Origin: Pararhizobium sp. YC-54
GTDB lineage: Bacteria; Pseudomonadota; Alphaproteobacteria; Rhizobiales; Rhizobiaceae
Length of the DNA stretch: 64,000 nt
Reading direction: 5' to 3'
Assembly (NCBI RefSeq): GCF_025847205.1
Contig: NZ_JAOYTH010000009.1
Location: forward strand, 124,001 to 188,000
Shown here: positions 1-64,000 of the stretch, one piece after another
Position numbering within the stretch: position 1 is the first letter of the stretch
How the letters are laid out: every line of letters begins with the position of its first letter
Program-made: the position numbers and the translations under genes
Notes under the pieces: model-generated
What the model was told of the DNA's origin: nothing
The model's database searches: none
Seen by the model: only the letters and a program-made list of their open reading frames with translations

Positions 1-71
1 GCGTCAACCTCGTCGTCGACTGGCTGATGAAGCGAACCTCGAGCCTCAAGGGAGGGCGCGGCGATGCCTGA
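1..71 (+). CDS. ABC transporter permease, C-terminal end only
   Basis: The frame beginning at base 3 is open from the window edge and stops at TGA 69-71, giving only the last 22 residues, which start VNLVVDWLMKR. Hydrophobic residues followed by a basic cytoplasmic tail, and an 8-base overlap with the following ATPase gene, are typical of a DppC-type inner-membrane permease of a peptide/opine importer. The rest of the gene lies outside the window. The family call rests mainly on the tight coupling to the dual ATPase downstream. Confidence 0.6.
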   Translation, partial: VNLVVDWLMKRTSSLKGGRGDA

Positions 72-1695
72 TCTGCTTTCTGTCAAGAACCTGAAGATCG
101 AGGCCACCAGCTATCCGCCGGGTGAGCCGCCGAAAACGGTAACGCTGGTCGAAAACGTTTCCTTCGATGTCCAGAAGGGCAAGGTGCTTGGCCTGATCGG
201 CGAATCCGGCGCCGGCAAATCCACGATCGGTCTCTCTGCCCTTGCCTATGGCCGTGGCGGCGCATCGATCACCGGCGGTGAAGTCCTGCTCAACGGCAAG
301 GATATCCTGACGCTCGGCCGTGACGGTGTGCGCACCATCCGCGGCTGCAAGGTCTGCTATGTCGCCCAGTCTGCGGCAGCCGCCTTCAACCCAGCCCACA
401 AGCTCGGCGAACAGGTGATCGAGGCGTCCTTGCGCCACAAGATCATGAGCCGGGCGGATGCGGAAAAGCGGGCGCTCTACCTCTTCAAGGTGCTTGGACT
501 ACCGAGCCCTGAAACGTTCGGTGATCGCTTTCCCCATCAAGTCTCCGGCGGCCAGTTGCAGCGCGCCATGACAGCCATGGCGCTCTGCCCCAATCCCGAA
601 CTGATCGTCTTCGACGAGCCGACGACCGCGCTTGATGTCACCACGCAGATCGACGTTCTGGCGGCGATCAAGCACGCGATCGAGGAAACGCATACCGCAG
701 CGCTCTACATTACCCATGATCTTGCCGTGGTTGCCCAGATTTCCGACGACATCATGGTGCTGCGTCACGGCAAGACCGTGGAATATGGAACAACCAGGCA
801 GATCATAGAGGCTCCGAAGGAGGACTATACAAGGGCACTGGTCAGTGTGCGCCAGACCAAGCGCGAGGAAGCCCGCGACCAGAGCAACACGCTCCTGAAG
901 ATCGACCATGTCAGTGCCGGTTACGCCAATGGCTTCAAGGTGCTGCACGATGTGTCCATGCACCTGCCCAAGGGCCAGACGCTGGCGATCGTCGGCGAAA
1001 GCGGTTCCGGCAAGTCGACGCTGGCCCGCGTCATCACCGGTCTTCTGCCGCCATCGGAAGGCACAATCACTTTCGACGGCAAGGTGCTTCCAAAAGCTCT
1101 GAGCGGGCGCAGCAAGGAGGAATTGCGCCGCGTTCAGATGATCTACCAGATGGCCGATACCGCGATGAACCCGCGTCAGACGGTGCGCGACATCATCGGC
1201 CGGCCGATCTCCTTCTACTATGGCCTGCATGGAGCCAGGAAGACGGAGCGGGTCAAACAGCTGCTCGACCAGATCGAGATGGGCGACCGTTTCCTCGATC
1301 GCTACCCGGCCGAACTGTCGGGCGGCCAGAAGCAGCGCGTGGCGATCGCGCGCGCGCTCGCGGCCAAGCCGGAACTGATCCTCTGCGACGAGCCGACCTC
1401 GGCGCTCGACCCGCTGGTGGCCGAGGGCATCCTGAATCTGCTTCTGAAGCTTCAGGAGGAAACCGCTGTTTCCTATGTCTTTATCACCCACGACATCGCC
1501 ATCGTCCGGGCGATTGCCGATAGTGTCGCCGTCATGCATCGCGGCAAGCTGGTGCGCTTCGGGCCCAAGTCCAAGGTGCTCTCGCCACCTTTCGACGATT
1601 ATACCGACCTGCTCTTGAAGTCGGTTCCGGAAATGGAAATCGGCTGGCTGGAAAAGGTGCTCGCGACCCGGCGGATGGAAAGCGCCGGAAATTGA
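64..1695 (+). CDS. Fused dual-domain ABC transporter ATP-binding protein (DppD-DppF type)
   Basis: A 543-residue cytoplasmic ATPase with two complete ABC domains in one chain. Domain 1 has Walker A GESGAGKST at 46-54, signature VSGGQ at 160-164, Walker B ending DEP at 184-186 and switch THD at 217-219. Domain 2 has Walker A GESGSGKST at 311-319, signature LSGGQ at 418-422 and DEP at 442-444. This layout belongs to peptide/nickel/opine-type importers (YejF, GsiA and DppDF fusions). The start overlaps the upstream permease stop by 8 bases, so the two are translationally coupled. The periplasmic binding protein and the substrate are not visible, so substrate specificity is open. Confidence 0.93.
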   Translation: MPDLLSVKNLKIEATSYPPGEPPKTVTLVENVSFDVQKGKVLGLIGESGAGKSTIGLSALAYGRGGASITGGEVLLNGKDILTLGRDGVRTIRGCKVCYVAQSAAAAFNPAHKLGEQVIEASLRHKIMSRADAEKRALYLFKVLGLPSPETFGDRFPHQVSGGQLQRAMTAMALCPNPELIVFDEPTTALDVTTQIDVLAAIKHAIEETHTAALYITHDLAVVAQISDDIMVLRHGKTVEYGTTRQIIEAPKEDYTRALVSVRQTKREEARDQSNTLLKIDHVSAGYANGFKVLHDVSMHLPKGQTLAIVGESGSGKSTLARVITGLLPPSEGTITFDGKVLPKALSGRSKEELRRVQMIYQMADTAMNPRQTVRDIIGRPISFYYGLHGARKTERVKQLLDQIEMGDRFLDRYPAELSGGQKQRVAIARALAAKPELILCDEPTSALDPLVAEGILNLLLKLQEETAVSYVFITHDIAIVRAIADSVAVMHRGKLVRFGPKSKVLSPPFDDYTDLLLKSVPEMEIGWLEKVLATRRMESAGN

Positions 1696-1717
1696 CGATG
1701 AGCCGTGGGAAGCCTAA

Positions 1718-1736
1718 TATGACCACTATGGTCATA
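1718..1736 (+). promoter_or_regulatory. Palindromic putative operator of the toxin-antitoxin pair
   Basis: TATGACC at 1718-1724 and GGTCATA at 1730-1736 are perfect inverted arms around a 5-base spacer. The palindrome sits 14 bases before the antitoxin start, immediately before the ribosome binding site GGAGG at 1741-1745. Phd/YefM-type antitoxins commonly repress their own operon by binding such a palindrome. The binding role is inferred from position only. Confidence 0.5.
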
Positions 1737-1750
1737 CTCTGGAGGTTTCA

Positions 1751-1999
1751 GTGAACGAGATTCAGCTGAAGGACGCCAAGGCAAAGCTGTCTGCGGTGAT
1801 CGATGAGGCGATGAACGGCAATGGCGCGATCATCACCCGCCATGGCCGCAAGGAGGCAGTTGTCATTTCGTTCCAGGAGTTCGAGCGGCTCTCACGCGCC
1901 GTGCCGAGTTTCGCATGGCTCTTGACGCATTCGCCGCTGGAGGAAGGCGACCTGCCGGAACGCAAACCGGCCCGAGCGCTACGCGACCCGCAGTTCTGA
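1751..1999 (+). CDS. Phd/YefM-family type II antitoxin
   Basis: A protein of 82 residues with a GTG start preceded by GGAGG at 1741-1745. The N-terminal half, beginning MNEIQLKDAKAKLSAVIDEA and continuing through ITRHGRKEAVVISFQEFERL, is the Phd/YefM DNA-binding and dimerisation fold. The acidic and basic tail after residue 55 would wrap the toxin. Its stop overlaps the toxin start by one base, so the pair is one operon. Expected role: neutralise the PIN toxin and autoregulate through the palindrome at 1718-1736. Confidence 0.85.
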   Translation: MNEIQLKDAKAKLSAVIDEAMNGNGAIITRHGRKEAVVISFQEFERLSRAVPSFAWLLTHSPLEEGDLPERKPARALRDPQF

Positions 2000-2439
2000 T
2001 GTATCTGCTGGACACCAATATCATCGCGACATTGTTGCTCGGGACAAAACCGTCGGATGAGGAGATCAATATCCATGATTGGCTCCTGCAAAAATCAGGC
2101 AGCTTGTACATGTGCGCAATATCTGTTGCCGAGATCGAAGCCGGCATCGCAAAATCGGAGAGACAGGGTGCTTCAAGGAAAGCAGAGGACTTGTCACGTT
2201 GGCTCGACAATGTGTTGGATGCCTATGCCGACCGCATACTGCCTCTGGATATAGTCTCGGCCCGCCTCGCCGGAAGATTGCTGGACAAGGCCTACGGGGC
2301 GGGCGGGTCGCCTGATTTTGAAGATGCGGCCATCGCTGCGATCGCACACTCAAAACACTTCCTGGTGCTCACGCGGAACGCGCGGCATTTTCAGCTCTTT
2401 GGAGTACCGTTCATCAATCCCTATGAGCATCTGCCATGA
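1999..2439 (+). CDS. vapC: PIN-domain type II toxin (VapC-like ribonuclease)
   Basis: A protein of 146 residues beginning MYLLDTN, with ATG at 1999-2001 sharing a base with the antitoxin stop. PIN-domain acidic residues are visible: D5 in LLDTN, E45 in SVAEIEAG, and D106/D109 in SPDFEDAAIAA. The closing TRNARHF segment at 125-131 is typical of VapC/FitB. PIN toxins cut RNA, often initiator tRNA, when freed of antitoxin. The pairing with a Phd-type rather than an AbrB-type antitoxin is common in rhizobia. The gene is complete and shows no degradation. Confidence 0.85.
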   Translation: MYLLDTNIIATLLLGTKPSDEEINIHDWLLQKSGSLYMCAISVAEIEAGIAKSERQGASRKAEDLSRWLDNVLDAYADRILPLDIVSARLAGRLLDKAYGAGGSPDFEDAAIAAIAHSKHFLVLTRNARHFQLFGVPFINPYEHLP

Positions 2440-2444
2440 GCATG

Positions 2445-2789
2445 TCAGTCAGACTTCCCCATGCAGGCGACATCGCCGGTTCGCTGCGCTGCCTCGCCTT
2501 CCAGCATGACGGACGGATCGCCCTTGGCAAAACAGTCGCCCTTGGCACCGGTGCCGGAGCGGAAATGCACGACAGGCTGGCCTTCGATGAAGATGCTGGG
2601 CACAATCTCGTAGAGTTCCGGCGGACAATTGGCGACGTCAGACATTCTCAGCGCCGGCTGGCCGCCGATCATCACGCTTGTGGCGCCGGACAGCGCGCAG
2701 GCCGGCAGCGGTGCCGTATCGCTCGCTCCGGCAACACCGGTAAATCCCAGGATCAAAACAGCAGCAGAAACATTTCTTCCGAACATCAT
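2445..2789 (-). CDS. PAAR-like domain protein with N-terminal signal peptide
   Basis: A protein of 114 residues. The start (complement of 2787-2789) is followed in frame by a second ATG and is preceded by a GGGAGGT-type ribosome binding site at about 2790-2797. Residues 1-22 form a basic and hydrophobic signal peptide ending around GVAGAS. The rest contains repeated PAAR-type segments (MIGGQPALRMSD, IFIEGQPVVHF, VMLEGEAAQRTGD) and four cysteines at about residues 31, 55, 86 and 109. PAAR proteins usually cap type VI secretion spikes, but no T6SS gene is nearby and a signal peptide is unusual, so the role is unknown. It converges on the toxin gene. Confidence 0.75.
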   Translation of the reverse strand: MMFGRNVSAAVLILGFTGVAGASDTAPLPACALSGATSVMIGGQPALRMSDVANCPPELYEIVPSIFIEGQPVVHFRSGTGAKGDCFAKGDPSVMLEGEAAQRTGDVACMGKSD

Positions 2790-2840
2790 CACCTCCCGCG
2801 ACGTTAAAGAGCGTCGCCAGCACGCAGAAAAGACCAGGAC

Positions 2841-4841
2841 ATGTCCAAACGCAATGTCACCGTCATCGAAAACCAATGGATCGTTCTTTCCGACGGCACA
2901 CGGCTTTCCGCCCGCATCTGGATGCCGGACGGTGCCGAAGCCAGCCCCGTTCCGGCTGTGCTCGAATATCTGCCCTATCGCAAGCGTGACGGAACAAGCC
3001 CGCGCGACGAATCCACCTATCCGGTGTTTGCGGCGGCAGGCATTGCCGGCGTCCGTGTCGATATCCGCGGTTCCGGCGAAAGCGACGGCGTCATCGACGG
3101 CGAATACACGCCGCGCGAGCTTAGCGACGGCTGCGAACTGATCGCCTGGATCGCCGCTCAGCCCTGGTCGAATGGCAAGGTCGGCATGATGGGTATTTCC
3201 TGGGGCGGCTTCAACTGCCTGCAGGTGGCGGCGCTGAAACCACCGGCGCTGAAGGCGGTGATCTCGATCGCCTCCACCGTCGACCGCTACAATGACGACA
3301 TTCACTACAAGAACGGCACGCATCTTTCCGCACAACTCTCCTGGGCCGCAACCATGCTCGCCTATCAGTCACGCTCGCCCGATCCGGCGCTGGTCGGCGA
3401 TGCATGGAAGGACATGTGGCTGGAACGGCTGGAAAACGAGCCCTTCTTCATGGAGGAATGGCTGGAGCACCAGCGCCGTGACGCATTCTGGGAACACGGA
3501 TCGATCTGCGAGGATTTCGATGGCTTCCCCGTGCCTGCCATGGTCATCGCCGGCTGGGCCGATGGCTATCGCAACACGCCGATGAAGGCCATCGAAGGCC
3601 TCGGCGAAAAGGCAAAGGCCCTGATCGGCCCCTGGGTACACAAATATCCGCATTTCGCCTGGCCGAAACCCCGCGCCGATTTCCATGGCGAAGCAATCGC
3701 CTGGTGGAACCGCTGGCTGCGCGACGAGGAGAACAACGTCGAGAACCTGCCGCAGATGCGCGCCTTCATCCTCGATGGCCCGAAACCTGCCCTGCGCCGC
3801 GATGTCGAACCCGGTTTCTGGGTGGCAAAGGACCAGTGGCAGCCGCCGCAGATGCAGACGTTGTATGTCGATCAGTTCGGCGGCCTCAACGAAGGTCCGC
3901 TGATCGCCGGCGCCCATGACCATAATGTCTACCTGAAATCACCGCTCGACACCGGCACTGCCTCCGGCGAATGGTTCACGCTGAAGCCAGACGCCGAAAT
4001 GGCCGGCGACCAGCGCATCGACGATGCCGGCTCGCTGACCTTCGAAACCGCACCGCTGGCACAGGCGGCCGACTATCTCGGTCAGCCGGTGCTGACGGTC
4101 GAGCTTGCCTGCGATGCCGACTGGGCCAATCTCGTTGCCCGCCTCGTCGATATCCATCCGGACGGCAGCGCCACCCGCGTCACCTTCGGCGTGCTGAACC
4201 TTGCCCACCGCGACGGCAATGCCGAGCCCAAGCCGCTGGAAAAGGGCAACAAGACCCGGATCATTCTGGTTCTGGACGCCTGCGGCTACCGCTTCGGCGC
4301 CGGTCACCGCATCCGGCTGTCGCTTTCGACCGCCTATTGGCCGATGGTCCTTCCCGCCCCGTCCGATCCGGGGTTGATGCTGGATCTCGCTTCGCTGGGG
4401 CTCGCCTTGCCGAAGCTTGGCGAGTATCAGGCGATCACCATGGCGGAACCGGAAAACCCCGACCCGCTGCCGAAATATACCGAGCTTGCGCCGGGCAGCT
4501 CCAGCCGCCGGGTCGAGCGCGACATGACGACGGGCAGGACGCACTATTACATCTACGAGGACACCGGCCTTTTCGAGCATCCCGATACCGGTCTTGCCAC
4601 GCAGGAAATTCGCAACGAGATATGGACCATCGCTACCGACGATCCGCTATCGATGACCGGTGTTTCGACCTGGATCTGCGTCGCCAAGCGCGAAAACTGG
4701 TCCGTCAAGACCGTGTCGGTCTCACGGATCGCCTGCACGGCAACCGAATGGTTGACCTCTGCCTCGGTGACAGCCTTCGAAGGTGAGACGCAGATCTTCG
4801 AAAAAACCTTCGAGAAGCGCGTGCCGCGCGACTTCATGTAA
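2841..4841 (+). CDS. CocE/NonD-family hydrolase (S15 peptidase-like)
   Basis: A 666-residue protein with an N-terminal alpha/beta-hydrolase domain and a C-terminal beta-sandwich domain of the X-Pro dipeptidyl-peptidase type (from about residue 330). The nucleophile elbow is GISWGG with Ser120. Upstream, YLPYRKRD (45-51) and RVDIRGSGESDG (72-83) match the oxyanion and cap regions of cocaine-esterase-type enzymes. No signal peptide is seen, so it should be cytoplasmic. The family cuts esters and amides; the substrate cannot be told from sequence. Its 3' end overlaps the convergent ACT gene by 8 bases. Confidence 0.88.
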   Translation: MSKRNVTVIENQWIVLSDGTRLSARIWMPDGAEASPVPAVLEYLPYRKRDGTSPRDESTYPVFAAAGIAGVRVDIRGSGESDGVIDGEYTPRELSDGCELIAWIAAQPWSNGKVGMMGISWGGFNCLQVAALKPPALKAVISIASTVDRYNDDIHYKNGTHLSAQLSWAATMLAYQSRSPDPALVGDAWKDMWLERLENEPFFMEEWLEHQRRDAFWEHGSICEDFDGFPVPAMVIAGWADGYRNTPMKAIEGLGEKAKALIGPWVHKYPHFAWPKPRADFHGEAIAWWNRWLRDEENNVENLPQMRAFILDGPKPALRRDVEPGFWVAKDQWQPPQMQTLYVDQFGGLNEGPLIAGAHDHNVYLKSPLDTGTASGEWFTLKPDAEMAGDQRIDDAGSLTFETAPLAQAADYLGQPVLTVELACDADWANLVARLVDIHPDGSATRVTFGVLNLAHRDGNAEPKPLEKGNKTRIILVLDACGYRFGAGHRIRLSLSTAYWPMVLPAPSDPGLMLDLASLGLALPKLGEYQAITMAEPENPDPLPKYTELAPGSSSRRVERDMTTGRTHYYIYEDTGLFEHPDTGLATQEIRNEIWTIATDDPLSMTGVSTWICVAKRENWSVKTVSVSRIACTATEWLTSASVTAFEGETQIFEKTFEKRVPRDFM

Positions 4842-5238
4842 GAACAGGCGCGGCCTCTGCCAGGGCTGCAAGCGCCCGCTCCGCATCCTGCGCAGGCACG
4901 AAGATGTGGTCGTGGTGATAGGCCGCGATGACATTGGCGCTGATGCCATGCCGCGTCAGCGCCACGGCAACCGCCGCCGTCAGCCCGACGGCCTCAAGGG
5001 CTGAATGAACCGTCAGCGTGATACAGCGCATCACCGGGCCATAGCTCAGCCCGGCCTTGTCTGCTGCCGCTTTTTCCAGAATCAAGGTCAGGCCCTCTTC
5101 CTCCCGGAAAAAGCCGAGCGGCTCCAGCGAAGGCCAGCCGGTTTCATGCGCCGGAACGCTGCAATAGACGTAATCGCCCGGACGCAGGTCCGGCCGCATC
5201 TCGCGCAAGAGCGTACCGAGATCGGTAATGCCGGTCAT
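4834..5238 (-). CDS. ACT domain-containing protein (DUF2241-like)
   Basis: A protein of 134 residues with a GGGAGAG-type ribosome binding site directly upstream on the minus strand. The pattern TLTVHSALEAVGLTAAVAVALTRHGIS followed by NVIAAYHHDHIFVP is the beta-alpha-beta-beta-alpha-beta ACT fold that binds small ligands, usually amino acids, in regulation. It is a stand-alone ACT protein with no enzymatic domain. It ends inside the last codons of the convergent CocE-type gene. Ligand and partner are unknown. Confidence 0.75.
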   Translation of the reverse strand: MTGITDLGTLLREMRPDLRPGDYVYCSVPAHETGWPSLEPLGFFREEEGLTLILEKAAADKAGLSYGPVMRCITLTVHSALEAVGLTAAVAVALTRHGISANVIAAYHHDHIFVPAQDAERALAALAEAAPVLT

Positions 5239-5407
5239 GTTCTCTCTCTCCCTGTGTTAATCCCCTGATCACACGGACGTGTATCCCGGTCAGTGGTCTC
5301 TCACTTTGGCGTTACGCACGCATTTGCGATTTGACCGCAAGCCTGTGTTGGCCACAGTTTGCTCATAAAGCAAGGGCGCATGCCGCTACAATCGGAAGCG
5401 CCTGCCC

Positions 5408-5435
5408 TTGCCGGAAGACCATTGCCGGAAGACCA
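5408..5435 (+). repeat. 14-bp perfect tandem duplication before msrA
   Basis: The unit TTGCCGGAAGACCA occurs twice head to tail (5408-5421 and 5422-5435), 16 bases before the msrA start and just ahead of its ribosome binding site. It looks like a replication-slippage duplication in the leader. Confidence 0.85.
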
Positions 5436-5451
5436 TCGAAGGAGGAATACC

Positions 5452-6195
5452 ATGCCGCAGAACGCATCCCACAAGCTTTCGCATTCAACCAAACGACCTC
5501 TCGTTTTCGGCTTGGCCGGCATGACAGCAATTGCCGCCGTCCTGTTTGCCATGTCCTCGACATTCAGCAGCGCAGCCGAGGAGGCCGTCGTCATTCCCCC
5601 TCCGGCCATCGATGAAACAGTCAGCGCGACGACCGGGAAGGCTGTATTTGCCGGCGGCTGCTTCTGGGGCGTGCAAGGTGTCTTCCAGCATGTGAAAGGT
5701 GTCAAGAACGCAGTCTCGGGTTATTCCGGCGGCGCCAAGGATACCGCCGTCTACGAGACCGTCAGCGGCGGCAACTCGGGCCATGCCGAAGCCGTCGAAA
5801 TCACCTATGATCCGAAGATAGTCACCTACGGCCAGCTGCTGCAGATCTATTTCTCGGTCGCACACAACCCGACCCAGCTGAACTATCAGGGCCCGGACCA
5901 CGGCACGCAATATCGCTCGGAAATCTTTGCGACCAACAGCGAGCAGAAGAAGATCGCCGAAAGCTACATCGCCCAGTTGGACAAGGCGAAGGTCTATGGC
6001 GAACCGGTTGTCACCAAGGTGTCCGGCATGACCGCCTTTTACCCTGCCGAGGACTATCATCAGGATTTCCTGACGCTCAACCCGACCTATCCTTACATCG
6101 TCTACAACGACATGCCGAAGATCGAGAACCTCAAGGCACTGTTCCCAGCGGAATTCAGCGCCGATCCGGTCCTCGTCCTGAAAGCCAAGGGCTGA
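5452..6195 (+). CDS. msrA: Exported peptide-methionine (S)-S-oxide reductase
   Basis: The start at 5452 is chosen because GGAGGA precedes it; an in-frame ATG at 5359 lacks such a site. The 247-residue product opens with a basic stretch and one hydrophobic segment (about 17-42, FGLAGMTAIAAVLFAMSS), so it is exported or membrane-anchored. The catalytic motif GCFWG has Cys70, and GYSGG and HQDF segments of MsrA follow. It reduces methionine-S-sulfoxide in proteins, here in the envelope. No MsrB gene is adjacent. Its stop abuts the stop of the next, opposite-strand gene with no spacer. Confidence 0.93.
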   Translation: MPQNASHKLSHSTKRPLVFGLAGMTAIAAVLFAMSSTFSSAAEEAVVIPPPAIDETVSATTGKAVFAGGCFWGVQGVFQHVKGVKNAVSGYSGGAKDTAVYETVSGGNSGHAEAVEITYDPKIVTYGQLLQIYFSVAHNPTQLNYQGPDHGTQYRSEIFATNSEQKKIAESYIAQLDKAKVYGEPVVTKVSGMTAFYPAEDYHQDFLTLNPTYPYIVYNDMPKIENLKALFPAEFSADPVLVLKAKG

Positions 6196-7119
6196 TCACA
6201 GCGTTCCAACGAGATCGCTGACACCGCGGCACAGATGCTTAAATCCTTCCCGCGCGCCCTCGCTCATGTGTCGGGCGCGCAGCCATGCATGGATCATCTG
6301 CGGCTCGTCCCGATAGGTGACGCTGACACCCGCAGCAATCAGCCGCTGCGCATAGAGTGCTGCATCGTCGCGCAACGGATCGAAATGCGCCGACGTGATA
6401 TAGGCGGGCGGCAGGCCGGAAAAGTCCACCGCTTTCAACGGATGGGCAAAGGCATTCTCCCCCGGCGCCTTCAGGACATCCCGGTAATAGGCGACATCGG
6501 CCGTCGACAGGCCCGGCGCCTCGGCCATCTCGGCATAGGAGCCCGAGACAAGATCGCCCCCGAGCCCCGGATAGATCAGCACCTGCCCGACAATGCCGCC
6601 GATTGCCTCGACCTTGGCCTTCAACGTCATTCCCGCCGCCAGATTGCCGCCGGCGCTGTCCCCCACGACCACCAGCGGCCGATGATCGGCCAGCAGCCAT
6701 ACCAGCACCTCGTAACAATCGTCGAACGCGGCGGGCCAGACATGTTCCGGCGCCAGCCGATAGTCGATGGACACCAGTTCGGCCTTTGCCGCATGGCTGA
6801 TTTCAGCGCAGATCGCATCATGACTTTGCAACGATCCGACGACAAAGCCGCCGCCGTGGATGTAGAAAAGACGGGTCTGTGTCGCGATTTCGGCCGGCCT
6901 GTACCGCCGAACCGGAACCCGTCCGCCGACGATCTCATCTCGCCGCGTCAGCCCTTCGGGCGACGGCGCATCGAACTCGGCGCAGAGCGCGTCATACCAT
7001 GCGCGCTGCTGCTCGATCGACGCATCGACGGCATCCGCCGGATAGAACGCCTCGCAGCGTTTGTGAAAGGCGAGAATGCCGGGCTCGGTGGGGATTGGTT
7101 TTGACAATATCGAATCCAT
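6196..7119 (-). CDS. Alpha/beta hydrolase of the HSL (hormone-sensitive lipase) family
   Basis: A 307-residue product with start at 7119 (MDSILSKP) because AGGAA lies 7-8 bases upstream; an upstream in-frame ATG at 7161 lacks this. HGGG at 88-91 is the HSL oxyanion-hole motif and GDSAGG at 153-158 is the nucleophile elbow (Ser155). DPLRDD and MIHAW near the C-terminus supply the Asp and His of the triad. No signal peptide. It is expected to hydrolyse short-chain esters. The gene diverges from the LysR gene at 7288. Confidence 0.9.
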   Translation of the reverse strand: MDSILSKPIPTEPGILAFHKRCEAFYPADAVDASIEQQRAWYDALCAEFDAPSPEGLTRRDEIVGGRVPVRRYRPAEIATQTRLFYIHGGGFVVGSLQSHDAICAEISHAAKAELVSIDYRLAPEHVWPAAFDDCYEVLVWLLADHRPLVVVGDSAGGNLAAGMTLKAKVEAIGGIVGQVLIYPGLGGDLVSGSYAEMAEAPGLSTADVAYYRDVLKAPGENAFAHPLKAVDFSGLPPAYITSAHFDPLRDDAALYAQRLIAAGVSVTYRDEPQMIHAWLRARHMSEGAREGFKHLCRGVSDLVGTL

Positions 7120-7287
7120 TGGCTGTTCCTGCGTCCAGTGCGGCAAGCCTATCAAACCCATTTCTATACGCTATCCGGAAACCGGCATGCTGCCACGCTT
7201 CTGACGCCGGTAGTCGCCGCGGATATGTGCCGAAAGCAAACCACCCTGCATCTTGCCATCTCCCCCTCTTGCCGTGTTAGCTAGGCC

Positions 7288-8199
7288 ATGGCCTTCACGC
7301 TCCGTCAGCTCCAGTACTTCGTCGCCGTCGCCGAACAGGGGTCCATCACCCGTGCGGCGCAGAACCTGTCGATTTCGCAATCGTCGATCACCGAAGCCGT
7401 CAAGGAGCTGGAGACCGACCTTGGCGTCGAGTTGTTCGAGCGCCATCCGCGCGGGCTGCACATCACCCATAACGGCCATCAGTTCCTGCGCCATGCCACC
7501 AAGATTCTCGCCGGCGTTTCCGATGCCCGCCGTTCCTTCTCGCAGGAGCGGGAGGCGCGCACCGGTGGCAAGCTCAATCTCGGCGTCACCTCGCTGGTTG
7601 CCGGCTATGTACTCTCCGACCTGCTTGCCCGCTATCGCCGCGCCTGCCCCGGCGTCGAGGTCAGTGCCATCGAGGACAACGGCTCCTATCTCGAGCATCT
7701 GCTGGTCGGCGGCGAGCTCGATGTCGCCGTCATGGTCATCTCCAACCTGCGCGACCGCATGGCGCTGCAGGCCGAAATCATCGAGACCTCGCCCTACCGC
7801 CTCTGGCTGCCGCTCGGCCATCCGCTGGTCTCTGCCGATATCATCTCGGTTGCCGATATCGCCAAGGAGCCGTTGATCATGCTAACGGTCGATGAAATCG
7901 AGGAGAACACCGGCAAACTCCTGACCGCGCTCGGCGCCCGCCCGCATGTCGCCTTCCGTACGCGATCCGTCGAGGCGGTCCGCAGCCTTGTCGCCACCGG
8001 CGCCGGCATCGCGCTGTTGCCTGACCTGGTCTATCGGCCCTGGTCACTGGAAGGCGACCGTATCGAAAGCCGCGACGTCTCCGGCGCCCTTCCTGTCGTC
8101 CAGGTGGGCATGGTCTGGCGCAAGGGCTCCGGGTTACCGCAGTCAGCAAAGGACTTCATCGGGGTTGCAGAGGCGCTACGCAGCGGCAGGTCCCGGTAA
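7288..8199 (+). CDS. LysR-family transcriptional regulator
   Basis: A 303-residue protein with an N-terminal winged helix (MAFTLRQLQYFVAVAEQGSI, then AAQNLSISQSSITEAVKELE) and a C-terminal periplasmic-binding-protein-like effector domain. It lies divergent to the esterase at 6196 and directly upstream of the YdcSTUV-PatD-type operon in the same direction, so either could be its target. Effector unknown. Confidence 0.92.
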   Translation: MAFTLRQLQYFVAVAEQGSITRAAQNLSISQSSITEAVKELETDLGVELFERHPRGLHITHNGHQFLRHATKILAGVSDARRSFSQEREARTGGKLNLGVTSLVAGYVLSDLLARYRRACPGVEVSAIEDNGSYLEHLLVGGELDVAVMVISNLRDRMALQAEIIETSPYRLWLPLGHPLVSADIISVADIAKEPLIMLTVDEIEENTGKLLTALGARPHVAFRTRSVEAVRSLVATGAGIALLPDLVYRPWSLEGDRIESRDVSGALPVVQVGMVWRKGSGLPQSAKDFIGVAEALRSGRSR

Positions 8200-8329
8200 A
8201 TTCGATCGATATCGGAAAAACCGATAGCGACATTCTGATTAATGAATTTGCGAAAGCGGCGAAATAGAGGCAACCTTCAATCCGGGAACAAAGACCGTGA
8301 AACACGGACACCAAACCGGGAGACAGAAG

Positions 8330-9490
8330 ATGAAGCAGATTTTGAAATCCTGCACCGCGCTCACCCTTTCGCTCGCTTTCGCGACCCATGCTTTTGCTCA
8401 GGAACCCTTGAAAGAACTCGGCAAGGGCGAAGGCGAATTGTCGATCGTCGCCTGGGCCGGCTATATCGAGCGCGGCGAGACCGACAAGGCCTATGACTGG
8501 GTCACCGGCTTCGAAAAGGACACCGGCTGCAAGGTCAGCGTCAAGACGGCAGCGACCTCCGACGAAATGGTCGCTCTGATGAACGAAGGCGGCTTCGACC
8601 TCGTCACCGCCTCCGGCGACGCATCGCTGCGGCTCGTGGCCGGCAAGCGCGTCCAGCCGATCAACACCGCGCTGATCCCGAGCTGGTCGACCATCGACGA
8701 ACGCCTGCAGAACGCGCCCTGGCACACGGTCAAGGACACGCATTTCGGCACGCCCTACGTTTGGGGACCGAATGTGCTGATGTACAACACCGAAGCCTTC
8801 AAGGGCGAAGCGCCGAAGAGCTGGAAGGTCGTCTTTGAGGAAATGACCTTGCCTGACGGCAAGTCCAACAAGGGCCGCATCCAGGCCTATGATGGCCCGA
8901 TCCATGTGGCGGACGCTGCCAATTACCTGATGTTCCACAAGAAGGAACTCGGCATCAAGGACCCCTATGAACTGAACGAAGACCAGTACAAGGCCGCCCT
9001 CGACGTTCTGCGCGTCCAGCGCACGCTGGCCGGCCGCTACTGGCATGATGCGATGATCCAGATCGACGACTTCAAGAACGAAGGCGTCGTCGCCTCCGGC
9101 TCATGGCCCTTCCAGGTCAACCTCCTGAAGGCCGAAAAACTGCCGATCGCTTCGGTCTTCCCGGAAGAGGGCGCGACCGGATGGGCCGACACGACCATGT
9201 TGCATGCCGACAGCGAACACCCCAACTGCGCCTATATGTGGATGGAACACACGCTGTCGCCCAAGGTTCAGGGCGATGTCTCCGCCTGGTTCGGCACGGT
9301 TCCATCGGTACCTGCCGCCTGCAAGGGCAACGAACTGCTGACCGACGAGGGTTGTGCTGCCAACGGCTACAACGACTTCGAAAAGATCAAGTTCTGGAAG
9401 ACGCCAGTTTCCAAATGCGAAAGCCAAGGCGAGTGCGTGCCCTATCACCGCTGGGTCTCCGACTATATCGGCGTCATCGGCGGGCGGTAA
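8330..9490 (+). CDS. ydcS: Polyamine-type ABC transporter substrate-binding protein (YdcS-like)
   Basis: The start at 8330 (MKQILKSC) follows GGGAGACAG; an in-frame ATG at 8297 would add 11 polar residues before the signal peptide. The 386-residue product has a Sec signal peptide ending AFAQEP, then a PotD/PotF-like fold (LSIVAWAGYIERG, DLVTASGDASLRLV, GTPYVWGPNVLMYN). Length and the order binding protein-ATPase-permease-permease-aldehyde dehydrogenase match E. coli ydcSTUV-patD. It should capture putrescine or a related amine in the periplasm. Substrate is inferred from gene order. Confidence 0.8.
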   Translation: MKQILKSCTALTLSLAFATHAFAQEPLKELGKGEGELSIVAWAGYIERGETDKAYDWVTGFEKDTGCKVSVKTAATSDEMVALMNEGGFDLVTASGDASLRLVAGKRVQPINTALIPSWSTIDERLQNAPWHTVKDTHFGTPYVWGPNVLMYNTEAFKGEAPKSWKVVFEEMTLPDGKSNKGRIQAYDGPIHVADAANYLMFHKKELGIKDPYELNEDQYKAALDVLRVQRTLAGRYWHDAMIQIDDFKNEGVVASGSWPFQVNLLKAEKLPIASVFPEEGATGWADTTMLHADSEHPNCAYMWMEHTLSPKVQGDVSAWFGTVPSVPAACKGNELLTDEGCAANGYNDFEKIKFWKTPVSKCESQGECVPYHRWVSDYIGVIGGR

Positions 9491-9507
9491 ACTGCGCGCT
9501 CGTGCCT

Positions 9508-9630
9508 GATCTCCCCCCTTGAGGGGGAGATGTCACGAAGTGACAGAGGGGGGTAAACTCTCCTCAAATGCGGAGCGGGCTTACCCCCCCTTGTCGGCGA
9601 TGCCGACATCTCCCCCTTAAGGGGGAGATC
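9508..9630. repeat. Intergenic imperfect inverted-repeat element
   Basis: Two C-rich/G-rich arms (about 9508-9556 and 9583-9630) are roughly reverse complements, each itself a small hairpin of the CTCCCCC / GGGGGAG type. The outer bases GATCTCCCCC and GGGGGAGATC match. The element separates the binding-protein gene from the ATPase gene of one transporter operon. Rhizobial genomes carry many such intergenic palindromes; here it could attenuate or stabilise the upstream, highly expressed binding-protein mRNA (inference). Confidence 0.7.
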
Positions 9631-9682
9631 ACCGCGACCTGTGTGATAACCCAATCAATAGCTTGCCGAGCAAGGAAGACCC

Positions 9683-10681
9683 ATGACCGCCGCCGTCCTG
9701 TTCGAAAACGTTTCGCGCCACTTTGGCGCCGTCAAAGCCGTCGATGCGGTCGATCTTGAAATTGCGGCCGGCGAGTTCTTTGCCATGCTCGGGCCTTCCG
9801 GTTCCGGCAAGACCACCTGCCTCAGACTGATGGCCGGTTTCGAGCAGCCGACCCATGGCCATATCGAGATTTTCGGCGAGACCGCCGAAGGCGTGCCGCC
9901 CTATCGGCGCAGCGTCAATACAGTGTTTCAGGACTATGCCCTCTTCCCGCACCTCTCCATTCTCGACAATGTCGCCTATGGCCTGATGGTCAAGGGTATC
10001 GGCAAGGAGGACCGGAGGAAAGCAGCGGAAGATGCGCTCGCCATGGTCAAGCTGCCCGGCTACGGCCAGCGGCGGCCGGGCCAGCTTTCCGGCGGTCAGC
10101 GCCAGCGCGTTGCGCTCGCCCGTGCTCTGGTCAACAAGCCCAAGGTATTGCTGCTCGACGAACCGCTCGGCGCGCTGGATCTCAAGCTGCGCGAGCAAAT
10201 GCAGGAGGAATTGAAAAGCCTGCAGAAATCACTTGGGATCACCTTCGTCTTCGTCACCCATGACCAGGGCGAAGCCTTGTCGATGGCCGACCGGATCGCC
10301 GTGTTCAATGACGGCAAGATCCAGCAATTGGGCACGCCGGAAGACATCTATAAACGCCCGCAAACCCGTTTCGTCGCGGATTTCGTCGGCTCGTCGAATG
10401 TGCTCTCCAGTGCCACCTGCGCCAAGCTCGGCGTTGCCGCGAAAGCCGCCAGCCTGCGACCCGAAGCCATTGCCATCGGCACATCCTGGGCCGAGCAGCT
10501 GAGCCTGCCGGGCACCGTCACCGCTCGCAGTTTTCTTGGCGCGACCAATCGCATCAGCATCGACTGCAGTGGCGAAAAGATCATCGTCGCCAGCCCGGCC
10601 GCCATGCCGGTTCCCGATATCGGCGCTGCGGTGCAGCTCGCCTTTTCGCGCAACGACCTTCATCTGATGGAGGAAGCATGA
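9683..10681 (+). CDS. ydcT: Polyamine-type ABC transporter ATP-binding protein (YdcT/PotA-like)
   Basis: A 332-residue ATPase with start after AAGGAAG. Walker A GPSGSGKTT lies near residue 37, signature LSGGQRQR near 136, Walker B LLLDEP near 156, THDQGEA near 191, and a C-terminal TOBE-type regulatory domain. The FQDYALFPHL Q-loop is typical of the spermidine/putrescine class. It powers the permeases at 10678 and 11621; its stop overlaps the next start (ATGA). Confidence 0.88.
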   Translation: MTAAVLFENVSRHFGAVKAVDAVDLEIAAGEFFAMLGPSGSGKTTCLRLMAGFEQPTHGHIEIFGETAEGVPPYRRSVNTVFQDYALFPHLSILDNVAYGLMVKGIGKEDRRKAAEDALAMVKLPGYGQRRPGQLSGGQRQRVALARALVNKPKVLLLDEPLGALDLKLREQMQEELKSLQKSLGITFVFVTHDQGEALSMADRIAVFNDGKIQQLGTPEDIYKRPQTRFVADFVGSSNVLSSATCAKLGVAAKAASLRPEAIAIGTSWAEQLSLPGTVTARSFLGATNRISIDCSGEKIIVASPAAMPVPDIGAAVQLAFSRNDLHLMEEA

Positions 10682-11631
10682 GCGCGCTCACCACTCCCGC
10701 GGCAATCCTGCCGAACAGGCCCGGCCCGATGGGACGGGTGTCGGACTTCCTGTGGAAGCACCCGCACGTTCTTCTGGCGATCCTGCTCGGCCCGCCGGTG
10801 CTCTGGCTCGGCGTCATCTATCTCGGCTCCCTGTTTGCGCTGTTGCTGCAGAGCTTCTTCTCGATCGACGATTTCTCCGGACTGATCAATTACGAGTTCA
10901 CGCTTGCGACCTACAGGCAGCTGCTGTCGGACGCCAATTTCGATATCATCGTCCGCACGGTGACGATGGCGGCCACGGTCACGCTGTTTTCGGCGCTGAT
11001 CGCCTTCCCGATCGCCTACTACGCGGCGCGTTACGCCAAGGGAAAGTGGAAGGCCGTGTTCTATCTCGGCATCATGCTGCCGCTCTGGTCAAGCTATCTG
11101 GTGAAAATCTACGCCTGGAAGCTGATCCTCGCCAAGGAAGGCATCCTCACCTGGGCCTTCACCAAGCTTCATCTGCTCTGGGTGCTCGACGGCTGGCTGG
11201 CACTTCCGATCATCGGCGGCAATTCGCTCTCGGTCAGCTATACCGGCACCTTCCTCGTCTTCGTCTATGTCTGGATGCCGTTCATGATCCTGCCGATCCA
11301 GGCAGCACTGGAGCGCGTTCCCGGCAACCTGATCGAAGCCTCGTCCGATCTTGGCGGCACGCCGCAGCAGACTTTTCGCCACGTGCTCTTTCCGCTCGCC
11401 CTGCCCGGCATCGTCGCCGGTTCGATCTTCACGTTTTCGCTGACGCTCGGCGACTACATCATTCCGCAGATCGTCGGCTCGTCGCGCCTGTTCATCGGCC
11501 AGGCCGTCTATGCGCAGCAGGGCACGGCCGGCAACATTCCGCTAGCGGCTGCCTTCACCGTCGTGCCGATCGTCATCATGGGCCTCTATCTCTTTATGGC
11601 CAAACGCATGGGAGCCTTCGATGCGCTCTGA
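10678..11631 (+). CDS. ydcU: Polyamine-type ABC transporter permease (YdcU/PotB-like)
   Basis: A 317-residue inner-membrane protein with six predicted hydrophobic segments. The cytoplasmic coupling loop [26 protein letters not shown] fits the EAA motif of importer permeases. It overlaps the ATPase gene by 4 bases and the second permease by 11, so it is translationally coupled to both. It would form a heterodimer with the 11621 permease. Confidence 0.88.
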
Positions 11632-12436
11632 CCGCTCCACATCCGCTCCGCTTGGCCTGAAGATCGCCGCCATCGGTGGCCTCGCCTTCCTGCACATCCC
11701 GATCCTGTTGATCTTCCTCTATGCCTTCACCACCGAGGAAAAGAGCTACCAGTTTCCGCCGCCCGGCCTGACCTTGCAATGGTTCACTGTGACCTGGAAC
11801 CGGCCGGACGTCTGGGCAGCACTCATCTTGTCGGTCAAGGTCGCGACCATCGCCACGGCAATCGCGCTGGTGCTCGGCACGCTCTGCGCCGCCGCCGTCA
11901 GCCAGACGCGCTTTTTCGGCCGCGAAACCATCTCGCTTTTGGTCATCCTGCCGATCGCGCTTCCCGGCATCATCACCGGCATTGCGCTGCGCTCGGCCTT
12001 CTCGATGGCCGATATCCCCTTCTCGTTCTGGACCATCGTTCTCGGCCACGCGACCTTCTGCATCGTCGTCGTCTACAACAATGCCGTTGCCCGCTTCCGC
12101 CGCGTCTCCGGCTCGCTGATCGAGGCCTCGATGGATCTCGGCGCCGACGGCTTCCAGACCTTCCGCCATATCATCCTGCCGAACATCGGTACCGCACTTC
12201 TGGCCGGCGGCATGCTCGCCTTCGCCTTGTCCTTCGACGAGGTCATCGTCACCACCTTCACCGGCGGCCAGCAGTCGACGCTGCCGATCTGGATGCTCGA
12301 AGAACTCATCCGCCCGCGCCAGCGGCCGGTCACCAACGTCGTCGCCATGGTGGTGATGCTGGTCACCTTCCTGCCGATCCTGGCAGCCTACTACCTCACC
12401 CGCGACGGCGACCAGATCGCCGGCGCCGGCAAATAA
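11621..12436 (+). CDS. ydcV: Polyamine-type ABC transporter permease (YdcV/PotC-like)
   Basis: A 271-residue six-helix permease with EAA loop [22 protein letters not shown]. Its start lies inside the previous permease gene. The length matches E. coli YdcV (about 264 residues). It completes the importer and is followed by a palindrome at 12441 and the aldehyde dehydrogenase gene at 12512. Confidence 0.88.
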
Positions 12437-12440
12437 TCCC

Positions 12441-12489
12441 GCGTCTGTTCCGGAAAAGTGGCCACCGGTTTTCCGACAAGAACAGACGC
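12441..12489. repeat. Intergenic palindrome (hairpin element)
   Basis: Outer arms GCGTCTGTTC (12441-12450) and GAACAGACGC (12480-12489) are perfect reverse complements. Inner arms CGGAAAA (12451-12457) and TTTTCCG (12469-12475) pair as well, with a 4-base bulge. The result is a long hairpin between ydcV-like and patD genes, similar in style to the short mosaic palindromes scattered between genes in rhizobia. No T-run follows, so it is not an ordinary terminator. Confidence 0.8.
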
Positions 12490-12511
12490 CAGCAAACAAG
12501 GGAGAACGGAC

Positions 12512-13939
12512 ATGGACACGCAATTGCTGATCGGATCGGCGTTCGAGGCCGGCACAGAGGCCGAGGAACTGATCCTCAATCCGCGCACCGGCGCCAAGAT
12601 CATCGATCTCGCCGAAGCCTCGCAAAGCCAGATCGAGCGCGCCGTCGATGCTGCCGAAAGGGCCTTCGACACATGGTCGATGACGACGCCTGCCGAACGT
12701 TCCGGCTACCTTCTGAAGATCGCCGATGCGATCGAGAAGGATGCCGATGCGTTCGCAGCGCTCGAGGCATTGAACTGCGGCAAGCCGATCAATGCCGTGC
12801 GCAATGACGAACTGCCGGCTATTATCGACTGCTGGCGCTTCTTTGCCGGCGCCATCCGCTCGCTGCATGCGACGGTGGCGGGTGAATACCTGCCCGGTCA
12901 CACCTCGATGATTCGCCGCGATCCCGTCGGCATCATCGGTTCGATCGCGCCGTGGAACTACCCGCTGATGATGATGGCCTGGAAGCTGGCGCCAGCGATC
13001 GCCGGCGGCAACACCGTCGTCTTCAAACCGTCCGAACAGACGCCGCTGACGGCGTTGAAAATGGCCCGCCTGCTCGCCGATATCCTGCCGGAAGGCGTCG
13101 TCAACGTCATTCTCGGTCGCGGCGAAACCGTGGGCAACACGCTGATCAACCATCCGAAGATCGGCATGGTCTCGATCACCGGCGATATCGCCACCGGCAA
13201 GAAGGTGTTGCAGGCAGCCGCGAAAACCGTCAAGCGCACCCATCTCGAACTCGGCGGCAAGGCCCCGGTCATCGTCTATGACGACGCCGATCTTGAAGCC
13301 GTCGTCAACGGCATCCGCACCTTCGGTTACTATAATGCCGGCCAGGACTGCACAGCCGCCTGCCGCATCTACGCGCAGGACGGCATCTACGAAAAGCTGG
13401 TTGCCGACCTCACCTCGGCCGTCTCGACAATCAAGTATAATCTTGCCGACGACACCGAAAACGAGATTGGCCCGTTGATCTCCAAGCGCCAGCGCGACCG
13501 CGTGGCAAGCTTTGTCGAACGCGCCACCGAACAAAAACACATCGAGATCACCACCGGCGGCAACCTTGGCAGCAAGGACGGCTTCTTCTTCCAGCCGACG
13601 GTCGTTGCCGGTGCCACCCAGGATGACGAGATCGTCCGGCGCGAAGTCTTCGGCCCCGTCGTCTCCGTCACCCGCTTCACCGAGAACGACCAGGCCGTTA
13701 CCTGGGCAAATGATAGCGACTACGGTCTCGCGTCCTCCGTCTGGACCAAGGATATCTCCAAGGCGATGAAAGCCGCATCCCGCCTGCAATATGGTTGCAC
13801 CTGGATCAACACCCACTTCATGCTGACCAACGAAATGCCCCATGGCGGCGTCAAGCAGTCCGGCTACGGCAAGGACATGTCGATCTACGCGCTGGAGGAT
13901 TACACCGCCGTTCGTCACGTGATGATCAATCACGGATAG
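12512..13939 (+). CDS. patD: Gamma-aminobutyraldehyde dehydrogenase
   Basis: A 475-residue NAD-dependent aldehyde dehydrogenase; start at 12512 after AAGGGAGAA, rather than the in-frame ATG at 12458, which lies inside the palindrome. Visible are the NAD-binding region [12 protein letters not shown], the catalytic Glu in [10 protein letters not shown] and the catalytic Cys in [11 protein letters not shown] (about residue 283). Length and neighbourhood match E. coli PatD (YdcW), which oxidises 4-aminobutanal from putrescine to GABA. Co-location with the amine importer supports the assignment. The putrescine aminotransferase or oxidase step is not in this cluster. Confidence 0.87.
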
Positions 13940-13976
13940 AAGGCTGCGACAGCAGCGCAGACATCGAACCGAACAT

Positions 13977-14010
13977 ACAACGACCGCGCCCAAAGCGCGG
14001 TCGTTGTAAT
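13977..14010 (+). terminator. Probable rho-independent terminator after patD
   Basis: A perfect 13-bp stem (13977-13989 with 13995-14007) encloses a 5-base loop and is followed by a short AATTTC tract. It lies 38 bases after the patD stop, closing the polyamine operon. Confidence 0.75.
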
Positions 14011-14082
14011 TTCTGCGCTAACCAGCAGAAAAACATACGGGATCGCCCCAAATGTTGCGCAAATCCCACACGCCGTAAAACA

Positions 14083-14097
14083 TGAGTATTTAAGTCA
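14083..14097 (+). promoter_or_regulatory. Iron-responsive (IRO-type) box, probable RirA site
   Basis: TGA at 14083-14085, nine bases, then TCA at 14095-14097: exactly the TGA-N9-TCA pattern known as the iron-responsive operator bound by RirA in Rhizobiaceae. It sits about 80 bases before the siderophore receptor start, in an AT-rich stretch suited to a promoter. The expected effect is repression of the fhu operon when iron is plentiful. The match is direct; binding is inference. Confidence 0.65.
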
Positions 14098-14176
14098 TAG
14101 ATTCCGCTTTTCTGCGAAGATAATCTTGATAGAAAGAGTCATCTTATAGCTCTCGCCTGTCCAGAAAGTGCATGAC

Positions 14177-16366
14177 ATGCCCCATCTTCGCCGCGCCACC
14201 CGGTCCACCGTTCGCTTTGCCCTTGCCGGCACCTCGCTGCTCGCTCTCTCCCTGACAGCCTTCGCCCAGGACGCAGCGCAATCCACGACGACTACAGACG
14301 GCGCGACGGCGCTTGAGGCTCTCACCGTCACCGGCGGCAGCGGCGGCGTCATCACTGCCGATGGTTACGTCGGCACCAGCAGCGCCACCGGTGCCAAGGT
14401 CGACACGCCCTTCCTGCAGACACCGCAATCGATCTCATCGGTGACGGAACAGCAGTTGAAGGATCGCAACCCGCAGACGCTTCTCGAGACGCTGGCCTAT
14501 ACGCCCGGATCGCGCGTCGGCGCCTACGGTTTCGATCCACGCTTCGATTCGTTCACGGTGCGCGGCTTCGATGTCACCTATAACGGCATGTTCCGCGACA
14601 ATCTGCGTCAGCCCGGTGCCAGCTCCTCGCTGTTCAAGAATGAGCCCTATGGCCTTGAAGGTGTCTCGATCCTGCGCGGCCCGTCGTCGGCTCTCTACGG
14701 TGCATCCGGTGCCGGCGGCCTCTTCAACCTGATCACCAAGCGCCCCACCGAAGAACCGCTGCGCGAGTTGCAGCTGCAATACGGCACGAACAACCGTTAC
14801 CAGGGACAGTTCGATTTCTCCGGTCCGATCAACGACACCGATCCGCTCTATTACCGCATGACCGGTCTGTTGCGCAGCGCCGACACCGAGCAGGTCAGTG
14901 TGCCTGACGACCGCGCCTATATCGCGCCAGCCTTGACCTGGAAGCCGGACGAAGACACCAAGCTGACGATCCTTGGTGAATATTCCCGCACCAAGACAGG
15001 CGGTTCTGCAGCCTATTACAACGATCCGCTAACCGGCGAAGTCACGGACATCTTCGCCGGCAACCCCGACTTCAATGATTCAGTGCAGACGCAAGCCCGC
15101 CTCGGCTATGAATTCGAACACCGGTTGAACGACGTCTTCACCTTCCGCCAGAACATGCGCGTCTCGACGCTGAATATCGACACCGACTGGGCCTTTGCCT
15201 ATGCGCCCAACGCCATCGACCCGACATTGCTGGACAGCAGTGCCGGTACATTCGATGAGCGCCTGACCTCCGTGGTGATTGACAATCAGATGGAGGCCAA
15301 GTTCGATACCGGCCCGCTCGACCACACTTTGCTCACGGGCATCGACTACACAAAATTGCGGTTCAAGTCGCTTGCCGGCACCGGCTTCACACCGCCGCTC
15401 GACACCAATAACCCGACGCAAGGCCGCCCGACCAGTCCGATCGATTTCGACGAGCGCGTCGTCCAGGACCAGTGGCAGCTTGGCACCTACATTCAGGACC
15501 AGATCCGCTACGACGCCTGGACGCTGACAGCCGGCGCACGATACGACTGGGTCTCCACCGACACGGCTAAGACCGATCTGGCCACCGGCGTCGTGGATCC
15601 TGTATCGCAGAAGGACAAGGCATTTTCCGGCCGTATCGGCCTGACATACGAAACCGATTTCGGCCTTGCGCCCTACATCAGCTACTCCACCGCCTTCTCG
15701 CCCAATGCCGGCTGGAACAAGGAGACCGAACAGCCATTCAAGCCGACCGAAAGCCAGCAGGAGGAGGTCGGCGTCAAGTATCTGCTTCCCAACAGCAATA
15801 CCATGATCACGGCGGCTCTCTTCAATATCGACCAGAAGAATAGCCTCTATTATGAGGTCGTCGACCTGCCGACAGGCCCAGAGAACATCCAGGTTCAGCG
15901 CGGCAAGGTCAGGTCGCGCGGTTTCGAACTGGAGGCCAATACCAGCCTCGACAACGGCCTTTCGCTGATCGCGTCCTATACCTATACCGACATCAAGATC
16001 ACCGAGGGCCCGGCCGATACGGTCGGCAATTATGTGTCGTCGGTACCGCGCCACATGGCGTCGATCTGGGCGGATTATACAATGCCCGAGGACGGTCCGG
16101 CAGCTGGCCTGGGCTTCGGTGCCGGCGCACGCTTCCTCGGATCGAGCTACGGCAACGACCAGAACACGACGCGCAACGCCGCGCGCGTGCTTTTCGACGC
16201 CGCCGCCCATTATGATTTCGCGGCTATCGACAAGAAGTACGAAGGCCTGCGCCTGCAGGTCAACGCCACCAACGTCTTTGACCGGCGCGATACCGTTTGC
16301 TCGGCAGGCTTCTGCTATCGCGACCAGGGCCGCGCCGTCATCGGCTCGCTGAAATACAGCTGGTGA
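14177..16366 (+). CDS. fhuA: TonB-dependent hydroxamate-type siderophore receptor (FhuA/FoxA family)
   Basis: A 729-residue outer-membrane receptor; a GTG at 14168 could add three residues. A signal peptide runs to about SLTAFAQDA, a plug domain follows (FLQTPQSISSVTEQQL, RGFDVTYNG, LRGPSSALYGASGAGG), then a 22-strand beta-barrel ending in aromatic Trp (SLKYSW). It imports ferric siderophore with TonB energy. The following fhuF- and fhuP-like genes are tightly linked, the same set reported for hydroxamate siderophore use in Sinorhizobium meliloti. Control by iron is suggested by the box at 14083. Confidence 0.88.
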   Translation: MPHLRRATRSTVRFALAGTSLLALSLTAFAQDAAQSTTTTDGATALEALTVTGGSGGVITADGYVGTSSATGAKVDTPFLQTPQSISSVTEQQLKDRNPQTLLETLAYTPGSRVGAYGFDPRFDSFTVRGFDVTYNGMFRDNLRQPGASSSLFKNEPYGLEGVSILRGPSSALYGASGAGGLFNLITKRPTEEPLRELQLQYGTNNRYQGQFDFSGPINDTDPLYYRMTGLLRSADTEQVSVPDDRAYIAPALTWKPDEDTKLTILGEYSRTKTGGSAAYYNDPLTGEVTDIFAGNPDFNDSVQTQARLGYEFEHRLNDVFTFRQNMRVSTLNIDTDWAFAYAPNAIDPTLLDSSAGTFDERLTSVVIDNQMEAKFDTGPLDHTLLTGIDYTKLRFKSLAGTGFTPPLDTNNPTQGRPTSPIDFDERVVQDQWQLGTYIQDQIRYDAWTLTAGARYDWVSTDTAKTDLATGVVDPVSQKDKAFSGRIGLTYETDFGLAPYISYSTAFSPNAGWNKETEQPFKPTESQQEEVGVKYLLPNSNTMITAALFNIDQKNSLYYEVVDLPTGPENIQVQRGKVRSRGFELEANTSLDNGLSLIASYTYTDIKITEGPADTVGNYVSSVPRHMASIWADYTMPEDGPAAGLGFGAGARFLGSSYGNDQNTTRNAARVLFDAAAHYDFAAIDKKYEGLRLQVNATNVFDRRDTVCSAGFCYRDQGRAVIGSLKYSW

Positions 16367-16370
16367 TCCG

Positions 16371-17135
16371 TTGAGCCCCTCCACCCATCACGACGCAGAC
16401 ACCGCCGTCGGGCCATCCGGCCTGAAGGCGGTGTTTTCCGGTGAACATGCCTGGTGCGGCGAGAAGATGATGCTGTCGTCGGAGCTGGACGGGGCCGTTC
16501 CGTTGCCGGAGTTCTTCGGTTCTGGCGGTTTTTCCGCCGCCCTCGATACCTATGCGAGCGCCCATGGCGGCACCGACCGGCGCGCGGTCGCCTCCATGTG
16601 GTCGCTCTACTATTTCTCGATGCTGACCATCCCCTACATCGTCGCCCGCCGGGCCGGCCACGCCCTGCCGGTTGCTGCCGGCGACATGACGATCGCGCTT
16701 GCCGAAGACGGGCTGCCGCGCGCGCTCGGCCTTGCCCGCGAAGGCGATTGGAGCGAGGGCAAGGGCGCTGACCTCCTGTCCTTCGTCATGCCTCTGGTCA
16801 GCCAGCACCTGGCCGAAATCGTCGCACAATTGAAGGCGCTGGGCGGCATTGCCCCAAAACTCGCCTGGAACAACGCGGCCGTCTACATCGACTATGCCTT
16901 CAATGCGACCGAGCGGGAGCGTCCGGCCGATGGCGATGTCTGGGCTTCGCGTTCCCTGTTTTCGCAACCGCAACTGCCTGATGGTTCGGCCAACCCGTTC
17001 CTCGGCTGTCTTCGTCACGAGAGCGCTGGCGAAGAAACCGTCTGCCGCCGCAAGGTCTGCTGTCTGCGCTACCTTCTGCCGGGCATTCCGAGCTGCGGTG
17101 ATCTCTGCGCCCTTCCCGCCCAAAGAAAGCAATGA
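16371..17135 (+). CDS. fhuF: Siderophore-iron reductase FhuF with altered cysteine spacing
   Basis: A 254-residue protein with TTG as the likely start, four bases after the receptor stop. The C-terminus carries the FhuF [2Fe-2S] cysteines C230, C231, C242 and C246. The spacing is CC-x10-C-x3-C, whereas E. coli FhuF has CC-x10-C-x2-C. It should reduce Fe(III) of imported hydroxamate siderophores in the cytoplasm to release iron. The stop overlaps the next start (ATGA), so it is co-translated with the binding protein. Confidence 0.88.
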   Translation: MSPSTHHDADTAVGPSGLKAVFSGEHAWCGEKMMLSSELDGAVPLPEFFGSGGFSAALDTYASAHGGTDRRAVASMWSLYYFSMLTIPYIVARRAGHALPVAAGDMTIALAEDGLPRALGLAREGDWSEGKGADLLSFVMPLVSQHLAEIVAQLKALGGIAPKLAWNNAAVYIDYAFNATERERPADGDVWASRSLFSQPQLPDGSANPFLGCLRHESAGEETVCRRKVCCLRYLLPGIPSCGDLCALPAQRKQ

Positions 17136-18244
17136 TCGTGAAACGCCTTCTTCTTCTGACCCTTGGCCTGTTTCTGGCCTGTATCTCCGTGGCGGTTGCC
17201 AAGGAGCGTTGGCCGATGACGCTCACCGATGGGATCGGCCGCCAGGTGACGATCAAGGCCAAGCCGAAGGCGGTCCTGCTCGGCAGCGGATTCAATCTGG
17301 TCGCGCTGTCGCTCATCCACCCCGATCCGGTCAGCCTGCTTGCCGGTTGGTCCGGAGATATGAAGGGCGACAATCCCGAAATCTACAAGGATTTCGTCGC
17401 AAAGTTTCCGGCGCTCGCGGATGTGCCGATCATTGGCGACGGTACCGGCGACGGCCTGTCCTTCGAGACCATCCTGTCCCTGAAGGCCGATCTTGCCATC
17501 ATGGCCAACTGGCAGGCCGATACCGAACTCGGCAAGCGGGCGATCGACTATCTGGAAAGCACCGGCGTTCCCGTCTTCGTCGTCGATTTCAACAGCGACC
17601 CCATGAAGAACACGCCTGAAAACATGCGACTGCTCGGCAAGATCCTCGAGCGTGAGGAACAGGCAAACGCCTTTGCCGATTTCTACGAGGACCATCTGAA
17701 GCGCATCACCGACCGCGTGAGAGCCAATCCCGAGCCCGGCCCCACCGTGCTGATGGATGCCTTTCCCGATCCGGATCGCTGCTGCTACGCCTATGGCACA
17801 GGGGGCTTAGGAGAATTCATCGGCATCACCGGCAGCCGCAATATCGCGGATAAGAACCTGCCGCGCCAGGGCGGCATCGTCAGCAGCGAATATCTGATTA
17901 AGGCCGATCCGGACGTCTATATCGCCACGGCCTCGCCCGGCGGCACCTACAGCATTTTCTCCGTGGGCCCCGGCGTTTCCGCCGAGGAGGCCCGCAGGAC
18001 GCTTGGCCAAGCCGTGAAAAACCCGGTGCTCGCCAACCTGTCGGGCGTGCAGAAAGGCCGGGTGCATGGATTGTGGAATTTCTTCAACGCGGTGCCGCTG
18101 AATATTCTGGCAGCGGAAGCTTTTGCCCATTGGCTCAGGCCGGAGATGTTTGCCGATATCGATCCGGATCAGTCGCTCAAGGAGATCAACAAGCGCTTCG
18201 CCGCCGTTCCTTTCAAGGGCTCCTACTGGATCAGCCTGAAATAA
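17132..18244 (+). CDS. fhuP: Ferric-siderophore periplasmic binding protein (FhuP/FhuD type)
   Basis: A 370-residue protein with a signal peptide (RLLLLTLGLFLACISVAVA) and a class III binding-protein fold: DGIGRQVTIKAKPKAVLLGSG, then the long connecting helix and ADPDVYIATASPGG. It would pass ferric siderophore from the receptor to an inner-membrane ABC transporter that is not encoded here, so a permease must be supplied from elsewhere. Last gene of the iron operon, closed by the terminator at 18246. Confidence 0.85.
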   Translation: MIVKRLLLLTLGLFLACISVAVAKERWPMTLTDGIGRQVTIKAKPKAVLLGSGFNLVALSLIHPDPVSLLAGWSGDMKGDNPEIYKDFVAKFPALADVPIIGDGTGDGLSFETILSLKADLAIMANWQADTELGKRAIDYLESTGVPVFVVDFNSDPMKNTPENMRLLGKILEREEQANAFADFYEDHLKRITDRVRANPEPGPTVLMDAFPDPDRCCYAYGTGGLGEFIGITGSRNIADKNLPRQGGIVSSEYLIKADPDVYIATASPGGTYSIFSVGPGVSAEEARRTLGQAVKNPVLANLSGVQKGRVHGLWNFFNAVPLNILAAEAFAHWLRPEMFADIDPDQSLKEINKRFAAVPFKGSYWISLK

Positions 18245-18245
18245 A

Positions 18246-18276
18246 AAAATGGCCGGATGCGATATCCGGCCATTTT
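18246..18276. terminator. Bidirectional rho-independent terminator
   Basis: A perfect 13-bp stem, AAAATGGCCGGAT (18246-18258) with its complement at 18264-18276, and a 5-base loop. A-rich and T-rich flanks lie on both sides, so it can stop the fhu operon on the plus strand and the YciF-like gene on the minus strand. Confidence 0.9.
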
Positions 18277-18286
18277 GAGGGAGTTT

Positions 18287-18787
18287 TTACGCGGCCTTCT
18301 TGAGGGCCGTCGCGTTGACGGAGGCTTGCGCGAGTGCCGACAACTCGTGATCGGTCTTGCCTTCCTGCTGCAGGGTTTCATCCAGCAGCTTGACGGCATC
18401 GTTGAGGCCCAGCATCGTTGCCCAGGTCTTCAATGTGCCATAGCGGGCCATCTCATAGTGCTCCACGGCCTGCGCTGCGGCCAGAAGGCCGGCATCGAGC
18501 GCTGGGGAGCCCTTGAATTCATCGAGGATTTCCTCGCCTTCCTCGATGATCCCGTCAATGGCCGGGCAGGTCCTGCCGACGGCACGCTTGCCGAAGATTT
18601 CAAACACCTGCTGCAGGCGTTCGAGCTGGCCTTCGGTTTCATCGCGGTGTTTTTCGAAAGCCGCCTTCAGCTTCGGGTTCTGTGCACCCTTGGCCATTTT
18701 CGGCAAGGCTTTCAGTATCTTGCGTTCGGCGTAGTAGATATCCTTGAGCATGTCGTGAAACAAATCTTCCAGGGCTTTTACGGCCAT
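18287..18787 (-). CDS. YciE/YciF-like ferritin-fold protein (DUF892)
   Basis: The start at 18787 (MAVKALEDLFHDMLKD) is preceded by AAGGAAGAG on the minus strand; the longer frame to 18913 has a low-quality N-terminus. The 166 residues form the four-helix DUF892 bundle, with metal-ligand-like segments DIYYAERKIL, FEKHRDETEGQLERLQ and AVEHYEMARYGTLKTWA. The family is stress-induced and ferritin-like; its biochemical role is not settled. It converges on the iron operon through a shared terminator. Confidence 0.88.
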   Translation of the reverse strand: MAVKALEDLFHDMLKDIYYAERKILKALPKMAKGAQNPKLKAAFEKHRDETEGQLERLQQVFEIFGKRAVGRTCPAIDGIIEEGEEILDEFKGSPALDAGLLAAAQAVEHYEMARYGTLKTWATMLGLNDAVKLLDETLQQEGKTDHELSALAQASVNATALKKAA

Positions 18788-18946
18788 TGTTCTCTTCCTT
18801 TTCGGCAAGTGAAACATGTCGCGGGCGACGAGCGGGTAACGGGTGACGCGGTACTTTGTTCCGCCACCGGCGGCAATCGCAGGATCGGGCCCGAACCGCT
18901 TCCCTCCCGGCATCGCCCCACCTATATAGAGAATCGGAGGGCTTCG

Positions 18947-19474
18947 ATGATTTGGATATTTCCTGCGGTTGCCGGTCTGTTGATCGTGTATTTCGCCATG
19001 CGTTCGTCGCGCTTCCGGCGCTTTGCGGAACCGGTGCTCAGCATCCTCGTCGCATTGGGGCTTGTTTTAGCTTTCGTGGTCTGGATGAGGGAAGGTGGTG
19101 CCGAGAGCAACGACAACGATCCGCCGCCTTTCACCCAAAACCGTCCGGTCATTCTGCCGGAGGAGATAGCGCTCGAAGGACTGCAGTTCACCCGCAACCG
19201 GCCAGACACCAGCTATCGCGTCACCGGCACGGTCCTGAACAGGAGCGCCGCCAATCTCACCAATTTCAATCTGACGGTGACGCTTGAAGATTGTCCGAAC
19301 GATACCTGCAAGACCGTGGGCGAAGACACGGCCCTGATCCTTGCGCGCGTCCCTGCCGGCAGGGAGCAGGCGTTCGAAACCTTCTTCACTTTCCCCAACC
19401 GCTTCGGCACCGAACCCTCAGCGCCGAAATGGACGACGCAGATTTCCAACATACGCGGTGTCGCAGCGCAGTAG
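18947..19474 (+). CDS. Hypothetical membrane protein with extracytoplasmic domain
   Basis: A 175-residue protein with GGAGG at 18936-18940 before ATG 18947. Two hydrophobic segments (about 3-18 and 28-49) are followed by a soluble domain with a beta-rich pattern (YRVTGTVLNRSAANLTNFNL, VTLEDCPNDTCKTVGED) and a Cys pair at CPNDTC. The second half resembles extracytoplasmic FxLYD-like beta-sandwich domains, but I do not recognise a named family. The reading frame runs much further upstream without a credible start. Confidence 0.7.
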   Translation: MIWIFPAVAGLLIVYFAMRSSRFRRFAEPVLSILVALGLVLAFVVWMREGGAESNDNDPPPFTQNRPVILPEEIALEGLQFTRNRPDTSYRVTGTVLNRSAANLTNFNLTVTLEDCPNDTCKTVGEDTALILARVPAGREQAFETFFTFPNRFGTEPSAPKWTTQISNIRGVAAQ

Positions 19475-19487
19475 CGCCACGTCTCCG

Positions 19488-20717
19488 TCAGGCCCGGCTG
19501 ATCTCGTCGAGATACCAGTTGATATAGCGCAGCTCGTTCTGCTCCATCGGCGCGATCGGGCCCGGCACGAAATAATGCGAGCGCACGCCGCGCGCGGTGT
19601 GTTCGATGATCGACTTGTCCTCGTCGGTGGTCACCGTCCAGAGCCATTTCAGCTTTTCGAGGTCGTAATCGACGCCCTCTTCCGCCTCGCCATTGACCAG
19701 CCAGATCAGTTCCATCTCGCAGGCTTCCGGTCCCTTCGGAATGAAGCGGTAGATCATGCCGTGATCCGGATAGCAAACCAGGAAGGACGTACCGCCGAGA
19801 TGGACGGAGGTGACACCGCCGTCATATTCAGTGAAGCGGCCCATCAATGGCGCCAGAGGCGACCCGTCCTGGCTGCCGGTCTTGACACCGTCATAGAGCG
19901 CATACCGGAAGGCATGGATGGTTTCCCTGCCGCCTTCCGACGTCTGCCAATGGTCTCCGGAACCGACCTGAATGCCGAGCGCGCAGGTCCGCTCCTCCAT
20001 CGCCGCGTTCAGCGCCTCGATCATGTGCAACGGCTGTTCCAGCGCATGGGTCTGCGAATATTCCGGATGCGCCGGGCCGCAGTGATAGCACTCGACATAA
20101 TTCTCGACCGCCAGCTTCCAGTTGGCATCGACCGGATAGCTCTGCCGGTAGGCGACCTTTGCTTGCCCCCAGCCATACTGGCCGCAGGTGGCATGCAGCA
20201 GATTTTCGACCTCCGTGAAATCCAGCGGATTTTCGGCGAAGGAAATGAACACCAGTCCTTCGACCACACGCACATGCAGCGTCTTCAGCCCATGATCCTC
20301 GCGCTTGAAATCCTTCGGCATCAGCCGCGCAGCCTTCAGCGCCCCGTCATTGCCATAGGTCCAGGCATGATAGGGACAGACGAAGACGCGGGCATTGCCC
20401 TTGTCCTTGGTGCAGACCTCGGCGCCGCGATGGCGGCAGACATTGAGAATGGCGTGAATGGTTCCATCCGCATGCCGCGTCAGGATCACCTGCTCGGAGG
20501 CCATGCGAAAGACCTCGAAATCGTTCGGCTTCGGGATGACGCTTTCGTGCGCGACGCAGTGCCAATGGCGGCGGAAGACCCGCTCGAGATCACGCTCGTA
20601 AATGTCCGCATCCAGGTAGAACGGCCGGGCAAGACCGTGACCCGGCTTGTGGACCGCGACGAGCTGACCGATGCGGTCGCCCTCGGCAACACTTTTGGAA
20701 AGTTCGGGCGCGAGCAT
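19488..20717 (-). CDS. Rieske non-heme iron oxygenase, quaternary-amine demethylase type
   Basis: A 409-residue alpha subunit of a ring-hydroxylating-type oxygenase. Rieske ligands are C94, H96, C114 and H117 (CRH, then CPYH). Mononuclear iron ligands fit H212 and H217 in NYVECYHCGPAHPEY with a later Asp. The compact NWKLAVENYVECYHC region and the neighbourhood of two DMGDH/SARDH-type flavoproteins point to glycine betaine, proline betaine (stachydrine) or carnitine demethylation rather than aromatic oxidation. No reductase partner lies beside it; the nearest candidate of the right type is dmmB at 43069. Confidence 0.85.
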   Translation of the reverse strand: MLAPELSKSVAEGDRIGQLVAVHKPGHGLARPFYLDADIYERDLERVFRRHWHCVAHESVIPKPNDFEVFRMASEQVILTRHADGTIHAILNVCRHRGAEVCTKDKGNARVFVCPYHAWTYGNDGALKAARLMPKDFKREDHGLKTLHVRVVEGLVFISFAENPLDFTEVENLLHATCGQYGWGQAKVAYRQSYPVDANWKLAVENYVECYHCGPAHPEYSQTHALEQPLHMIEALNAAMEERTCALGIQVGSGDHWQTSEGGRETIHAFRYALYDGVKTGSQDGSPLAPLMGRFTEYDGGVTSVHLGGTSFLVCYPDHGMIYRFIPKGPEACEMELIWLVNGEAEEGVDYDLEKLKWLWTVTTDEDKSIIEHTARGVRSHYFVPGPIAPMEQNELRYINWYLDEISRA

Positions 20718-20820
20718 GCTTTTATCTCCTGAAGGACTTCACCGGAAAAATCGCGTTCCGGCGCGCGCACTCAATGCTCGGGAGCACATTTTGCTCCCTC
20801 TTTTCCGGGGAGGACAAAAG

Positions 20821-20933
20821 CCCCTCACCCTAACCCTCTCCCCGCAAGCAGGGAGAGGGGACGACAGAGTTTGCCGCTTGTCCCTCCTCCCCGTCCTGAC
20901 GGGGAGGAGGTGGCCGACAGGGCGGATGAGGGG
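20821..20933. repeat. Recurrent rhizobial-type palindromic element, copy 1
   Basis: This copy has the order CCCCTCACCCTA, a CTCCCCGC / GGGAGAGG hairpin, a linker, then a second CTCCCCG / CGGGGAGG hairpin and GGATGAGGGG. It is the reverse-oriented relative of the copies at 25958, 37171 and 58652. It lies between the Rieske gene and the SARDH-type gene, all on the minus strand. Confidence 0.85.
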
Positions 20934-20958
20934 CAACTCTTGTCCAAGAGCGAAAGGC

Positions 20959-23406
20959 CTAGACCTTCACCCGCTCCGACTTCGGATCATACATCGGCAC
21001 AAGCGACGCCTCAGCCTTCACCCGCGTCCCGGCAATCTCGATCTCGTAGCTCGACGCCAGCACATCCGCTTCGCTCTCGCCCTTGCAGGGCACGTAACCA
21101 AGGCCGATCGCGCCGCCGAGATGGTGGCCGTAATTGCCCGAGGTGATCGTACCGACAATCCTGCCGTCGCGGACCACCGCCTCGTTGTGGAACAAGAGCG
21201 GCTCCGGATCGGTAAGGCGAAACTGCACCAGCCGGCGCGACAGGCCGCTATCCTGCTTTTTCAAAACGGCATCCCGGCCGATAAAATCGCCCTTGGCGGT
21301 GCGCACGGCAAAACCAAGACCGGCTTCCAGCACATGATCCTCATCGGTGATGTCATGGCCGAAATGGCGGAAGGCTTTTTCGATGCGGCAGCTATCGAGC
21401 GTATGGATGCCGCAGAGTTTCAGGCCGATATCCGCCCCCGCCTCTTCCAGCGTCTCGAACACATGTGCTGCCTGGTCGGTCGAGACATAAAGCTCCCAGC
21501 CGAGTTCGCCGACATAGGTGACGCGGTGGGCGCGGGCGAGGCCCATGCCGATCTCGATGTCGCGCGCCGTTCCAAACGGATGGGCGGCGTTGGAGAAATC
21601 GTTGGGGCTGACCTTTTGCATCAGCTCGCGCGCCTTCGGCCCCATGACGCAGAGCACCGATTCCGAGGCAGTGATATCGGTGACGACGACGAACTCATCG
21701 GCGATATGCTTGCGCAGCCAGGCAAGGTCGCGCTGAAGTGTGGCGCCCGGCACGACCAGCAGGAACGCCGTTTCCGAAAGCCGGGTGACGGTCAGGTCGC
21801 TCTCGATGCCACCGCGGGCATTCAGCATCTGGGTGTAAACGATACGGCCAGCGGCGACATCCAGCTGGTTGGCACAAAGCCTTTGCAGGAAGGCAAGCGC
21901 ATCGCGGCCCTCGACGCGGATCTTGCCGAAGGACGTCATGTCGATCAGGCCGACGCCGCCCCGGATCGCCAGATGTTCCTCGCGCTGGTTGTCGAACCAG
22001 TTCTGCCGCTTCCAGCTGTATTTGTATTCACGCTCCTGACCGGGCCTGGCAAACCAGTTCGCCCTCTCCCAACCCGCCACTTCGCCGAACACGGCGCCGC
22101 GCGCCTTCAGGTGTTCGTGCAAGGGCGTGCGACGAACACCGCGTGCTGTCGCCATCTGGCGGTAGGGGAAATGGTCGGCATAGAGCAGGCCGAGCGTCTC
22201 GGTCACCCGTTCCTTGAGATAGGTGCGGTTCTTCTGGAACGGCTGTGCCCGGCGGATATCGACCTCCCAGAGATCGAATGGCGGCTCGCCGTCGTTCATC
22301 CACTGCGCCAGCGCCATGCCGGCACCGCCGGAAGAGACGATGCCGATGGAATTGTAGCCGGCGGCAACCCAGTAACCCTTCAGCTCCGGCGCCTCGCCGA
22401 GATAGTAGCGGTCGTCGGGCGTAAAGCTCTCAGGGCCGTTGAAGAAGGTGTGGATGCCGGCCGTTTCCAGCATCGGCATGCGGTTGACTGCCTGTTCGAG
22501 GATCGGCGCGAAGTGATCGAAATCCTCCGGCAGCTGGTCGAAGCAGAAGTCCTCGCTGATGCCGTTCATGCCCCAGGGCTTGGCCTTGAGCTCGAAGGCG
22601 CCGACCAGCATCTTGCCGGCATCCTCCTTGTAATAGGTGCACTCGTCCGGCACGCGCAGAACCGGCAGGCGCTGCAGCCCGGCGACCGGCTCGGTGACGA
22701 TATAGAAATGCTCGCAGGCATGCAGCGGCACGGTGACACCGGACATGTTGGCAAGCTCCCTGCCCCACATGCCGGCGGCATTGACGACGTTCTCGGTCTC
22801 GATGGTGAACGTCTCGCCGTTCTGCTCGCAGGTGACGCCCGACACCCGGCCGTCCTTCTTGTGCACCGCCGTCACCTTGACGCCTTCAAGGATCGTCGCT
22901 CCATTCTGCCGGGCGCCCTTTGCCAGGGCCATGGCAATATTGGCCGGATCGCACTGGCCGTCGAGCGGCAAGTGCACGGCGGCAACCACATCCGACACAT
23001 TCAGATGCGGATACATCGCCTTGACCTCGTCCGGCGAGATTTCCCGCACGTCGACATCAAAGGCGCGGGCAAGCGAGGCCTGCCGGTAGATTTCCTGCTT
23101 GCGCTCTTCGGTCAGCGCCACGGTGATCGAGCCACACTGGCGCATGCCCGTTCCGATGCCGGTCTCGGCCTCGAGCTTGGTGTAGAGATCGGCCGAATAT
23201 TTGGCGAGCCGGGTCATGTTCTGCGAGGCGCGCAGCTGGCCGATCAGGCCTGCGGCATGCCAGGTGGTGCCCGACGTCAGCTGCTTGCGCTCCAGCAGCA
23301 CGACATCGGTCCAGCCGAGTTTCGCAAGATGATAGGCGACCGAACAGCCTGACACGCCGCCGCCGATGATGACCGCGCGGGCCTTGGTGGGGATGGGCTT
23401 GCTCAT
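20959..23406 (-). CDS. FAD-dependent dimethylglycine/sarcosine dehydrogenase-type enzyme with GcvT domain
   Basis: An 815-residue two-part enzyme. The N-terminus has a DAO-type Rossmann motif GGGVSG (15-20) and TTWHAAG with His50, equivalent to the histidine that carries covalent FAD in mammalian DMGDH. From about residue 430 a GcvT folate-binding domain follows (ANWFARPG, VGLIDMTSFGKIRVEG, RVTYVGELGWELYVSTD). It should oxidatively demethylate an N-methylglycine and pass the carbon to tetrahydrofolate. Its start overlaps the stop of the paralogue at 23403 by 4 bases, so they are co-translated. Which substrate each takes is not decidable here. Confidence 0.9.
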   Translation of the reverse strand: MSKPIPTKARAVIIGGGVSGCSVAYHLAKLGWTDVVLLERKQLTSGTTWHAAGLIGQLRASQNMTRLAKYSADLYTKLEAETGIGTGMRQCGSITVALTEERKQEIYRQASLARAFDVDVREISPDEVKAMYPHLNVSDVVAAVHLPLDGQCDPANIAMALAKGARQNGATILEGVKVTAVHKKDGRVSGVTCEQNGETFTIETENVVNAAGMWGRELANMSGVTVPLHACEHFYIVTEPVAGLQRLPVLRVPDECTYYKEDAGKMLVGAFELKAKPWGMNGISEDFCFDQLPEDFDHFAPILEQAVNRMPMLETAGIHTFFNGPESFTPDDRYYLGEAPELKGYWVAAGYNSIGIVSSGGAGMALAQWMNDGEPPFDLWEVDIRRAQPFQKNRTYLKERVTETLGLLYADHFPYRQMATARGVRRTPLHEHLKARGAVFGEVAGWERANWFARPGQEREYKYSWKRQNWFDNQREEHLAIRGGVGLIDMTSFGKIRVEGRDALAFLQRLCANQLDVAAGRIVYTQMLNARGGIESDLTVTRLSETAFLLVVPGATLQRDLAWLRKHIADEFVVVTDITASESVLCVMGPKARELMQKVSPNDFSNAAHPFGTARDIEIGMGLARAHRVTYVGELGWELYVSTDQAAHVFETLEEAGADIGLKLCGIHTLDSCRIEKAFRHFGHDITDEDHVLEAGLGFAVRTAKGDFIGRDAVLKKQDSGLSRRLVQFRLTDPEPLLFHNEAVVRDGRIVGTITSGNYGHHLGGAIGLGYVPCKGESEADVLASSYEIEIAGTRVKAEASLVPMYDPKSERVKV

Positions 23407-25850
23407 GCGCGCAGTCTTTCATTCTTGGGGTCGAACAGCGGCTCATCGGCCTGCACAATTGCCTTGAAGCGGTCGCCGTAGATTTCGACCTCGACTTCGG
23501 TTCCGGGCTCCGCCAGATCGGCACGCAGCATGCCGAGTGCCACCGATTTACCGATGCGGTAGCCCCAGTTGCCCGACGTCGTTTCGCCGACCACCTGGCC
23601 GGCACGCCAGAGCGTCGACATGTAGGGCGCATCGCACGCACCGGCGTCCACGACCAGCGTGACGAACCGCTTGGTGACGCCCTGCTGCTTCTCGCGCTCC
23701 AGCGCCGTCTTGCCCTTGAAATCGACCTTGTTCCAATCGACGAAGCGCTCCAGCCCACCCTGCAGGATGGTATAATCGGTCGAAAGATCACCTTTCCAGG
23801 CCCGATAGCCCTTCTCGATGCGCAGCGAATCCAGCGCCTCCATGCCGAAGGGTTTCAGGCCGTGCTTCTGGCCCGCCGCCCAGACCGTGTCGAAGATCGT
23901 GGCGGTGTCATCGATCTTGGTGTGGATTTCCCAGCCAAGTTCACCGGCAAAGGACACGCGCACCAGCTGGCACCAGCGCCCGGCAATCTGCACGGACTGA
24001 TGCGTCAGCCAGCCCTTGGCAAGGTCGGCATCGCAGACCTCGGCCAGAATGTCGCGCGACTTCGGACCCGACAGAATCTGGCAGGTGAAGCTTTCGGTCA
24101 TATCATCCAGCGTGAAAGCCGCATCCTTCGGCAGGTGTTTTTTCAGCCATTCGAAGTCGTGCCACTGTGCGGTTGCGGCCGTGATCAGGAAGAAGAAATC
24201 TTCCTCCAGCGCCATGACAGACATTTCGGTGACGATGCGGCCCTTGTCGTCGGAGAAATAGGCAAGGCCGATACGGCCCGGCTTCGGCACCTTGCCGGTG
24301 GTCAGGCCAAGCAGCCAGTCGCGGGCACCCTCGCCCTTCAGCCGGTAACGGGAGAAACCGGGAAGATCGAGAATACCGGCAGCCTGCGTCACCGCCAGGC
24401 ATTCCTCTTCGATGCGTTTCTGCCACGGTCCCGCCCGGTTCCAGGTCTGCGTCGCCCCCTCGGACGTGTCGTCGCCCGGCTTGGCGTACCAGTTGGCGCG
24501 CTCCCAGCCGTTGTAAGGCTTGAACTGCGCACCGAGGGCTGCAATCCGGTCGTGGATCGGCGACAGCTTCTTGTCGCGGCCGGCAGGCCAGGCATGCTTT
24601 GGAAAGTGCATGGCATATTCATGGCCATAGATTTCCATCCCCTTGGCGATGCAATAGTCCTGATCGGCAAAGCTGGTGAAACGCCGCGGATCGCAGGACC
24701 ACATGTCCCACTCCGTTTGCCCCTCGGTCACCCATTCGGCCAGAACCTTGCCTGCGCCGCCCGCCTGGCAGATGCCAAAGGTGAAGACGCAGGCCTCGAA
24801 CGCATTCGGTACACCCGGCATCGGGCCGATCAGCGGGTTACCGTCCGGCGCATAGGGGATCGGTCCGTTGATCATCCGCGACAGGCCGGCAGTGCCAAGG
24901 ATCGGCACGCGCTCGACGGCATCGTTCAGATACCATTCCAGCCGCTCGAGATCGTCGGGGAAAAGCTGGAAGGAAAAGTCCTCCGGCATCGGATCGTCCG
25001 GGGTGATCCAATGTGCCTTGCAGTTCTTCTCATAGGGGCCAAGGTTCATCCCGGTCTTTTCCTGGCGCAGGTAATAGGAACTGTCGACATCGCGCAGCAG
25101 CGGCAGCTTGTGCCCTGCCTCCTTCGACCATGCGGCCAGCTCCGGAATTTCCTCAAACAGCATGTACTGATGGCTCATCACCATCATCGGTACATCGCGG
25201 CCGAACCATTTGCCGACTTCGCGGGCGTAGTAACCGGCGGCATTGACGACAAATTCGCAGCGGATATCGCCTTGCGGCGTGGAAATGATCCATTCGTCAT
25301 TTTCCCGGCGGGCGCCGGTGGCTGGACAGAAGCGGAAGATTTTGGCCCCAAGATCACGCGCGCCCTTGGCCAGTGCCTGCGTCAGCTGCGCCGGGTCGAT
25401 GTCGCCGTCATAGGGATCGTAGAGCGCACCGGTCAGCTCATGGGTTTCCAGGAACGGATATCTCGACTTGATCTGATCGGGCGACAGGATATCGAGGTCC
25501 ATGCCCTGATAGCGCCCCATGCCGACGACGCGCTTGAACTCCTGCAGCCGCTCCTTCGAATGGCCAAGTCGGATCGAGCCGGTGACGTGATAGTTCATCG
25601 GATAATCGACCAATTCGCCCAGTTCGCGGTAAAGCGAGGCCGAATAGCGCTGCATGTTCATGATCGACCAAGAAGACGAAAAAGTCGGCACATTGCCGGC
25701 AGCATGCCATGTCGATCCGGCCGTCAGCTCGTTCTTTTCCAGAAGCACGCAGTCCGTCCATCCCGCCTTGGCCAGATGGTAGAGCGCGGAGGCGCCGACC
25801 GCACCTCCCCCGATGATCACGACGCGTGCATAAGACGGCAAATTCGACAT
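23403..25850 (-). CDS. FAD-dependent dimethylglycine/sarcosine dehydrogenase-type enzyme with GcvT domain (paralogue)
   Basis: An 815-residue protein starting at 25850 (MSNLPSYARV) after AAGGGAAC. Rossmann motif GGGAVG at 14-19; GSTWHAAG with His49 as the predicted covalent FAD site. The C-terminal half is a GcvT domain (ANWYAKPG, AGILDLPGFSRYRLKG, RVSFAGELGWEIHTKID). It is only moderately similar to its downstream neighbour, so the pair probably splits successive substrates, such as dimethylglycine then sarcosine. First gene of the unit; the LysR gene at 26142 faces away from it. Confidence 0.9.
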   Translation of the reverse strand: MSNLPSYARVVIIGGGAVGASALYHLAKAGWTDCVLLEKNELTAGSTWHAAGNVPTFSSSWSIMNMQRYSASLYRELGELVDYPMNYHVTGSIRLGHSKERLQEFKRVVGMGRYQGMDLDILSPDQIKSRYPFLETHELTGALYDPYDGDIDPAQLTQALAKGARDLGAKIFRFCPATGARRENDEWIISTPQGDIRCEFVVNAAGYYAREVGKWFGRDVPMMVMSHQYMLFEEIPELAAWSKEAGHKLPLLRDVDSSYYLRQEKTGMNLGPYEKNCKAHWITPDDPMPEDFSFQLFPDDLERLEWYLNDAVERVPILGTAGLSRMINGPIPYAPDGNPLIGPMPGVPNAFEACVFTFGICQAGGAGKVLAEWVTEGQTEWDMWSCDPRRFTSFADQDYCIAKGMEIYGHEYAMHFPKHAWPAGRDKKLSPIHDRIAALGAQFKPYNGWERANWYAKPGDDTSEGATQTWNRAGPWQKRIEEECLAVTQAAGILDLPGFSRYRLKGEGARDWLLGLTTGKVPKPGRIGLAYFSDDKGRIVTEMSVMALEEDFFFLITAATAQWHDFEWLKKHLPKDAAFTLDDMTESFTCQILSGPKSRDILAEVCDADLAKGWLTHQSVQIAGRWCQLVRVSFAGELGWEIHTKIDDTATIFDTVWAAGQKHGLKPFGMEALDSLRIEKGYRAWKGDLSTDYTILQGGLERFVDWNKVDFKGKTALEREKQQGVTKRFVTLVVDAGACDAPYMSTLWRAGQVVGETTSGNWGYRIGKSVALGMLRADLAEPGTEVEVEIYGDRFKAIVQADEPLFDPKNERLRA

Positions 25851-25957
25851 GTCTGTTCCCTTGTTTGGGAGAAGTTTTGGCAACGATACGGGCCGGCATC
25901 AAGCGGTCAGATTTTGCTTTATTGATCGAAGAATTCGATTAGGTTGAAATGTAACAG

Positions 25958-26111
25958 CCCCTCATCCGGCCTGTCGGCCACCTTCTCCCCGCTCGCGGGG
26001 AGAAGGGATATGCCGCACCTTCCACATCCGTCTATCGGGGTATCGGCGGAAGTTGCGGCAAAATCCGTCGTCCCCTCTCCCCGCATGCGGGGAGAGGGCT
26101 AGGGTGAGGGG
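25958..26111. repeat. Recurrent palindromic element, copy 2 (long form)
   Basis: The ends CCCCTCATCC and GGGTGAGGGG flank two hairpins, CTCCCCGC-GCGGGGAG at about 25984-26005 and CTCTCCCCGC-GCGGGGAGAG at about 26075-26097. This copy carries about 40 extra bases between the hairpins compared with the copies at 37171 and 58652. It fills the divergent gap between the dehydrogenase operon and the LysR gene. Confidence 0.9.
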
Positions 26112-26141
26112 CAAGCACCGGCGTGAATGAGGGAATTGGGA

Positions 26142-26996
26142 ATGCAGATCGACCTCATCGAAACCTTCCTCGACCTGATGGAAACCCGCAGCTTTAACCG
26201 GACGGCCGAGCGGCTGAATATCACGCAATCGACGGTCTCCCACCGCGTCAAGGCGCTGGAGGCACAGTTCAACCGCAAGCTCTTCACCCGCAACAAGGGC
26301 GGCACCGTGCCAACGGCGTCCGGCTTGCGTTTCCTCGATCACGCCAAGGCATTGCAGCGCCAGTGGCATGAAGCGACGCGGGCGGTCGAGAACGCCGGAA
26401 CCTACGAACGCTCGATGCGGCTCGGCATCCAGCATGACCTGGCCGAAGCCTTTGCCGGACAATGGCTATTAGCCATCCGCACGGAATTGCCGGCCACCTC
26501 GATCTATATGGAAGCCGATTACTCCAGTCAGATGAACCGCGATCTCGCCGCCGGCGATCTCGATCTCGCCATCCTCTACACGCCCCACTACCTGCCCGAT
26601 CTTCACTACGAGCGGATCGGCGAAATGACCTATACGCTGGTCGCCACCACAGCGAAAACGGTCGGTGAATTGCTGCCCGAAAATTATATTCAAGCCGTCT
26701 ACTCACCAGCCTTCGATCGCGCGCACAGGCTGGCCCTGCCGCAGCTTTCGGCAGCCCCGCTGGCATCGGGACAGAACATCGCCATAACCGGACTTCTGAA
26801 AACGCTGGGAGGCGCTGCCTACGTGACAGGCGGCACCGCCTTGCGGCTTGAAGGCGAAAGTGCCGCCTTTCCAGTCGCGGACGCCCCCACCATCCAACAG
26901 GCGGTCTATGCCGCCACCAGCATCCGCACACGTCACGCCCACCAGCACCGCCGCATCATCGGCGCCATGCAGGATCTTTTGGGACCGCCGGGATAA
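26142..26996 (+). CDS. LysR-family transcriptional regulator
   Basis: A 284-residue protein; ATG at 26142 (MQIDLIETFLDLMETRSFN) gives the usual LysR N-terminus, and 26127 is an alternative. The helix-turn-helix region is TAERLNITQSTVSHRVKALEAQFNRKLF. The effector domain spans about 90-280. Divergent placement from the two dehydrogenase genes makes it the likely regulator of betaine/methylglycine breakdown. Its 3' end overlaps the convergent GGDEF-EAL gene by 41 bases. Confidence 0.9.
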   Translation: MQIDLIETFLDLMETRSFNRTAERLNITQSTVSHRVKALEAQFNRKLFTRNKGGTVPTASGLRFLDHAKALQRQWHEATRAVENAGTYERSMRLGIQHDLAEAFAGQWLLAIRTELPATSIYMEADYSSQMNRDLAAGDLDLAILYTPHYLPDLHYERIGEMTYTLVATTAKTVGELLPENYIQAVYSPAFDRAHRLALPQLSAAPLASGQNIAITGLLKTLGGAAYVTGGTALRLEGESAAFPVADAPTIQQAVYAATSIRTRHAHQHRRIIGAMQDLLGPPG

Positions 26997-28794
26997 GGAA
27001 GGGCCTTCGCTCCCGGTGCTGCTCGCGGTCCTGCCTCAACTGCGCCAGCATCTCGGCGGCCGGGACCGGATAGGAGATCGCATAACCCTGCAGGACATCG
27101 CAGCCGAGGCGTGTCAGCAGTTTGGCGTGCGCCACCGTCTCGACACCTTCGGCAATGACCTCTATATTGAGCGCCTTGGCGATGTCGATGATCGAGCGTA
27201 ACAAGCGCTTCTGTTCGCGCGATGTCGTGATCGGCAAAACCAGCTGCCGGTCGATCTTCATCCGTCGCGGTTTCAGCTTCACCAACCCGATGATCGACGC
27301 GTGACCGGAGCCGAAATCATCGATCTCGATGTCGATGCCCATGGCCTTCAGACCGGCGACATTGAAAAACACGTCATCCTCGCTGTCGTCGAGGAAAATG
27401 GTTTCCAGCAACTCGAATGACAGCATGTCCGGCTGAACATCCAGATGCCGCAGTTCATCGATCAAAAGCGGATCCGACAGACGGGCGGCAGATACGTTCA
27501 CCGCGATGCGGGGAACATGCACGCCCTGCCGCATCCAGGTCTGGCGATCTTTCAGCGCCGCCTTCAATATTTCAGCATCGAGATCGTCCAGCCGGCCGAG
27601 GTTGCCTGCAACCTTGATGAATTCACCCGGCAGCAGCAAACCGCGCTTCGGATGGCGCCAGCGGGCCAGAACCTCCACCCCGACGATGCGCCGGGTCCGC
27701 GCATCGACCTGGGCCTGATAGTAGGGAATGAACTCCCCTTTCTCCAGTCCATGGGCGAGTTGCCTGCCAACGCGCTGTTCATTGTTGAGCTGCGCCTTCA
27801 GCTGTGCCGAGTACACCTCGACCCGTCCCCTGCCGAGCCTCTTGGCGCGGTGCAGGGCAATATCGGACTGTGCCAGCAGGCTGGCAATATTGCGGCCACT
27901 GGCAGCGGCAACACCGATCGACCCCCCGATGCGCAAGACCTCCTCATCGTGCCGGACCGACTGTTTCAATTGCTGCGTCAGCCGCTCGGCACGGGTTTTG
28001 AGATCATCCAGTGAGACAAAGTTTGCAATCAGAACTGCGAATTCATCGCCGCTGACGCGCGCAATGAACGCGTTCTTCGGCACGTTCTGTTCAATCCGCC
28101 TGGCGCAGGATTTCAAAACCTCGTCCCCGGTCGCATGGCCGGCGGCGTCGTTGATCTGCTTGAACCGGTCCAGACCGATGTGCAGGATCGCCAGCTTTTC
28201 AGGTCCGGCATCCCCGGCAAGCTCCGCCAATCGCCGGTCGAAGAAGCGGCGGTTGGGAAGCCCCGTCAGATAATCGTGCTCAGCGGCATATTCGATCCGC
28301 AAAGTGCTTGCTTCAAGGGCAACCGCGCGCGCCTCCGCGATCGCCTTCTGCCGCCGCAGTTCGCGGTTGAGCAGCACATCCGCCGTCACATCCCATTCGA
28401 CCCCGATGAAGGTGATGTTGCCGTCCTCCTCGAAGCAATAGGCGCGCGAACGAAGATAGCGGGTTTCACCATCCGGCAGAACGATCCGGTATTCCGAAGA
28501 GTAGACATCCCTGGCTGCGATCGCCCGATCGAAATCGGCTTGGGCTTGGGCGAAATCATCGGGATGGATCGCATTCATCCAGACCTCTGCCTTGACGCGC
28601 TTTTGCGTCTTGCCGGTTCCGTAGAGCCGGTGCATCTGCAAATCCCAGACGACTTCATCCTTTTTGGTATCGTGCTCCCACACGCCGATTTGAGACGCGT
28701 CAAGCGCAAGTCCCAAACGGCGAAGAATATTCTGGAATTCCTGTTCGGACCTCGCCGCTTTCATGGTTTTCTCTGTGAGAGATTCTTCGCGCAT
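26956..28794 (-). CDS. PAS-GGDEF-EAL cyclic-di-GMP turnover protein
   Basis: A 612-residue cytoplasmic protein; 28764 is an alternative start. A PAS fold spans about 20-150 (IGVWEHDTKKDEVVWD, GVEWDVTADV), then GGDEF at about 175-335 with the motif SGDEF, then EAL at about 350-590 starting VGVEVLARW. EAL residues needed for hydrolysis are visible: Asn in AVNVSAARL, Glu in FELLET, DDFGSG, Lys in MKIDRQL and Glu in IAEGVET. The phosphodiesterase half therefore looks active. SGDEF is a tolerated variant, so the cyclase half could also work. The stimulus is unknown. Confidence 0.9.
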   Translation of the reverse strand: MREESLTEKTMKAARSEQEFQNILRRLGLALDASQIGVWEHDTKKDEVVWDLQMHRLYGTGKTQKRVKAEVWMNAIHPDDFAQAQADFDRAIAARDVYSSEYRIVLPDGETRYLRSRAYCFEEDGNITFIGVEWDVTADVLLNRELRRQKAIAEARAVALEASTLRIEYAAEHDYLTGLPNRRFFDRRLAELAGDAGPEKLAILHIGLDRFKQINDAAGHATGDEVLKSCARRIEQNVPKNAFIARVSGDEFAVLIANFVSLDDLKTRAERLTQQLKQSVRHDEEVLRIGGSIGVAAASGRNIASLLAQSDIALHRAKRLGRGRVEVYSAQLKAQLNNEQRVGRQLAHGLEKGEFIPYYQAQVDARTRRIVGVEVLARWRHPKRGLLLPGEFIKVAGNLGRLDDLDAEILKAALKDRQTWMRQGVHVPRIAVNVSAARLSDPLLIDELRHLDVQPDMLSFELLETIFLDDSEDDVFFNVAGLKAMGIDIEIDDFGSGHASIIGLVKLKPRRMKIDRQLVLPITTSREQKRLLRSIIDIAKALNIEVIAEGVETVAHAKLLTRLGCDVLQGYAISYPVPAAEMLAQLRQDREQHRERRPFLIPAVPKDPAWRR

Positions 28795-29004
28795 CAGCGT
28801 GGGCGCTATCCTGCGCCAAGATTCCTAAAGAACTATTGTTCCGCTTAGCGCGACGTGTAGTTGGCTATACAAGCAACCATTCAGTGTTATTTCAAGACAA
28901 GGAGTTTGCATTCACTGCAATTTATATGGAATTCGGAATGGTAAATGCGAGCGAACGCCAAAAAACAGCAACGCCAATGCGGCATGGCGCGTCGCAGCCC
29001 CGAA

Positions 29005-29033
29005 TTGACATGACCGGGGCGACAGCCTAATCA
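29005..29033 (+). promoter_or_regulatory. Putative promoter of the cbtBA leader
   Basis: TTGACA at 29005-29010, a 17-base spacer, then TAATCA at 29028-29033. This would place the transcript start near 29040, just before the first conserved block of the cobalamin riboswitch at 29048. Confidence 0.5.
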
Positions 29034-29047
29034 TTGCCGGATCAATT

Positions 29048-29290
29048 GGTTCCCTGGGAGCGAGGCGCTTTCGGGGAGTAAATGGGAACGTGACGGATGG
29101 ACCCATTCTGGGCATCTCTATCACGGCCGACCCCGCGACTGTAGAGCGGTCAGAGCTTGTCATGCCGGTACATCGAGCCGGTAAAAGCCACTGTGGCGAC
29201 GGACCTTGGGTCCCTGCCCCGGGAAGGCGAGACAGGCTCCTTGGCGTGAAAGCGCCTGACGCCGCGAGCCAGGAAACCTGCCGGTTGATG
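29048..29290 (+). promoter_or_regulatory. Cobalamin (B12) riboswitch
   Basis: The leader begins with GGTTCCC and its partner GGGAAC (29085-29090), contains the conserved core GCCACTGTGGC followed by GGGAAGGCG, and ends with GACGCCGCGAGCCAGGAAACCTGCC, whose B12-box portion is 29267-29282. These blocks in this order define the cobalamin class. Short hairpins at 29293-29305 and 29311-29326, just before the cbtB ribosome binding site (CGGAGG), are candidates for the switching element. B12 binding should reduce cbtBA expression. The identification is from conserved blocks, not covariance scoring. Confidence 0.93.
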
Positions 29291-29346
29291 AAGGGCATGG
29301 TGCCCAATTGGTGGGATATTTCCCACGCGCCATCACGGAGGTTGTC

Positions 29347-29523
29347 ATGGCTACGACTACAGTTTCGAGCGTCCCGCTTTCCCTCAACGACCGCATCACG
29401 ACCGCTATTCTCGCCCTTTTGATCGGCGGATTTCTGGTTTTCGGTGCCGGCCTTGCCAATTCCGCCGTGCTGCACGATACCGCTCACGACGTTCGCCATT
29501 CCTACGGCTTCCCCTGTCACTGA
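29347..29523 (+). CDS. cbtB: Cobalt transporter subunit CbtB
   Basis: A 58-residue membrane peptide; ATG at 29347 follows CGGAGG. One transmembrane helix (about 19-38, ILALLIGGFLVFGAGLA) is followed by a His-rich tail, HDTAHDVRHSYGFPCH, the metal-binding tail typical of CbtB. With CbtA it is thought to form a cobalt uptake system. Placement behind the B12 riboswitch supports this. Confidence 0.93.
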   Translation: MATTTVSSVPLSLNDRITTAILALLIGGFLVFGAGLANSAVLHDTAHDVRHSYGFPCH

Positions 29524-29710
29524 TGTAGGGCCGTGGAAGGCTCTGCGCTTTCCGCACTCTATCGACGAGTAGCATTGCGGATTTCCTATGGAAATCGCGC
29601 GACGGTGGATTACGCCCATGCCTTGGCATCGGGCGGCATTTGCCGTGGGAAATCGAAACACAGCAAGCGTGCGAGCACTGATCTGCTCCGCTTGAGTTTA
29701 GGGGTATCAA

Positions 29711-30481
29711 ATGATTGTCAAAACACTTCTGGCCGCATTGGTGGCCGGATTGATCGCGGGCGTCTTCATGACAGCGGCGCAGGAATTGCGGGTGGTCCCG
29801 CTCATCCTTCATGCCGAGGAATATGAAGCAAAGGAACCCGCTGCAGAGCCACCGGCTGGCACGCAAGGCCAGCAGCACTCCTCGCTCGGCCGTTCCTCGC
29901 TGATCGGCGAAATGCTGTCGGCACTCTCGCCGATCACGCCCGCCTACGCCCATGAGGGCGAGCACGAAGACGAGGGCGGCATCATGTTCGGCATGAGCCG
30001 GTTCTCCGGCACACTGCTCGCCAATCTGGTGGCGGGCGCTGGCTTTGGCCTGTTGCTCGCGGGGGCCAGCCTTGCCTTCAACCATCCGATTACCCTGCGC
30101 AACGGCGCGCTGTGGGGCGCCTGCGGCTGGCTGGCGGTCCACCTCCTGCCCGCCATCGGCCTGCCGCCGGAATTGCCGGGCTTTCCTGCAGCCGATCTTC
30201 ACGACCGGCAGATTTGGTGGATTGCAACGATCGCACTGTCGGCGGCCGGCCTCTATCTGATCGTGCTGCGTGGTGAAATCGCCGCCAAGGTCATCGGCCT
30301 TGCTCTGCTTGCCGCGCCGCATGCCTATGGTGCGCCGCAGCCGTCGGACATTTCGAGCCCGGTTCCGGCCGTTCTCGGCGCGGAATTCGCGGTCGCTGCT
30401 CTCGCAACGACACTGGCGTTCTGGATCGTGCTTGGCGTGATCTCGGGCTACCTGAACGAGCGCTTTTTGAAATCGGCCTGA
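29711..30481 (+). CDS. cbtA: Cobalt transporter subunit CbtA
   Basis: A 256-residue inner-membrane protein with about five hydrophobic helices (near 5-22, 97-122, 128-146, 161-185 and 220-245) and a His/Glu-rich stretch HEGEHEDEGG near residue 80. This matches the CbtA family, always paired with CbtB. It lies 187 bases after cbtB; the gap holds no second riboswitch that I can recognise, so both genes are probably on one transcript. Convergent with the FhuF-like gene. Confidence 0.9.
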   Translation: MIVKTLLAALVAGLIAGVFMTAAQELRVVPLILHAEEYEAKEPAAEPPAGTQGQQHSSLGRSSLIGEMLSALSPITPAYAHEGEHEDEGGIMFGMSRFSGTLLANLVAGAGFGLLLAGASLAFNHPITLRNGALWGACGWLAVHLLPAIGLPPELPGFPAADLHDRQIWWIATIALSAAGLYLIVLRGEIAAKVIGLALLAAPHAYGAPQPSDISSPVPAVLGAEFAVAALATTLAFWIVLGVISGYLNERFLKSA

Positions 30482-30526
30482 GCCTATATCAGCGTCGCGC
30501 AAGGCATGTCTTGCGCGGCAACGCCA

Positions 30527-31387
30527 TCACAGACCGCCGGTGCGCTCCACATGGGCGCGCAGGCGGTCCTTTTGTGTCTGACCATCGAGAAGCACGCAGA
30601 CATCGCAAAAATCCCCGCCCTCTGTTCGATAGTAGAGACAGCAGCCACCCCTTAGGCGGAAGTTGCGCTCGGTTGGAACGCCCTTACAAACGGCGCTGAT
30701 CTTCGTGTAGCGCGCCGCCTCGGAGAAGAATGGCGAGCCCGTCCTGTTGATGATGGCAAGGGCTGCAGTCATTGCGCGCTCCTCTTCATCCAAGGCTGCG
30801 CCGACCTCGAGAAAAGCACCCGCAATGCCATCGGCCACCAGCCGCCATTGTGCGACGGGAGACAGGCTGGTGCGGGCTTGCAGCACGCCAATCACCGGCA
30901 TGAAGCCTTCGACGAACACATCGTGAAGGAGCGACGCCCGGTCATGACGGTGCAAACTGCGCCCGAAGCGGAAATGAAGACGGCGGGCATCGGATGGACC
31001 AGTTTCAGAGGAAACGAGGCCATCTTGAACGAAAGGCTCGAACCGCATCGCCAGGCGATCCGGACGCAGGTCAGGAATCAGCCCCGTCCGCAAATAGACG
31101 GCGGCAGCCGCTATACTGAGATGGTGGCTGTAGAATGAGATGAGATGCGCGCCTCTTACGCGGTCGTCCATGCCGGCTGCAAAGCGGTTCTGATAGTCGA
31201 GCAGGCACTCGACCATAGTTCCATCATGACGCCATGCGTCAGTCAGGGGCAGAAAATCGCTGTCTCGCAGCCCCAGCGACACAGCGACCTGCGGAAAATG
31301 CTCCGCCTGCCAGCGAATGGCAGCCTGCTGTCCGTCGGCATCTCGAATACGGCCTGAATCTCGGTTCTCGTCCAAAGGGGCGCCCAT
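30527..31387 (-). CDS. FhuF-like ferric-siderophore reductase, second copy
   Basis: A 286-residue protein with AGGAG before the start at 31387. The C-terminus has C249, C250, C261 and C264 in the canonical FhuF [2Fe-2S] spacing CC-x10-C-x2-C (GGCCLYYR, then FCDVC). The N-terminal two thirds resemble IucA/IucC- or FhuF-associated helical regions, with FYSHHLSIAAAAVYLRTG. It is not linked to a siderophore operon: it sits 23 bases after a glycoamylase-type gene and converges on cbtA. It probably reduces a different iron chelate. Confidence 0.8.
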   Translation of the reverse strand: MGAPLDENRDSGRIRDADGQQAAIRWQAEHFPQVAVSLGLRDSDFLPLTDAWRHDGTMVECLLDYQNRFAAGMDDRVRGAHLISFYSHHLSIAAAAVYLRTGLIPDLRPDRLAMRFEPFVQDGLVSSETGPSDARRLHFRFGRSLHRHDRASLLHDVFVEGFMPVIGVLQARTSLSPVAQWRLVADGIAGAFLEVGAALDEEERAMTAALAIINRTGSPFFSEAARYTKISAVCKGVPTERNFRLRGGCCLYYRTEGGDFCDVCVLLDGQTQKDRLRAHVERTGGL

Positions 31388-31410
31388 TGTCTCCTGGCAG
31401 CCCGTTTACC

Positions 31411-32700
31411 TCAAAGCCAGCCGCCGGAAAAGCCCGCCCGCCTGAGGCCGCGCCGGATAACCGGCGATTGGCGCAGCATGTTCCAGTACAGGCCGCTGCG
31501 ATGGTTCTCGATCATCATCACCAAGAGCCCCTGGTCAAGACCAACGCTGCGGTCGTTGAGCCAGCCCTCCGCCGTCTTGCCGGGAACGCTCGGATTGAAA
31601 CTGCCGACAAAACGCCCTGCCGCGATAACATCGGGATAGCTTGAGAGGATATGCCGCGTTGCCGACATCGCGGCCCTCGGCTCGAACGGCAGGCATGCAA
31701 GCGGCGCCCACGGCGCGATCGTGCCGTCATCCGGTCCAAGCGGCGCGCCGCGCGCGGCGTAACCGGCAAACTGCTGGCGCCGTCCATCCTGCAGGCGCCG
31801 CGGACGCAGCGGACCGTCGCAGGATGTCAGCCCCCATGCGTCGGCGCCGTAGCCTGTAAAGTTGCCGGGATTGGCAATCGCATAATCGCGCTGGACGGCA
31901 ATGGCGCGCCGGGTGTTTTCGAAATAATCCGTATCATGTGCCGCCATGGCGGCATCGCGAATACCCCTGAAATCAATCCACGCGTGTGAAAACAGGTGGA
32001 TGAAGAGCGGGCCGGCATAGAGGAACGGCTTGTCCTTCACGGTCATCCAGTCAAACTTGCTCGCAAAGCCGTCATAACTGTCCTTGTCGATTGGATACGA
32101 GGGAGAGGCCAGAGCAAGTGTGTAGAGAATGATCGCTTCACTGTAGGATTTCCAGTGATAGGGCAGAAACCCCGTCCGCGGCTTCCACCCCAGCCAAAAG
32201 GCCCCCTTGCCGTCCAGCGCCCAGGCCCAGTTAGCCCGGGCATAGAGCATATCGGCGTGGGACCTGATCTCGGTCTCGACCTCATTGTCCTGGTTGAAAT
32301 ACCCAGCCGCGGTTATCATGCCTGCAATCAGGAGCGCGCTGTCGATCAGCGAAAGCTCGCTGCGCCATGTCCGCAAACCCGTTTTCATGTCGAGAAAGTG
32401 GTAGTAGAGCCCTTTGTAGCCGGTGGCCTCCTTGTTGCGGCTTTGCAGGCTTCCGGCAAAGAACCGCAAGGTCGTCAGCGTTCTTGCCGCGGCGTCCTGC
32501 CGGCTCATCCACCCTCGCTCAACACCGGCAGGATAGGCGGAAAGTCCGAAGCCGGTCGCGGCGATACTCGATGGCGCACCCGGCAGCGACGTATCGGCAA
32601 TCAAGCCGTTTTCAGGATTAACGAAGGTAAGAAAGTACCCAAACGCTGCTTGCTGCAACCGGTCGAGAATAACCGGGTCGGTGTCATTTTTCAGAAGCAT
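31411..32700 (-). CDS. Glycoamylase-like domain protein
   Basis: A 429-residue protein without an obvious signal peptide. The pattern FGYFLTFVNPENGLIADTS, SIAATGFGLSAYPAGVERGW, GLYYHFLDMKTG and SELSLIDSALLIAGM is that of the glycoamylase-like (alpha/alpha toroid) family found alone or fused to cyclic beta-glucan synthases. Acidic residues in the E-L-S-L-I-D segment are likely catalytic. Substrate unknown, probably a beta- or cyclic glucan. It is read just ahead of the FhuF-like gene and may share its transcript. Confidence 0.82.
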   Translation of the reverse strand: MLLKNDTDPVILDRLQQAAFGYFLTFVNPENGLIADTSLPGAPSSIAATGFGLSAYPAGVERGWMSRQDAAARTLTTLRFFAGSLQSRNKEATGYKGLYYHFLDMKTGLRTWRSELSLIDSALLIAGMITAAGYFNQDNEVETEIRSHADMLYARANWAWALDGKGAFWLGWKPRTGFLPYHWKSYSEAIILYTLALASPSYPIDKDSYDGFASKFDWMTVKDKPFLYAGPLFIHLFSHAWIDFRGIRDAAMAAHDTDYFENTRRAIAVQRDYAIANPGNFTGYGADAWGLTSCDGPLRPRRLQDGRRQQFAGYAARGAPLGPDDGTIAPWAPLACLPFEPRAAMSATRHILSSYPDVIAAGRFVGSFNPSVPGKTAEGWLNDRSVGLDQGLLVMMIENHRSGLYWNMLRQSPVIRRGLRRAGFSGGWL

Positions 32701-32730
32701 TGCAGGCTCACTCCAGTCAATTTGCCAGCT

Positions 32731-32744
32731 TCACCACATGGTGA
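32731..32744. promoter_or_regulatory. Palindrome in the glycoamylase / DUF1194 divergent gap
   Basis: TCACCA-CA-TGGTGA is a perfect inverted repeat with a 2-base centre, 31 bases upstream of the minus-strand glycoamylase start. It could be an operator for either divergent gene. The evidence is position and symmetry only. Confidence 0.3.
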
Positions 32745-32870
32745 CAACCGATACAAATCACCGATTGTTGAACTCGTCGGCATCCCGAACGGTTATGGAA
32801 CGGTCACGGAACGTTCGAGTTGTGTTACATTTTAGTCTCATACGATCCGCAGCAGTGATTGGATGACACG

Positions 32871-33668
32871 ATGCTCACAACGCTTGCGATGCTTTTTGCG
32901 CTTTCAAGCACGCCAGTCGCGACACCGGCCGCCGGCATTGCCCAGGTCGATGTCGCGCTGGTGCTTGCCGTCGATATGTCAGGCTCGATGGATCTTGAAG
33001 AAGCGCGCGTGCAGCGCATGGGCTATGTCGAGGCTTTGCGCCATCCGGATTTCATCAACGCGGTCACAGCAGGCCTCAACGGCCGAATCGCCATCAGCTA
33101 TTTCGAATGGGCCGGCAGCGTCAACGAAACCTCCGTGGTCGGCTGGCAACTGATCGACGACGCAAACGATGCCGCAGCGCTGGCCGAACATCTTGCCTCC
33201 CGGCCGGTATTTACCCGCCGGGGCACTTCGATTTCCAACGCGATCTTCTTCGCATCGAAACTTATGGCAGCCAGTCCTTACGATGCGTTGCGCCGCGTCG
33301 TCGACGTCTCCGGCGACGGACCGAACAATCTGGGGCCGCCGGTCAATCCTGCCCGCGACGCAGCCGTTGCCAACGGCATCATCATCAACGGCCTTGCCAT
33401 TCTCATCCGCCCGTCCGGCGGCGCGGGTTCGCTTGACCGGTACTATGCCGACTGCGTTATCGGCGGCCCGGGCTCTTTCGTTCTGCCGGTCCATCAGCCG
33501 GAAGATTTCGCCGTCGCCATCCGTCAGAAACTGGTCATGGAGGTCAGCCGCACCAGCCCGGCGGCGCAGATTGTTCCGGTTCAGAGCGCCCCATCCACCG
33601 ACTGTCTGATAGGCGAGAAACTGCGTCCCGGCTTTCTCGACCGGGTTTATCCGGAACTGGATAAATAA
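32871..33668 (+). CDS. DUF1194 domain (vWA-like) secreted protein
   Basis: A 265-residue protein; ATG 32871 is preferred, with TTG 32859 possible. A signal peptide (LTTLAMLFALSSTPVATPA) is followed by VDVALVLAVDMSGSMDLEEARVQ, a metal-ion-dependent adhesion-like D-x-S-x-S motif, then ISYFEWAG and VVDVSGDGPNN. This is the DUF1194 family, common in rhizobia and of unknown function. It is expected in the periplasm. It stands alone between divergent and convergent neighbours. Confidence 0.88.
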   Translation: MLTTLAMLFALSSTPVATPAAGIAQVDVALVLAVDMSGSMDLEEARVQRMGYVEALRHPDFINAVTAGLNGRIAISYFEWAGSVNETSVVGWQLIDDANDAAALAEHLASRPVFTRRGTSISNAIFFASKLMAASPYDALRRVVDVSGDGPNNLGPPVNPARDAAVANGIIINGLAILIRPSGGAGSLDRYYADCVIGGPGSFVLPVHQPEDFAVAIRQKLVMEVSRTSPAAQIVPVQSAPSTDCLIGEKLRPGFLDRVYPELDK

Positions 33669-33736
33669 ACCCCGCTGCGATCGCGCTCAGCAAATGTGCC
33701 GCCGCAAAAGGCGAGATGCACGATCACTCGTGCTGG

Positions 33737-35011
33737 TCACGCATGAGCCGCCGCGATCACCCGTGCCGCCGCCTCACGGCCGGCGATGATGGCACCTTCG
33801 ATATAGGCCGGAAATGACGAGGCCAGTTCCGATGAAGCGAAATGGACCGGCGGCGCACCGGAGCGGAGAATGTCTTCGGTATCATAGGCCTGAAGATCGG
33901 TGATCACATCGCTGTAGCCGCCGCCGCTCCAAGGATCACCAACCCAGTCGCGGATCAGCAGTCCCGTGACATCCTCTGCTGCTTCACCCAGGGCCTCGAT
34001 CAGCCGCCGGCGAATTTCGGCCTCGATGAACGCACTCCCCTTTGCGCTCCATTCGGCAGCAAGCGGGCCGCCTGCGAACACGACCAGCGCCGTCGCCTGT
34101 GCGCTGCTGACATCGCAGGCAAAAAGCCCGAGCGTATCGCGCCACACGACCATTCCGCTCAAACCCCGGTCGCGCCATAACGGCCGCTCGTAGCGGACCA
34201 GCGTCTTGATCACCGTTCCGCTCTTCCAGGCGCCCAGTGCGTCGGCGAGCGGCTTGGGCAGATCAGGCTGATGTGCAATGCGCGACGCCATCACCGGTGG
34301 CACGGCAATGATCGCCTGCCGCGCCGTCAATACCGCGCCATTGCCAGTCGCAACCGAAACCGAACCGTCTGCGCGGGTTATGCGGACGACGGGTGTTCCG
34401 AGCCGCAAGCGCTGATGAAGCTTTGCCGCCAGAGCCACGGCCACGGCATGGATCGTGCCTTCGGCAAAATATTGCAGCTCGTTGCCGTTGCTGATCGTGC
34501 GCCGGTCGTTGTCGATCAGGTACCAGAGCGGAATCTCGCCGATCGGCCGGCACCAGAGCCCCTGGACCATCGCCTGATAGCTGGCTTTTGCGCCCGGCGG
34601 ATCGCTCTGGCGGGCAAGCCATTCGCCCGCAGTCAATCCGCTAATCCCCGGATCGCGCGGGTCAATCCTGTTGGCCCGGGCGCGGATACGGCCGGCCTCC
34701 GCAAAGGACGAACCGGCCCCGGCAAGAGCCTGCGGCTGGATCAGGAAGGCGCCTTCCATCGGCGTTTCCACCAGCGGCAAGCTGAACCGCCGCGTCAGTG
34801 CCATCTCATTGGGCATCTCGTCGCAGATGAATTGACCACCGGTATCCATCGCCACGCCATCGGCAAAAGCCGTCGCCTCCACCCGCCCGCCAACGCGGTC
34901 GCGCGCTTCGAGCACGATGACATCGAGACCAACGGAAACCAGCGCATCAGCCGCCGAAAGGCCGGCAAAACCGGCCCCGACAACGATCACATCTGCATCA
35001 TATCCGCTCAA
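33737..35011 (-). CDS. Flavin-dependent amine oxidase (FAD/NAD(P)-binding)
   Basis: The reading frame continues to 35311, but homology-like sequence begins only at LSGYDADVIVVGAGFAGLSAADAL; a TTG at 35011 preceded by AAGGCGG is the best start, giving 424 residues. GxGxxG and EARDRVGGR are the FAD-binding hallmarks of monoamine/polyamine oxidases. The C-terminal GAPPVHFASSELASSFPAYIEGA closes the flavin site. It probably oxidises a primary or secondary amine. The PotABCD-type importer upstream on the same strand (35371-39716) would supply substrate. Confidence 0.83.
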   Translation of the reverse strand: MSGYDADVIVVGAGFAGLSAADALVSVGLDVIVLEARDRVGGRVEATAFADGVAMDTGGQFICDEMPNEMALTRRFSLPLVETPMEGAFLIQPQALAGAGSSFAEAGRIRARANRIDPRDPGISGLTAGEWLARQSDPPGAKASYQAMVQGLWCRPIGEIPLWYLIDNDRRTISNGNELQYFAEGTIHAVAVALAAKLHQRLRLGTPVVRITRADGSVSVATGNGAVLTARQAIIAVPPVMASRIAHQPDLPKPLADALGAWKSGTVIKTLVRYERPLWRDRGLSGMVVWRDTLGLFACDVSSAQATALVVFAGGPLAAEWSAKGSAFIEAEIRRRLIEALGEAAEDVTGLLIRDWVGDPWSGGGYSDVITDLQAYDTEDILRSGAPPVHFASSELASSFPAYIEGAIIAGREAAARVIAAAHA

Positions 35012-35370
35012 TGGCCCGCCTTGATCTTCTACCGCCCGGTTTTTACCGGCCAGATGAGCGGGACAATACGGCCCGGTGTCAAGAACCTTTTGCCTGGCTT
35101 TCCAGGCGTAAATGTTCCTGCCGGGACAGATGGTACTGGCCGCCTTCAAAGTCCTGAACCAGTCAGCCCGCATCGCGGCAGGACATCGCACGCTGCTCTC
35201 ACGACGGCAGAGACGACGCCGCGCGCCGGCGGGGCCTGCATGCCGGCGGTGTGGACTGCCCACGGACATGAAGCGATACTTGAAGCAAGACGGAATCAAA
35301 CTCTCAAGCACATGCTCGTCGGCCTTGAAATTGAAGGCATTTTTCCGGCCGACGAGGTGCGCATGCGGGA
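35012..35370. other. Gene-free gap between amine oxidase and permease genes
   Basis: A 359-base interval on the minus-strand unit. Six-frame reading gives no open frame with a credible ribosome binding site. A short GC-rich inverted stretch near 35219-35250 is the only visible structure. It probably holds the promoter or leader of the amine oxidase gene. Confidence 0.5.
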
Positions 35371-36192
35371 TCAGACCACTTTCGCCTGGCGGCGGCGCAG
35401 ACCCAGAATGATCGCGAGCGCCAAAAGGATGATCGAGAAGGAGAAAAGCGTGGTGACCGTGCCGAGCGCGTAGAGCACCGGCGTCGTGACATTGGTCGTC
35501 ATCCCGTAGATTTCCAGCGGCAGCGTGTTGTAAGTACCCGACGTCATCAGTGTGCGGGCGAATTCATCATAGGAGAGCGTAAAGCCGAACAGGCCGACGC
35601 CGATCAGGCTGGGCGCGATCATTGGCAGAACCACATGACGGAACGTTTGCCACGAGGTTGCGCCGAGATCGCGCGCGGCCTCCTCATAGGCTGGCGAGAA
35701 GCGATTGAAGACGGCAAACATGATCAGCACGCCGAAGGGCAAGGTCCAGGTCAGGTGCGCGCCAAAAGCCGAGGAATACCAGGCGGGCTTCAGGCCGAAC
35801 TGCTGGAAGACGACGCCGATGCCAAGCGAGATGATGATCGACGGCACCACAAGGCTCGCGACCGTCAGGTAGAACAGCACCGTCGATCCCTTGAACTTGC
35901 GGCGAAAGGCAAGACCGGCGAGCAGCGATACGACCACGTTGACGATCATCACCATCAGGCCAAGCGTGAAGGAGCGCTTGAAGGACGCCCCGAAATCGCC
36001 GACGGCCTGCTGTTCGAACAGGTTGAAGAACCAGTGCACCGACACGCCGTTGAGCGGAAATGTCAGCCCTCCGTCCGGGCCCTGGAAGGACAGGATGAAG
36101 ACGGCCGACAGCGGCCCGTAGAGGAACAGCACGAAGAGCGTGAAGAAGGCTGCCAGAACATAGAATTCGAGGGTCCGTCTTTCGTGGCTCAT
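35371..36192 (-). CDS. Polyamine-type ABC transporter permease (PotC-like)
   Basis: A 273-residue inner-membrane permease with six hydrophobic segments and the EAA loop EAARDLGATSWQTFRHVVLPMIAPSL. Last gene of a four-gene importer unit on the minus strand in the order ATPase, binding protein, permease, permease. Only one base separates it from the PotB-like gene. Confidence 0.9.
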   Translation of the reverse strand: MSHERRTLEFYVLAAFFTLFVLFLYGPLSAVFILSFQGPDGGLTFPLNGVSVHWFFNLFEQQAVGDFGASFKRSFTLGLMVMIVNVVVSLLAGLAFRRKFKGSTVLFYLTVASLVVPSIIISLGIGVVFQQFGLKPAWYSSAFGAHLTWTLPFGVLIMFAVFNRFSPAYEEAARDLGATSWQTFRHVVLPMIAPSLIGVGLFGFTLSYDEFARTLMTSGTYNTLPLEIYGMTTNVTTPVLYALGTVTTLFSFSIILLALAIILGLRRRQAKVV

Positions 36193-36193
36193 C

Positions 36194-37120
36194 TCAAAGT
36201 TCCTTGCGGATGTCGACGACGCGCAGGATGGCGGCGACCATCAGCAGCACGACGATCAGAAGCACCACGGCATTGGCGGCGGCGGCCGGATATTGCAGCA
36301 GCGACATCTGGTTCTTCATCATCAGCGCCACCGAAGCGCTCTGCCCGCCGGACATCACCTGCACCGTGGAAAAATCCGCCGTGACCAGCGTGACGACGAA
36401 GATGGAGCCGATGGCGATGCCGGGTTTTGCCAGCGGGATGATGACGTTCCAGAGGATCTGCCGGCCATTGGCGCCGGCATCGCGCGCCGCCTCGATCAGC
36501 GAGCGATCGATGCGCATTAGCGTGTTGAAGATCGGCGTCACCATGAACAGCGTGTTCAGGTGCACCATAGCGAGGATGACGGCAAAATCGGAATAGAGCA
36601 GCCATTCGATCGGCTGCGGGATGACGCCCATTTCGATCAATGTCGTGTTGACCAGGCCGTTGCGTCCAAGCACCGGGATCCAGGAGATCATCCGGATGAT
36701 GTTCGACGTCAGGAACGGCACGGTGCAGACCAGGAACAGCACCATCTGCATTGTCGTGGTGCGGATGTGGAACGCCAGGAAATAGGCGACCCAGAAGCCG
36801 ATCAGCAATGTCAGGCCCCAGACCATCACTGTGTATTTCAGCGTGTTGAGATAGGTCTTCCAGGTCACCCAGGAACCGAGCGTATCGGTGTAGTTCATGG
36901 TCAGGAAATCGGGATAGAGACCGGCGAAGTCATAATCCCAGAAACTGACGACGGCGATCGTCAGGATCGGCAGCAGGAAGAAGAAGCCGAGGATCAGCGC
37001 CAGCGGCACCGCCTGCAGATAGGAGGCGACGTGAGATGACATCTTGCCTATGTTGGCGGCAAACCCCGCCTTTCCGGCAGCGTCGATCTGCGTGTCGTCT
37101 TCCGTGATGGCTGCTGTCAC
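36194..37120 (-). CDS. Polyamine-type ABC transporter permease (PotB-like)
   Basis: A 308-residue permease with a cytoplasmic N-terminus of about 38 residues and six membrane segments. The EAA loop is EAARDAGANGRQILWNVIIPLAKPGI. It pairs with the PotC-like protein. A 110-base palindromic element (37171-37281) lies between it and the binding-protein gene. Confidence 0.9.
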   Translation of the reverse strand: MTAAITEDDTQIDAAGKAGFAANIGKMSSHVASYLQAVPLALILGFFFLLPILTIAVVSFWDYDFAGLYPDFLTMNYTDTLGSWVTWKTYLNTLKYTVMVWGLTLLIGFWVAYFLAFHIRTTTMQMVLFLVCTVPFLTSNIIRMISWIPVLGRNGLVNTTLIEMGVIPQPIEWLLYSDFAVILAMVHLNTLFMVTPIFNTLMRIDRSLIEAARDAGANGRQILWNVIIPLAKPGIAIGSIFVVTLVTADFSTVQVMSGGQSASVALMMKNQMSLLQYPAAAANAVVLLIVVLLMVAAILRVVDIRKEL

Positions 37121-37170
37121 GTCGTGGGTCTCCGGTTCCGTCGAACTGCATTCAATATGCGGGCTAAAAG

Positions 37171-37281
37171 CCCCTCATCCGCCCTGCCGGGCACCTTCTC
37201 CCCGCAGGCGGGGAGAAGGGACCAGCGGCAAACTCCGTCATCCCCTCTCCCCGCAAGCGGGGAGAGGGCTAGGGTGAGGGG
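37171..37281. repeat. Recurrent palindromic element, copy 3
   Basis: CCCCTCATCC to GGGTGAGGGG with two hairpins of the CTCCCCGC / GCGGGGAG type and a linker CAGCGGCAAACTCCGTCATC. It is nearly the same as copy 4 at 58652. It sits inside a transporter operon just after the binding-protein gene. Confidence 0.92.
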
Positions 37282-37289
37282 CATTTTCC

Positions 37290-38579
37290 TTACGCGGCGA
37301 TAAATTCGTTCCAGCGCTTCACCATGTAGCGGTCCTCGTCCATGACCGAGTTCCAGCAGGCGACCTTGCCCATACGCTCCTCGAACGAGCCGCCGTCACG
37401 AACCGCGCCGGCCTTCTCCATGACCTTGCCTTCAGGGGACATGATGTCGCCCGTCGCGGCCTTGCCTTCGATCCAGTAGCCCCATTCGTCGGCCGACATG
37501 AATTCCTTGGCCGTGTCCATCGCAGCGGAATAGTAGCCCTGACGGTTGAGGTAGCCGCCGACCCAGCCGGAGGTGTACCAGTTGATGTACTCATAGGCCG
37601 CATCGAGCTGCGCGCCTTCGAGATGGGCAGCAAGGCCGAGGCCACCACCCCACGAGCGATAACCTTCCTTGAGCGGCTGGTATTTGCAGGCAATGCCCTT
37701 CGAGCGGACGGCGGCAACGGCCGGCGACCACATCGACTGGATGACCACTTCGCCCGATGCCATCAGGTTGACGCTCTCGTCGAACGACTTCCAGAAGGCG
37801 CGGAACTGGCCATCCTGCTTGGCCTTGATCAGGAAGTCGATCGTCGCGTCGATCTCTTCCTTGGTCATGTTACCCTTGTCGGCATATTTGATGTTGCCGA
37901 GGGCCTCCATGATCATCGCCGCATCCATGATGCCGATCGACGGGATATTGAGGATCGAGGCCTTGCCCTTGAAGGCAGGGTCCATGATGTCGGCCCAGGA
38001 GGTGATATCGCGGCCGACGAGGTCGGGGCGGATGCCGAGCGTATCGGCGTTGTAGATGGTCGGAACCATGGTGAAGAACTGGGTTTCGCCCTTGGCGAAG
38101 GTTTTGTTGCCGGGCGCCTCGACATAACCGACCGTATGCGGTGCCGTACCCTGCGCAATGACGCTGTCGGGCTTCAGCTTGCCGGTTTTGAACAGCGGCA
38201 CGATCTTGTCGTAGTATTTCAGCTTCTTGATATCCATCGGCTGGATGACGCCGGCCGGGAAGACTTTTTTCAGGATCCAGTATTCAATGTCGGCGATGTC
38301 ATAGCTATCCGGCTGGGTGACGGCGCGCTGGGCGGCCGCGTCGCTATCCGTTGCCGTCATTTCAAGCGTGATGCCGAGGTCGGCTTTGCACTTCTCGGCG
38401 ATGGCATTGATGTTCGAGACGCCGGTGCCGAACTGGCGCAGCGTGATCGGGTTCTGCGCCCAGATGGTCGGAAAGCCGGTGATCAGGCCGGAGCCGATCA
38501 TGGCGCCCGTCGCGGCGGCGCCGGTCTTCAACAGGCCGCGCCTTGAAATTCCCTTGGGAGTCTTGGTGTCAGTGGTCAT
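37290..38579 (-). CDS. Polyamine-type ABC transporter substrate-binding protein with Tat signal
   Basis: A 429-residue extracellular solute-binding protein. The N-terminus has SRRGLLKTG (residues 12-20), a twin-arginine motif, then a hydrophobic stretch to about FPTIWAQ, so it is exported folded. The remainder is PotD/family-1-like (DIADIEYWILKKVFPAGVIQPM, GMNLG-free middle and VNLMASGEVVIQSMWSPAVAAV). Tat export is less usual in this class. The substrate is probably an amine, given the linked amine oxidase. Confidence 0.88.
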   Translation of the reverse strand: MTTDTKTPKGISRRGLLKTGAAATGAMIGSGLITGFPTIWAQNPITLRQFGTGVSNINAIAEKCKADLGITLEMTATDSDAAAQRAVTQPDSYDIADIEYWILKKVFPAGVIQPMDIKKLKYYDKIVPLFKTGKLKPDSVIAQGTAPHTVGYVEAPGNKTFAKGETQFFTMVPTIYNADTLGIRPDLVGRDITSWADIMDPAFKGKASILNIPSIGIMDAAMIMEALGNIKYADKGNMTKEEIDATIDFLIKAKQDGQFRAFWKSFDESVNLMASGEVVIQSMWSPAVAAVRSKGIACKYQPLKEGYRSWGGGLGLAAHLEGAQLDAAYEYINWYTSGWVGGYLNRQGYYSAAMDTAKEFMSADEWGYWIEGKAATGDIMSPEGKVMEKAGAVRDGGSFEERMGKVACWNSVMDEDRYMVKRWNEFIAA

Positions 38580-38627
38580 GTCAATTCCCTCTTTTTGTGA
38601 TGGTGATGGTTTTTGTGATGGAAAGGA

Positions 38628-39716
38628 TCAGGCAGCGAGGCGGCCAAGCAGGACGGCATCCTCGAGGCCCCAGCTGAGCGGCACCGCGTCGCCGACCGAT
38701 ACGGGTTTTTCGAAATAATCGGCATCGGTGGCGATAACGGTGAAATCGTCGCTGCCGGCACCGGCGACGGTGATCTTCACGGAGGCGCCGCGGTATTCGA
38801 CATTGGTGACGACGCCGTTGAAGCCGAGCGTTTTCTCCGCCGGTGCCGCAAGCCGAACGCGATCGGTGCGCACGCCGATATCGATCGGCGCGCCCGGCTG
38901 CTGTGCCGGACCGGCGACGGTAAATGCCTGGCCTTCTGCGACCTCCAGCGTCACCTTGCCCTCGCCGCTCTCGACGACGCGGCCGGTGAGCACGTTGTGA
39001 TCGCCCATGAACCGGGCGACGAAGGCAGTGGCCGGACGCTCGAACACTTCGCGCGGATGGGCTGCCTGCTCGATGCGGCCATCGTTCATGATGACGATGA
39101 TATCGGCCAGCGCCATCGCCTCTTCCTGGCTATGGGTGACATGCACGAAGGTGATGCCGAGACTTTTCTGCAGCTTCTTCAACTCGGCGCGCATGCGGAT
39201 TTTCAAAAACGGATCGAGCGCCGACAAGGGCTCGTCGAGCAGCAGCGCTTCCGGATCGGTGATCAGGGCCCGGGCAAGCGCCACGCGCTGCTGCTGGCCG
39301 CCGGAAAGCTGGGCCGGGCGCCGGTTGGCGTAGGGTTCCATCTGCATCAGCTTCAGCATCTCAAGCGCCTTGCCCCGGCGCTCTTGCCTTTCGACACCTT
39401 TCATCTTCAGGCTGAAGGCAACGTTGTCGACGAGGTCGAGATGCGGAAACAGCGCATAGGACTGGAACATCATCGCCGTGCCGCGCTTGGCCGGCGGAAA
39501 ATCGGTGACGACAATATTGCCTAGCCGGATATCGCCCGATGAAATACTCTCGTGGCCGGCGATCATCCTGAGCGTCGAGGTCTTGCCGCAGCCCGACGGA
39601 CCAAGGAAGCAGCAATAGCTGCCGGAGGGTATCTTCAAGCTGATGGAATGGACGGCAGTGGTGCTGCCATAAACCTTGGAAACGGATACGATATCGATTT
39701 CTGCCGCTTTGGACAT
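38628..39716 (-). CDS. Polyamine-type ABC transporter ATP-binding protein (PotA-like)
   Basis: A 362-residue ATPase; start at 39716 (MSKAAEIDIVSVSKVYG) after GGGGAGA. Walker A GPSGCGKTS, Q-loop FQSYALFPHL, signature LSGGQQQR, Walker B LLLDEP and HVTHSQEEA are all present, with a TOBE-type C-terminal domain. First gene of the importer unit; the GntR gene at 39984 is divergent from it. Confidence 0.92.
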   Translation of the reverse strand: MSKAAEIDIVSVSKVYGSTTAVHSISLKIPSGSYCCFLGPSGCGKTSTLRMIAGHESISSGDIRLGNIVVTDFPPAKRGTAMMFQSYALFPHLDLVDNVAFSLKMKGVERQERRGKALEMLKLMQMEPYANRRPAQLSGGQQQRVALARALITDPEALLLDEPLSALDPFLKIRMRAELKKLQKSLGITFVHVTHSQEEAMALADIIVIMNDGRIEQAAHPREVFERPATAFVARFMGDHNVLTGRVVESGEGKVTLEVAEGQAFTVAGPAQQPGAPIDIGVRTDRVRLAAPAEKTLGFNGVVTNVEYRGASVKITVAGAGSDDFTVIATDADYFEKPVSVGDAVPLSWGLEDAVLLGRLAA

Positions 39717-39887
39717 CTTGTCTCCCCTGTGACGGGAAGAACAATGCATCAAGCGTGCCAGTCGGATCGGGCGAGAGCAAACAATTGAAAATTCTCTGAA
39801 ATTTTCCCCATTCGGAGATTGCCGTAAATTTGAACAACATAAAAACTGCTTAAAATATAGCCGTTCGTCTGCAATACCATCAATCGA

Positions 39888-39897
39888 TCGTATACAA
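39888..39897. promoter_or_regulatory. Candidate GntR (FCD-type) operator
   Basis: TCGTATACAA fits the TNGTNNACNA consensus recognised by many FadR/FCD-type GntR regulators. It lies in the AT-rich divergent gap between the ATPase gene and the GntR gene itself, the expected place for autoregulation and operon control. Confidence 0.45.
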
Positions 39898-39983
39898 TTT
39901 CACCATCGCAAACCGACAAATTCGGGTTAACTTCGCCCGAAAAGAACGGTAGGATAAGCGCCAAGAACCCGGAACGAGACTTG

Positions 39984-40688
39984 ATGAAAATTGCAGCAGC
40001 GCCCGCCGAAAACCAGATCGACGTCAGCACACACTATATCCGCGACACCATCCGCGATGCGATCGTCGATCGCCGGCTTGCGCCCGGCACCAAGCTTTCG
40101 GAAGCCGATGTCGGAGCCTTGTTCAACGTCAGCCGCACGCTGGTCCGTGGCGCCCTGCAGGCGCTGTCTTACGAGGGCCTCGTCAATGTCGAGAAGAACC
40201 GCGGCGCTTTCGTCGCCTACCCCTCGCCTGAGGAAGCACGCCAGATCTTTGCCACCCGCCGGATGATCGAGCCCGGCATTCTGCGCGAAGCCGCCAAGCA
40301 CATAGACCCATCGCATCTCCAGCACCTGCGGCAACTGCTGATGGAAGAAGGCCGCCTGATCAACGAGCGAGGCCAGACGGCGCGACGCGCCGAGATCAAG
40401 GCGTCGGGCGATTTTCACCTGATGCTCGCCTCGATGACCGGTAATGCCGTCATGCAGCGCTTCATGGACGAACTCGTCGCCCGCTCTTCTCTGGTCATTG
40501 CGCTCTATGGGCAGTCGGCAATTTCAAGCTGCGGCCATCAGGAACATCAGGACATCGTCACGGCGATCGAACGCAAGGATATCGAGCACGCCTGCAAACT
40601 GATTGTGCACCACATCGACCATATCGAAGCCGACCTCGACATGCGCGAAAACAGGGGCAGCGACCTTAGGGAGGCTTTCAGGCTTTAG
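39984..40688 (+). CDS. GntR-family transcriptional regulator (FCD domain)
   Basis: A 234-residue regulator; ATG 39984 follows a TTG at 39981. The winged helix reads YIRDTIRDAIVDRRLAPGTKLSEADVGALFNVSRTLVRGALQAL; the C-terminal all-helical FCD domain has metal or ligand residues in GDFHLMLASMTGN and HHIDHIEADL. It is divergent from the PotABCD-type importer and probably controls it in response to an amine-derived metabolite. Confidence 0.92.
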   Translation: MKIAAAPAENQIDVSTHYIRDTIRDAIVDRRLAPGTKLSEADVGALFNVSRTLVRGALQALSYEGLVNVEKNRGAFVAYPSPEEARQIFATRRMIEPGILREAAKHIDPSHLQHLRQLLMEEGRLINERGQTARRAEIKASGDFHLMLASMTGNAVMQRFMDELVARSSLVIALYGQSAISSCGHQEHQDIVTAIERKDIEHACKLIVHHIDHIEADLDMRENRGSDLREAFRL

Positions 40689-40801
40689 GCCGCGTACCCC
40701 GTTCTTCAGAACATCGTTCATCAAGCAGATTCCGAAATGACTTCAGCGCTGGAACCTTCCGGGAATCCAGACGTTACCGTGCTGCAATTTCAAGAAGCAG
40801 C

Positions 40802-41050
40802 ATGAGGACGACGTTGAGTTACAAACGCTTTCCAACCCCCGTCAGAGTGATCATCAAACAGAACCGCGAAAACATTATCGCAACCGCCTGGGACGCCGTC
40901 GAGTTCCTGTACCGCTGGCCCGGCAAGCGCGGCCTTGCCTATCGCCGCGCCCTGCAGCATTGCCTCGATGCGCTCGACGGCATCCTCAGTGCGGCAAAAG
41001 CCTGGGCCTCGTTTACCGCGGCGGTAAAGGAAGAAGGCTTGCTCGCCTGA
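40802..41050 (+). CDS. DUF982 domain-containing protein
   Basis: An 82-residue protein with the pattern AWDAVEFLYRWPGKRGLAYRRALQHCLDALDG, the core of DUF982, a small-protein family expanded in rhizobia. Function unknown. It has its own terminator at 41077 and sits between the GntR gene and the dmm operon without evident connection to either. Confidence 0.85.
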   Translation: MRTTLSYKRFPTPVRVIIKQNRENIIATAWDAVEFLYRWPGKRGLAYRRALQHCLDALDGILSAAKAWASFTAAVKEEGLLA

Positions 41051-41076
41051 TTCCCCTGTTTTTCAAGCGCCCCCGA

Positions 41077-41109
41077 TGCCCGGACCCTTGATCCGGGCAT
41101 TTTCGTTTT
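41077..41109 (+). terminator. Rho-independent terminator after the DUF982 gene
   Basis: The stem TGCCCGGA (41077-41084) / TCCGGGCA (41092-41099) has a 7-base loop and is followed by TTTTCGTTTT, ending transcription before the dmm operon. Confidence 0.85.
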
Positions 41110-41328
41110 CGGATATTCTCCAACATCTTACTACTTGAAAATGCCGCCTGCCCGGCGTTGAATGCCTGCCGAGAGGTCCGCCGGAGTGCAAAAGCGGCAC
41201 GGTTTTCGCCGTTCGCGACACCGCAATTTCCGGCGAGAAATCCACATCGCGGGCTTGCCGTTCCCAAAAACGCGAATATACTCAGGAATAATTATTTCCA
41301 CAGAGTGAAATATATAAGGGAACAAAAC

Positions 41329-42462
41329 ATGGCACTTAGCTGGCGTTTTTCCGCCTTGGGCGACAGACATCGGGCATTGGGATCCAACCTTGAGGACTGG
41401 AGCGGCATGGGAACCGCCTGGACCTACGACAAGGACATCTACGAAGAGCACATCGCCGTGCGCACCAAGGCCGGCATCATGGATGTCTCCGGCCTGAAGA
41501 AGGTCCATCTCGTCGGCCCGCATGCGATTGCCGTTCTGGAATACATCACCACGCGCGACATGACCAAGGTCTATCCCGGCAAGTCTGTCTATGCCTGCAT
41601 GCTCAACGATCGCGGTCATTTCACCGATGACTGCATCGTCTACCGCACCGGGCCGAACTCCTGGATGCTGGTGCACGGCTCGGGCTCAGGCTTCGAGGAA
41701 ATCGTCAAGCAGGCGCAGGGCCGCAATTGCGCCGTGCTGTTCGATGACGACCTGCACGACCTGTCGCTGCAGGGTCCGCTTGCTGTCGATTATCTCGAAA
41801 AATATGTGCCCGGCATCCGCGATCTCAAATACTTCCATCACATGCAGACGACACTGTTCGGCGCACCGGTGATGATCTCGCGCACCGGCTATACCGGCGA
41901 GCGCGGCTATGAAATCTTCGTGCGCGGCCAGGATGCCGGCATGGTCTGGGACCGCATCGTCGATGAAGGCAAGGCGATGGGCATCATCCCCGTCTGCTTC
42001 AGCGTCCTCGATATGCTGCGTGTCGAAAGCTACCTTTTGTTCTACCCCTACGACAACTCGCAGATGTATCCCTTCGCCAACGAGCAGCCCGGCGACAGCC
42101 TGTGGGAACTCGGCCTCGATTTCACCGTCAGCCCCGGCAAGACCGGTTTTCGCGGCGCCGAGGAACATGCCCGCCTGAAGGGCAAGGAACGCTTCAAGAT
42201 CTTCGGCCTCCTGGTCGATGCAGACGGCCCGACGGACCTTGGCGACGAAGTGTGGGCCGGCGACAAAAAGGTCGGCGTCATCACCTGCCCCTCCTATTCC
42301 AAGCTGACCAATCGCTCGATGGCGATCATGCGCGTCGAGGTGCCCTATGCCGTTCAGGGCACCAAACTCGAAGTCAAGGGCAAGACCGTCAACGCGCCGG
42401 CGATCGCCCATACGATCACCTTCGACGATCCGAAGAAAACGAAACGGACGGCGCAGGGCTGA
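41329..42462 (+). CDS. dmmD: Folate-dependent aminomethyltransferase-like subunit of dimethylamine oxidation
   Basis: A 377-residue protein; ATG 41329 follows AAGGGA, and the open frame upstream to 41158 lacks sense. It is a GcvT-fold protein (TKAGIMDVSGLKKVHLVGP, SRTGYTGERGYEIFVRG, SVLDMLRVESYLLFYP). In methylamine-degrading bacteria a GcvT-like DmmD encoded beside DmmABC captures formaldehyde from dimethylamine as methylene-tetrahydrofolate. The strict gene neighbourhood with a heme DUF3445 protein, a ferredoxin reductase and Tmm supports this over a general glycine-cleavage role. First gene of a five-gene unit. Confidence 0.87.
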   Translation: MALSWRFSALGDRHRALGSNLEDWSGMGTAWTYDKDIYEEHIAVRTKAGIMDVSGLKKVHLVGPHAIAVLEYITTRDMTKVYPGKSVYACMLNDRGHFTDDCIVYRTGPNSWMLVHGSGSGFEEIVKQAQGRNCAVLFDDDLHDLSLQGPLAVDYLEKYVPGIRDLKYFHHMQTTLFGAPVMISRTGYTGERGYEIFVRGQDAGMVWDRIVDEGKAMGIIPVCFSVLDMLRVESYLLFYPYDNSQMYPFANEQPGDSLWELGLDFTVSPGKTGFRGAEEHARLKGKERFKIFGLLVDADGPTDLGDEVWAGDKKVGVITCPSYSKLTNRSMAIMRVEVPYAVQGTKLEVKGKTVNAPAIAHTITFDDPKKTKRTAQG

Positions 42463-42466
42463 CGGC

Positions 42467-43072
42467 ATGCTCGTACAAGGGATCAAAAGCAGGCCGGAGT
42501 ACAAGGGGCTCGACATCGATCCCCACGCGAAACGTCACCTCTTCGTCCTCGAGGGCGAAGGGGCAGCCGCCCTTGCCGATCAGGTGGATGCCAAGGGCAG
42601 CGATTTCCTCGCAAGATCGGAAATCCTCTATCTCGCCGCCGGTGCTGCCCCGAAAGCCTATGACGCCGTGCTTTTGGCGCTGTCGCCCGACATCTTCTGG
42701 CAGGCGCCGACGCTTCAGCCGCTTTTATTCCGCCTTCGCGCCTGTCTTGAGCAGGCGCGGATGGGAACGCGGCTCTATATCGCCGGCACCGAAGGCTTCA
42801 TCGGCCAGATCATGCAGGTTGCGCTGGAATTCGGCATCGATTTCAACTCGATCCACACCGAACATCGCGGCTCGACGGCACGGCGCGTACAATGCGTCCA
42901 CTGCAAGGGCATCACCGACAATGTGAGGACGAGCCCCTTTGCCTGTTCCCATTGCGGCCTGCCGCTTTTGGTACGGGATCACTATTCCAGACGCCTCGGC
43001 GCCTTCCAGGGCGTCAACATCGATGCAGAAGAACCGGGTACTGCGCCTGCCCCTGAGGAGATGTTCCCGTGA
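42467..43072 (+). CDS. dmmC: Dimethylamine monooxygenase subunit DmmC
   Basis: A 201-residue soluble protein starting four bases after the dmmD stop. The C-terminal part has a zinc-ribbon-like set C143, C146, C160 and C163 (CVHC and CSHC) after a helical region. It matches the small accessory subunit of the DmmABC oxygenase. Its exact role is not well defined, though electron-transfer or assembly functions are plausible. It overlaps dmmB by 4 bases (ATGA-type coupling). Confidence 0.82.
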   Translation: MLVQGIKSRPEYKGLDIDPHAKRHLFVLEGEGAAALADQVDAKGSDFLARSEILYLAAGAAPKAYDAVLLALSPDIFWQAPTLQPLLFRLRACLEQARMGTRLYIAGTEGFIGQIMQVALEFGIDFNSIHTEHRGSTARRVQCVHCKGITDNVRTSPFACSHCGLPLLVRDHYSRRLGAFQGVNIDAEEPGTAPAPEEMFP

Positions 43073-44034
43073 GCCTCAATACCGACATGTTTGTCCGGGT
43101 CGCGGCGGTGACGCAGGTGACCGATCTGGTCAAACGCTTCCGCTTCGAGCGGATGGACGGCCATCCCATGCCGTTCTTTTCCGGCGGCGCCCATGTCGTC
43201 GTCTCGATGAACGACAACGGCTTGCTCCGCCGCAATCCCTATTCGCTGATGTCCAATCCCGACGACAACAGCGCCTATGAAATCAGCGTGCTGAGGGTTC
43301 CCAATTCCCGCGGCGGCTCGATCTTCATGCACGAACAGGTGAGGCCCGGCGATCAGCTGACCGTCAGCCAGCCGGTCAATCTGTTCGCGCCGGATCATCG
43401 TGGCCGCAAGCACATCCTGTTTGCCGGCGGCATCGGAATCACCCCGTTCATCGCCATGATGGAACAGTTCAGCCGCGACAACATCGCCTTCGAACTGCAC
43501 TATGCCATCCGCTCGCGCTCGCACGGGGCCTACTGGCAGCAGCTGCTCGACCGCTACGGCCCGCGCCGCATCAAGATCTATGTCGACGAGGAGAAGACCT
43601 ACATCCCCGTCGCGGAAATCGCCGAAAACCAGCCGCTCGGCACGCATCTCTACGTCTGCGGTCCGGCCGGCATGATCGACGGCGTGCTGATGACGGCGCT
43701 CAAAGCGGGATGGCCGAAGGAAAACCTGCATTCGGAACGTTTCCTTGCGCCGCCCGCCGGCCTGCCGTTCCAGGTCTTCCTCGAAAAATCCAACATCCAC
43801 ATGACCGTCGGCGAGCACCAGAGCATCCTGGAAGCAGCAGAGGCCCATGGCTGCGACGCCCCCTACATGTGCCGCGGCGGCGCCTGCGGCCAGTGCGAAA
43901 CCGAGGTGTCTTCCTGCGACGGCACGCTGGAGCACAACGATATCTACCTGTCGGATGAGGAAAAGGCGTCCGGCAAGAAAGTCATGATCTGCGTGTCACG
44001 CTTCAAAGGCCAGCAACTCGTTCTTCAACTTTAA
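43069..44034 (+). CDS. dmmB: Dimethylamine monooxygenase reductase subunit (FMN/FAD, NAD(P), [2Fe-2S])
   Basis: A 321-residue reductase of the phthalate-dioxygenase-reductase family. The flavin motif is RRNPYSLMS (about residue 57-65), the nucleotide domain has GGIGITPFIAMM and VCGPAGMIDGV, and the C-terminal ferredoxin domain has C268, C273, C276 and C308 (CRGGACGQC, then IC). It passes electrons from NAD(P)H to the heme subunit DmmA. The architecture also fits a Rieske-oxygenase partner, so it might serve the orphan oxygenase at 19488. Confidence 0.87.
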   Translation: MSLNTDMFVRVAAVTQVTDLVKRFRFERMDGHPMPFFSGGAHVVVSMNDNGLLRRNPYSLMSNPDDNSAYEISVLRVPNSRGGSIFMHEQVRPGDQLTVSQPVNLFAPDHRGRKHILFAGGIGITPFIAMMEQFSRDNIAFELHYAIRSRSHGAYWQQLLDRYGPRRIKIYVDEEKTYIPVAEIAENQPLGTHLYVCGPAGMIDGVLMTALKAGWPKENLHSERFLAPPAGLPFQVFLEKSNIHMTVGEHQSILEAAEAHGCDAPYMCRGGACGQCETEVSSCDGTLEHNDIYLSDEEKASGKKVMICVSRFKGQQLVLQL

Positions 44035-44067
44035 CAGTCGTACTCAGACAGAAGGGGGTCCGGACAG

Positions 44068-45108
44068 ATGACCATCACGTTCAGGAGCGAAACGTTCCGC
44101 GACGACTTCACCTTCCGCAACAGCCTTTACAATATCAGGCGGTTTCCCTTCCCCTTCGATCGCGACGAGTACATGTACTCGGTCAACATGGAGCCGCATA
44201 TCCGGGGCAAGACGGACAGCGTTTTTGAAAACCTGATCGATGTCGATGAGCACTATGTCGCCGAGATGCACGACCGGGCGCTGGTGCTGAAGGAGGATCC
44301 GCTGCGCTGCCAGGCCCTGCCGCACATGATGGCGGCGCAATGGGACACGCTAGAACTCCTGATGGAGCATCAGGCGCAGGATTATCCCGAGCACTTCACG
44401 CTGACAAAAGACGGCGACCGCTGGCGCTGGATCAACCGGCCGATGGGCATCGACGACACCTTCACCTTCGGCGATCCCTCCACCCTGCCCTATCCGCCGA
44501 TGGAATACATCACGCGGCAGGCCCAGGGCGATTTCTGTATCGTCGATCAGCGCGACAACAATCTCTGGATGGATGCCGGCATGGTCACCACCCAGGCCGA
44601 CTGGTCGCTCGATTTCGACATCGGCATGAATTTTATGGAATGGCACGGCCCGGTGCCGCTCGCCCACCAGATCGGCGTGTTCGACCGGGCGCTGAAATTC
44701 CTCCTGAACCTGCAGCAGGGCAAGCCGACGCGCCGCCTCAACTGGACGATGACCGTCAATCCGCGGCTCGATACCTCGCCGGAAAACTACCACAAATGGG
44801 GTCCGGACCGCGCGACGGTGACACCGGAGAATGTCGGCGAAAAGATGCATCTGCGCGTCGAACTGCAGAGCCTGTGGCGCCTGCCGCGCTCCAACGCCAT
44901 CCTCTTCGTCATCCGCTGCTACCTGATCAGCCTCGACGAACTGGTAACCGTCCCCAAATGGGGCCGGCGCCTGCCGCGTGTGCTCAAGAGCCTGCCGCCG
45001 GAAATCGCCGACTACAAGGGCCTGACCCGCAACCGGCCGATCATGATCGACTGGCTGGCGAAATACGACGACGGGGCACCGACGAGCGCGGGGATCTATC
45101 CGGATTGA
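44068..45108 (+). CDS. dmmA: Heme-dependent dimethylamine N-demethylase subunit (DUF3445)
   Basis: A 346-residue DUF3445 protein (FRNSLYNIRRFPFPFDRDEYMYSVNM, LVTTQADWSLDFDIGMNFMEWHGPVP, LRVELQSLWRLPRSNAILFVIRCYLISLDELV). Proteins of this family were shown to be heme-containing oxidative N-demethylases, and DmmA is the catalytic subunit for dimethylamine to methylamine plus formaldehyde. It follows dmmB by 33 bases and precedes tmm. Cytoplasmic; no signal peptide. Confidence 0.87.
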   Translation: MTITFRSETFRDDFTFRNSLYNIRRFPFPFDRDEYMYSVNMEPHIRGKTDSVFENLIDVDEHYVAEMHDRALVLKEDPLRCQALPHMMAAQWDTLELLMEHQAQDYPEHFTLTKDGDRWRWINRPMGIDDTFTFGDPSTLPYPPMEYITRQAQGDFCIVDQRDNNLWMDAGMVTTQADWSLDFDIGMNFMEWHGPVPLAHQIGVFDRALKFLLNLQQGKPTRRLNWTMTVNPRLDTSPENYHKWGPDRATVTPENVGEKMHLRVELQSLWRLPRSNAILFVIRCYLISLDELVTVPKWGRRLPRVLKSLPPEIADYKGLTRNRPIMIDWLAKYDDGAPTSAGIYPD

Positions 45109-45117
45109 GAGGTTAAG

Positions 45118-45272
45118 CCCCTCCCCAACCCTCCCCACAAGGGGGAGGGAGCGACCTCTTCCCGGTGCCCGCCGGTGTTCTTTTCGGCAGCCACAAGGAA
45201 ATAGCGTCGGAATGCGCTGGCGAGCGGGTCCGGCAGATTAGCCCTCCCCCTTGTGGGGAGGGTTGGGAGGGG
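45118..45272. repeat. Long inverted-repeat element between dmmA and tmm
   Basis: About 31-base arms at 45118-45149 (starting CCCCTCCCCAACCCTCCCCA) and 45242-45272 are near-perfect reverse complements enclosing about 90 bases. It is a different family from the 20821/25958/37171/58652 elements. It lies inside the presumed five-gene operon and could attenuate tmm expression relative to dmmDCBA. Confidence 0.88.
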
Positions 45273-45323
45273 TCTTCTCCACAAACAGTGCACGTACAAC
45301 AAAAACAAAGGGAACTGACAGAC

Positions 45324-46661
45324 ATGACCAGAGTAGCCGTGATCGGCGCAGGGCCCTCGGGCCTTGCTCAGCTAAGAGCCTTCCAGTCCGCCGCCCAGAA
45401 AGGCGCTGAAATTCCCGAAGTGGTCTGCTTCGAAAAGCAGGCCGACTGGGGTGGTTTGTGGAATTACACGTGGCGCACCGGGCTTGATGAATATGGCGAG
45501 CCCGTTCACGGCAGCATGTACCGCTATCTCTGGTCGAACGGCCCGAAGGAATGCCTGGAATTCGCCGACTACTCCTTCGAGGAACATTTCGGCAAGCCGA
45601 TCGGCTCCTATCCGCCCCGCGCCGTACTCTGGGACTACATCAAGGGCCGGGTCGAAAAGGCCAACGTGCGTAAATGGGTGCGCTTCTCGACGCCGGTGCG
45701 CATGGTCCGGTTCGACGAGGCCACGAAGAAATTCACGGTGACCGCCCACAACCGCATCGAAGACCGGATGTATGACGAGGAATTCGACTATGTCGTCGTC
45801 GCCTCCGGCCATTTCTCGACCCCGCACGTTCCCTATTTCGAGGGCGTCCGCACCTTCGGTGGCCGCGTCCTGCATGCCCATGATTTCCGCGACGCGCTGG
45901 AATTCAAGGACAAGAACGTGCTGATCGTCGGCCGCAGCTATTCGGCCGAGGACATCGGCTCGCAATGCTGGAAATACGGCGCGAAATCGGTGACGACGAG
46001 CTACCGCTCCAAGCCGATGGGGTTCAAATGGCCGGAGCGCTTCGAAGAGCGGCCGCTGTTGCAGAAACTCGTCAACAAGACGGCCCATTTTGCCGATGGA
46101 TCGACCAAGGAAGTCGATGCGCTGATCCTGTGCACCGGCTATCTCCACCATTTCCCCTTCCTGCCCGACGACCTGCGCCTGAAGACCGCCAACCGCCTGT
46201 GGTCCGACAGCCTCTACAAGGGCGTCGTCTACGAGGACAATCCGCAGTTGATGTATATCGGCATGCAGGACCAGTTCTACACCTTCAACATGTTCGACGC
46301 CCAGGCCTGGTTCGCCCGCGACGTGATCATGGACCGCATCAAGCTGCCCTCGAAGGAGGAAATGAAGGCGCATTTCGACAGGTGGCGCGCCCGCGAGGAA
46401 ACCCTTGAAGATGCCGAGCAGATGATCTGGTTCCAGGGCGATTACGTCATCGAGCTTTTGGAGCACACCGACTATCCGAAGTTCGACGTCAAGGGCACCA
46501 ACAAGACCTTCATGGAATGGGAGCACCACAAGGCCGAAAACATCATGGGCTTCCGCGACAATGCCTACAAATCGCTGATGACCGGCACGATGGCGCCCAA
46601 GCATCACACGCCCTGGCTGGAGGCGATGGACGATACGCTGGAAGTCTACCTGAAGAACTGA
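45324..46661 (+). CDS. tmm: Trimethylamine monooxygenase (flavin-containing monooxygenase)
   Basis: A 445-residue FMO; ATG 45324 follows AAGGGAA. FAD site GAGPSG (8-13), NADPH site [13 protein letters not shown] (202-214) and the FMO-type [12 protein letters not shown] (161-172) are present. SYSAED and the overall length match bacterial Tmm, which converts trimethylamine to its N-oxide with NADPH and O2. Clustering with dmm genes and tdm makes other FMO substrates less likely. The same class can make indigo from indole, an observable trait. Confidence 0.9.
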
Positions 46662-46693
46662 TCGTGCTTTGCCGATAATACAGCCGAAGGCCC

Positions 46694-46819
46694 ATGCAAC
46701 GGCCTTCGGCGCAGCGAGGCGCCGGCTTTGCCGTTCTTGCCTCGGAGATGCGGACGCTCGCCAACGATTCCGAGGCCATCGCTCGCCAGATTGCGACTGC
46801 GCAAGGCAAGTCGAGCTGA
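46694..46819 (+). pseudogene. Remnant of a methyl-accepting chemotaxis protein signalling domain
   Basis: A 41-residue frame from ATG 46694 to TGA 46817 contains GAGFAVLASEMRTLANDSEAIARQI, recognisably the hairpin-tip-flanking segment of MCP signalling domains (typically GxGFAVVAxEVRxLAxxS). No ligand, HAMP or remaining signalling sequence is present. It is a scar between tmm and the ParD gene, left by deletion or recombination. Confidence 0.6.
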
Positions 46820-46927
46820 CGCCCCTCGGTTCTTGAGGGCAATGCGCTGACAGGCTGCGCAGTTCGCAATAAGCGTTTTTGTGATTTGTTCTTATCCATG
46901 ATAGGATGCCCAAAAGGAGTATTCCGC

Positions 46928-47194
46928 ATGGCCACCATGACCATATCCCTGCCCGACCCCATGAAAGAATGGATCGAAGCCCAGATCAGCAAGGGCGAAT
47001 ATGCGAGCACCAGCGACTATGTACGCGATCTCGTCCGCCGCGATCGATCCCGCCGGAATCAGGAATTGACGATCGAAGAGTTGCGCCAAATCGTTGCCGA
47101 CTCACGGTCCAGCGGCACCGGCAAGCAGAACATCGACGAGATTTTCGAGAATGCCGAGCGCCTTGCAAGGGCAAGGGGCGTCGTGCGTGAGTAG
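46928..47194 (+). CDS. parD: ParD-family (CopG/RHH) antitoxin without toxin partner
   Basis: An 88-residue protein; ATG 46928 follows AAGGAG. The ribbon-helix-helix start MATMTISLPDPMKEWIEAQISKGEYASTSDYVRDLVRRD is classic ParD. The tail SSGTGKQNIDEIFENAERLARARG should bind a ParE toxin, but the 58 bases to tdm contain no parE, and tdm is on the opposite strand. The antitoxin therefore looks orphaned, either as an anti-addiction module or as a leftover. Confidence 0.85.
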   Translation: MATMTISLPDPMKEWIEAQISKGEYASTSDYVRDLVRRDRSRRNQELTIEELRQIVADSRSSGTGKQNIDEIFENAERLARARGVVRE

Positions 47195-47252
47195 CCTGCT
47201 GAAACTCTAAGGTGCTCTCAGCGACAGGCCCCCAGCGCCCGGCCTATCAACG

Positions 47253-49622
47253 TTAAGAACGCGGCTTCAGCTTCTGCGGATCGTAATGCGCAAGCGGCAC
47301 AATCCTCGCCGGTAGCCGCTTCTGCTGACCGTCGAGCTTGCCGATCTCGACTTCTGTACCGACCTCGGAATGCAACACGTCCATCCGTGCCAGCGCGATT
47401 GTCTTTTTCAGGAGCGGCGAGCGCGTCGAACTGGTGACGACGCCGACCTGGGCGCGGCCGATATGCACGGTGTCACCGTGGCCAACGGCGTCATTGGCGT
47501 CGATATCGAGCCCGACCAGCTTGTAGCGCGGGTTTTCCTTGCGCTTGATCAGCGCCTCGCGGCCGATGAAATCGTCGGTCTTCGACTTCAGCGGCACGGT
47601 AAAGCCAATACCGGCTTCAAAGGGGTCGGTCTGGTCGGAGAAATCATAATGGGCAAAGACGAGACCGGCCTCGATGCGCACCATGTCGAGCGCTTCCAGT
47701 CCCATCGGCTTCAGCCCATGCTTCTGGCCAGCCTCCCAGACGGCATCGAACACGGCAAGCGCGTCCTTCGGATGACAGAAGATTTCGTAGCCAAGTTCGC
47801 CGGTATAGCCGGTGCGCGAGACGACGACCGGCGCGCCTTCGAAATGGCCGATACGGCCGACGGCGAAGCGGAACCATTCGAGTTCGCCGATCGAGGGCTG
47901 CGATGGTGCCGTCCAGATGATCTCCTTGATGATCTCGCGGCTGTTCGGCCCCTGGACGGCCAGATTGTGCATCTGGTCGGTGGAGGAGCGCACCCAGGCC
48001 TTGTAGCCCATCTTCTCGGCCTGCTCGCGCAGCCAGATACCGCTGACGTCATCGCCGCCGATCCAGCGGAAATTGTTGTCCCCAAGACGGAACACCGTGC
48101 CGTCATCGATCATGCCGCCGTTCTCGTAGCACATGGCCGTATAGACCACCTGCCCCGGCGACAGCTTGCGGATATCGCGGGTGACGCAATATTGCAGCAG
48201 CGCCTCCGCATCCGGCCCGGTCACCTCGAATTTCCTGAGTGGTGACAGGTCCATGACCACGGCCTTTTCCCGGCAGGCCCAGTATTCCTCGATCGGCCCT
48301 TCATTGTTGAAGCGGTTCGCAAGCCAGTAGCCGCGATACTCCGCGTGATTTCGGGTCAGGCCTGAGAAGCGGGGGTGGAAAGCGGTTTCCTGGGTCATTT
48401 CTGGCTCTGCATCGGGGGTCATTCGGATGGCGACGGCGCGCGAGAACTTCTCTTTGTCCGAATAGGTGCGGACATGAATGTCGGTCGGGTTCCACGCATT
48501 GGCGGCATCGATATCGTCGGGGCATGACGAGGACACGCAGACCAGATCGGTCAGCGCCCGCATCAGCACATAATCGCCCGGCCGCGACCAGGGTTCGTCG
48601 AGATAGAGCTGGTTATGGTGATCGACATTGGTGTTGTAGAAATAGTTGAGCGCTTCCCAGCCCTTGCGCGGTGCAATGCCATATGGCGCCAGCGCATGGT
48701 TGAAATTGTCGGTACAATTGACATGGCCGGGATAGCCCATGTCGTCGTAATAGCGCGAATTGCAGGCGGTTGCGAAGGCATCATGGCGCCCGACCGTATC
48801 CTGCACGATCTCCACCAGCGGCTCGAAATCCCGATCGAAAGCCTTCGATGGCAGGCCGGGCGTCGGATAGCTGCGCCCGAGCAAGGTCCTCGTCACCGTC
48901 GCATCCAGCGCCAGATCCAGCCCCTTGTCGACCTTGCGGGCCGAAAAAGCCTGAAAATCGGTGCATTGCCGGCCGGAGACATCGATCACCTGAATGAACT
49001 CGCCGGCCCGCACGAAATAGGCCGAAGCCCTCGCCGCCTGGATGCGCAGATCCTGCACCGGATCGGCCATCGGCTCCGGCAGCATCTCCTCATACGTGCG
49101 CTCGATCCGGGTGCGGGTCACGCGCAGTTCGAGCGCGGTCGCTGTGTTCTGTGCCTCCGCATCCATCGGCGGCGCCGGTGCCGCGACGATCAGCAACCCG
49201 TCAAGCGCGATGGTCAATTCGGCCGCAGCCCCCGGCGACGAGCTTTCGCCGAACAGGACCAGAGCCTGCGCCCCAGCGGGATCGACGTTTCTTCGTTTCA
49301 GAGCGCTCAGCGTTCGCCGCGCGCTGTCTTCGTCGCGGGCAAGAATTTCCTGAAGCCCATAGGCGGGCCGCGAAAAGCGGACCCCAAGACCGGCCGCGTT
49401 GAACCGCCCCCCGGCATCGATAAAGCTGACTTCGCCAAGCTGTCCGCCTTCGACATCCTTGATGGCGATCCGGTCACCGGCCATCACCTTGACGACCGTC
49501 GTTCCGCGCCCCTTGACGCGGTAGCGCTCGACGCCGGCTGGCAGAACCGGAATGCCCGGCCGCAGAATCGTGCTCGGCCGCGGCGGCATCACAGTGCCTG
49601 CAAATCGTCCGGAATCGGTCAT
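47253..49622 (-). CDS. tdm: Trimethylamine N-oxide demethylase (DUF1989-GcvT)
   Basis: A 789-residue protein; start 49622 (MTDSGRFAG) after GGAG. The N-terminus (about 20-370) is a DUF1989/urea-carboxylase-associated domain; the C-terminus (about 400-785) is a GcvT folate-binding domain. C287, C303 and C367 are spaced 16 and 64 residues apart, the same spacing as I recall for the zinc-binding cysteines of characterised Methylocella Tdm. Tdm splits trimethylamine N-oxide into dimethylamine and formaldehyde without a redox cofactor. It faces away from the permease at 49914 and converges on tmm/parD. The long open frame to 49859 upstream is not part of the gene. Confidence 0.88.
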   Translation of the reverse strand: MTDSGRFAGTVMPPRPSTILRPGIPVLPAGVERYRVKGRGTTVVKVMAGDRIAIKDVEGGQLGEVSFIDAGGRFNAAGLGVRFSRPAYGLQEILARDEDSARRTLSALKRRNVDPAGAQALVLFGESSSPGAAAELTIALDGLLIVAAPAPPMDAEAQNTATALELRVTRTRIERTYEEMLPEPMADPVQDLRIQAARASAYFVRAGEFIQVIDVSGRQCTDFQAFSARKVDKGLDLALDATVTRTLLGRSYPTPGLPSKAFDRDFEPLVEIVQDTVGRHDAFATACNSRYYDDMGYPGHVNCTDNFNHALAPYGIAPRKGWEALNYFYNTNVDHHNQLYLDEPWSRPGDYVLMRALTDLVCVSSSCPDDIDAANAWNPTDIHVRTYSDKEKFSRAVAIRMTPDAEPEMTQETAFHPRFSGLTRNHAEYRGYWLANRFNNEGPIEEYWACREKAVVMDLSPLRKFEVTGPDAEALLQYCVTRDIRKLSPGQVVYTAMCYENGGMIDDGTVFRLGDNNFRWIGGDDVSGIWLREQAEKMGYKAWVRSSTDQMHNLAVQGPNSREIIKEIIWTAPSQPSIGELEWFRFAVGRIGHFEGAPVVVSRTGYTGELGYEIFCHPKDALAVFDAVWEAGQKHGLKPMGLEALDMVRIEAGLVFAHYDFSDQTDPFEAGIGFTVPLKSKTDDFIGREALIKRKENPRYKLVGLDIDANDAVGHGDTVHIGRAQVGVVTSSTRSPLLKKTIALARMDVLHSEVGTEVEIGKLDGQQKRLPARIVPLAHYDPQKLKPRS

Positions 49623-49913
49623 CTCAGCTCCATCCGAGGGCACAGCCGGTTCGGCGGTCCACAGGCACCGCTTTATGCACCGGCAATATGGCCAAACTAT
49701 CCTATGGGAGGCCGCCGAAAGTAAAGAGAGACTTGACCGAGAAGAAAAAAAATTCACTATGAAGATAAGTTGCGGTCGCGAAATTAAAACGGGAACAGAT
49801 GGCGACACTGCGAAAACGCAGGCGCCATCCAGCGAAGATACCGCAGCGATAACCATCATAAAGGGGACGCGCGAAAACGCGCTTCAAGACAAAACTGGAC
49901 GAGGAGACTGTTT

Positions 49914-51701
49914 ATGGCATCTATCGTTGAGACCGAGGGATCGGCCCCTGCCTCAGGCACCGGGCTGATCCGCGCGCTGGACTGGAAAGGGGCATTCTGG
50001 GTCGCCGCCGGCGTACCGCCGCTGGTGCTCTTCTCCATCGGCGGCATCGCAGGCACGACAGGCAAGCTCGCCTTCGTGGTCTGGATCATTTCCATGCTGA
50101 TGGGGTTCCTGCAATCCTTCACCTATGCCGAAATCGCCGGCATGTTCGGCAACAAATCGGGCGGCGCATCGATCTATGGCGCCACCGCCTGGCTGCGCTA
50201 TTCGAAATTCATCGCGCCCCTGTCGGTGTGGTGCAACTGGTTCGCCTGGTCGCCGGTGCTGTCGCTCGGCTGCGCCATCGCCGCGGGCTATATTCTCAAC
50301 GCCCTGTTCCCCATTCCCGGTGCCGGTTCCCCGGCCGTGATGGAGTGGATCAACGCCAATATGGCAACGCTGACGGCCGATAGCCCGCGCGTGACCGAAT
50401 GGCTCGCCGCCAATGCCGACAAGACGCCGCAGGACGCCATCTCCGCGCTGCTTTCGACCGATGCCATCGCCGCGCTGACACCGGCGATCCGCAGCTGGTC
50501 GCTGATCACTTTCGACATTCCGTTTCTTGCAACGGCAAACCTGAACGCCACGTTCGTCATCGGCGGCATCCTGATGCTGATCATCTTCGCGATCCAGCAT
50601 CGTGGTATCCAGGGCACGGCGAGCGTGCAGAAATGGCTCGCCATCATCGTCCTGTTGCCGCTCCTGATCATCGGCCTCTATCCGATCTTCTCCGGCCAGA
50701 TCGACAGCGCCAATGTCACCAACCTCGTGCCGCCGACAGCCGGCTATTCCGGTGTCGACGGCGTCTGGAGCAATGGCGGCTGGACGCTGTTTCTCGGCGG
50801 TCTCTATATCGCCGCCTGGTCGACCTACGGGTTCGAGACGGCTGTCTGCTACACCCGCGAACTGAAGAACCCGAAGACCGATACGTTCAAGGCGATCTTC
50901 TATGCCGGCCTGCTCTGCTGCCTGTTCTTCTTCCTCATTCCCTTCACCTTCCAGGGCGTTCTCGGCCATGCCGGCATGCTCGCGCCCGGCATCGTCGATG
51001 GCACCGGTGTTGCGGAAGCCTTGGCAAGCCTCGTTCATGGCGGCAGGATCATCACGCAGATCCTCGTCATCCTGATGATCATGGCGCTGTTCCTCGCCAT
51101 CATGACCGCAATGGCCGGTTCGTCGCGCACGCTCTACCAGGGCTCGAAGGACGGCTGGCTGCCGAAGTATCTCGATCACGTCAACGAGCACGGCGCTCCG
51201 ACCCGCGCCATGTGGACCGACTTCGCCTTCAACCTCATCCTGCTCGCCATCGCCTCCGACGTGGCCGGCTACTTCTTCGTGCTGGCCGTATCCAATGTCG
51301 GCTACATCATCTTCAACTTCCTCAACCTCAACGCCGGCTGGATCCATCGCATGGACTCAAGCCACATCCAGCGCCCCTGGAAGGCCCCGACCTGGCTGAT
51401 CGGCCTCAATACGGTTCTTGCCTTCGTCAACGCGCTGTTCCTCGGCGCCGGCGCCAAGGTCTGGGGCTACTCCAACGCGCTCTGGATCGGCTTCATCTTC
51501 GCCGCTCTCATCCTGCCGGTCTTTGCCTATCGTCACTATGTGCGTGACGGCGGCAAGTTCCCGGCAGGCGCGATGGAAGACCTTGGCCTCGTCGGCCAGG
51601 ATCTGGGCGTCAAGAAAGCCGGCATCCTGCCCTACGTGGCACTCGCCGCCGGCCTTGCCGTCGTTCTGGCTGCAAACGCCTACTTCCAGCTGCCGGCCTG
51701 A
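49914..51701 (+). CDS. APC-superfamily permease, candidate methylated-amine carrier
   Basis: A 595-residue inner-membrane transporter with about 12-13 hydrophobic helices; start GGCATC-adjacent ATG 49914 with AGGAGA upstream. The pattern GGIAGTTGKLAFVVWIISMLMGFLQSFTYAEIAG and the helix near AAWSTYGFETAVCYTRELKNPKTD fit APC amino-acid/amine permeases. It contains an unusual extended periplasmic stretch around 140-195. The gene is divergent from tdm across a 291-base gap, so a shared regulator is likely and the substrate could be TMA, TMAO or methylamine. Substrate is inference. Confidence 0.8.
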   Translation: MASIVETEGSAPASGTGLIRALDWKGAFWVAAGVPPLVLFSIGGIAGTTGKLAFVVWIISMLMGFLQSFTYAEIAGMFGNKSGGASIYGATAWLRYSKFIAPLSVWCNWFAWSPVLSLGCAIAAGYILNALFPIPGAGSPAVMEWINANMATLTADSPRVTEWLAANADKTPQDAISALLSTDAIAALTPAIRSWSLITFDIPFLATANLNATFVIGGILMLIIFAIQHRGIQGTASVQKWLAIIVLLPLLIIGLYPIFSGQIDSANVTNLVPPTAGYSGVDGVWSNGGWTLFLGGLYIAAWSTYGFETAVCYTRELKNPKTDTFKAIFYAGLLCCLFFFLIPFTFQGVLGHAGMLAPGIVDGTGVAEALASLVHGGRIITQILVILMIMALFLAIMTAMAGSSRTLYQGSKDGWLPKYLDHVNEHGAPTRAMWTDFAFNLILLAIASDVAGYFFVLAVSNVGYIIFNFLNLNAGWIHRMDSSHIQRPWKAPTWLIGLNTVLAFVNALFLGAGAKVWGYSNALWIGFIFAALILPVFAYRHYVRDGGKFPAGAMEDLGLVGQDLGVKKAGILPYVALAAGLAVVLAANAYFQLPA

Positions 51702-51726
51702 CCGGTCTGGTGCAGTCACCGTCGAC

Positions 51727-51763
51727 AAAGGTCCGCGCATCGGCAGGTGCGCGGACCTTTTGC
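51727..51763 (+). terminator. Rho-independent terminator after the permease gene
   Basis: The stem AAAGGTCCGCGCA (51727-51739) pairs with 51748-51760 around an 8-base loop and ends in CCTTTTG. It lies 26 bases after the permease stop and may work in both directions. Confidence 0.85.
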
Positions 51764-51811
51764 GTTGCGGGCCGATCTCTGGCGCAAACAGCGCCAGGAG
51801 ACGACCGAGCG

Positions 51812-53785
51812 TCAGGTCCGCTCCACAGAAACCACGGTTTCGGGACAGTTGGTCTTCTCGCCGATCACCTCGTAGAGTTCCAGCGCGGTTGCCCGGCCCT
51901 TGACCTGGGCCTGTCCGAGCGGATGAAAGGCAATCGCATCATCGCATAATGCGACCACCGCACCGCTCGCCATGATCGCCGTGCCATAGACCTTGTTCAT
52001 GCCTTCGAGGCGTGACGCAACGTTCACGGTGTCGCCCATCGCCGTATATTGCAGCCGCTCCTTCGCCCCGACGCTGCCGACAACCGCCGTGCCGGTATGG
52101 ATGCCGAAGCGGGTGCGCAATTCCGGCAGGCCCCGTGCCTTCAGATCGGCATTGAACACCTGGAGTTTTCTCTCGACCGCCAGCGCACAGCGGCAGGCAT
52201 TTTCGGCGTGGTGTTCGTCTGCCACCGGCGCGTTCCACATGGCAAACACCGAGTCTCCGAGAAACTGGATGATCTCGCCGCCATGGGCGCTGACGGTTTC
52301 GTTGAAGATGTCGAAATAGTCGGACAGCAGCGCAACGACTTCCTCCGGCGTGCGCTGCTCGCTCAGCGTGGTGAAGTCATAGATATCGGTAAACCACGCC
52401 GTCACCTCCTGCCGGCGCGCGCCCCTGCCCGCAAACTGACCGGATTCAATGCCCTTGCGCACCAGTTCCTTCGGCACGTAGAGCGCAAACGTGAAGATTG
52501 CATCGCGCGCCCGGTTCATCGCCCGCACGAGCGTCGATATCTCAGTGACGTGCGAGGCGACCTGGCTCGGCGCGGTAAAATCGAGATCCTGCAGCCGGTT
52601 TGCGCTGGCAGTCAACTGGCCAAGCGACTGCGTGACCAGCCGCGCCATGAACAAAGCAGCAAGCAGCCCGAGGATGACGATAGCGCCCGCAATAGCGAGC
52701 CCCTGATAAAGGTTGTGATTTGCCACTGCAGTCAGCTCGTCCAGAGGTGCAGCCACCACGGTGCGATGTCCGGAAAGCAGGAGAACCGACTTCACCGAGG
52801 ACGTCATGATGATATAGGTGCGCCCGCCTATATCGGCGAAGCTCACGCCGTTGCCCATCGGCAGGTTGGCCTTGATGCCGGCGAGCAACGGATCGGCGGC
52901 TCTTGTTGAAATGTCCGGTTCGCCTTTTTCCTTCAATGCCGCCATGCGCGCCATCAGCCCACGGTCGGAATGCATGATCGGCTTTCCGGCCGCGTCCATC
53001 ACCAAGGCGACGGTTTGCGGGGTCAGACGTTCACGCGCCATGAATTCGGTGATCGTGCCGAGGTCGATATCCGCGCCGATGACGATACCGCCATTGCCGC
53101 GGTGAGCCTGCGAGATGCTCATGCCAAGAGCGCCAGTCGTCGCCATCGTATAGGGCCCGATCGCTGCCGGCATCGTGCCGTTGACCGCAGCCTGATACCA
53201 GGGACGCTTCCTCGGATCGAACCCGGTGGTGAGGAGACGCCGCTCCAATATCTGATTGCCGTCCTTATCGAGGAAGATCAGGCGGTTACTATGCTCGCCC
53301 GCCGGCTCCATCTGCATCGACCGGACCGCCATCGCCGCCATTTCCGGCGCATCGAGAGCCGCGCGCCAGGCCGGCGCGCCGAGGTCGACAGCCTGAATGA
53401 AAGCTCCGTCCGGATAGCCGGCAAAAATACCGTCCAGATTGGAGGATTGGGCGATGATTTCACGCAGCAGCTTGATCTTGTCGCTCATGCGCTCCGGTGG
53501 CGGCACAAGAATGGAATTGGCGATCGAGGCGGTGAACCCTACCAGCGCCGTCGTGCGCCCGGAAAGAATGCCCAGACGATCGATCAGACGATCGGAAAAG
53601 GCACGCATATCGGCCTCGGCATTGACGAGGGCCGCATCGCGCGCCCGCACATAGCCGAAACCGACCAGCGTGCCAGAAACGGCGATCAGCAAGGCTGCCA
53701 TCGCAAGGCCCAGCAGCGACCTCAATGGCCTGGTCCAGACCTTGGGCTGGCCTTTTGCAGCAGGTGCAACCGATATTTCCGTCAT
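51812..53785 (-). CDS. Cache-HAMP class III adenylate/guanylate cyclase
   Basis: A 657-residue membrane protein (53812 is an alternative start). TM1 (about 22-45) and TM2 (about 355-380) flank a periplasmic double-Cache sensor domain, followed by HAMP (ARLVTQSLGQLTASANRLQDLD) and a class III cyclase domain from about 440. Metal-binding Asp residues are visible in WFTDIYDFTTLSEQ and FLGDSVFAMWNAP. It would turn an external small-molecule signal into cyclic nucleotide. Convergent with the permease gene; its ligand is unknown. Confidence 0.9.
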   Translation of the reverse strand: MTEISVAPAAKGQPKVWTRPLRSLLGLAMAALLIAVSGTLVGFGYVRARDAALVNAEADMRAFSDRLIDRLGILSGRTTALVGFTASIANSILVPPPERMSDKIKLLREIIAQSSNLDGIFAGYPDGAFIQAVDLGAPAWRAALDAPEMAAMAVRSMQMEPAGEHSNRLIFLDKDGNQILERRLLTTGFDPRKRPWYQAAVNGTMPAAIGPYTMATTGALGMSISQAHRGNGGIVIGADIDLGTITEFMARERLTPQTVALVMDAAGKPIMHSDRGLMARMAALKEKGEPDISTRAADPLLAGIKANLPMGNGVSFADIGGRTYIIMTSSVKSVLLLSGHRTVVAAPLDELTAVANHNLYQGLAIAGAIVILGLLAALFMARLVTQSLGQLTASANRLQDLDFTAPSQVASHVTEISTLVRAMNRARDAIFTFALYVPKELVRKGIESGQFAGRGARRQEVTAWFTDIYDFTTLSEQRTPEEVVALLSDYFDIFNETVSAHGGEIIQFLGDSVFAMWNAPVADEHHAENACRCALAVERKLQVFNADLKARGLPELRTRFGIHTGTAVVGSVGAKERLQYTAMGDTVNVASRLEGMNKVYGTAIMASGAVVALCDDAIAFHPLGQAQVKGRATALELYEVIGEKTNCPETVVSVERT

Positions 53786-53906
53786 GCTTTGCCTCTGACC
53801 CGAATACGTCAATAGAATCCAAAACCTGGAGTTGAATGGAGATTATCAGGGGGTGGTAATTTCGTACAGTAAGCCACTACGCCCCAGTCGAAGACAGCGG
53901 TGCCCA

Positions 53907-54854
53907 CTATGGCCGGCCCGCACTGTTTGCGGACATGGGAGAAACCTCGGCGGCCGCCTCCCGTATCGTCTGCATCAGCATGACCAGTGGCAGAGAGGGA
54001 ATGGCATTGGCGCGCATGGTCAGGCCCACGGGGCCTTTCGTTTCGCTGGTATCGATCGGCAGCACCGCGAGCATACCGTCCTCGATATCGCCGGCCACCA
54101 CGCCGGTTGAAATGATCCAGATGGCATCGCTCGCCCGCACAAAGGCCCGCCCGAAAGAATCCGAGACGGTTTCGATCTGGTTCGGCAGGCTGGCAATGCC
54201 GTTGGCAATCAGAAAACGTTCGACGAAGGGCCGGATGATCGAGGCGCGCGTCGGCATCAGCACGGGATAGACACCGAGATTGTCGAAAACCGACTGCTTT
54301 GCCGAAAGCAGCGGATGCCCGGCCCGCACCACGAAAACGACCTGCTCGGAATAGAGATGCTCGAAGGAAAACCCCGTCATCTGCTCGGGCGCTGCCAATC
54401 TTCCAACGACCAGATCGAGATCGCCGACCCGCAACTGCTCCAGAAGCACCGCATTCTCGCCGGTGACAATCTTGATCCGGCTGCCGGTTTCCTCCTTCAG
54501 GAAATTCACCATGGCCCGCGGCATGATCCTTGTCGAAACGGTCGGAAGCGCCCCGACCCTGACCGGCGGCCCGTCGCCGGACCGCTCCTGCGACACGGAA
54601 TCGAGCCCTTGCCGGAGTGCCGTCAGTGCTGCACCCGCATGCCGCAGGAAAGCCTCGCCGTAACGGGTGATCTTGATCCCGCGGCCGTCGCGCTCAAAGA
54701 CGGAAACGCCGAGAACCTCTTCCAGTTCGCGAATGGTCTTGGTCACAGCCGGCTGGCTGACATGCAAAAGGCCGGCCGCCTTCATCACGCTCTTCTGGCG
54801 GGCAACCTCGACAAAGGTCTGCAAATGGCGGAATTTCACACGAGCGTCAATCAT
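53907..54854 (-). CDS. pcaQ: LysR-family activator of protocatechuate catabolism
   Basis: A 315-residue LysR protein with an N-terminal HTH (QKSVMKAAGLLHVSQPAVTKTIRELEEVLGVSVFERDGRG) and an effector domain. It is divergent from pcaDCHGB with an ATAACT-N4-AGTTAA palindrome in between, the arrangement known for PcaQ in Agrobacterium and Sinorhizobium. It activates the operon with beta-carboxy-cis,cis-muconate or gamma-carboxymuconolactone as coinducer. Confidence 0.93.
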   Translation of the reverse strand: MIDARVKFRHLQTFVEVARQKSVMKAAGLLHVSQPAVTKTIRELEEVLGVSVFERDGRGIKITRYGEAFLRHAGAALTALRQGLDSVSQERSGDGPPVRVGALPTVSTRIMPRAMVNFLKEETGSRIKIVTGENAVLLEQLRVGDLDLVVGRLAAPEQMTGFSFEHLYSEQVVFVVRAGHPLLSAKQSVFDNLGVYPVLMPTRASIIRPFVERFLIANGIASLPNQIETVSDSFGRAFVRASDAIWIISTGVVAGDIEDGMLAVLPIDTSETKGPVGLTMRANAIPSLPLVMLMQTIREAAAEVSPMSANSAGRP

Positions 54855-54862
54855 GGCAATTC

Positions 54863-54878
54863 ATAACTCATGAGTTAA
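54863..54878. promoter_or_regulatory. PcaQ operator
   Basis: ATAACT-CATG-AGTTAA at 54863-54878 lies between divergent pcaQ and pcaD. It closely follows the ATAACC-N4-GGTTAA PcaQ binding site known from rhizobia and contains a T-N11-A LysR core. Confidence 0.75.
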
Positions 54879-54947
54879 TGATAGGCAATAAAATGTCATT
54901 TTACCGAACCAGATTAAAGTACCAATCTGGTTTTGAGGAGAATTCAA

Positions 54948-55760
54948 GTGCAATTTGCCCGCATCAACGACATCACCATTCATTACCAGGTCATTGGTGC
55001 TGCCAACGACAAGCCGGTACTGGTCTTTGCCAATTCGCTCGGCACCGATTTCCGCATCTGGCGCGACGTGATCGTCAGGTTCGCCGGCGATTTCGCCATG
55101 GTTCTCTATGACAAGCGCGGCCATGGCCTCTCCGATGTCGGCGACATGCCCTATTCGATGGATCTGCATGTCGCCGATCTCGCCGGCCTTCTCGATCTGT
55201 TGTCGGTCAAGCAGGCAATCATCTGCGGGCTATCGGTCGGTGGCCTGATCGCACAGGGCCTCTATGCCGCCCGGCCGGATCTGGTGCGTGCACTCGCCCT
55301 CTGCGACACCGCCCCCAAGATCGGCACGGCAGACTTGTGGGACACCCGCATCGCCGCGATCGAAGAGAATGGCATAGCCGGCATTACCGACGGTATTCTC
55401 GAACGCTGGTTCACCCCCGCCTTCCGAAGGCCGGAAAACAACGCCTATCACGGCTATCGCAACATGCTCATCCGCCAGCCGGTGACCGGTTATGCCGGCA
55501 CCTGTGCTGCGATCCGCGATGCCGATTTTACCGAAGCGGCCAAACGCATCGCCGTCCCAGCGATCTGCATCGTCGGCGATCAGGACGGCTCGACGCCGCC
55601 GGATCTCGTCCTGTCTATGGCCAAGCTCATCCCCGGCGCCCGCTACGAAGTCATCCGCGATGCCGGCCATATCCCGTGCGTCGAGCAACCGGAGGCGCTG
55701 ACCGCCGTGCTGCGCGCCTTTATCGATATCGTCCTGTCTGGAGGAAAAGCCCATGAGTGA
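54948..55760 (+). CDS. pcaD: 3-oxoadipate enol-lactonase
   Basis: A 270-residue alpha/beta hydrolase with GTG start at 54948 and GAGGAG seven bases upstream. Nucleophile elbow GLSVGG (Ser about 94), with later DGSTPPD and GHIP for Asp and His. It opens beta-ketoadipate enol-lactone to beta-ketoadipate. First gene of the operon; it overlaps pcaC by 8 bases. Confidence 0.93.
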   Translation: MQFARINDITIHYQVIGAANDKPVLVFANSLGTDFRIWRDVIVRFAGDFAMVLYDKRGHGLSDVGDMPYSMDLHVADLAGLLDLLSVKQAIICGLSVGGLIAQGLYAARPDLVRALALCDTAPKIGTADLWDTRIAAIEENGIAGITDGILERWFTPAFRRPENNAYHGYRNMLIRQPVTGYAGTCAAIRDADFTEAAKRIAVPAICIVGDQDGSTPPDLVLSMAKLIPGARYEVIRDAGHIPCVEQPEALTAVLRAFIDIVLSGGKAHE

Positions 55761-56157
55761 CGCCGCAGTTCCCACCGAACGTTACCGTCAGGGCCTGATC
55801 ACCCGCCGGGCCGTGCTCGGCGACCAGCATGTCGACCGGGCGCAATCGGCGACCACCGATTTCGACCAGCCGTTTCAGGAGTTGATCACCGAAGCCGCAT
55901 GGGGCAACCTCTGGTCACGGCCGGCCTGGACGAAACGCGAGCGCTCGATGGTCACCATCGCCCTGCTCGCCGCCCTTGGCCATGACGAGGAGGTGGCGAT
56001 GCATGTGCGTGCCACCGCCAATACCGGCGCCAGCCGCGAGGATATCGGCGAGGCGCTGTTGCATGTGGCAATCTACGCGGGCGTCCCCGCCGCCAACCGC
56101 GCGATCAAGATCGCCAAACAGGTTTTCGAACAGATGGACGCCGAAAAGGCGGCATGA
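55753..56157 (+). CDS. pcaC: 4-carboxymuconolactone decarboxylase
   Basis: A 134-residue AhpD/CMD-fold protein (RGLIT-type start region [17 protein letters not shown], then [15 protein letters not shown] and [41 protein letters not shown]). It decarboxylates gamma-carboxymuconolactone to the enol-lactone used by PcaD. The start overlaps pcaD and its stop overlaps the first possible pcaH start. Confidence 0.94.
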
Positions 56158-56168
56158 GGCAGAACGAC

Positions 56169-56918
56169 ATGTCTGATCTTTCCAACAGAAAACCCGAGAC
56201 CGGCGCCTTCTTCCAGCGCGACCGCGCCTGGCACGCCCCGGCCCTGACGCCCGCCTACAAGACCTCGGTGCTGCGCTCGCCGCAAAAGGCGCTGCTGTCG
56301 CTCGACGGCACGATTTCCGAGATCACCGGCCCGGTCTTCGGCCATTCTCTGCTCGGCGAGCTCGACAATGATCTCATCCATAACTTCGCCAAGCCGGGCG
56401 AAAGCGCCATCGGCGAACGCATCATCATCCATGGCCGCGTGCTGGACGAACGCGGGCGGCCGGTTCCCGGTGCGCTGCTCGAATTCTGGCAGGCCAATGC
56501 CGGCGGACGCTACCGCCATAAAAAGGAAAGCTATCTTGCACCGCTCGATCCGAATTTCGGCGGTTGCGGCCGAACCATCACCGATGAGGACGGCGCCTAC
56601 CGCTTCCGCACCGTCAAGCCCGGCCCCTATCCCTGGCCGAACGGCGTCAACGACTGGCGCCCGGCCCATATCCATTTCTCGATCTTCGGCCATGGCTTTG
56701 CCCAGCGGCTGATCACCCAGATGTATTTCGAAGGCGATCCGATGATCTGGAAATGTCCGATCGCCACGACCATTCCGGATAAAAGCGCCATCGAACAGCT
56801 GATCGCACCACTCGACTGGGCCAATACCATCCCCATGGATGCTCGTGCCTACAAGTTCGATATCGTCCTGCGCGGCCGCCGCTCGACGCTGTTTGAAAAC
56901 CGGATGGAGGGCAACTGA
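56169..56918 (+). CDS. pcaH: Protocatechuate 3,4-dioxygenase beta chain
   Basis: A 249-residue non-heme Fe(III) intradiol dioxygenase subunit; 56154 is an alternative start. Iron ligands are expected in the YRHK region ([13 protein letters not shown], Tyr), [21 protein letters not shown] (Tyr, His, His). It carries the catalytic iron, opening protocatechuate to 3-carboxy-cis,cis-muconate. Its stop overlaps the pcaG start (TGATG). Confidence 0.94.
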
Positions 56919-57532
56919 TGGTCCAGGATCTCGGCTACCTGAAGGAATCCCCGTCGCAGACCGCCGGCCCTTACGTCCATATCGGCTGCACGCCGAACTT
57001 CGCCGGCATTACCGGCGTCTACGACACCGACCTCGGCAGCTCGATGGTCAACGACAAGACGCTCGGCGAACGCATCACCATCAAAGGCCGGGTGATCGAC
57101 GGCGCCGGCGTGCCGTTGAAGGACGCGCTCGTCGAAATCTGGCAAGCCGACGCGGCCGGCCTCTACAATAGCCCTTCGGAACTGCGCGGCACCGCAGACC
57201 CCAATTTTACCGGCTGGGGCCGCTGCCCGACCGGCGCCGACGACGGCATCTTCACGTTTGAGACCATCAAGCCCGGACGCGCGCCCTTCAAGGACGGGCG
57301 GAAAATGGCGCCGCACATCACCTTCTGGATCGTCGCCCGCGGCATCAATATCGGCCTGCACACCCGCATGTATTTCGCCGACGAGGCGAAAGCCAACAGC
57401 GAAGATCCGCTGCTTGCCCGCATCGAGCACCGCCACCGCGTCGCGACACTGGTCGCGCCGCGCGACGGATTGGTCTATACTTTCGATATCCATTTGCAGG
57501 GTGAGAAGGAAACCGTGTTCCTCGATATATAG
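56918..57532 (+). CDS. pcaG: Protocatechuate 3,4-dioxygenase alpha chain
   Basis: A 204-residue partner of PcaH with the same fold (QTAGPYVHIGCTPNF, LVEIWQADAAGLYNSP, PHITFWIVARGINIGLHTRMYF) but lacking the full iron-ligand set, as usual for the alpha chain. It forms the active-site pocket with PcaH. Coupled to pcaH by a one-base overlap. Confidence 0.94.
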   Translation: MVQDLGYLKESPSQTAGPYVHIGCTPNFAGITGVYDTDLGSSMVNDKTLGERITIKGRVIDGAGVPLKDALVEIWQADAAGLYNSPSELRGTADPNFTGWGRCPTGADDGIFTFETIKPGRAPFKDGRKMAPHITFWIVARGINIGLHTRMYFADEAKANSEDPLLARIEHRHRVATLVAPRDGLVYTFDIHLQGEKETVFLDI

Positions 57533-57545
57533 GCCCAGGACAGAC

Positions 57546-58598
57546 ATGACCGCCTCCGTGTTCGATCATCCGTTTCTCTCGGGCCTTTTGGGCGACGAGG
57601 AAATTGCCGCTTTCTTCTCGGCGGAGGCGGATATCCGCGCCATGCTGTCCTTCGAGGCGGCACTGGCGAAGGCTGAGGCGAAGCATGGCATCGTACCGGA
57701 CGCGGCTGCAACACGCATCGCCGACGTCTGCTGTAACTTCCTGCCCGATGTTCTGGCCCTGCGGCGCGCGACCGCAACGGACGGCGTGGTTGTCCCCGAC
57801 CTTGTCCGCCAGTTGCGCAAGGCGATCGGTGGAGATGCTGCCGAAAAGCTGCATTTCGGTGCGACAAGCCAGGATGTCATCGACACCAGCCTGATGCTGC
57901 GCCTGACATCGGTTTGCAGGCTCCTGTGCGGCCGCTTGAGCGACCTTCTCTCCGCTTTCGAGGAGATCGACCGGCAATGGGGTTCAAACGCCTTGATGGC
58001 GCAGACGCGGATGCAGGCTGCCATCGTCATCCGGGTTTCGGATCGCGTCACCGCATGGAGTGCACCGCTCGCCAGCTACCAGGACCGTCTGGAGCGCATG
58101 GACGTCGTCTCTTTTCCGGTGCAATTCGGCGGCGCCGCAGGCACCCTCGAAAAGCTGGGCGGCAAGGCAAGCGCCGTGCGCGCGTCGCTTGCCGAATATC
58201 TCGGTCTCGCCGATCATCCGCAATGGCAAAGCCAGCGCACGACGGTCGCCGACCTCGCCCACATCCTGTCGCTGATATCGGGCAGCCTTGGAAAATTCGG
58301 CCAGGACATTGCCCTGCTTGCCCAGACCGGTGCCGAAATCGAACTGTCCGGCGGCGGCGCATCCTCGGCCATGCCGCATAAGCAGAACCCAGTCGCCGCT
58401 GAAGCCCTCGTCGCGCTCGCCCGCTTCAATGCCGTCCAGCTTTCCGGCATCCATCAGTCGATGGTCCACGAACAGGAACGCTCCGGCGCGGCCTGGACGC
58501 TCGAATGGATGATCCTGCCGCAAATGGTCATCGCTTGTGGTGCGAGTACGCGGCTGGCTATGGCTCTCACCGGCCAGATTAGGCGGCTGGGCAATTGA
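57546..58598 (+). CDS. pcaB: 3-carboxy-cis,cis-muconate cycloisomerase
   Basis: A 350-residue fumarase/aspartase-superfamily enzyme; ATG 57546 after a 13-base gap from pcaG. The signature GGGASSAMPHKQNPV (GSSxMPxKxN motif) and GATSQDVIDT are present. It is about 100 residues shorter than pseudomonad PcaB, as is normal in rhizobia. It lactonises 3-carboxymuconate to gamma-carboxymuconolactone. Last gene of the operon; a palindromic element follows. Confidence 0.93.
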   Translation: MTASVFDHPFLSGLLGDEEIAAFFSAEADIRAMLSFEAALAKAEAKHGIVPDAAATRIADVCCNFLPDVLALRRATATDGVVVPDLVRQLRKAIGGDAAEKLHFGATSQDVIDTSLMLRLTSVCRLLCGRLSDLLSAFEEIDRQWGSNALMAQTRMQAAIVIRVSDRVTAWSAPLASYQDRLERMDVVSFPVQFGGAAGTLEKLGGKASAVRASLAEYLGLADHPQWQSQRTTVADLAHILSLISGSLGKFGQDIALLAQTGAEIELSGGGASSAMPHKQNPVAAEALVALARFNAVQLSGIHQSMVHEQERSGAAWTLEWMILPQMVIACGASTRLAMALTGQIRRLGN

Positions 58599-58651
58599 GA
58601 AAATAGTCGGGGCTTGTGCAGGAGTGGAAATTCCGCTGCGGGGTGGGCTCG

Positions 58652-58762
58652 CCCCTCTTCCGCCCTGTCGGGCACCTTCTCCCCGCACGCGGGGAGAAGG
58701 GATATGCGGCACGCTCCGTCATCCCCTCTCCCCGCATGCGGGGAGAGGGTTAGGGTGAGGGG
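58652..58762. repeat. Recurrent palindromic element, copy 4
   Basis: CCCCTCTTCC to GGGTGAGGGG with two hairpins (CTCCCCGC / GCGGGGAG at about 58678-58699, CTCTCCCCGC / GCGGGGAGAG at about 58725-58748). The same layout as copies 2 and 3. It lies in the convergent gap between pcaB and the helicase gene, where it may act as a bidirectional 3'-end structure. Confidence 0.92.
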
Positions 58763-58815
58763 CAATCGCCGCAGTAGATCGGAGCCGGATTTGAAATGTA
58801 TCCAGCCACCAAGCC

Positions 58816-60732
58816 TCAGTTCGACTTGTTCTTGAACGGCTTGCGCTTGGCGCCTTCCGTTCCGGACTTGTCGAATTTCGGCTTATCGAACTTCGGCTTG
58901 TCGAAGCCAGGCTTGCCGGCCTTCTTCGTCCAGGGCTTGCTATCGGTCTTTTCAGCCGGGCGATGATCGGCGCTTGTAGAGTCGGGCTTGCCTTCGAACT
59001 TGCGCTTCGGCTTGCCTTCGCCCTTCCAGTCGGCCTGCTTTGCCGGGTAAGGCTTCTTGCCGGCAAACCCGCCGCGCTGGCCGCCGGACAGGTCCGGCAT
59101 GCCGTCGAGCTGAGTCACGACGATGCCCTTTTCGAGCGCCCGCTTCGGCCCGATTGCCTCGACGAAACGATCCACCCAGCCGCGAGCAATCTCGACATAG
59201 GTTTCTTCCGTCTGCATCTTGATCGCGCCGATTTCCTGCTTGGTGATGCGGCCGATGCGGCACAGCATCGGGATCAGCCAGCGCGGCTCGACATTCTGCT
59301 TGCGGCCGGCCGAAAGCGAGAACCAGACGCTGTCGCCGAAATCGCCACGTGGGCCCCTCGGTTCGCCGCGTTCCGGGCGGTCGCCACGGTCGGGACGATC
59401 ACCGGACGGGGTGTAGGACGGAGTATCCATCAGATCTTCCGGCGCCGAACGCCCGGCGCGCGCCTGGCGGAGGAAAGCCGCAGCCACCTGTTCGGCACCG
59501 TGCTTTTCTAAGAGTTCGCGGATGAAATCGGCTTCGTCCGGCGTGATCGCTTCGGTGAGCGCCGGGTCGGCCAGAACCCGCTCGTCGTCGCGGCGGCTGA
59601 CCTCGTCGGCCGATGGCGGCCGGCCCCAGTCGGCATTGATGTTTGCGTCGCGCAGCAGGCGCTCGGCCTTGCGGCGCGCGCTGTTGGGGACAATCAACGC
59701 GCTGACGCCCTTGCGGCCGGCACGGCCGGTACGCCCGCTCCGGTGCAACAGCGTGTCGGGATTGGTCGGCAGATCGGCGTGGACGACCAGTTCGAGGCCC
59801 GGCAGATCGATGCCGCGCGCCGCAACGTCGGTGGCGATGCAGACGCGGGCGCGTCCATCGCGCATCGCCTGCAGCGCATGCGTCCGCTCGTTCTGGCTGA
59901 GTTCGCCGGACATGGCGACGACCGAGAAACCGCGATTGTTGAAGCGCGCGGTCAGATGATTGACGGCAGCACGCGTCGAGCAGAACACCAGCGCGTTCTT
60001 CGCCTCGTAGAAACGCAGCACGTTGATGATTGCGTTTTCGCGATCGGACGGCGCGACCGTCAGCGCCCGGTACTCGATGTCGAGATGCTGCTTCTGCTCG
60101 GCCTGCGTGGTGATGCGGACGGCATCGCGCTGGTAGCTTTTCGCCAGATTGGCGATCGAGCGCGGCACGGTGGCCGAAAACATCAGGGTGCGGCGTTCGG
60201 ACGGCGCTGCCTCGAGAATGAATTCGAGGTCTTCGCGGAAACCGAGATCGAGCATCTCGTCGGCTTCATCGAGAACGACGGCCTTCAGCGCCGACATGTC
60301 GAGACCGCTGCGGCGGATATGGTCGCAGAGACGGCCGGGCGTTCCGACGACGATATGGGCGCCGCGATCGAGCGCGCGCCGTTCGCTGCGCATGTCCATG
60401 CCGCCAACGCAGGAGGCAACGGTTGCGCCGGTCAGCTCATAGAGCCATTCCAGCTCGCGCTTGACCTGCAGTGCCAGTTCGCGGGTCGGCGCGACGGCGA
60501 GCGCCAGCGGCGCGCCTGCCTGGCCGAAACGGTCCTTGCCGTCAAGCAGCGTCGAGGCGAGCGCCAGGCCGAAGGCCACGGTCTTTCCCGATCCGGTCTG
60601 CGCCGAGACCAGCGCGTCCCTGCCTTCGAGTTCAGGGCCCAAAACAGCCTTCTGAACCGGCGTCAACTCGGAATAACCGCGCTTGCTCAATGCCTGAGCG
60701 ATCGCCGGAGCGATGCCGTCTAACTCTACCAT
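58816..60732 (-). CDS. DEAD-box RNA helicase with DbpA-type RNA-binding domain
   Basis: A 638-residue helicase; start 60732 (MVELDGIAPAIAQALSKRGY). Motifs: Q motif near 24-28, AQTGSGKT at 44-51, DEAD at 155-158, SAT at 186-188, HRSGRTGRAGRKG near 330. A DbpA-like RNA-binding domain follows at about 478-550 (DSVWFSLSAGRKQNVEPRWL), then a Lys-rich low-complexity tail with tandem FDKPK repeats. It probably acts in ribosome assembly or cold adaptation. The long frame to 60879 lacks a domain match. Confidence 0.92.
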   Translation of the reverse strand: MVELDGIAPAIAQALSKRGYSELTPVQKAVLGPELEGRDALVSAQTGSGKTVAFGLALASTLLDGKDRFGQAGAPLALAVAPTRELALQVKRELEWLYELTGATVASCVGGMDMRSERRALDRGAHIVVGTPGRLCDHIRRSGLDMSALKAVVLDEADEMLDLGFREDLEFILEAAPSERRTLMFSATVPRSIANLAKSYQRDAVRITTQAEQKQHLDIEYRALTVAPSDRENAIINVLRFYEAKNALVFCSTRAAVNHLTARFNNRGFSVVAMSGELSQNERTHALQAMRDGRARVCIATDVAARGIDLPGLELVVHADLPTNPDTLLHRSGRTGRAGRKGVSALIVPNSARRKAERLLRDANINADWGRPPSADEVSRRDDERVLADPALTEAITPDEADFIRELLEKHGAEQVAAAFLRQARAGRSAPEDLMDTPSYTPSGDRPDRGDRPERGEPRGPRGDFGDSVWFSLSAGRKQNVEPRWLIPMLCRIGRITKQEIGAIKMQTEETYVEIARGWVDRFVEAIGPKRALEKGIVVTQLDGMPDLSGGQRGGFAGKKPYPAKQADWKGEGKPKRKFEGKPDSTSADHRPAEKTDSKPWTKKAGKPGFDKPKFDKPKFDKSGTEGAKRKPFKNKSN

Positions 60733-60926
60733 ATGTTTATCTTTCGGAATTCGGATGTCGTGCGCTCCTCGATGGATGAGGGTAAGCGCAGTCCCCGCGG
60801 CCGGCACGTCGCCAGCCAATACATGCGCGCCCTCATACTGCGCCTGAGGGCAATTGTACAGAGCGCCGCGATGCTGCACTGCAAAATCGCCCGAGGACTG
60901 CGTTGGCGGATCCGGGCGAATACACG

Positions 60927-60968
60927 CCTGAACGGCATGCTTCCTCCGTTGGGCGCATGCCGTTCAGG
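60927..60968. terminator. Strong hairpin downstream of the TadG-like gene
   Basis: The stem of 14 bases (60927-60940 with 60955-60968) has a 14-base loop, 34 bases beyond the stop of the minus-strand gene at 61002. No T-run follows on the minus strand, so termination is uncertain; it may protect the mRNA end instead. Confidence 0.5.
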
Positions 60969-61001
60969 CTCGAAAGATCTGCATCCATACTGGAGCGCGG
61001 C

Positions 61002-62372
61002 TCAACTCGTCAGCCGCGGTGTATGCACAACCTTGTTGAACAGAGTCTTCATGGCACCTTCGAGGTTCTGCGACGGCGGCACTTCGAAAAAGAAGCCAGG
61101 GGAAGCACATTCCTGCATCTTCGTACCGATCGTGGACTGGAAGGGCTTGATCCACTGGTTGTACCATGGATTATTCGGCAATGGCAGGTAAGTCGTATAG
61201 AGTACGGCGATCTTGATGCCCCGCGCCTTCAATGCAGTGCAGCTTTTCGTATCAATCGGCTCCTGACAGCGACTGCCGCTCAATTTCGCCGTGCATCCCT
61301 TCGGCTTGTAGCTGTCGCCGACACCATCGGACACGAAAAACACGATCTTTTCCGGGCTTGCCGCCGTTAAACCGTTGCCCGGCGCGACAATTTCCTCACC
61401 GATCCTTGTGAGCGCATTGTCGAAGTCGGTCTGCTGGTCGTTGTTGTATCCCTGCTTCGGTATGCTCATCAGTTTGATGCTCTCAGCAGTCTTTTCCACC
61501 AGGGAAAGATCGCCGCTCAAACCAGCCACCTTCAGCAATCTGGTATCCATCGCGGTCTCGCCAAACGTATAGGTCGCCATGCGATACTGGTCGGGGTAGC
61601 TCCGCTGGTCCTTGGCCTCCCTTGTCAACTGCGCCACTGCCTTTGCCACCGCATCGATACGAATGGAGATGCCGTTATTCTTGGCGATGGCATAGTTGCT
61701 GCCCACGTCGGGCACCCCCTTTTCCGATACGATGTGACAGGCAAAAGCACAGTTCCTGGAACCGGGGTCCGCCACATTCTTCGTCGCCTTGATCATCCTG
61801 TCGATATCGGCCGTCGTCGAAGCCACTCCCATGGACGGCGTGTTGTCGAGCAGCATGTAGAAGTCCATGAAGGACTGCGATTGAAACACCGCGTTGGCCG
61901 TGCCGGAAACCGTGATGCCCTGCTTGCCGAGAATGCGCAGGAAGGATGTCTTCACCGTTGCCTGATAGGTCAGCTGGGCGTTGATATCCTTGCCGTTCTT
62001 GGTGACCTTTGCCTGGACGAGATCGAGCTTCATTTCCTCGGACTCGATCTTTTCTTTCTCGATACCCGCTTCCTGCAGCGCGCTTTGATTGGCTACGGCC
62101 TGGGCATTGAAAAAAGCCAATGCCTCCGCCTCGCTGAGCGGAACCGGACCATCCGAGGTCATGCCGACGGCCTGCGCGACGCCTGCTGATTTTTCCGCGA
62201 TCGATCCAAGTACCGCGGCATCGGCGGCATTCTGCAAACGTGATTTGAGTTCCATGGCGCGGCTGACATCCACTGCCATGCCGGCAACGCCAAGAATAGG
62301 AATGATGGCGATGGCCCCCATGATGGCAAAATTGCCCGTCCGGTCGGCAAACAGCTTCTTCAATATGCGCAC
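61002..62372 (-). CDS. TadE/TadG-family protein with von Willebrand A domain
   Basis: A 456-residue protein starting at GTG 62372 with AGGGGG upstream. The N-terminus RTGNFAIMGAIAIIPILGVAGMAVDVSRAMELKSRLQNAADAA is the TadE/TadG pilin-like anchor; the rest is a vWA domain with a MIDAS-like D176-x-T178-x-S180 (LLDNTPSMG). TadG-like proteins take part in Flp/Tad pilus assembly or adhesion at the envelope. No other tad/cpa gene is in the window, so this is a stand-alone copy. It ends with a long helical tail. Confidence 0.88.
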   Translation of the reverse strand: MRILKKLFADRTGNFAIMGAIAIIPILGVAGMAVDVSRAMELKSRLQNAADAAVLGSIAEKSAGVAQAVGMTSDGPVPLSEAEALAFFNAQAVANQSALQEAGIEKEKIESEEMKLDLVQAKVTKNGKDINAQLTYQATVKTSFLRILGKQGITVSGTANAVFQSQSFMDFYMLLDNTPSMGVASTTADIDRMIKATKNVADPGSRNCAFACHIVSEKGVPDVGSNYAIAKNNGISIRIDAVAKAVAQLTREAKDQRSYPDQYRMATYTFGETAMDTRLLKVAGLSGDLSLVEKTAESIKLMSIPKQGYNNDQQTDFDNALTRIGEEIVAPGNGLTAASPEKIVFFVSDGVGDSYKPKGCTAKLSGSRCQEPIDTKSCTALKARGIKIAVLYTTYLPLPNNPWYNQWIKPFQSTIGTKMQECASPGFFFEVPPSQNLEGAMKTLFNKVVHTPRLTS

Positions 62373-62854
62373 TGTGATCCCCCTGTCTCCACATCCTGCA
62401 TGATCTGGAGTCGATGTATTCCCTCAGGCGGCGGACAGTACGGGCGAAACTCTAAACGGAGGTAAAGCGCAGCAGTTAATCGAAGAGTAATTTAAGCAAA
62501 CATTATTGCAGTGAAAAACCGAGACACACTCATGAAGTGTAGAGCAACACTGAGTATTTAACCTAAGCGCTATTGGTTCTGAATCTGGAAACGGGAAATA
62601 ATGGCGGGAAATACGGAATACACGTATAAATATACGCTAACAATTTGAACAACCACTGATCGATGGCGCGATACTTCTGGTCTGCGCATGACAAGCCTCC
62701 AGCCGGCCATCGCCTTGTGCAGCATCTCCGCCCAAACAGGCATGTCACCTGCCCCGCCGCTTCCAGGCCGACAGTTCTGCGCGGCCCCCTTTGGGATGGG
62801 ACGCGACAAGGCATCGGCAAGCGCCGCGCGGAATCTGGCATCGCGCTCCAGGTC
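62373..62854. other. AT-rich gene-free interval upstream of the TadG-like gene
   Basis: No credible gene is seen in 482 bases. The part from about 62460 to 62660 is clearly AT-richer than the surroundings and probably holds the promoter of the minus-strand TadG-like gene. The 62660-62850 part resembles eroded coding sequence leading into the remnant at 62855. Confidence 0.5.
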
Positions 62855-62950
62855 AATACAGCGGCTTCGGTGTTGAAGCATCGCGGCATTGTTGCGTTGG
62901 GTGCGGCTACTCCTGCGACTAGCGGCGCCGGAACCTTCACAGCGATATGA
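62855..62950 (-). pseudogene. Remnant similar to the C-terminal tail of the adjacent TPR gene
   Basis: Read on the minus strand this stretch gives AVKVPAPLVAGVAAPNATMPRCFNTEAAV, which parallels the tail of the neighbouring TPR protein (AVRVPAPPVAALEAPRAARPRWTEAAV at 63096-63185). Identity is partial, with a short insertion of two to three codons. No TPR sequence precedes it and there is no start, so it looks like a leftover of a tandem duplication. Confidence 0.55.
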
Positions 62951-62992
62951 AGTGGGACGGTCGCCGCTCAGTGAGTTCGGCAACTCGGGGAC

Positions 62993-64000
62993 CTACAGTG
63001 ATATCGTGGCCATTGGTACCAGCTCAAACACCGAGATAATGGCCGATGGGGTCAGCCTGAGGAACACCTTCACGGCACGGAACGTTTTCCGCATGAACAC
63101 CGCGGCCTCAGTCCATCGTGGCCTTGCTGCTCTTGGTGCCTCCAAGGCAGCCACAGGCGGCGCTGGTACCCTCACAGCGGGATAAAGGGGCGCGTTTTCA
63201 GCGGGGACACTGACCTGGCGCGATAGCGCTTGAATATGCTTCTTCGTCGGGCCGAAATCCGGAATGGCCTTTGCGTGGGCCTGAAAGTGGGAGAGAGCTT
63301 CTTCGTTTCTTCCCATCTTCATGAACATTTGGCCAAGTTCAAAATGGCTTTTCGTCTGGCGAGGGTCGAGCTCTATCACCCTCTGGTGGTTTATTATGGC
63401 CTCATCGAAAAGACCGAGGCGATATTGTGCCGAGGCGAGTTTGGATAGTCGGCCGGCGTGTGGCGACGGGAAGTAATCGAGGCATCTTGCGAAGGCGCGG
63501 GCTGCGCCTCTCGTCTTCCCAAGCTTGTCTAGGGTAAGGCCCAAATGGTAGCTCGCATCGTAGTTCTCGTGGCGGGCTGCTACGGCCCGTTCGAGGTAAA
63601 TCCGGGCCGCAGCCAGATCTCCGACTTGCACGTGGCTCTGCCCGATCAAAAAATAAACCGCCGACAGATTGGCGTCGTCGGCTATCGGAGACAGAATGTC
63701 GATCGTCTTGCGGTAGTTGGATTCAAAATAGAATGCTTCTCCGGCGCGTAGAATCTCGCGAGCGTGTGAAGTAGCGGTCTCGAGGCTGACAAATGGCGTC
63801 CCGATGGCAACGTGTTCAAAGAACTCCTCCAATTTCCCCCGCCGCTTGAATGTGTCAAGGACGTTGTGCATGGCGCCGGGTATGGCATGCAGCCTGATAG
63901 TCGATGTCGGATCGACGCGCAGAATGTTGAAAAGGTCGAGAAAGCTTTCCGCGCCGTACCAGATATCGATCTGTGTATGGGCGGGTTTGGACGATATCAG
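62993..64000 (-). CDS. Tetratricopeptide-repeat protein, 5' end beyond the window
   Basis: The minus-strand frame stays open through base 64000, so the gene is partial at its N-terminus; the ATG at 63871 is only an internal Met. Visible residues before it read IDIWYGAESFLDLFNILRVD and HAIPGAMHNVLDTFKRRG. Then come about four to five TPR units (for example YFLIGQSHVQVGDLAAARIYLERAV, ASYHLGLTLDKLGKTRGAARAFARCL, SHFELGQMFMKMGRNEEALSHFQAHA), a Pro/Ala linker and a hydrophobic tail. The part before the TPRs may be a hydrolase-like domain. Partner and role are unknown. Confidence 0.82.
   Translation of the reverse strand: MISSKPAHTQIDIWYGAESFLDLFNILRVDPTSTIRLHAIPGAMHNVLDTFKRRGKLEEFFEHVAIGTPFVSLETATSHAREILRAGEAFYFESNYRKTIDILSPIADDANLSAVYFLIGQSHVQVGDLAAARIYLERAVAARHENYDASYHLGLTLDKLGKTRGAARAFARCLDYFPSPHAGRLSKLASAQYRLGLFDEAIINHQRVIELDPRQTKSHFELGQMFMKMGRNEEALSHFQAHAKAIPDFGPTKKHIQALSRQVSVPAENAPLYPAVRVPAPPVAALEAPRAARPRWTEAAVFMRKTFRAVKVFLRLTPSAIISVFELVPMATISL

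Follow-up and report, generated by a model that had tools for sequence, protein, structure and literature searches.

The 64,000-nucleotide stretch of Pararhizobium sp. YC-54 DNA analysed here (the window) carries, between positions 41329 and 49622, five co-directional genes facing a sixth, which a first-pass annotation had read as a trimethylamine (TMA) mineralisation locus with an unusual internal gene order and a repeat element before its last co-directional gene. How much of the route from TMA the locus can account for, whether its arrangement is new and what the repeat signifies are the questions addressed here. Judged by sequence, the locus is very probably a known catabolic cluster for conversion of TMA to methylamine in an ordinary rhizobial layout, with the repeat as its less ordinary feature.

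All six genes lie at the coordinates and on the strands first proposed, and comparison of their products with characterised relatives identifies the FMO as Tmm, the DUF1989-GcvT protein as a TMAO demethylase and the remainder as relatives of DmmA, DmmB, DmmC and DmmD. On the forward strand, dmmD (41329–42462) encodes a GcvT-type tetrahydrofolate protein (PF01571, 202 bits; 60% identity with Paracoccus aminophilus DmmD), and dmmA (42467–43072) a small subunit with two CxxC pairs that scores above the cut-offs of PF22290 (114.8 bits), PF22289 (74.8 bits) and NF041259, is 48% identical to the P. aminophilus DmmA-family protein and gives a structure model (m163dcdac6560) of mean pLDDT 83. These are followed by dmmB (43069–44034, GTG start), a PDR-type flavin/2Fe-2S reductase exceeding the gathering scores of PF00970, PF00175 and PF00111 (157 bits to phthalate dioxygenase reductase 2pia; 57% identity with P. 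aminophilus DmmB), and dmmC (44068–45108), a haem subunit of the DUF3445/HODM alpha family (PF11927, 242.7 bits against a cut-off of 25; E 6.8e-153 to PDB 5lte, a chain of a solved haem-dependent N-demethylase, over residues 1–336 of 346; 69% identity with P. aminophilus). The locus holds DmmA-like domains, a DUF3445 haem subunit and a PDR-type reductase in D-A-B-C order, as in the P. aminophilus operon. The last forward gene, tmm (45324–46661), passes the trimethylamine monooxygenase model NF058570 (848.6 bits against 675; PDB 2xve, E 1.1e-233), and the reverse-strand tdm (47253–49622), which matches both PF09347 (DUF1989) and PF01571 (GcvT), passes NF053776 (1254.6 bits against 1100; 1049 bits to the TMAO demethylase 9q59). 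The six-gene extent was incomplete in one respect: it overlooked tmoP (49914–51701, forward strand), a TMAO permease gene divergent from tdm, which scores 841.9 bits against the 690 required by NF053774 and whose product is 68% identical to the APC permease sited between tmm and dmmD in P. aminophilus. While these last three NCBIfam models are equivalogs, DmmB and DmmD score under the cut-off of every equivalog matched and DmmC matches none, so the identity of these three proteins is based on Pfam, synteny and published relatives.

The residues singled out earlier are present. Tdm C287, C303 and C367 have spacings of 16 and 64, equal to those of the zinc cysteines C263, C279 and C343 described for Methylocella silvestris Tdm in the excerpted text of PMC12560246, and D222, H300 and D370 are spaced like M. 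silvestris D198, H276 and D346, of which the same excerpts propose H276 and D346 for the iron site. The two CxxC pairs of DmmA (C143/C146 and C160/C163) are invariant across 27 aligned homologues. Tmm carries SYSAED at residues 205–210; the longer VGRSYSAED, which might pass for a special NADP motif beside the VGSSYSAED of the solved structure 2xve, was rejected as such, as 106 of 136 Tmm sequences, a set that includes duplicates from one genome, also have R just before SYSAED.

Equivalog, Pfam and PDB matches, the last full-length for Tmm, Tdm and DmmC, support the proposed route from TMA to methylamine; each reaction is assigned from named relatives, and what we observe directly is homology, conserved residues, synteny and the presence of downstream genes. 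TmoP would import TMAO, which Tmm would also form from TMA, NADPH and O2. Tdm would then split TMAO into dimethylamine and formaldehyde at a zinc/iron DUF1989 site, and DmmABC, with DmmB as reductase, DmmA as small subunit and DmmC as haem subunit, would demethylate dimethylamine oxidatively to methylamine and formaldehyde; dmmABC alone converts dimethylamine to methylamine in Escherichia coli (PMC5520151). DmmD probably hands the formaldehyde to tetrahydrofolate. Methylamine would be consumed through N-methylglutamate genes on another contig (C16), where gmaS, mgsC and one mgd subunit are 90%, 97% and 88% identical to those of Rhizobium johnstonii and adjoin mgsA, mgsB and a GlxA-type regulator. 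The cluster itself ends at methylamine, and with the later steps on a different contig the term mineralisation locus does not hold, since complete mineralisation is not encoded in one place. Bacterial FMOs of Tmm's family are promiscuous, sulfides included, which lends something to the alternative that the FMO and demethylases act mainly on other substrates, such as dimethyl sulfide or larger tertiary amines, with TMA incidental, but Tmm and Tdm exceed their equivalog cut-offs, and in 69 of the 80 named loci (Rhizobium and relatives) tmm and tdm are accompanied by the permease gene and a complete dmm set, making this very improbable. The locus thus adds one more genome predicted from its genes to convert TMA to methylamine.

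A novel gene order was considered and rejected. The first-pass annotation had described the order as D-C-B-A, labelling the small CxxC subunit DmmC and the DUF3445 protein DmmA; published usage is the reverse, the CxxC protein being DmmA and the haem subunit with DUF3445 being DmmC. With the swapped letters restored, the true order is the canonical dmmDABC, identical to that of P. aminophilus pAMI6p074-71 (GcvT-type protein, DmmA-family small protein, PDR reductase, DUF3445 protein) and retained in 79 of the 80 named loci; uncorrected, the slip would pass for a new arrangement. Nor is the position of tmm, last and facing tdm, special among close relatives: tmm directly follows DABC in 79 of 80 named loci and tdm is convergent in 73. 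Across the wider family tmm is last in 25 of 56 loci and faces tdm in 21, a frequent arrangement, and 21 of these 56 Tmm loci have no full dmm set within about 10 kb on each side (some ending at contig ends), which indicates that tmm and dmm are separable.

The repeat reported before tmm is real. This type A palindromic element (45115–45276, unstranded) occupies the dmmC–tmm gap with inverted arms of 35 nt each (45115–45149 and 45242–45276) that are 91% complementary, and further copies occur elsewhere in the genome. The RNA of 45100–45323 folds at -116.7 kcal/mol (z -6.6 against dinucleotide shuffles), and positions 40600–52000 gave zero Rfam matches to structured RNAs up to E 0.1. Palindromic elements of three different families occupy 22 of the 23 readable dmmC–tmm gaps of the window's genus. 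Four other zones of these loci, taken as controls, yielded one occupied case in 90 observations, a contrast that is partly expected because two of those zones hold promoters. Which family is present varies independently of the gene tree. These palindromes suggest that the gap is either an insertion hot spot or a retained hairpin position.

With a probability that we place just short of even, the gap is a neutral hot spot, at which mobile palindromes often insert, only to be exchanged or lost again without any effect on expression. The gap repeats are dispersed genome-wide, in one genome of the genus the gap measures 81 nt and was interpreted as the remnant of a deletion, and alleles of the same type have non-element flank in common, as fits exchange of a gap cassette. 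The gap is also just 21–114 bp in 65 of the 79 named loci in which it could be measured: the gap sequences of four named loci (L007, L008, L019, L020) lack any large element, as do the short gaps of Sinorhizobium sp. RAC02 and Shinella oryzae. Exchange of long tracts was rejected as the cause of the swapping: the 450 bp flanking the gap on each side do not cluster by element type, with 12 and 11 changes where shuffling gives means of 10.3 and 10.4. The result speaks against recombination over long tracts and leaves exchange of the gap alone unaffected. Against neutrality stand the occupancy contrast described above and a second operon-internal site, the gap between the solute-binding-protein and permease genes of a polyamine-type ABC operon (37121–37289), which behaves like the dmmC–tmm gap.

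It is somewhat doubtful, yet a serious contender, that the element has been retained for an effect on expression, as a stem-loop that would part the dmmDABC message from tmm by stabilising a 3' end, terminating transcription in part or serving as a processing site, a task for which any strong palindrome may suffice. In its favour, 19 of 21 folded genus gaps, with all three families represented, reach z -2.7 or lower against shuffles; the position is conserved while the family changes independently of the tree, and the binding-protein/permease gap repeats the pattern. Two genus gaps, L180 (z -1.3) and the remnant L172 (z -0.7), nevertheless fold no better than shuffles, and some relatives lack an element.

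More tentatively still, we propose that both operon-internal boundaries may be kept as hairpins under selection in this genus while repeat families replace one another about as fast as species split, so that structure would be conserved where sequence is not and mobile palindromes would serve as interchangeable expression parts. Partial precedent comes from two Xanthomonas species whose recB coding regions carry unlike REPs at roughly one position, as excerpted from PMC3733652; in the literature covered, which did not include the 1995 description of Rhizobium-specific intergenic mosaic elements (RIME), we found no report of sister species with different families in one operon-internal gap. About two dozen sister genomes share the operon and differ in the hairpin between dmmC and tmm, and Shinella has none; this natural experiment would allow a direct test of whether transcript ratios are set by the intergenic palindromes of rhizobia.

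The window holds further element sites at 20.8, 26.0 and 58.7 kb, whose orthologous gaps were not found in the genus loci compared. Three plasmid relatives of the 26.0 kb site show the type B pattern somewhere in one 2.4-kb stretch and in neither of the other two, so an element is not kept at every element site. RIME and other REP-like palindromes are likewise dispersed intergenic palindromes of unknown function, according to the portions of PMC2573895 and PMC2873474 consulted.

Among known clusters, tmm-tmoP-dmmDABC-tdm of P. aminophilus pAMI6 has the same seven genes at 48–69% identity, but there dmmD is preceded by tmm and tmoP, tdm follows downstream in the same direction, and purU and folD are located ahead of tmm. 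Rhizobium johnstonii 3841 pRL11 shares dmmDABC-tmm, convergent tdm and the divergent APC permease, whereas its tmm and tdm are about 4.3 kb apart (with min genes and others between), mgsABC-gmaS and purU lie directly upstream of dmmD and its dmmC–tmm gap is just about 50 bp. In Ruegeria pomeroyi (tmm, tdm, tmoXWV, dmmDABC, gmaS, mgs, mgd, tmaR) the reactions and dmmDABC order are the same (PMC5520151, PMC13390433), with the ABC-type TmoXWV as TMAO transporter in place of the APC-type TmoP found here beside tdm. For Aminobacter, also of the Rhizobiales, the sections of PMC8235418 available report the same seven genes (tmm, tmd, tmoP, dmmDABC) and place the N-methylglutamate genes of A. aminovorans KCTC 2477 on a replicon separate from that of the demethylation genes.

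The six genes of the locus, dmmD-A-B-C and tmm on the forward strand and tdm (47253-49622) facing them on the reverse, lie where the first-pass annotation had placed them. In profile searches the FMO encoded by tmm scored 848.6 bits against the Tmm equivalog NF058570 (cut-off 675) and the DUF1989-GcvT protein encoded by tdm scored 1254.6 bits against the trimethylamine N-oxide (TMAO) demethylase equivalog NF053776 (cut-off 1100); a TMAO permease gene, tmoP (forward strand, 49914-51701), beyond the range originally described, reached 841.9 bits against the equivalog NF053774 (cut-off 690). Among solved structures, Tmm matched the bacterial FMO/Tmm chains 2xve, 5gsn and 6kbw, Tdm matched TMAO demethylase 9q59, and residues 1-336 of the 346 in the DUF3445 haem protein matched 5lte, a "heme dependent oxidative N-demethylase" (E 6.8e-153). 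The Tdm cysteines cited in the first-pass annotation are also correct: the spacing of C287, C303 and C367 equals that of C263, C279 and C343 in the M. silvestris enzyme, whose D198, H276 and D346 have counterparts at the expected positions in D222, H300 and D370 (PMC12560246). The pathway locus is real, rightly recognised and ordinary.

The unusual internal order that had been proposed, D-C-B-A, was a labelling slip in which the DUF3445 protein was called DmmA and the small CxxC protein DmmC; the latter is DmmA by Pfam (PF22290, PF22289) and NCBIfam (NF041259). For P. aminophilus, dmmDABC is published as pAMI6p074-71 and tdm as p069 (PMC4543880), and the genes on the plasmid record encode, from first to last, a GcvT protein of the aminomethyltransferase family, a member of the DmmA family, a PDR/VanB reductase and a DUF3445 protein. 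Tdm, a large protein of the aminomethyltransferase family, follows two genes further on; published and RefSeq locus tags were linked by gene count, consistent with tdm at p069. Identities of the window's proteins to those of P. aminophilus are 60% for DmmD, 48% for DmmA, 57% for DmmB, 69% for DmmC and 60% for Tdm. DmmC is described as the best conserved subunit both by Lidbury et al. (PMC5520151) and in the P. aminophilus paper (PMC4543880), and the DUF3445 protein is likewise the best conserved of the window's subunits. The window's operon is therefore the canonical dmmD-A-B-C.

Among the best 80 of 591 loci, ranked by how closely their DUF3445 protein resembles that of the window, a named set that favours close relatives, 79 show the D-A-B-C order (the remaining one is a cut contig), tmm lies immediately 3' of the dmm genes in 79, tdm converges with tmm in 73 and the permease diverges from tdm in 69; the closest carry the labels Rhizobium sp., Rhizobium herbae, Shinella, Pararhizobium and unnamed Rhizobiales. 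Given this bias we also sampled Tmm loci: the Tmm cut-off was passed by 57 of the 297 family genomes searched, and in the 56 loci other than the window's own, some of whose stretches end at contig ends, all four dmm genes fall within the stretch in 35 (29 D-A-B-C, 6 A-B-C-D), tmm lies directly 3' of dmmC in 25 and tdm is convergent in 21. The same seven genes have been reported in Aminobacter (PMC8235418), and the layout of the window's cluster is ordinary. An apparently orphan ParD-type antitoxin gene (46928-47194) sits between tmm and tdm, its stop 58 bp from the end of tdm, too short a space for a downstream toxin gene; a ParD-type gene is also present in 6 of 23 other genus loci.

By analogy with published relatives, Tmm would convert trimethylamine (TMA) to TMAO, Tdm would yield dimethylamine (DMA) and formaldehyde, DmmABC would yield methylamine and formaldehyde; transfer of formaldehyde to tetrahydrofolate is the role proposed for DmmD. 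The dmmABC genes by themselves convert DMA to methylamine 1:1 in E. coli, and in R. pomeroyi dmmD is required for growth on TMA and TMAO and dispensable on DMA (PMC5520151). DmmA (42467-43072) is the least-known part of the pathway. Its predicted structure (mean pLDDT 83, 27 sequences in the alignment) has an N-terminal domain resembling the NAD-binding half of ferredoxin-reductase-type enzymes, with the reductase of a type IV self-sufficient P450 as best structural match, though the leading hits have modest TM-scores (about 0.4-0.45). The DmmB NAD domain likewise exceeds the DmmA-like_N gathering score, and the DmmA C-terminal domain has four invariant cysteines. On this model, DmmA may be a split-off reductase domain with a metal-binding Cys4 tail, coupling DmmB to DmmC.

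The description of full mineralisation in one place does not hold, as the methylamine genes sit away from the window on contig C16, where gmaS, mgsC and one mgd subunit are 90%, 97% and 88% identical to those of R. johnstonii, alongside mgsA, mgsB, genes for a second mgd subunit and an alpha-like subunit, a GlxA-type regulator gene (70%) and the beginning of purU; a further mgd-subunit homologue (77%) is on another contig, C13. In R. johnstonii, by contrast, mgsABC, gmaS and purU lie directly upstream of dmmD. TmaR, the AraC-type master regulator of R. pomeroyi, is encoded beside mgd (PMC13390433), and the GlxA-type gene beside mgd on C16 is a candidate counterpart. Elsewhere in the window, two adjoining FAD-GcvT proteins of the dimethylglycine/sarcosine dehydrogenase kind (20959-25883), beside a LysR gene and in one relative adjoined by a ring-hydroxylating dioxygenase, perhaps form a second methylated-amine route, and a ferrioxamine B receptor gene (14168-16366) scores 1372 bits (cut-off 904).

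The repeat reported before tmm is borne out as a 162-bp palindromic element (type A; arms 45115-45149 and 45242-45276), with relatives elsewhere in the genome, in a dmmC-tmm gap that folds at -116.7 kcal/mol (z -6.6). In a genus sample of 26 genomes, including the window's, dmmC is present in 24 and the gap readable in 23, with broken frames blurring its ends in two loci (L181, L182). Pattern searches found an element in 22 of the 23 gaps: type A in 10, type B in 7, type C in 4 and both patterns in one, assigned to B; the 81-nt gap of locus L172, the only one without, is read as a type B remnant. The three types are different families, not proven unrelated, and the CCCCTC ends of A and B are similar. 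Of 21 genus gaps folded (60 mononucleotide shuffles each), 19 gave z <= -2.7, the exceptions being L180 (-1.3) and L172 (-0.7). The same patterns occur upstream of dmmD in 0/24 loci, in tmm-tdm in 0/22, in tdm-tmoP in 0/22 and downstream of tmoP in 1/22, a contrast inflated by our having picked the site for the element that the window carries at it, and two of these control zones hold promoters. Beyond these five zones there are 18 more matches, in 5 of 24 loci (the window's being its 37.2-kb element), and the families are dispersed at tens per genome (type B cores 4-62, type C sites 0-49, type A palindromes 0-43).

Repeat type is independent of the gene tree, built from five coding genes (25 rows). 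Well-supported sisters differ in type (L106, A, and L177, B, 100/100; L179, A, and L167, C, 100/99), and type changes 10 times against a shuffled-label mean of 9.65, with 10 or fewer changes in 228 of 300 shuffles (21 rows, leaving out L181 and L182 and scoring L172 as B). Shinella and Sinorhizobium sp. RAC02, whose gap is 48 bp long and holds no element, nest inside the tree. For the non-element 3' flank, cut by pattern, the values within a type were 0.80 (A2, the main subtype of A), 0.75 (B) and 0.86 (C); comparing A subtypes with B and C, or A2 with the rest, gave 0.46-0.68. Same-type alleles therefore share a flank, and at least some type swaps look like exchange of gap cassettes, not fresh insertion.

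A second site acts like the dmmC-tmm gap, with palindromes of changing family: all 13 loci read have an element in the gap between the PotD-like binding-protein and permease genes (37121-37289 in the window; B 10, A-like 2, both 1). This tally favours B, since the query included the window's type B element; 9 of the 13 were fetched from the 12 plasmid records listed out of 322. Within the genus, the 3 orthologous gaps found hold B, A+B and A-like elements. Three more type B palindromic elements lie in the window at 20834-20909, 25981-26098 and 58675-58749. Occupancy does not extend to every site, however, as the region of the window's 26.0-kb element lacks one in 2 of 3 plasmid relatives. Such operon boundaries may be hot spots where palindromes insert and are exchanged; alternatively, a hairpin may be useful at the boundary, separating transcript levels within the operon, such that any palindrome serves; these data do not decide between the two. 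The literature searched, which did not include the founding RIME paper, showed no case of repeat families replacing one another at a fixed gap within an operon, and we claim no novelty. The repeat is a modest, testable curiosity. Rhizobia are known to carry RIME and REP-like elements, whose function is described as unknown (PMC2573895, PMC2873474), and two Xanthomonas species carry different REPs at about the same recB site (PMC3733652).
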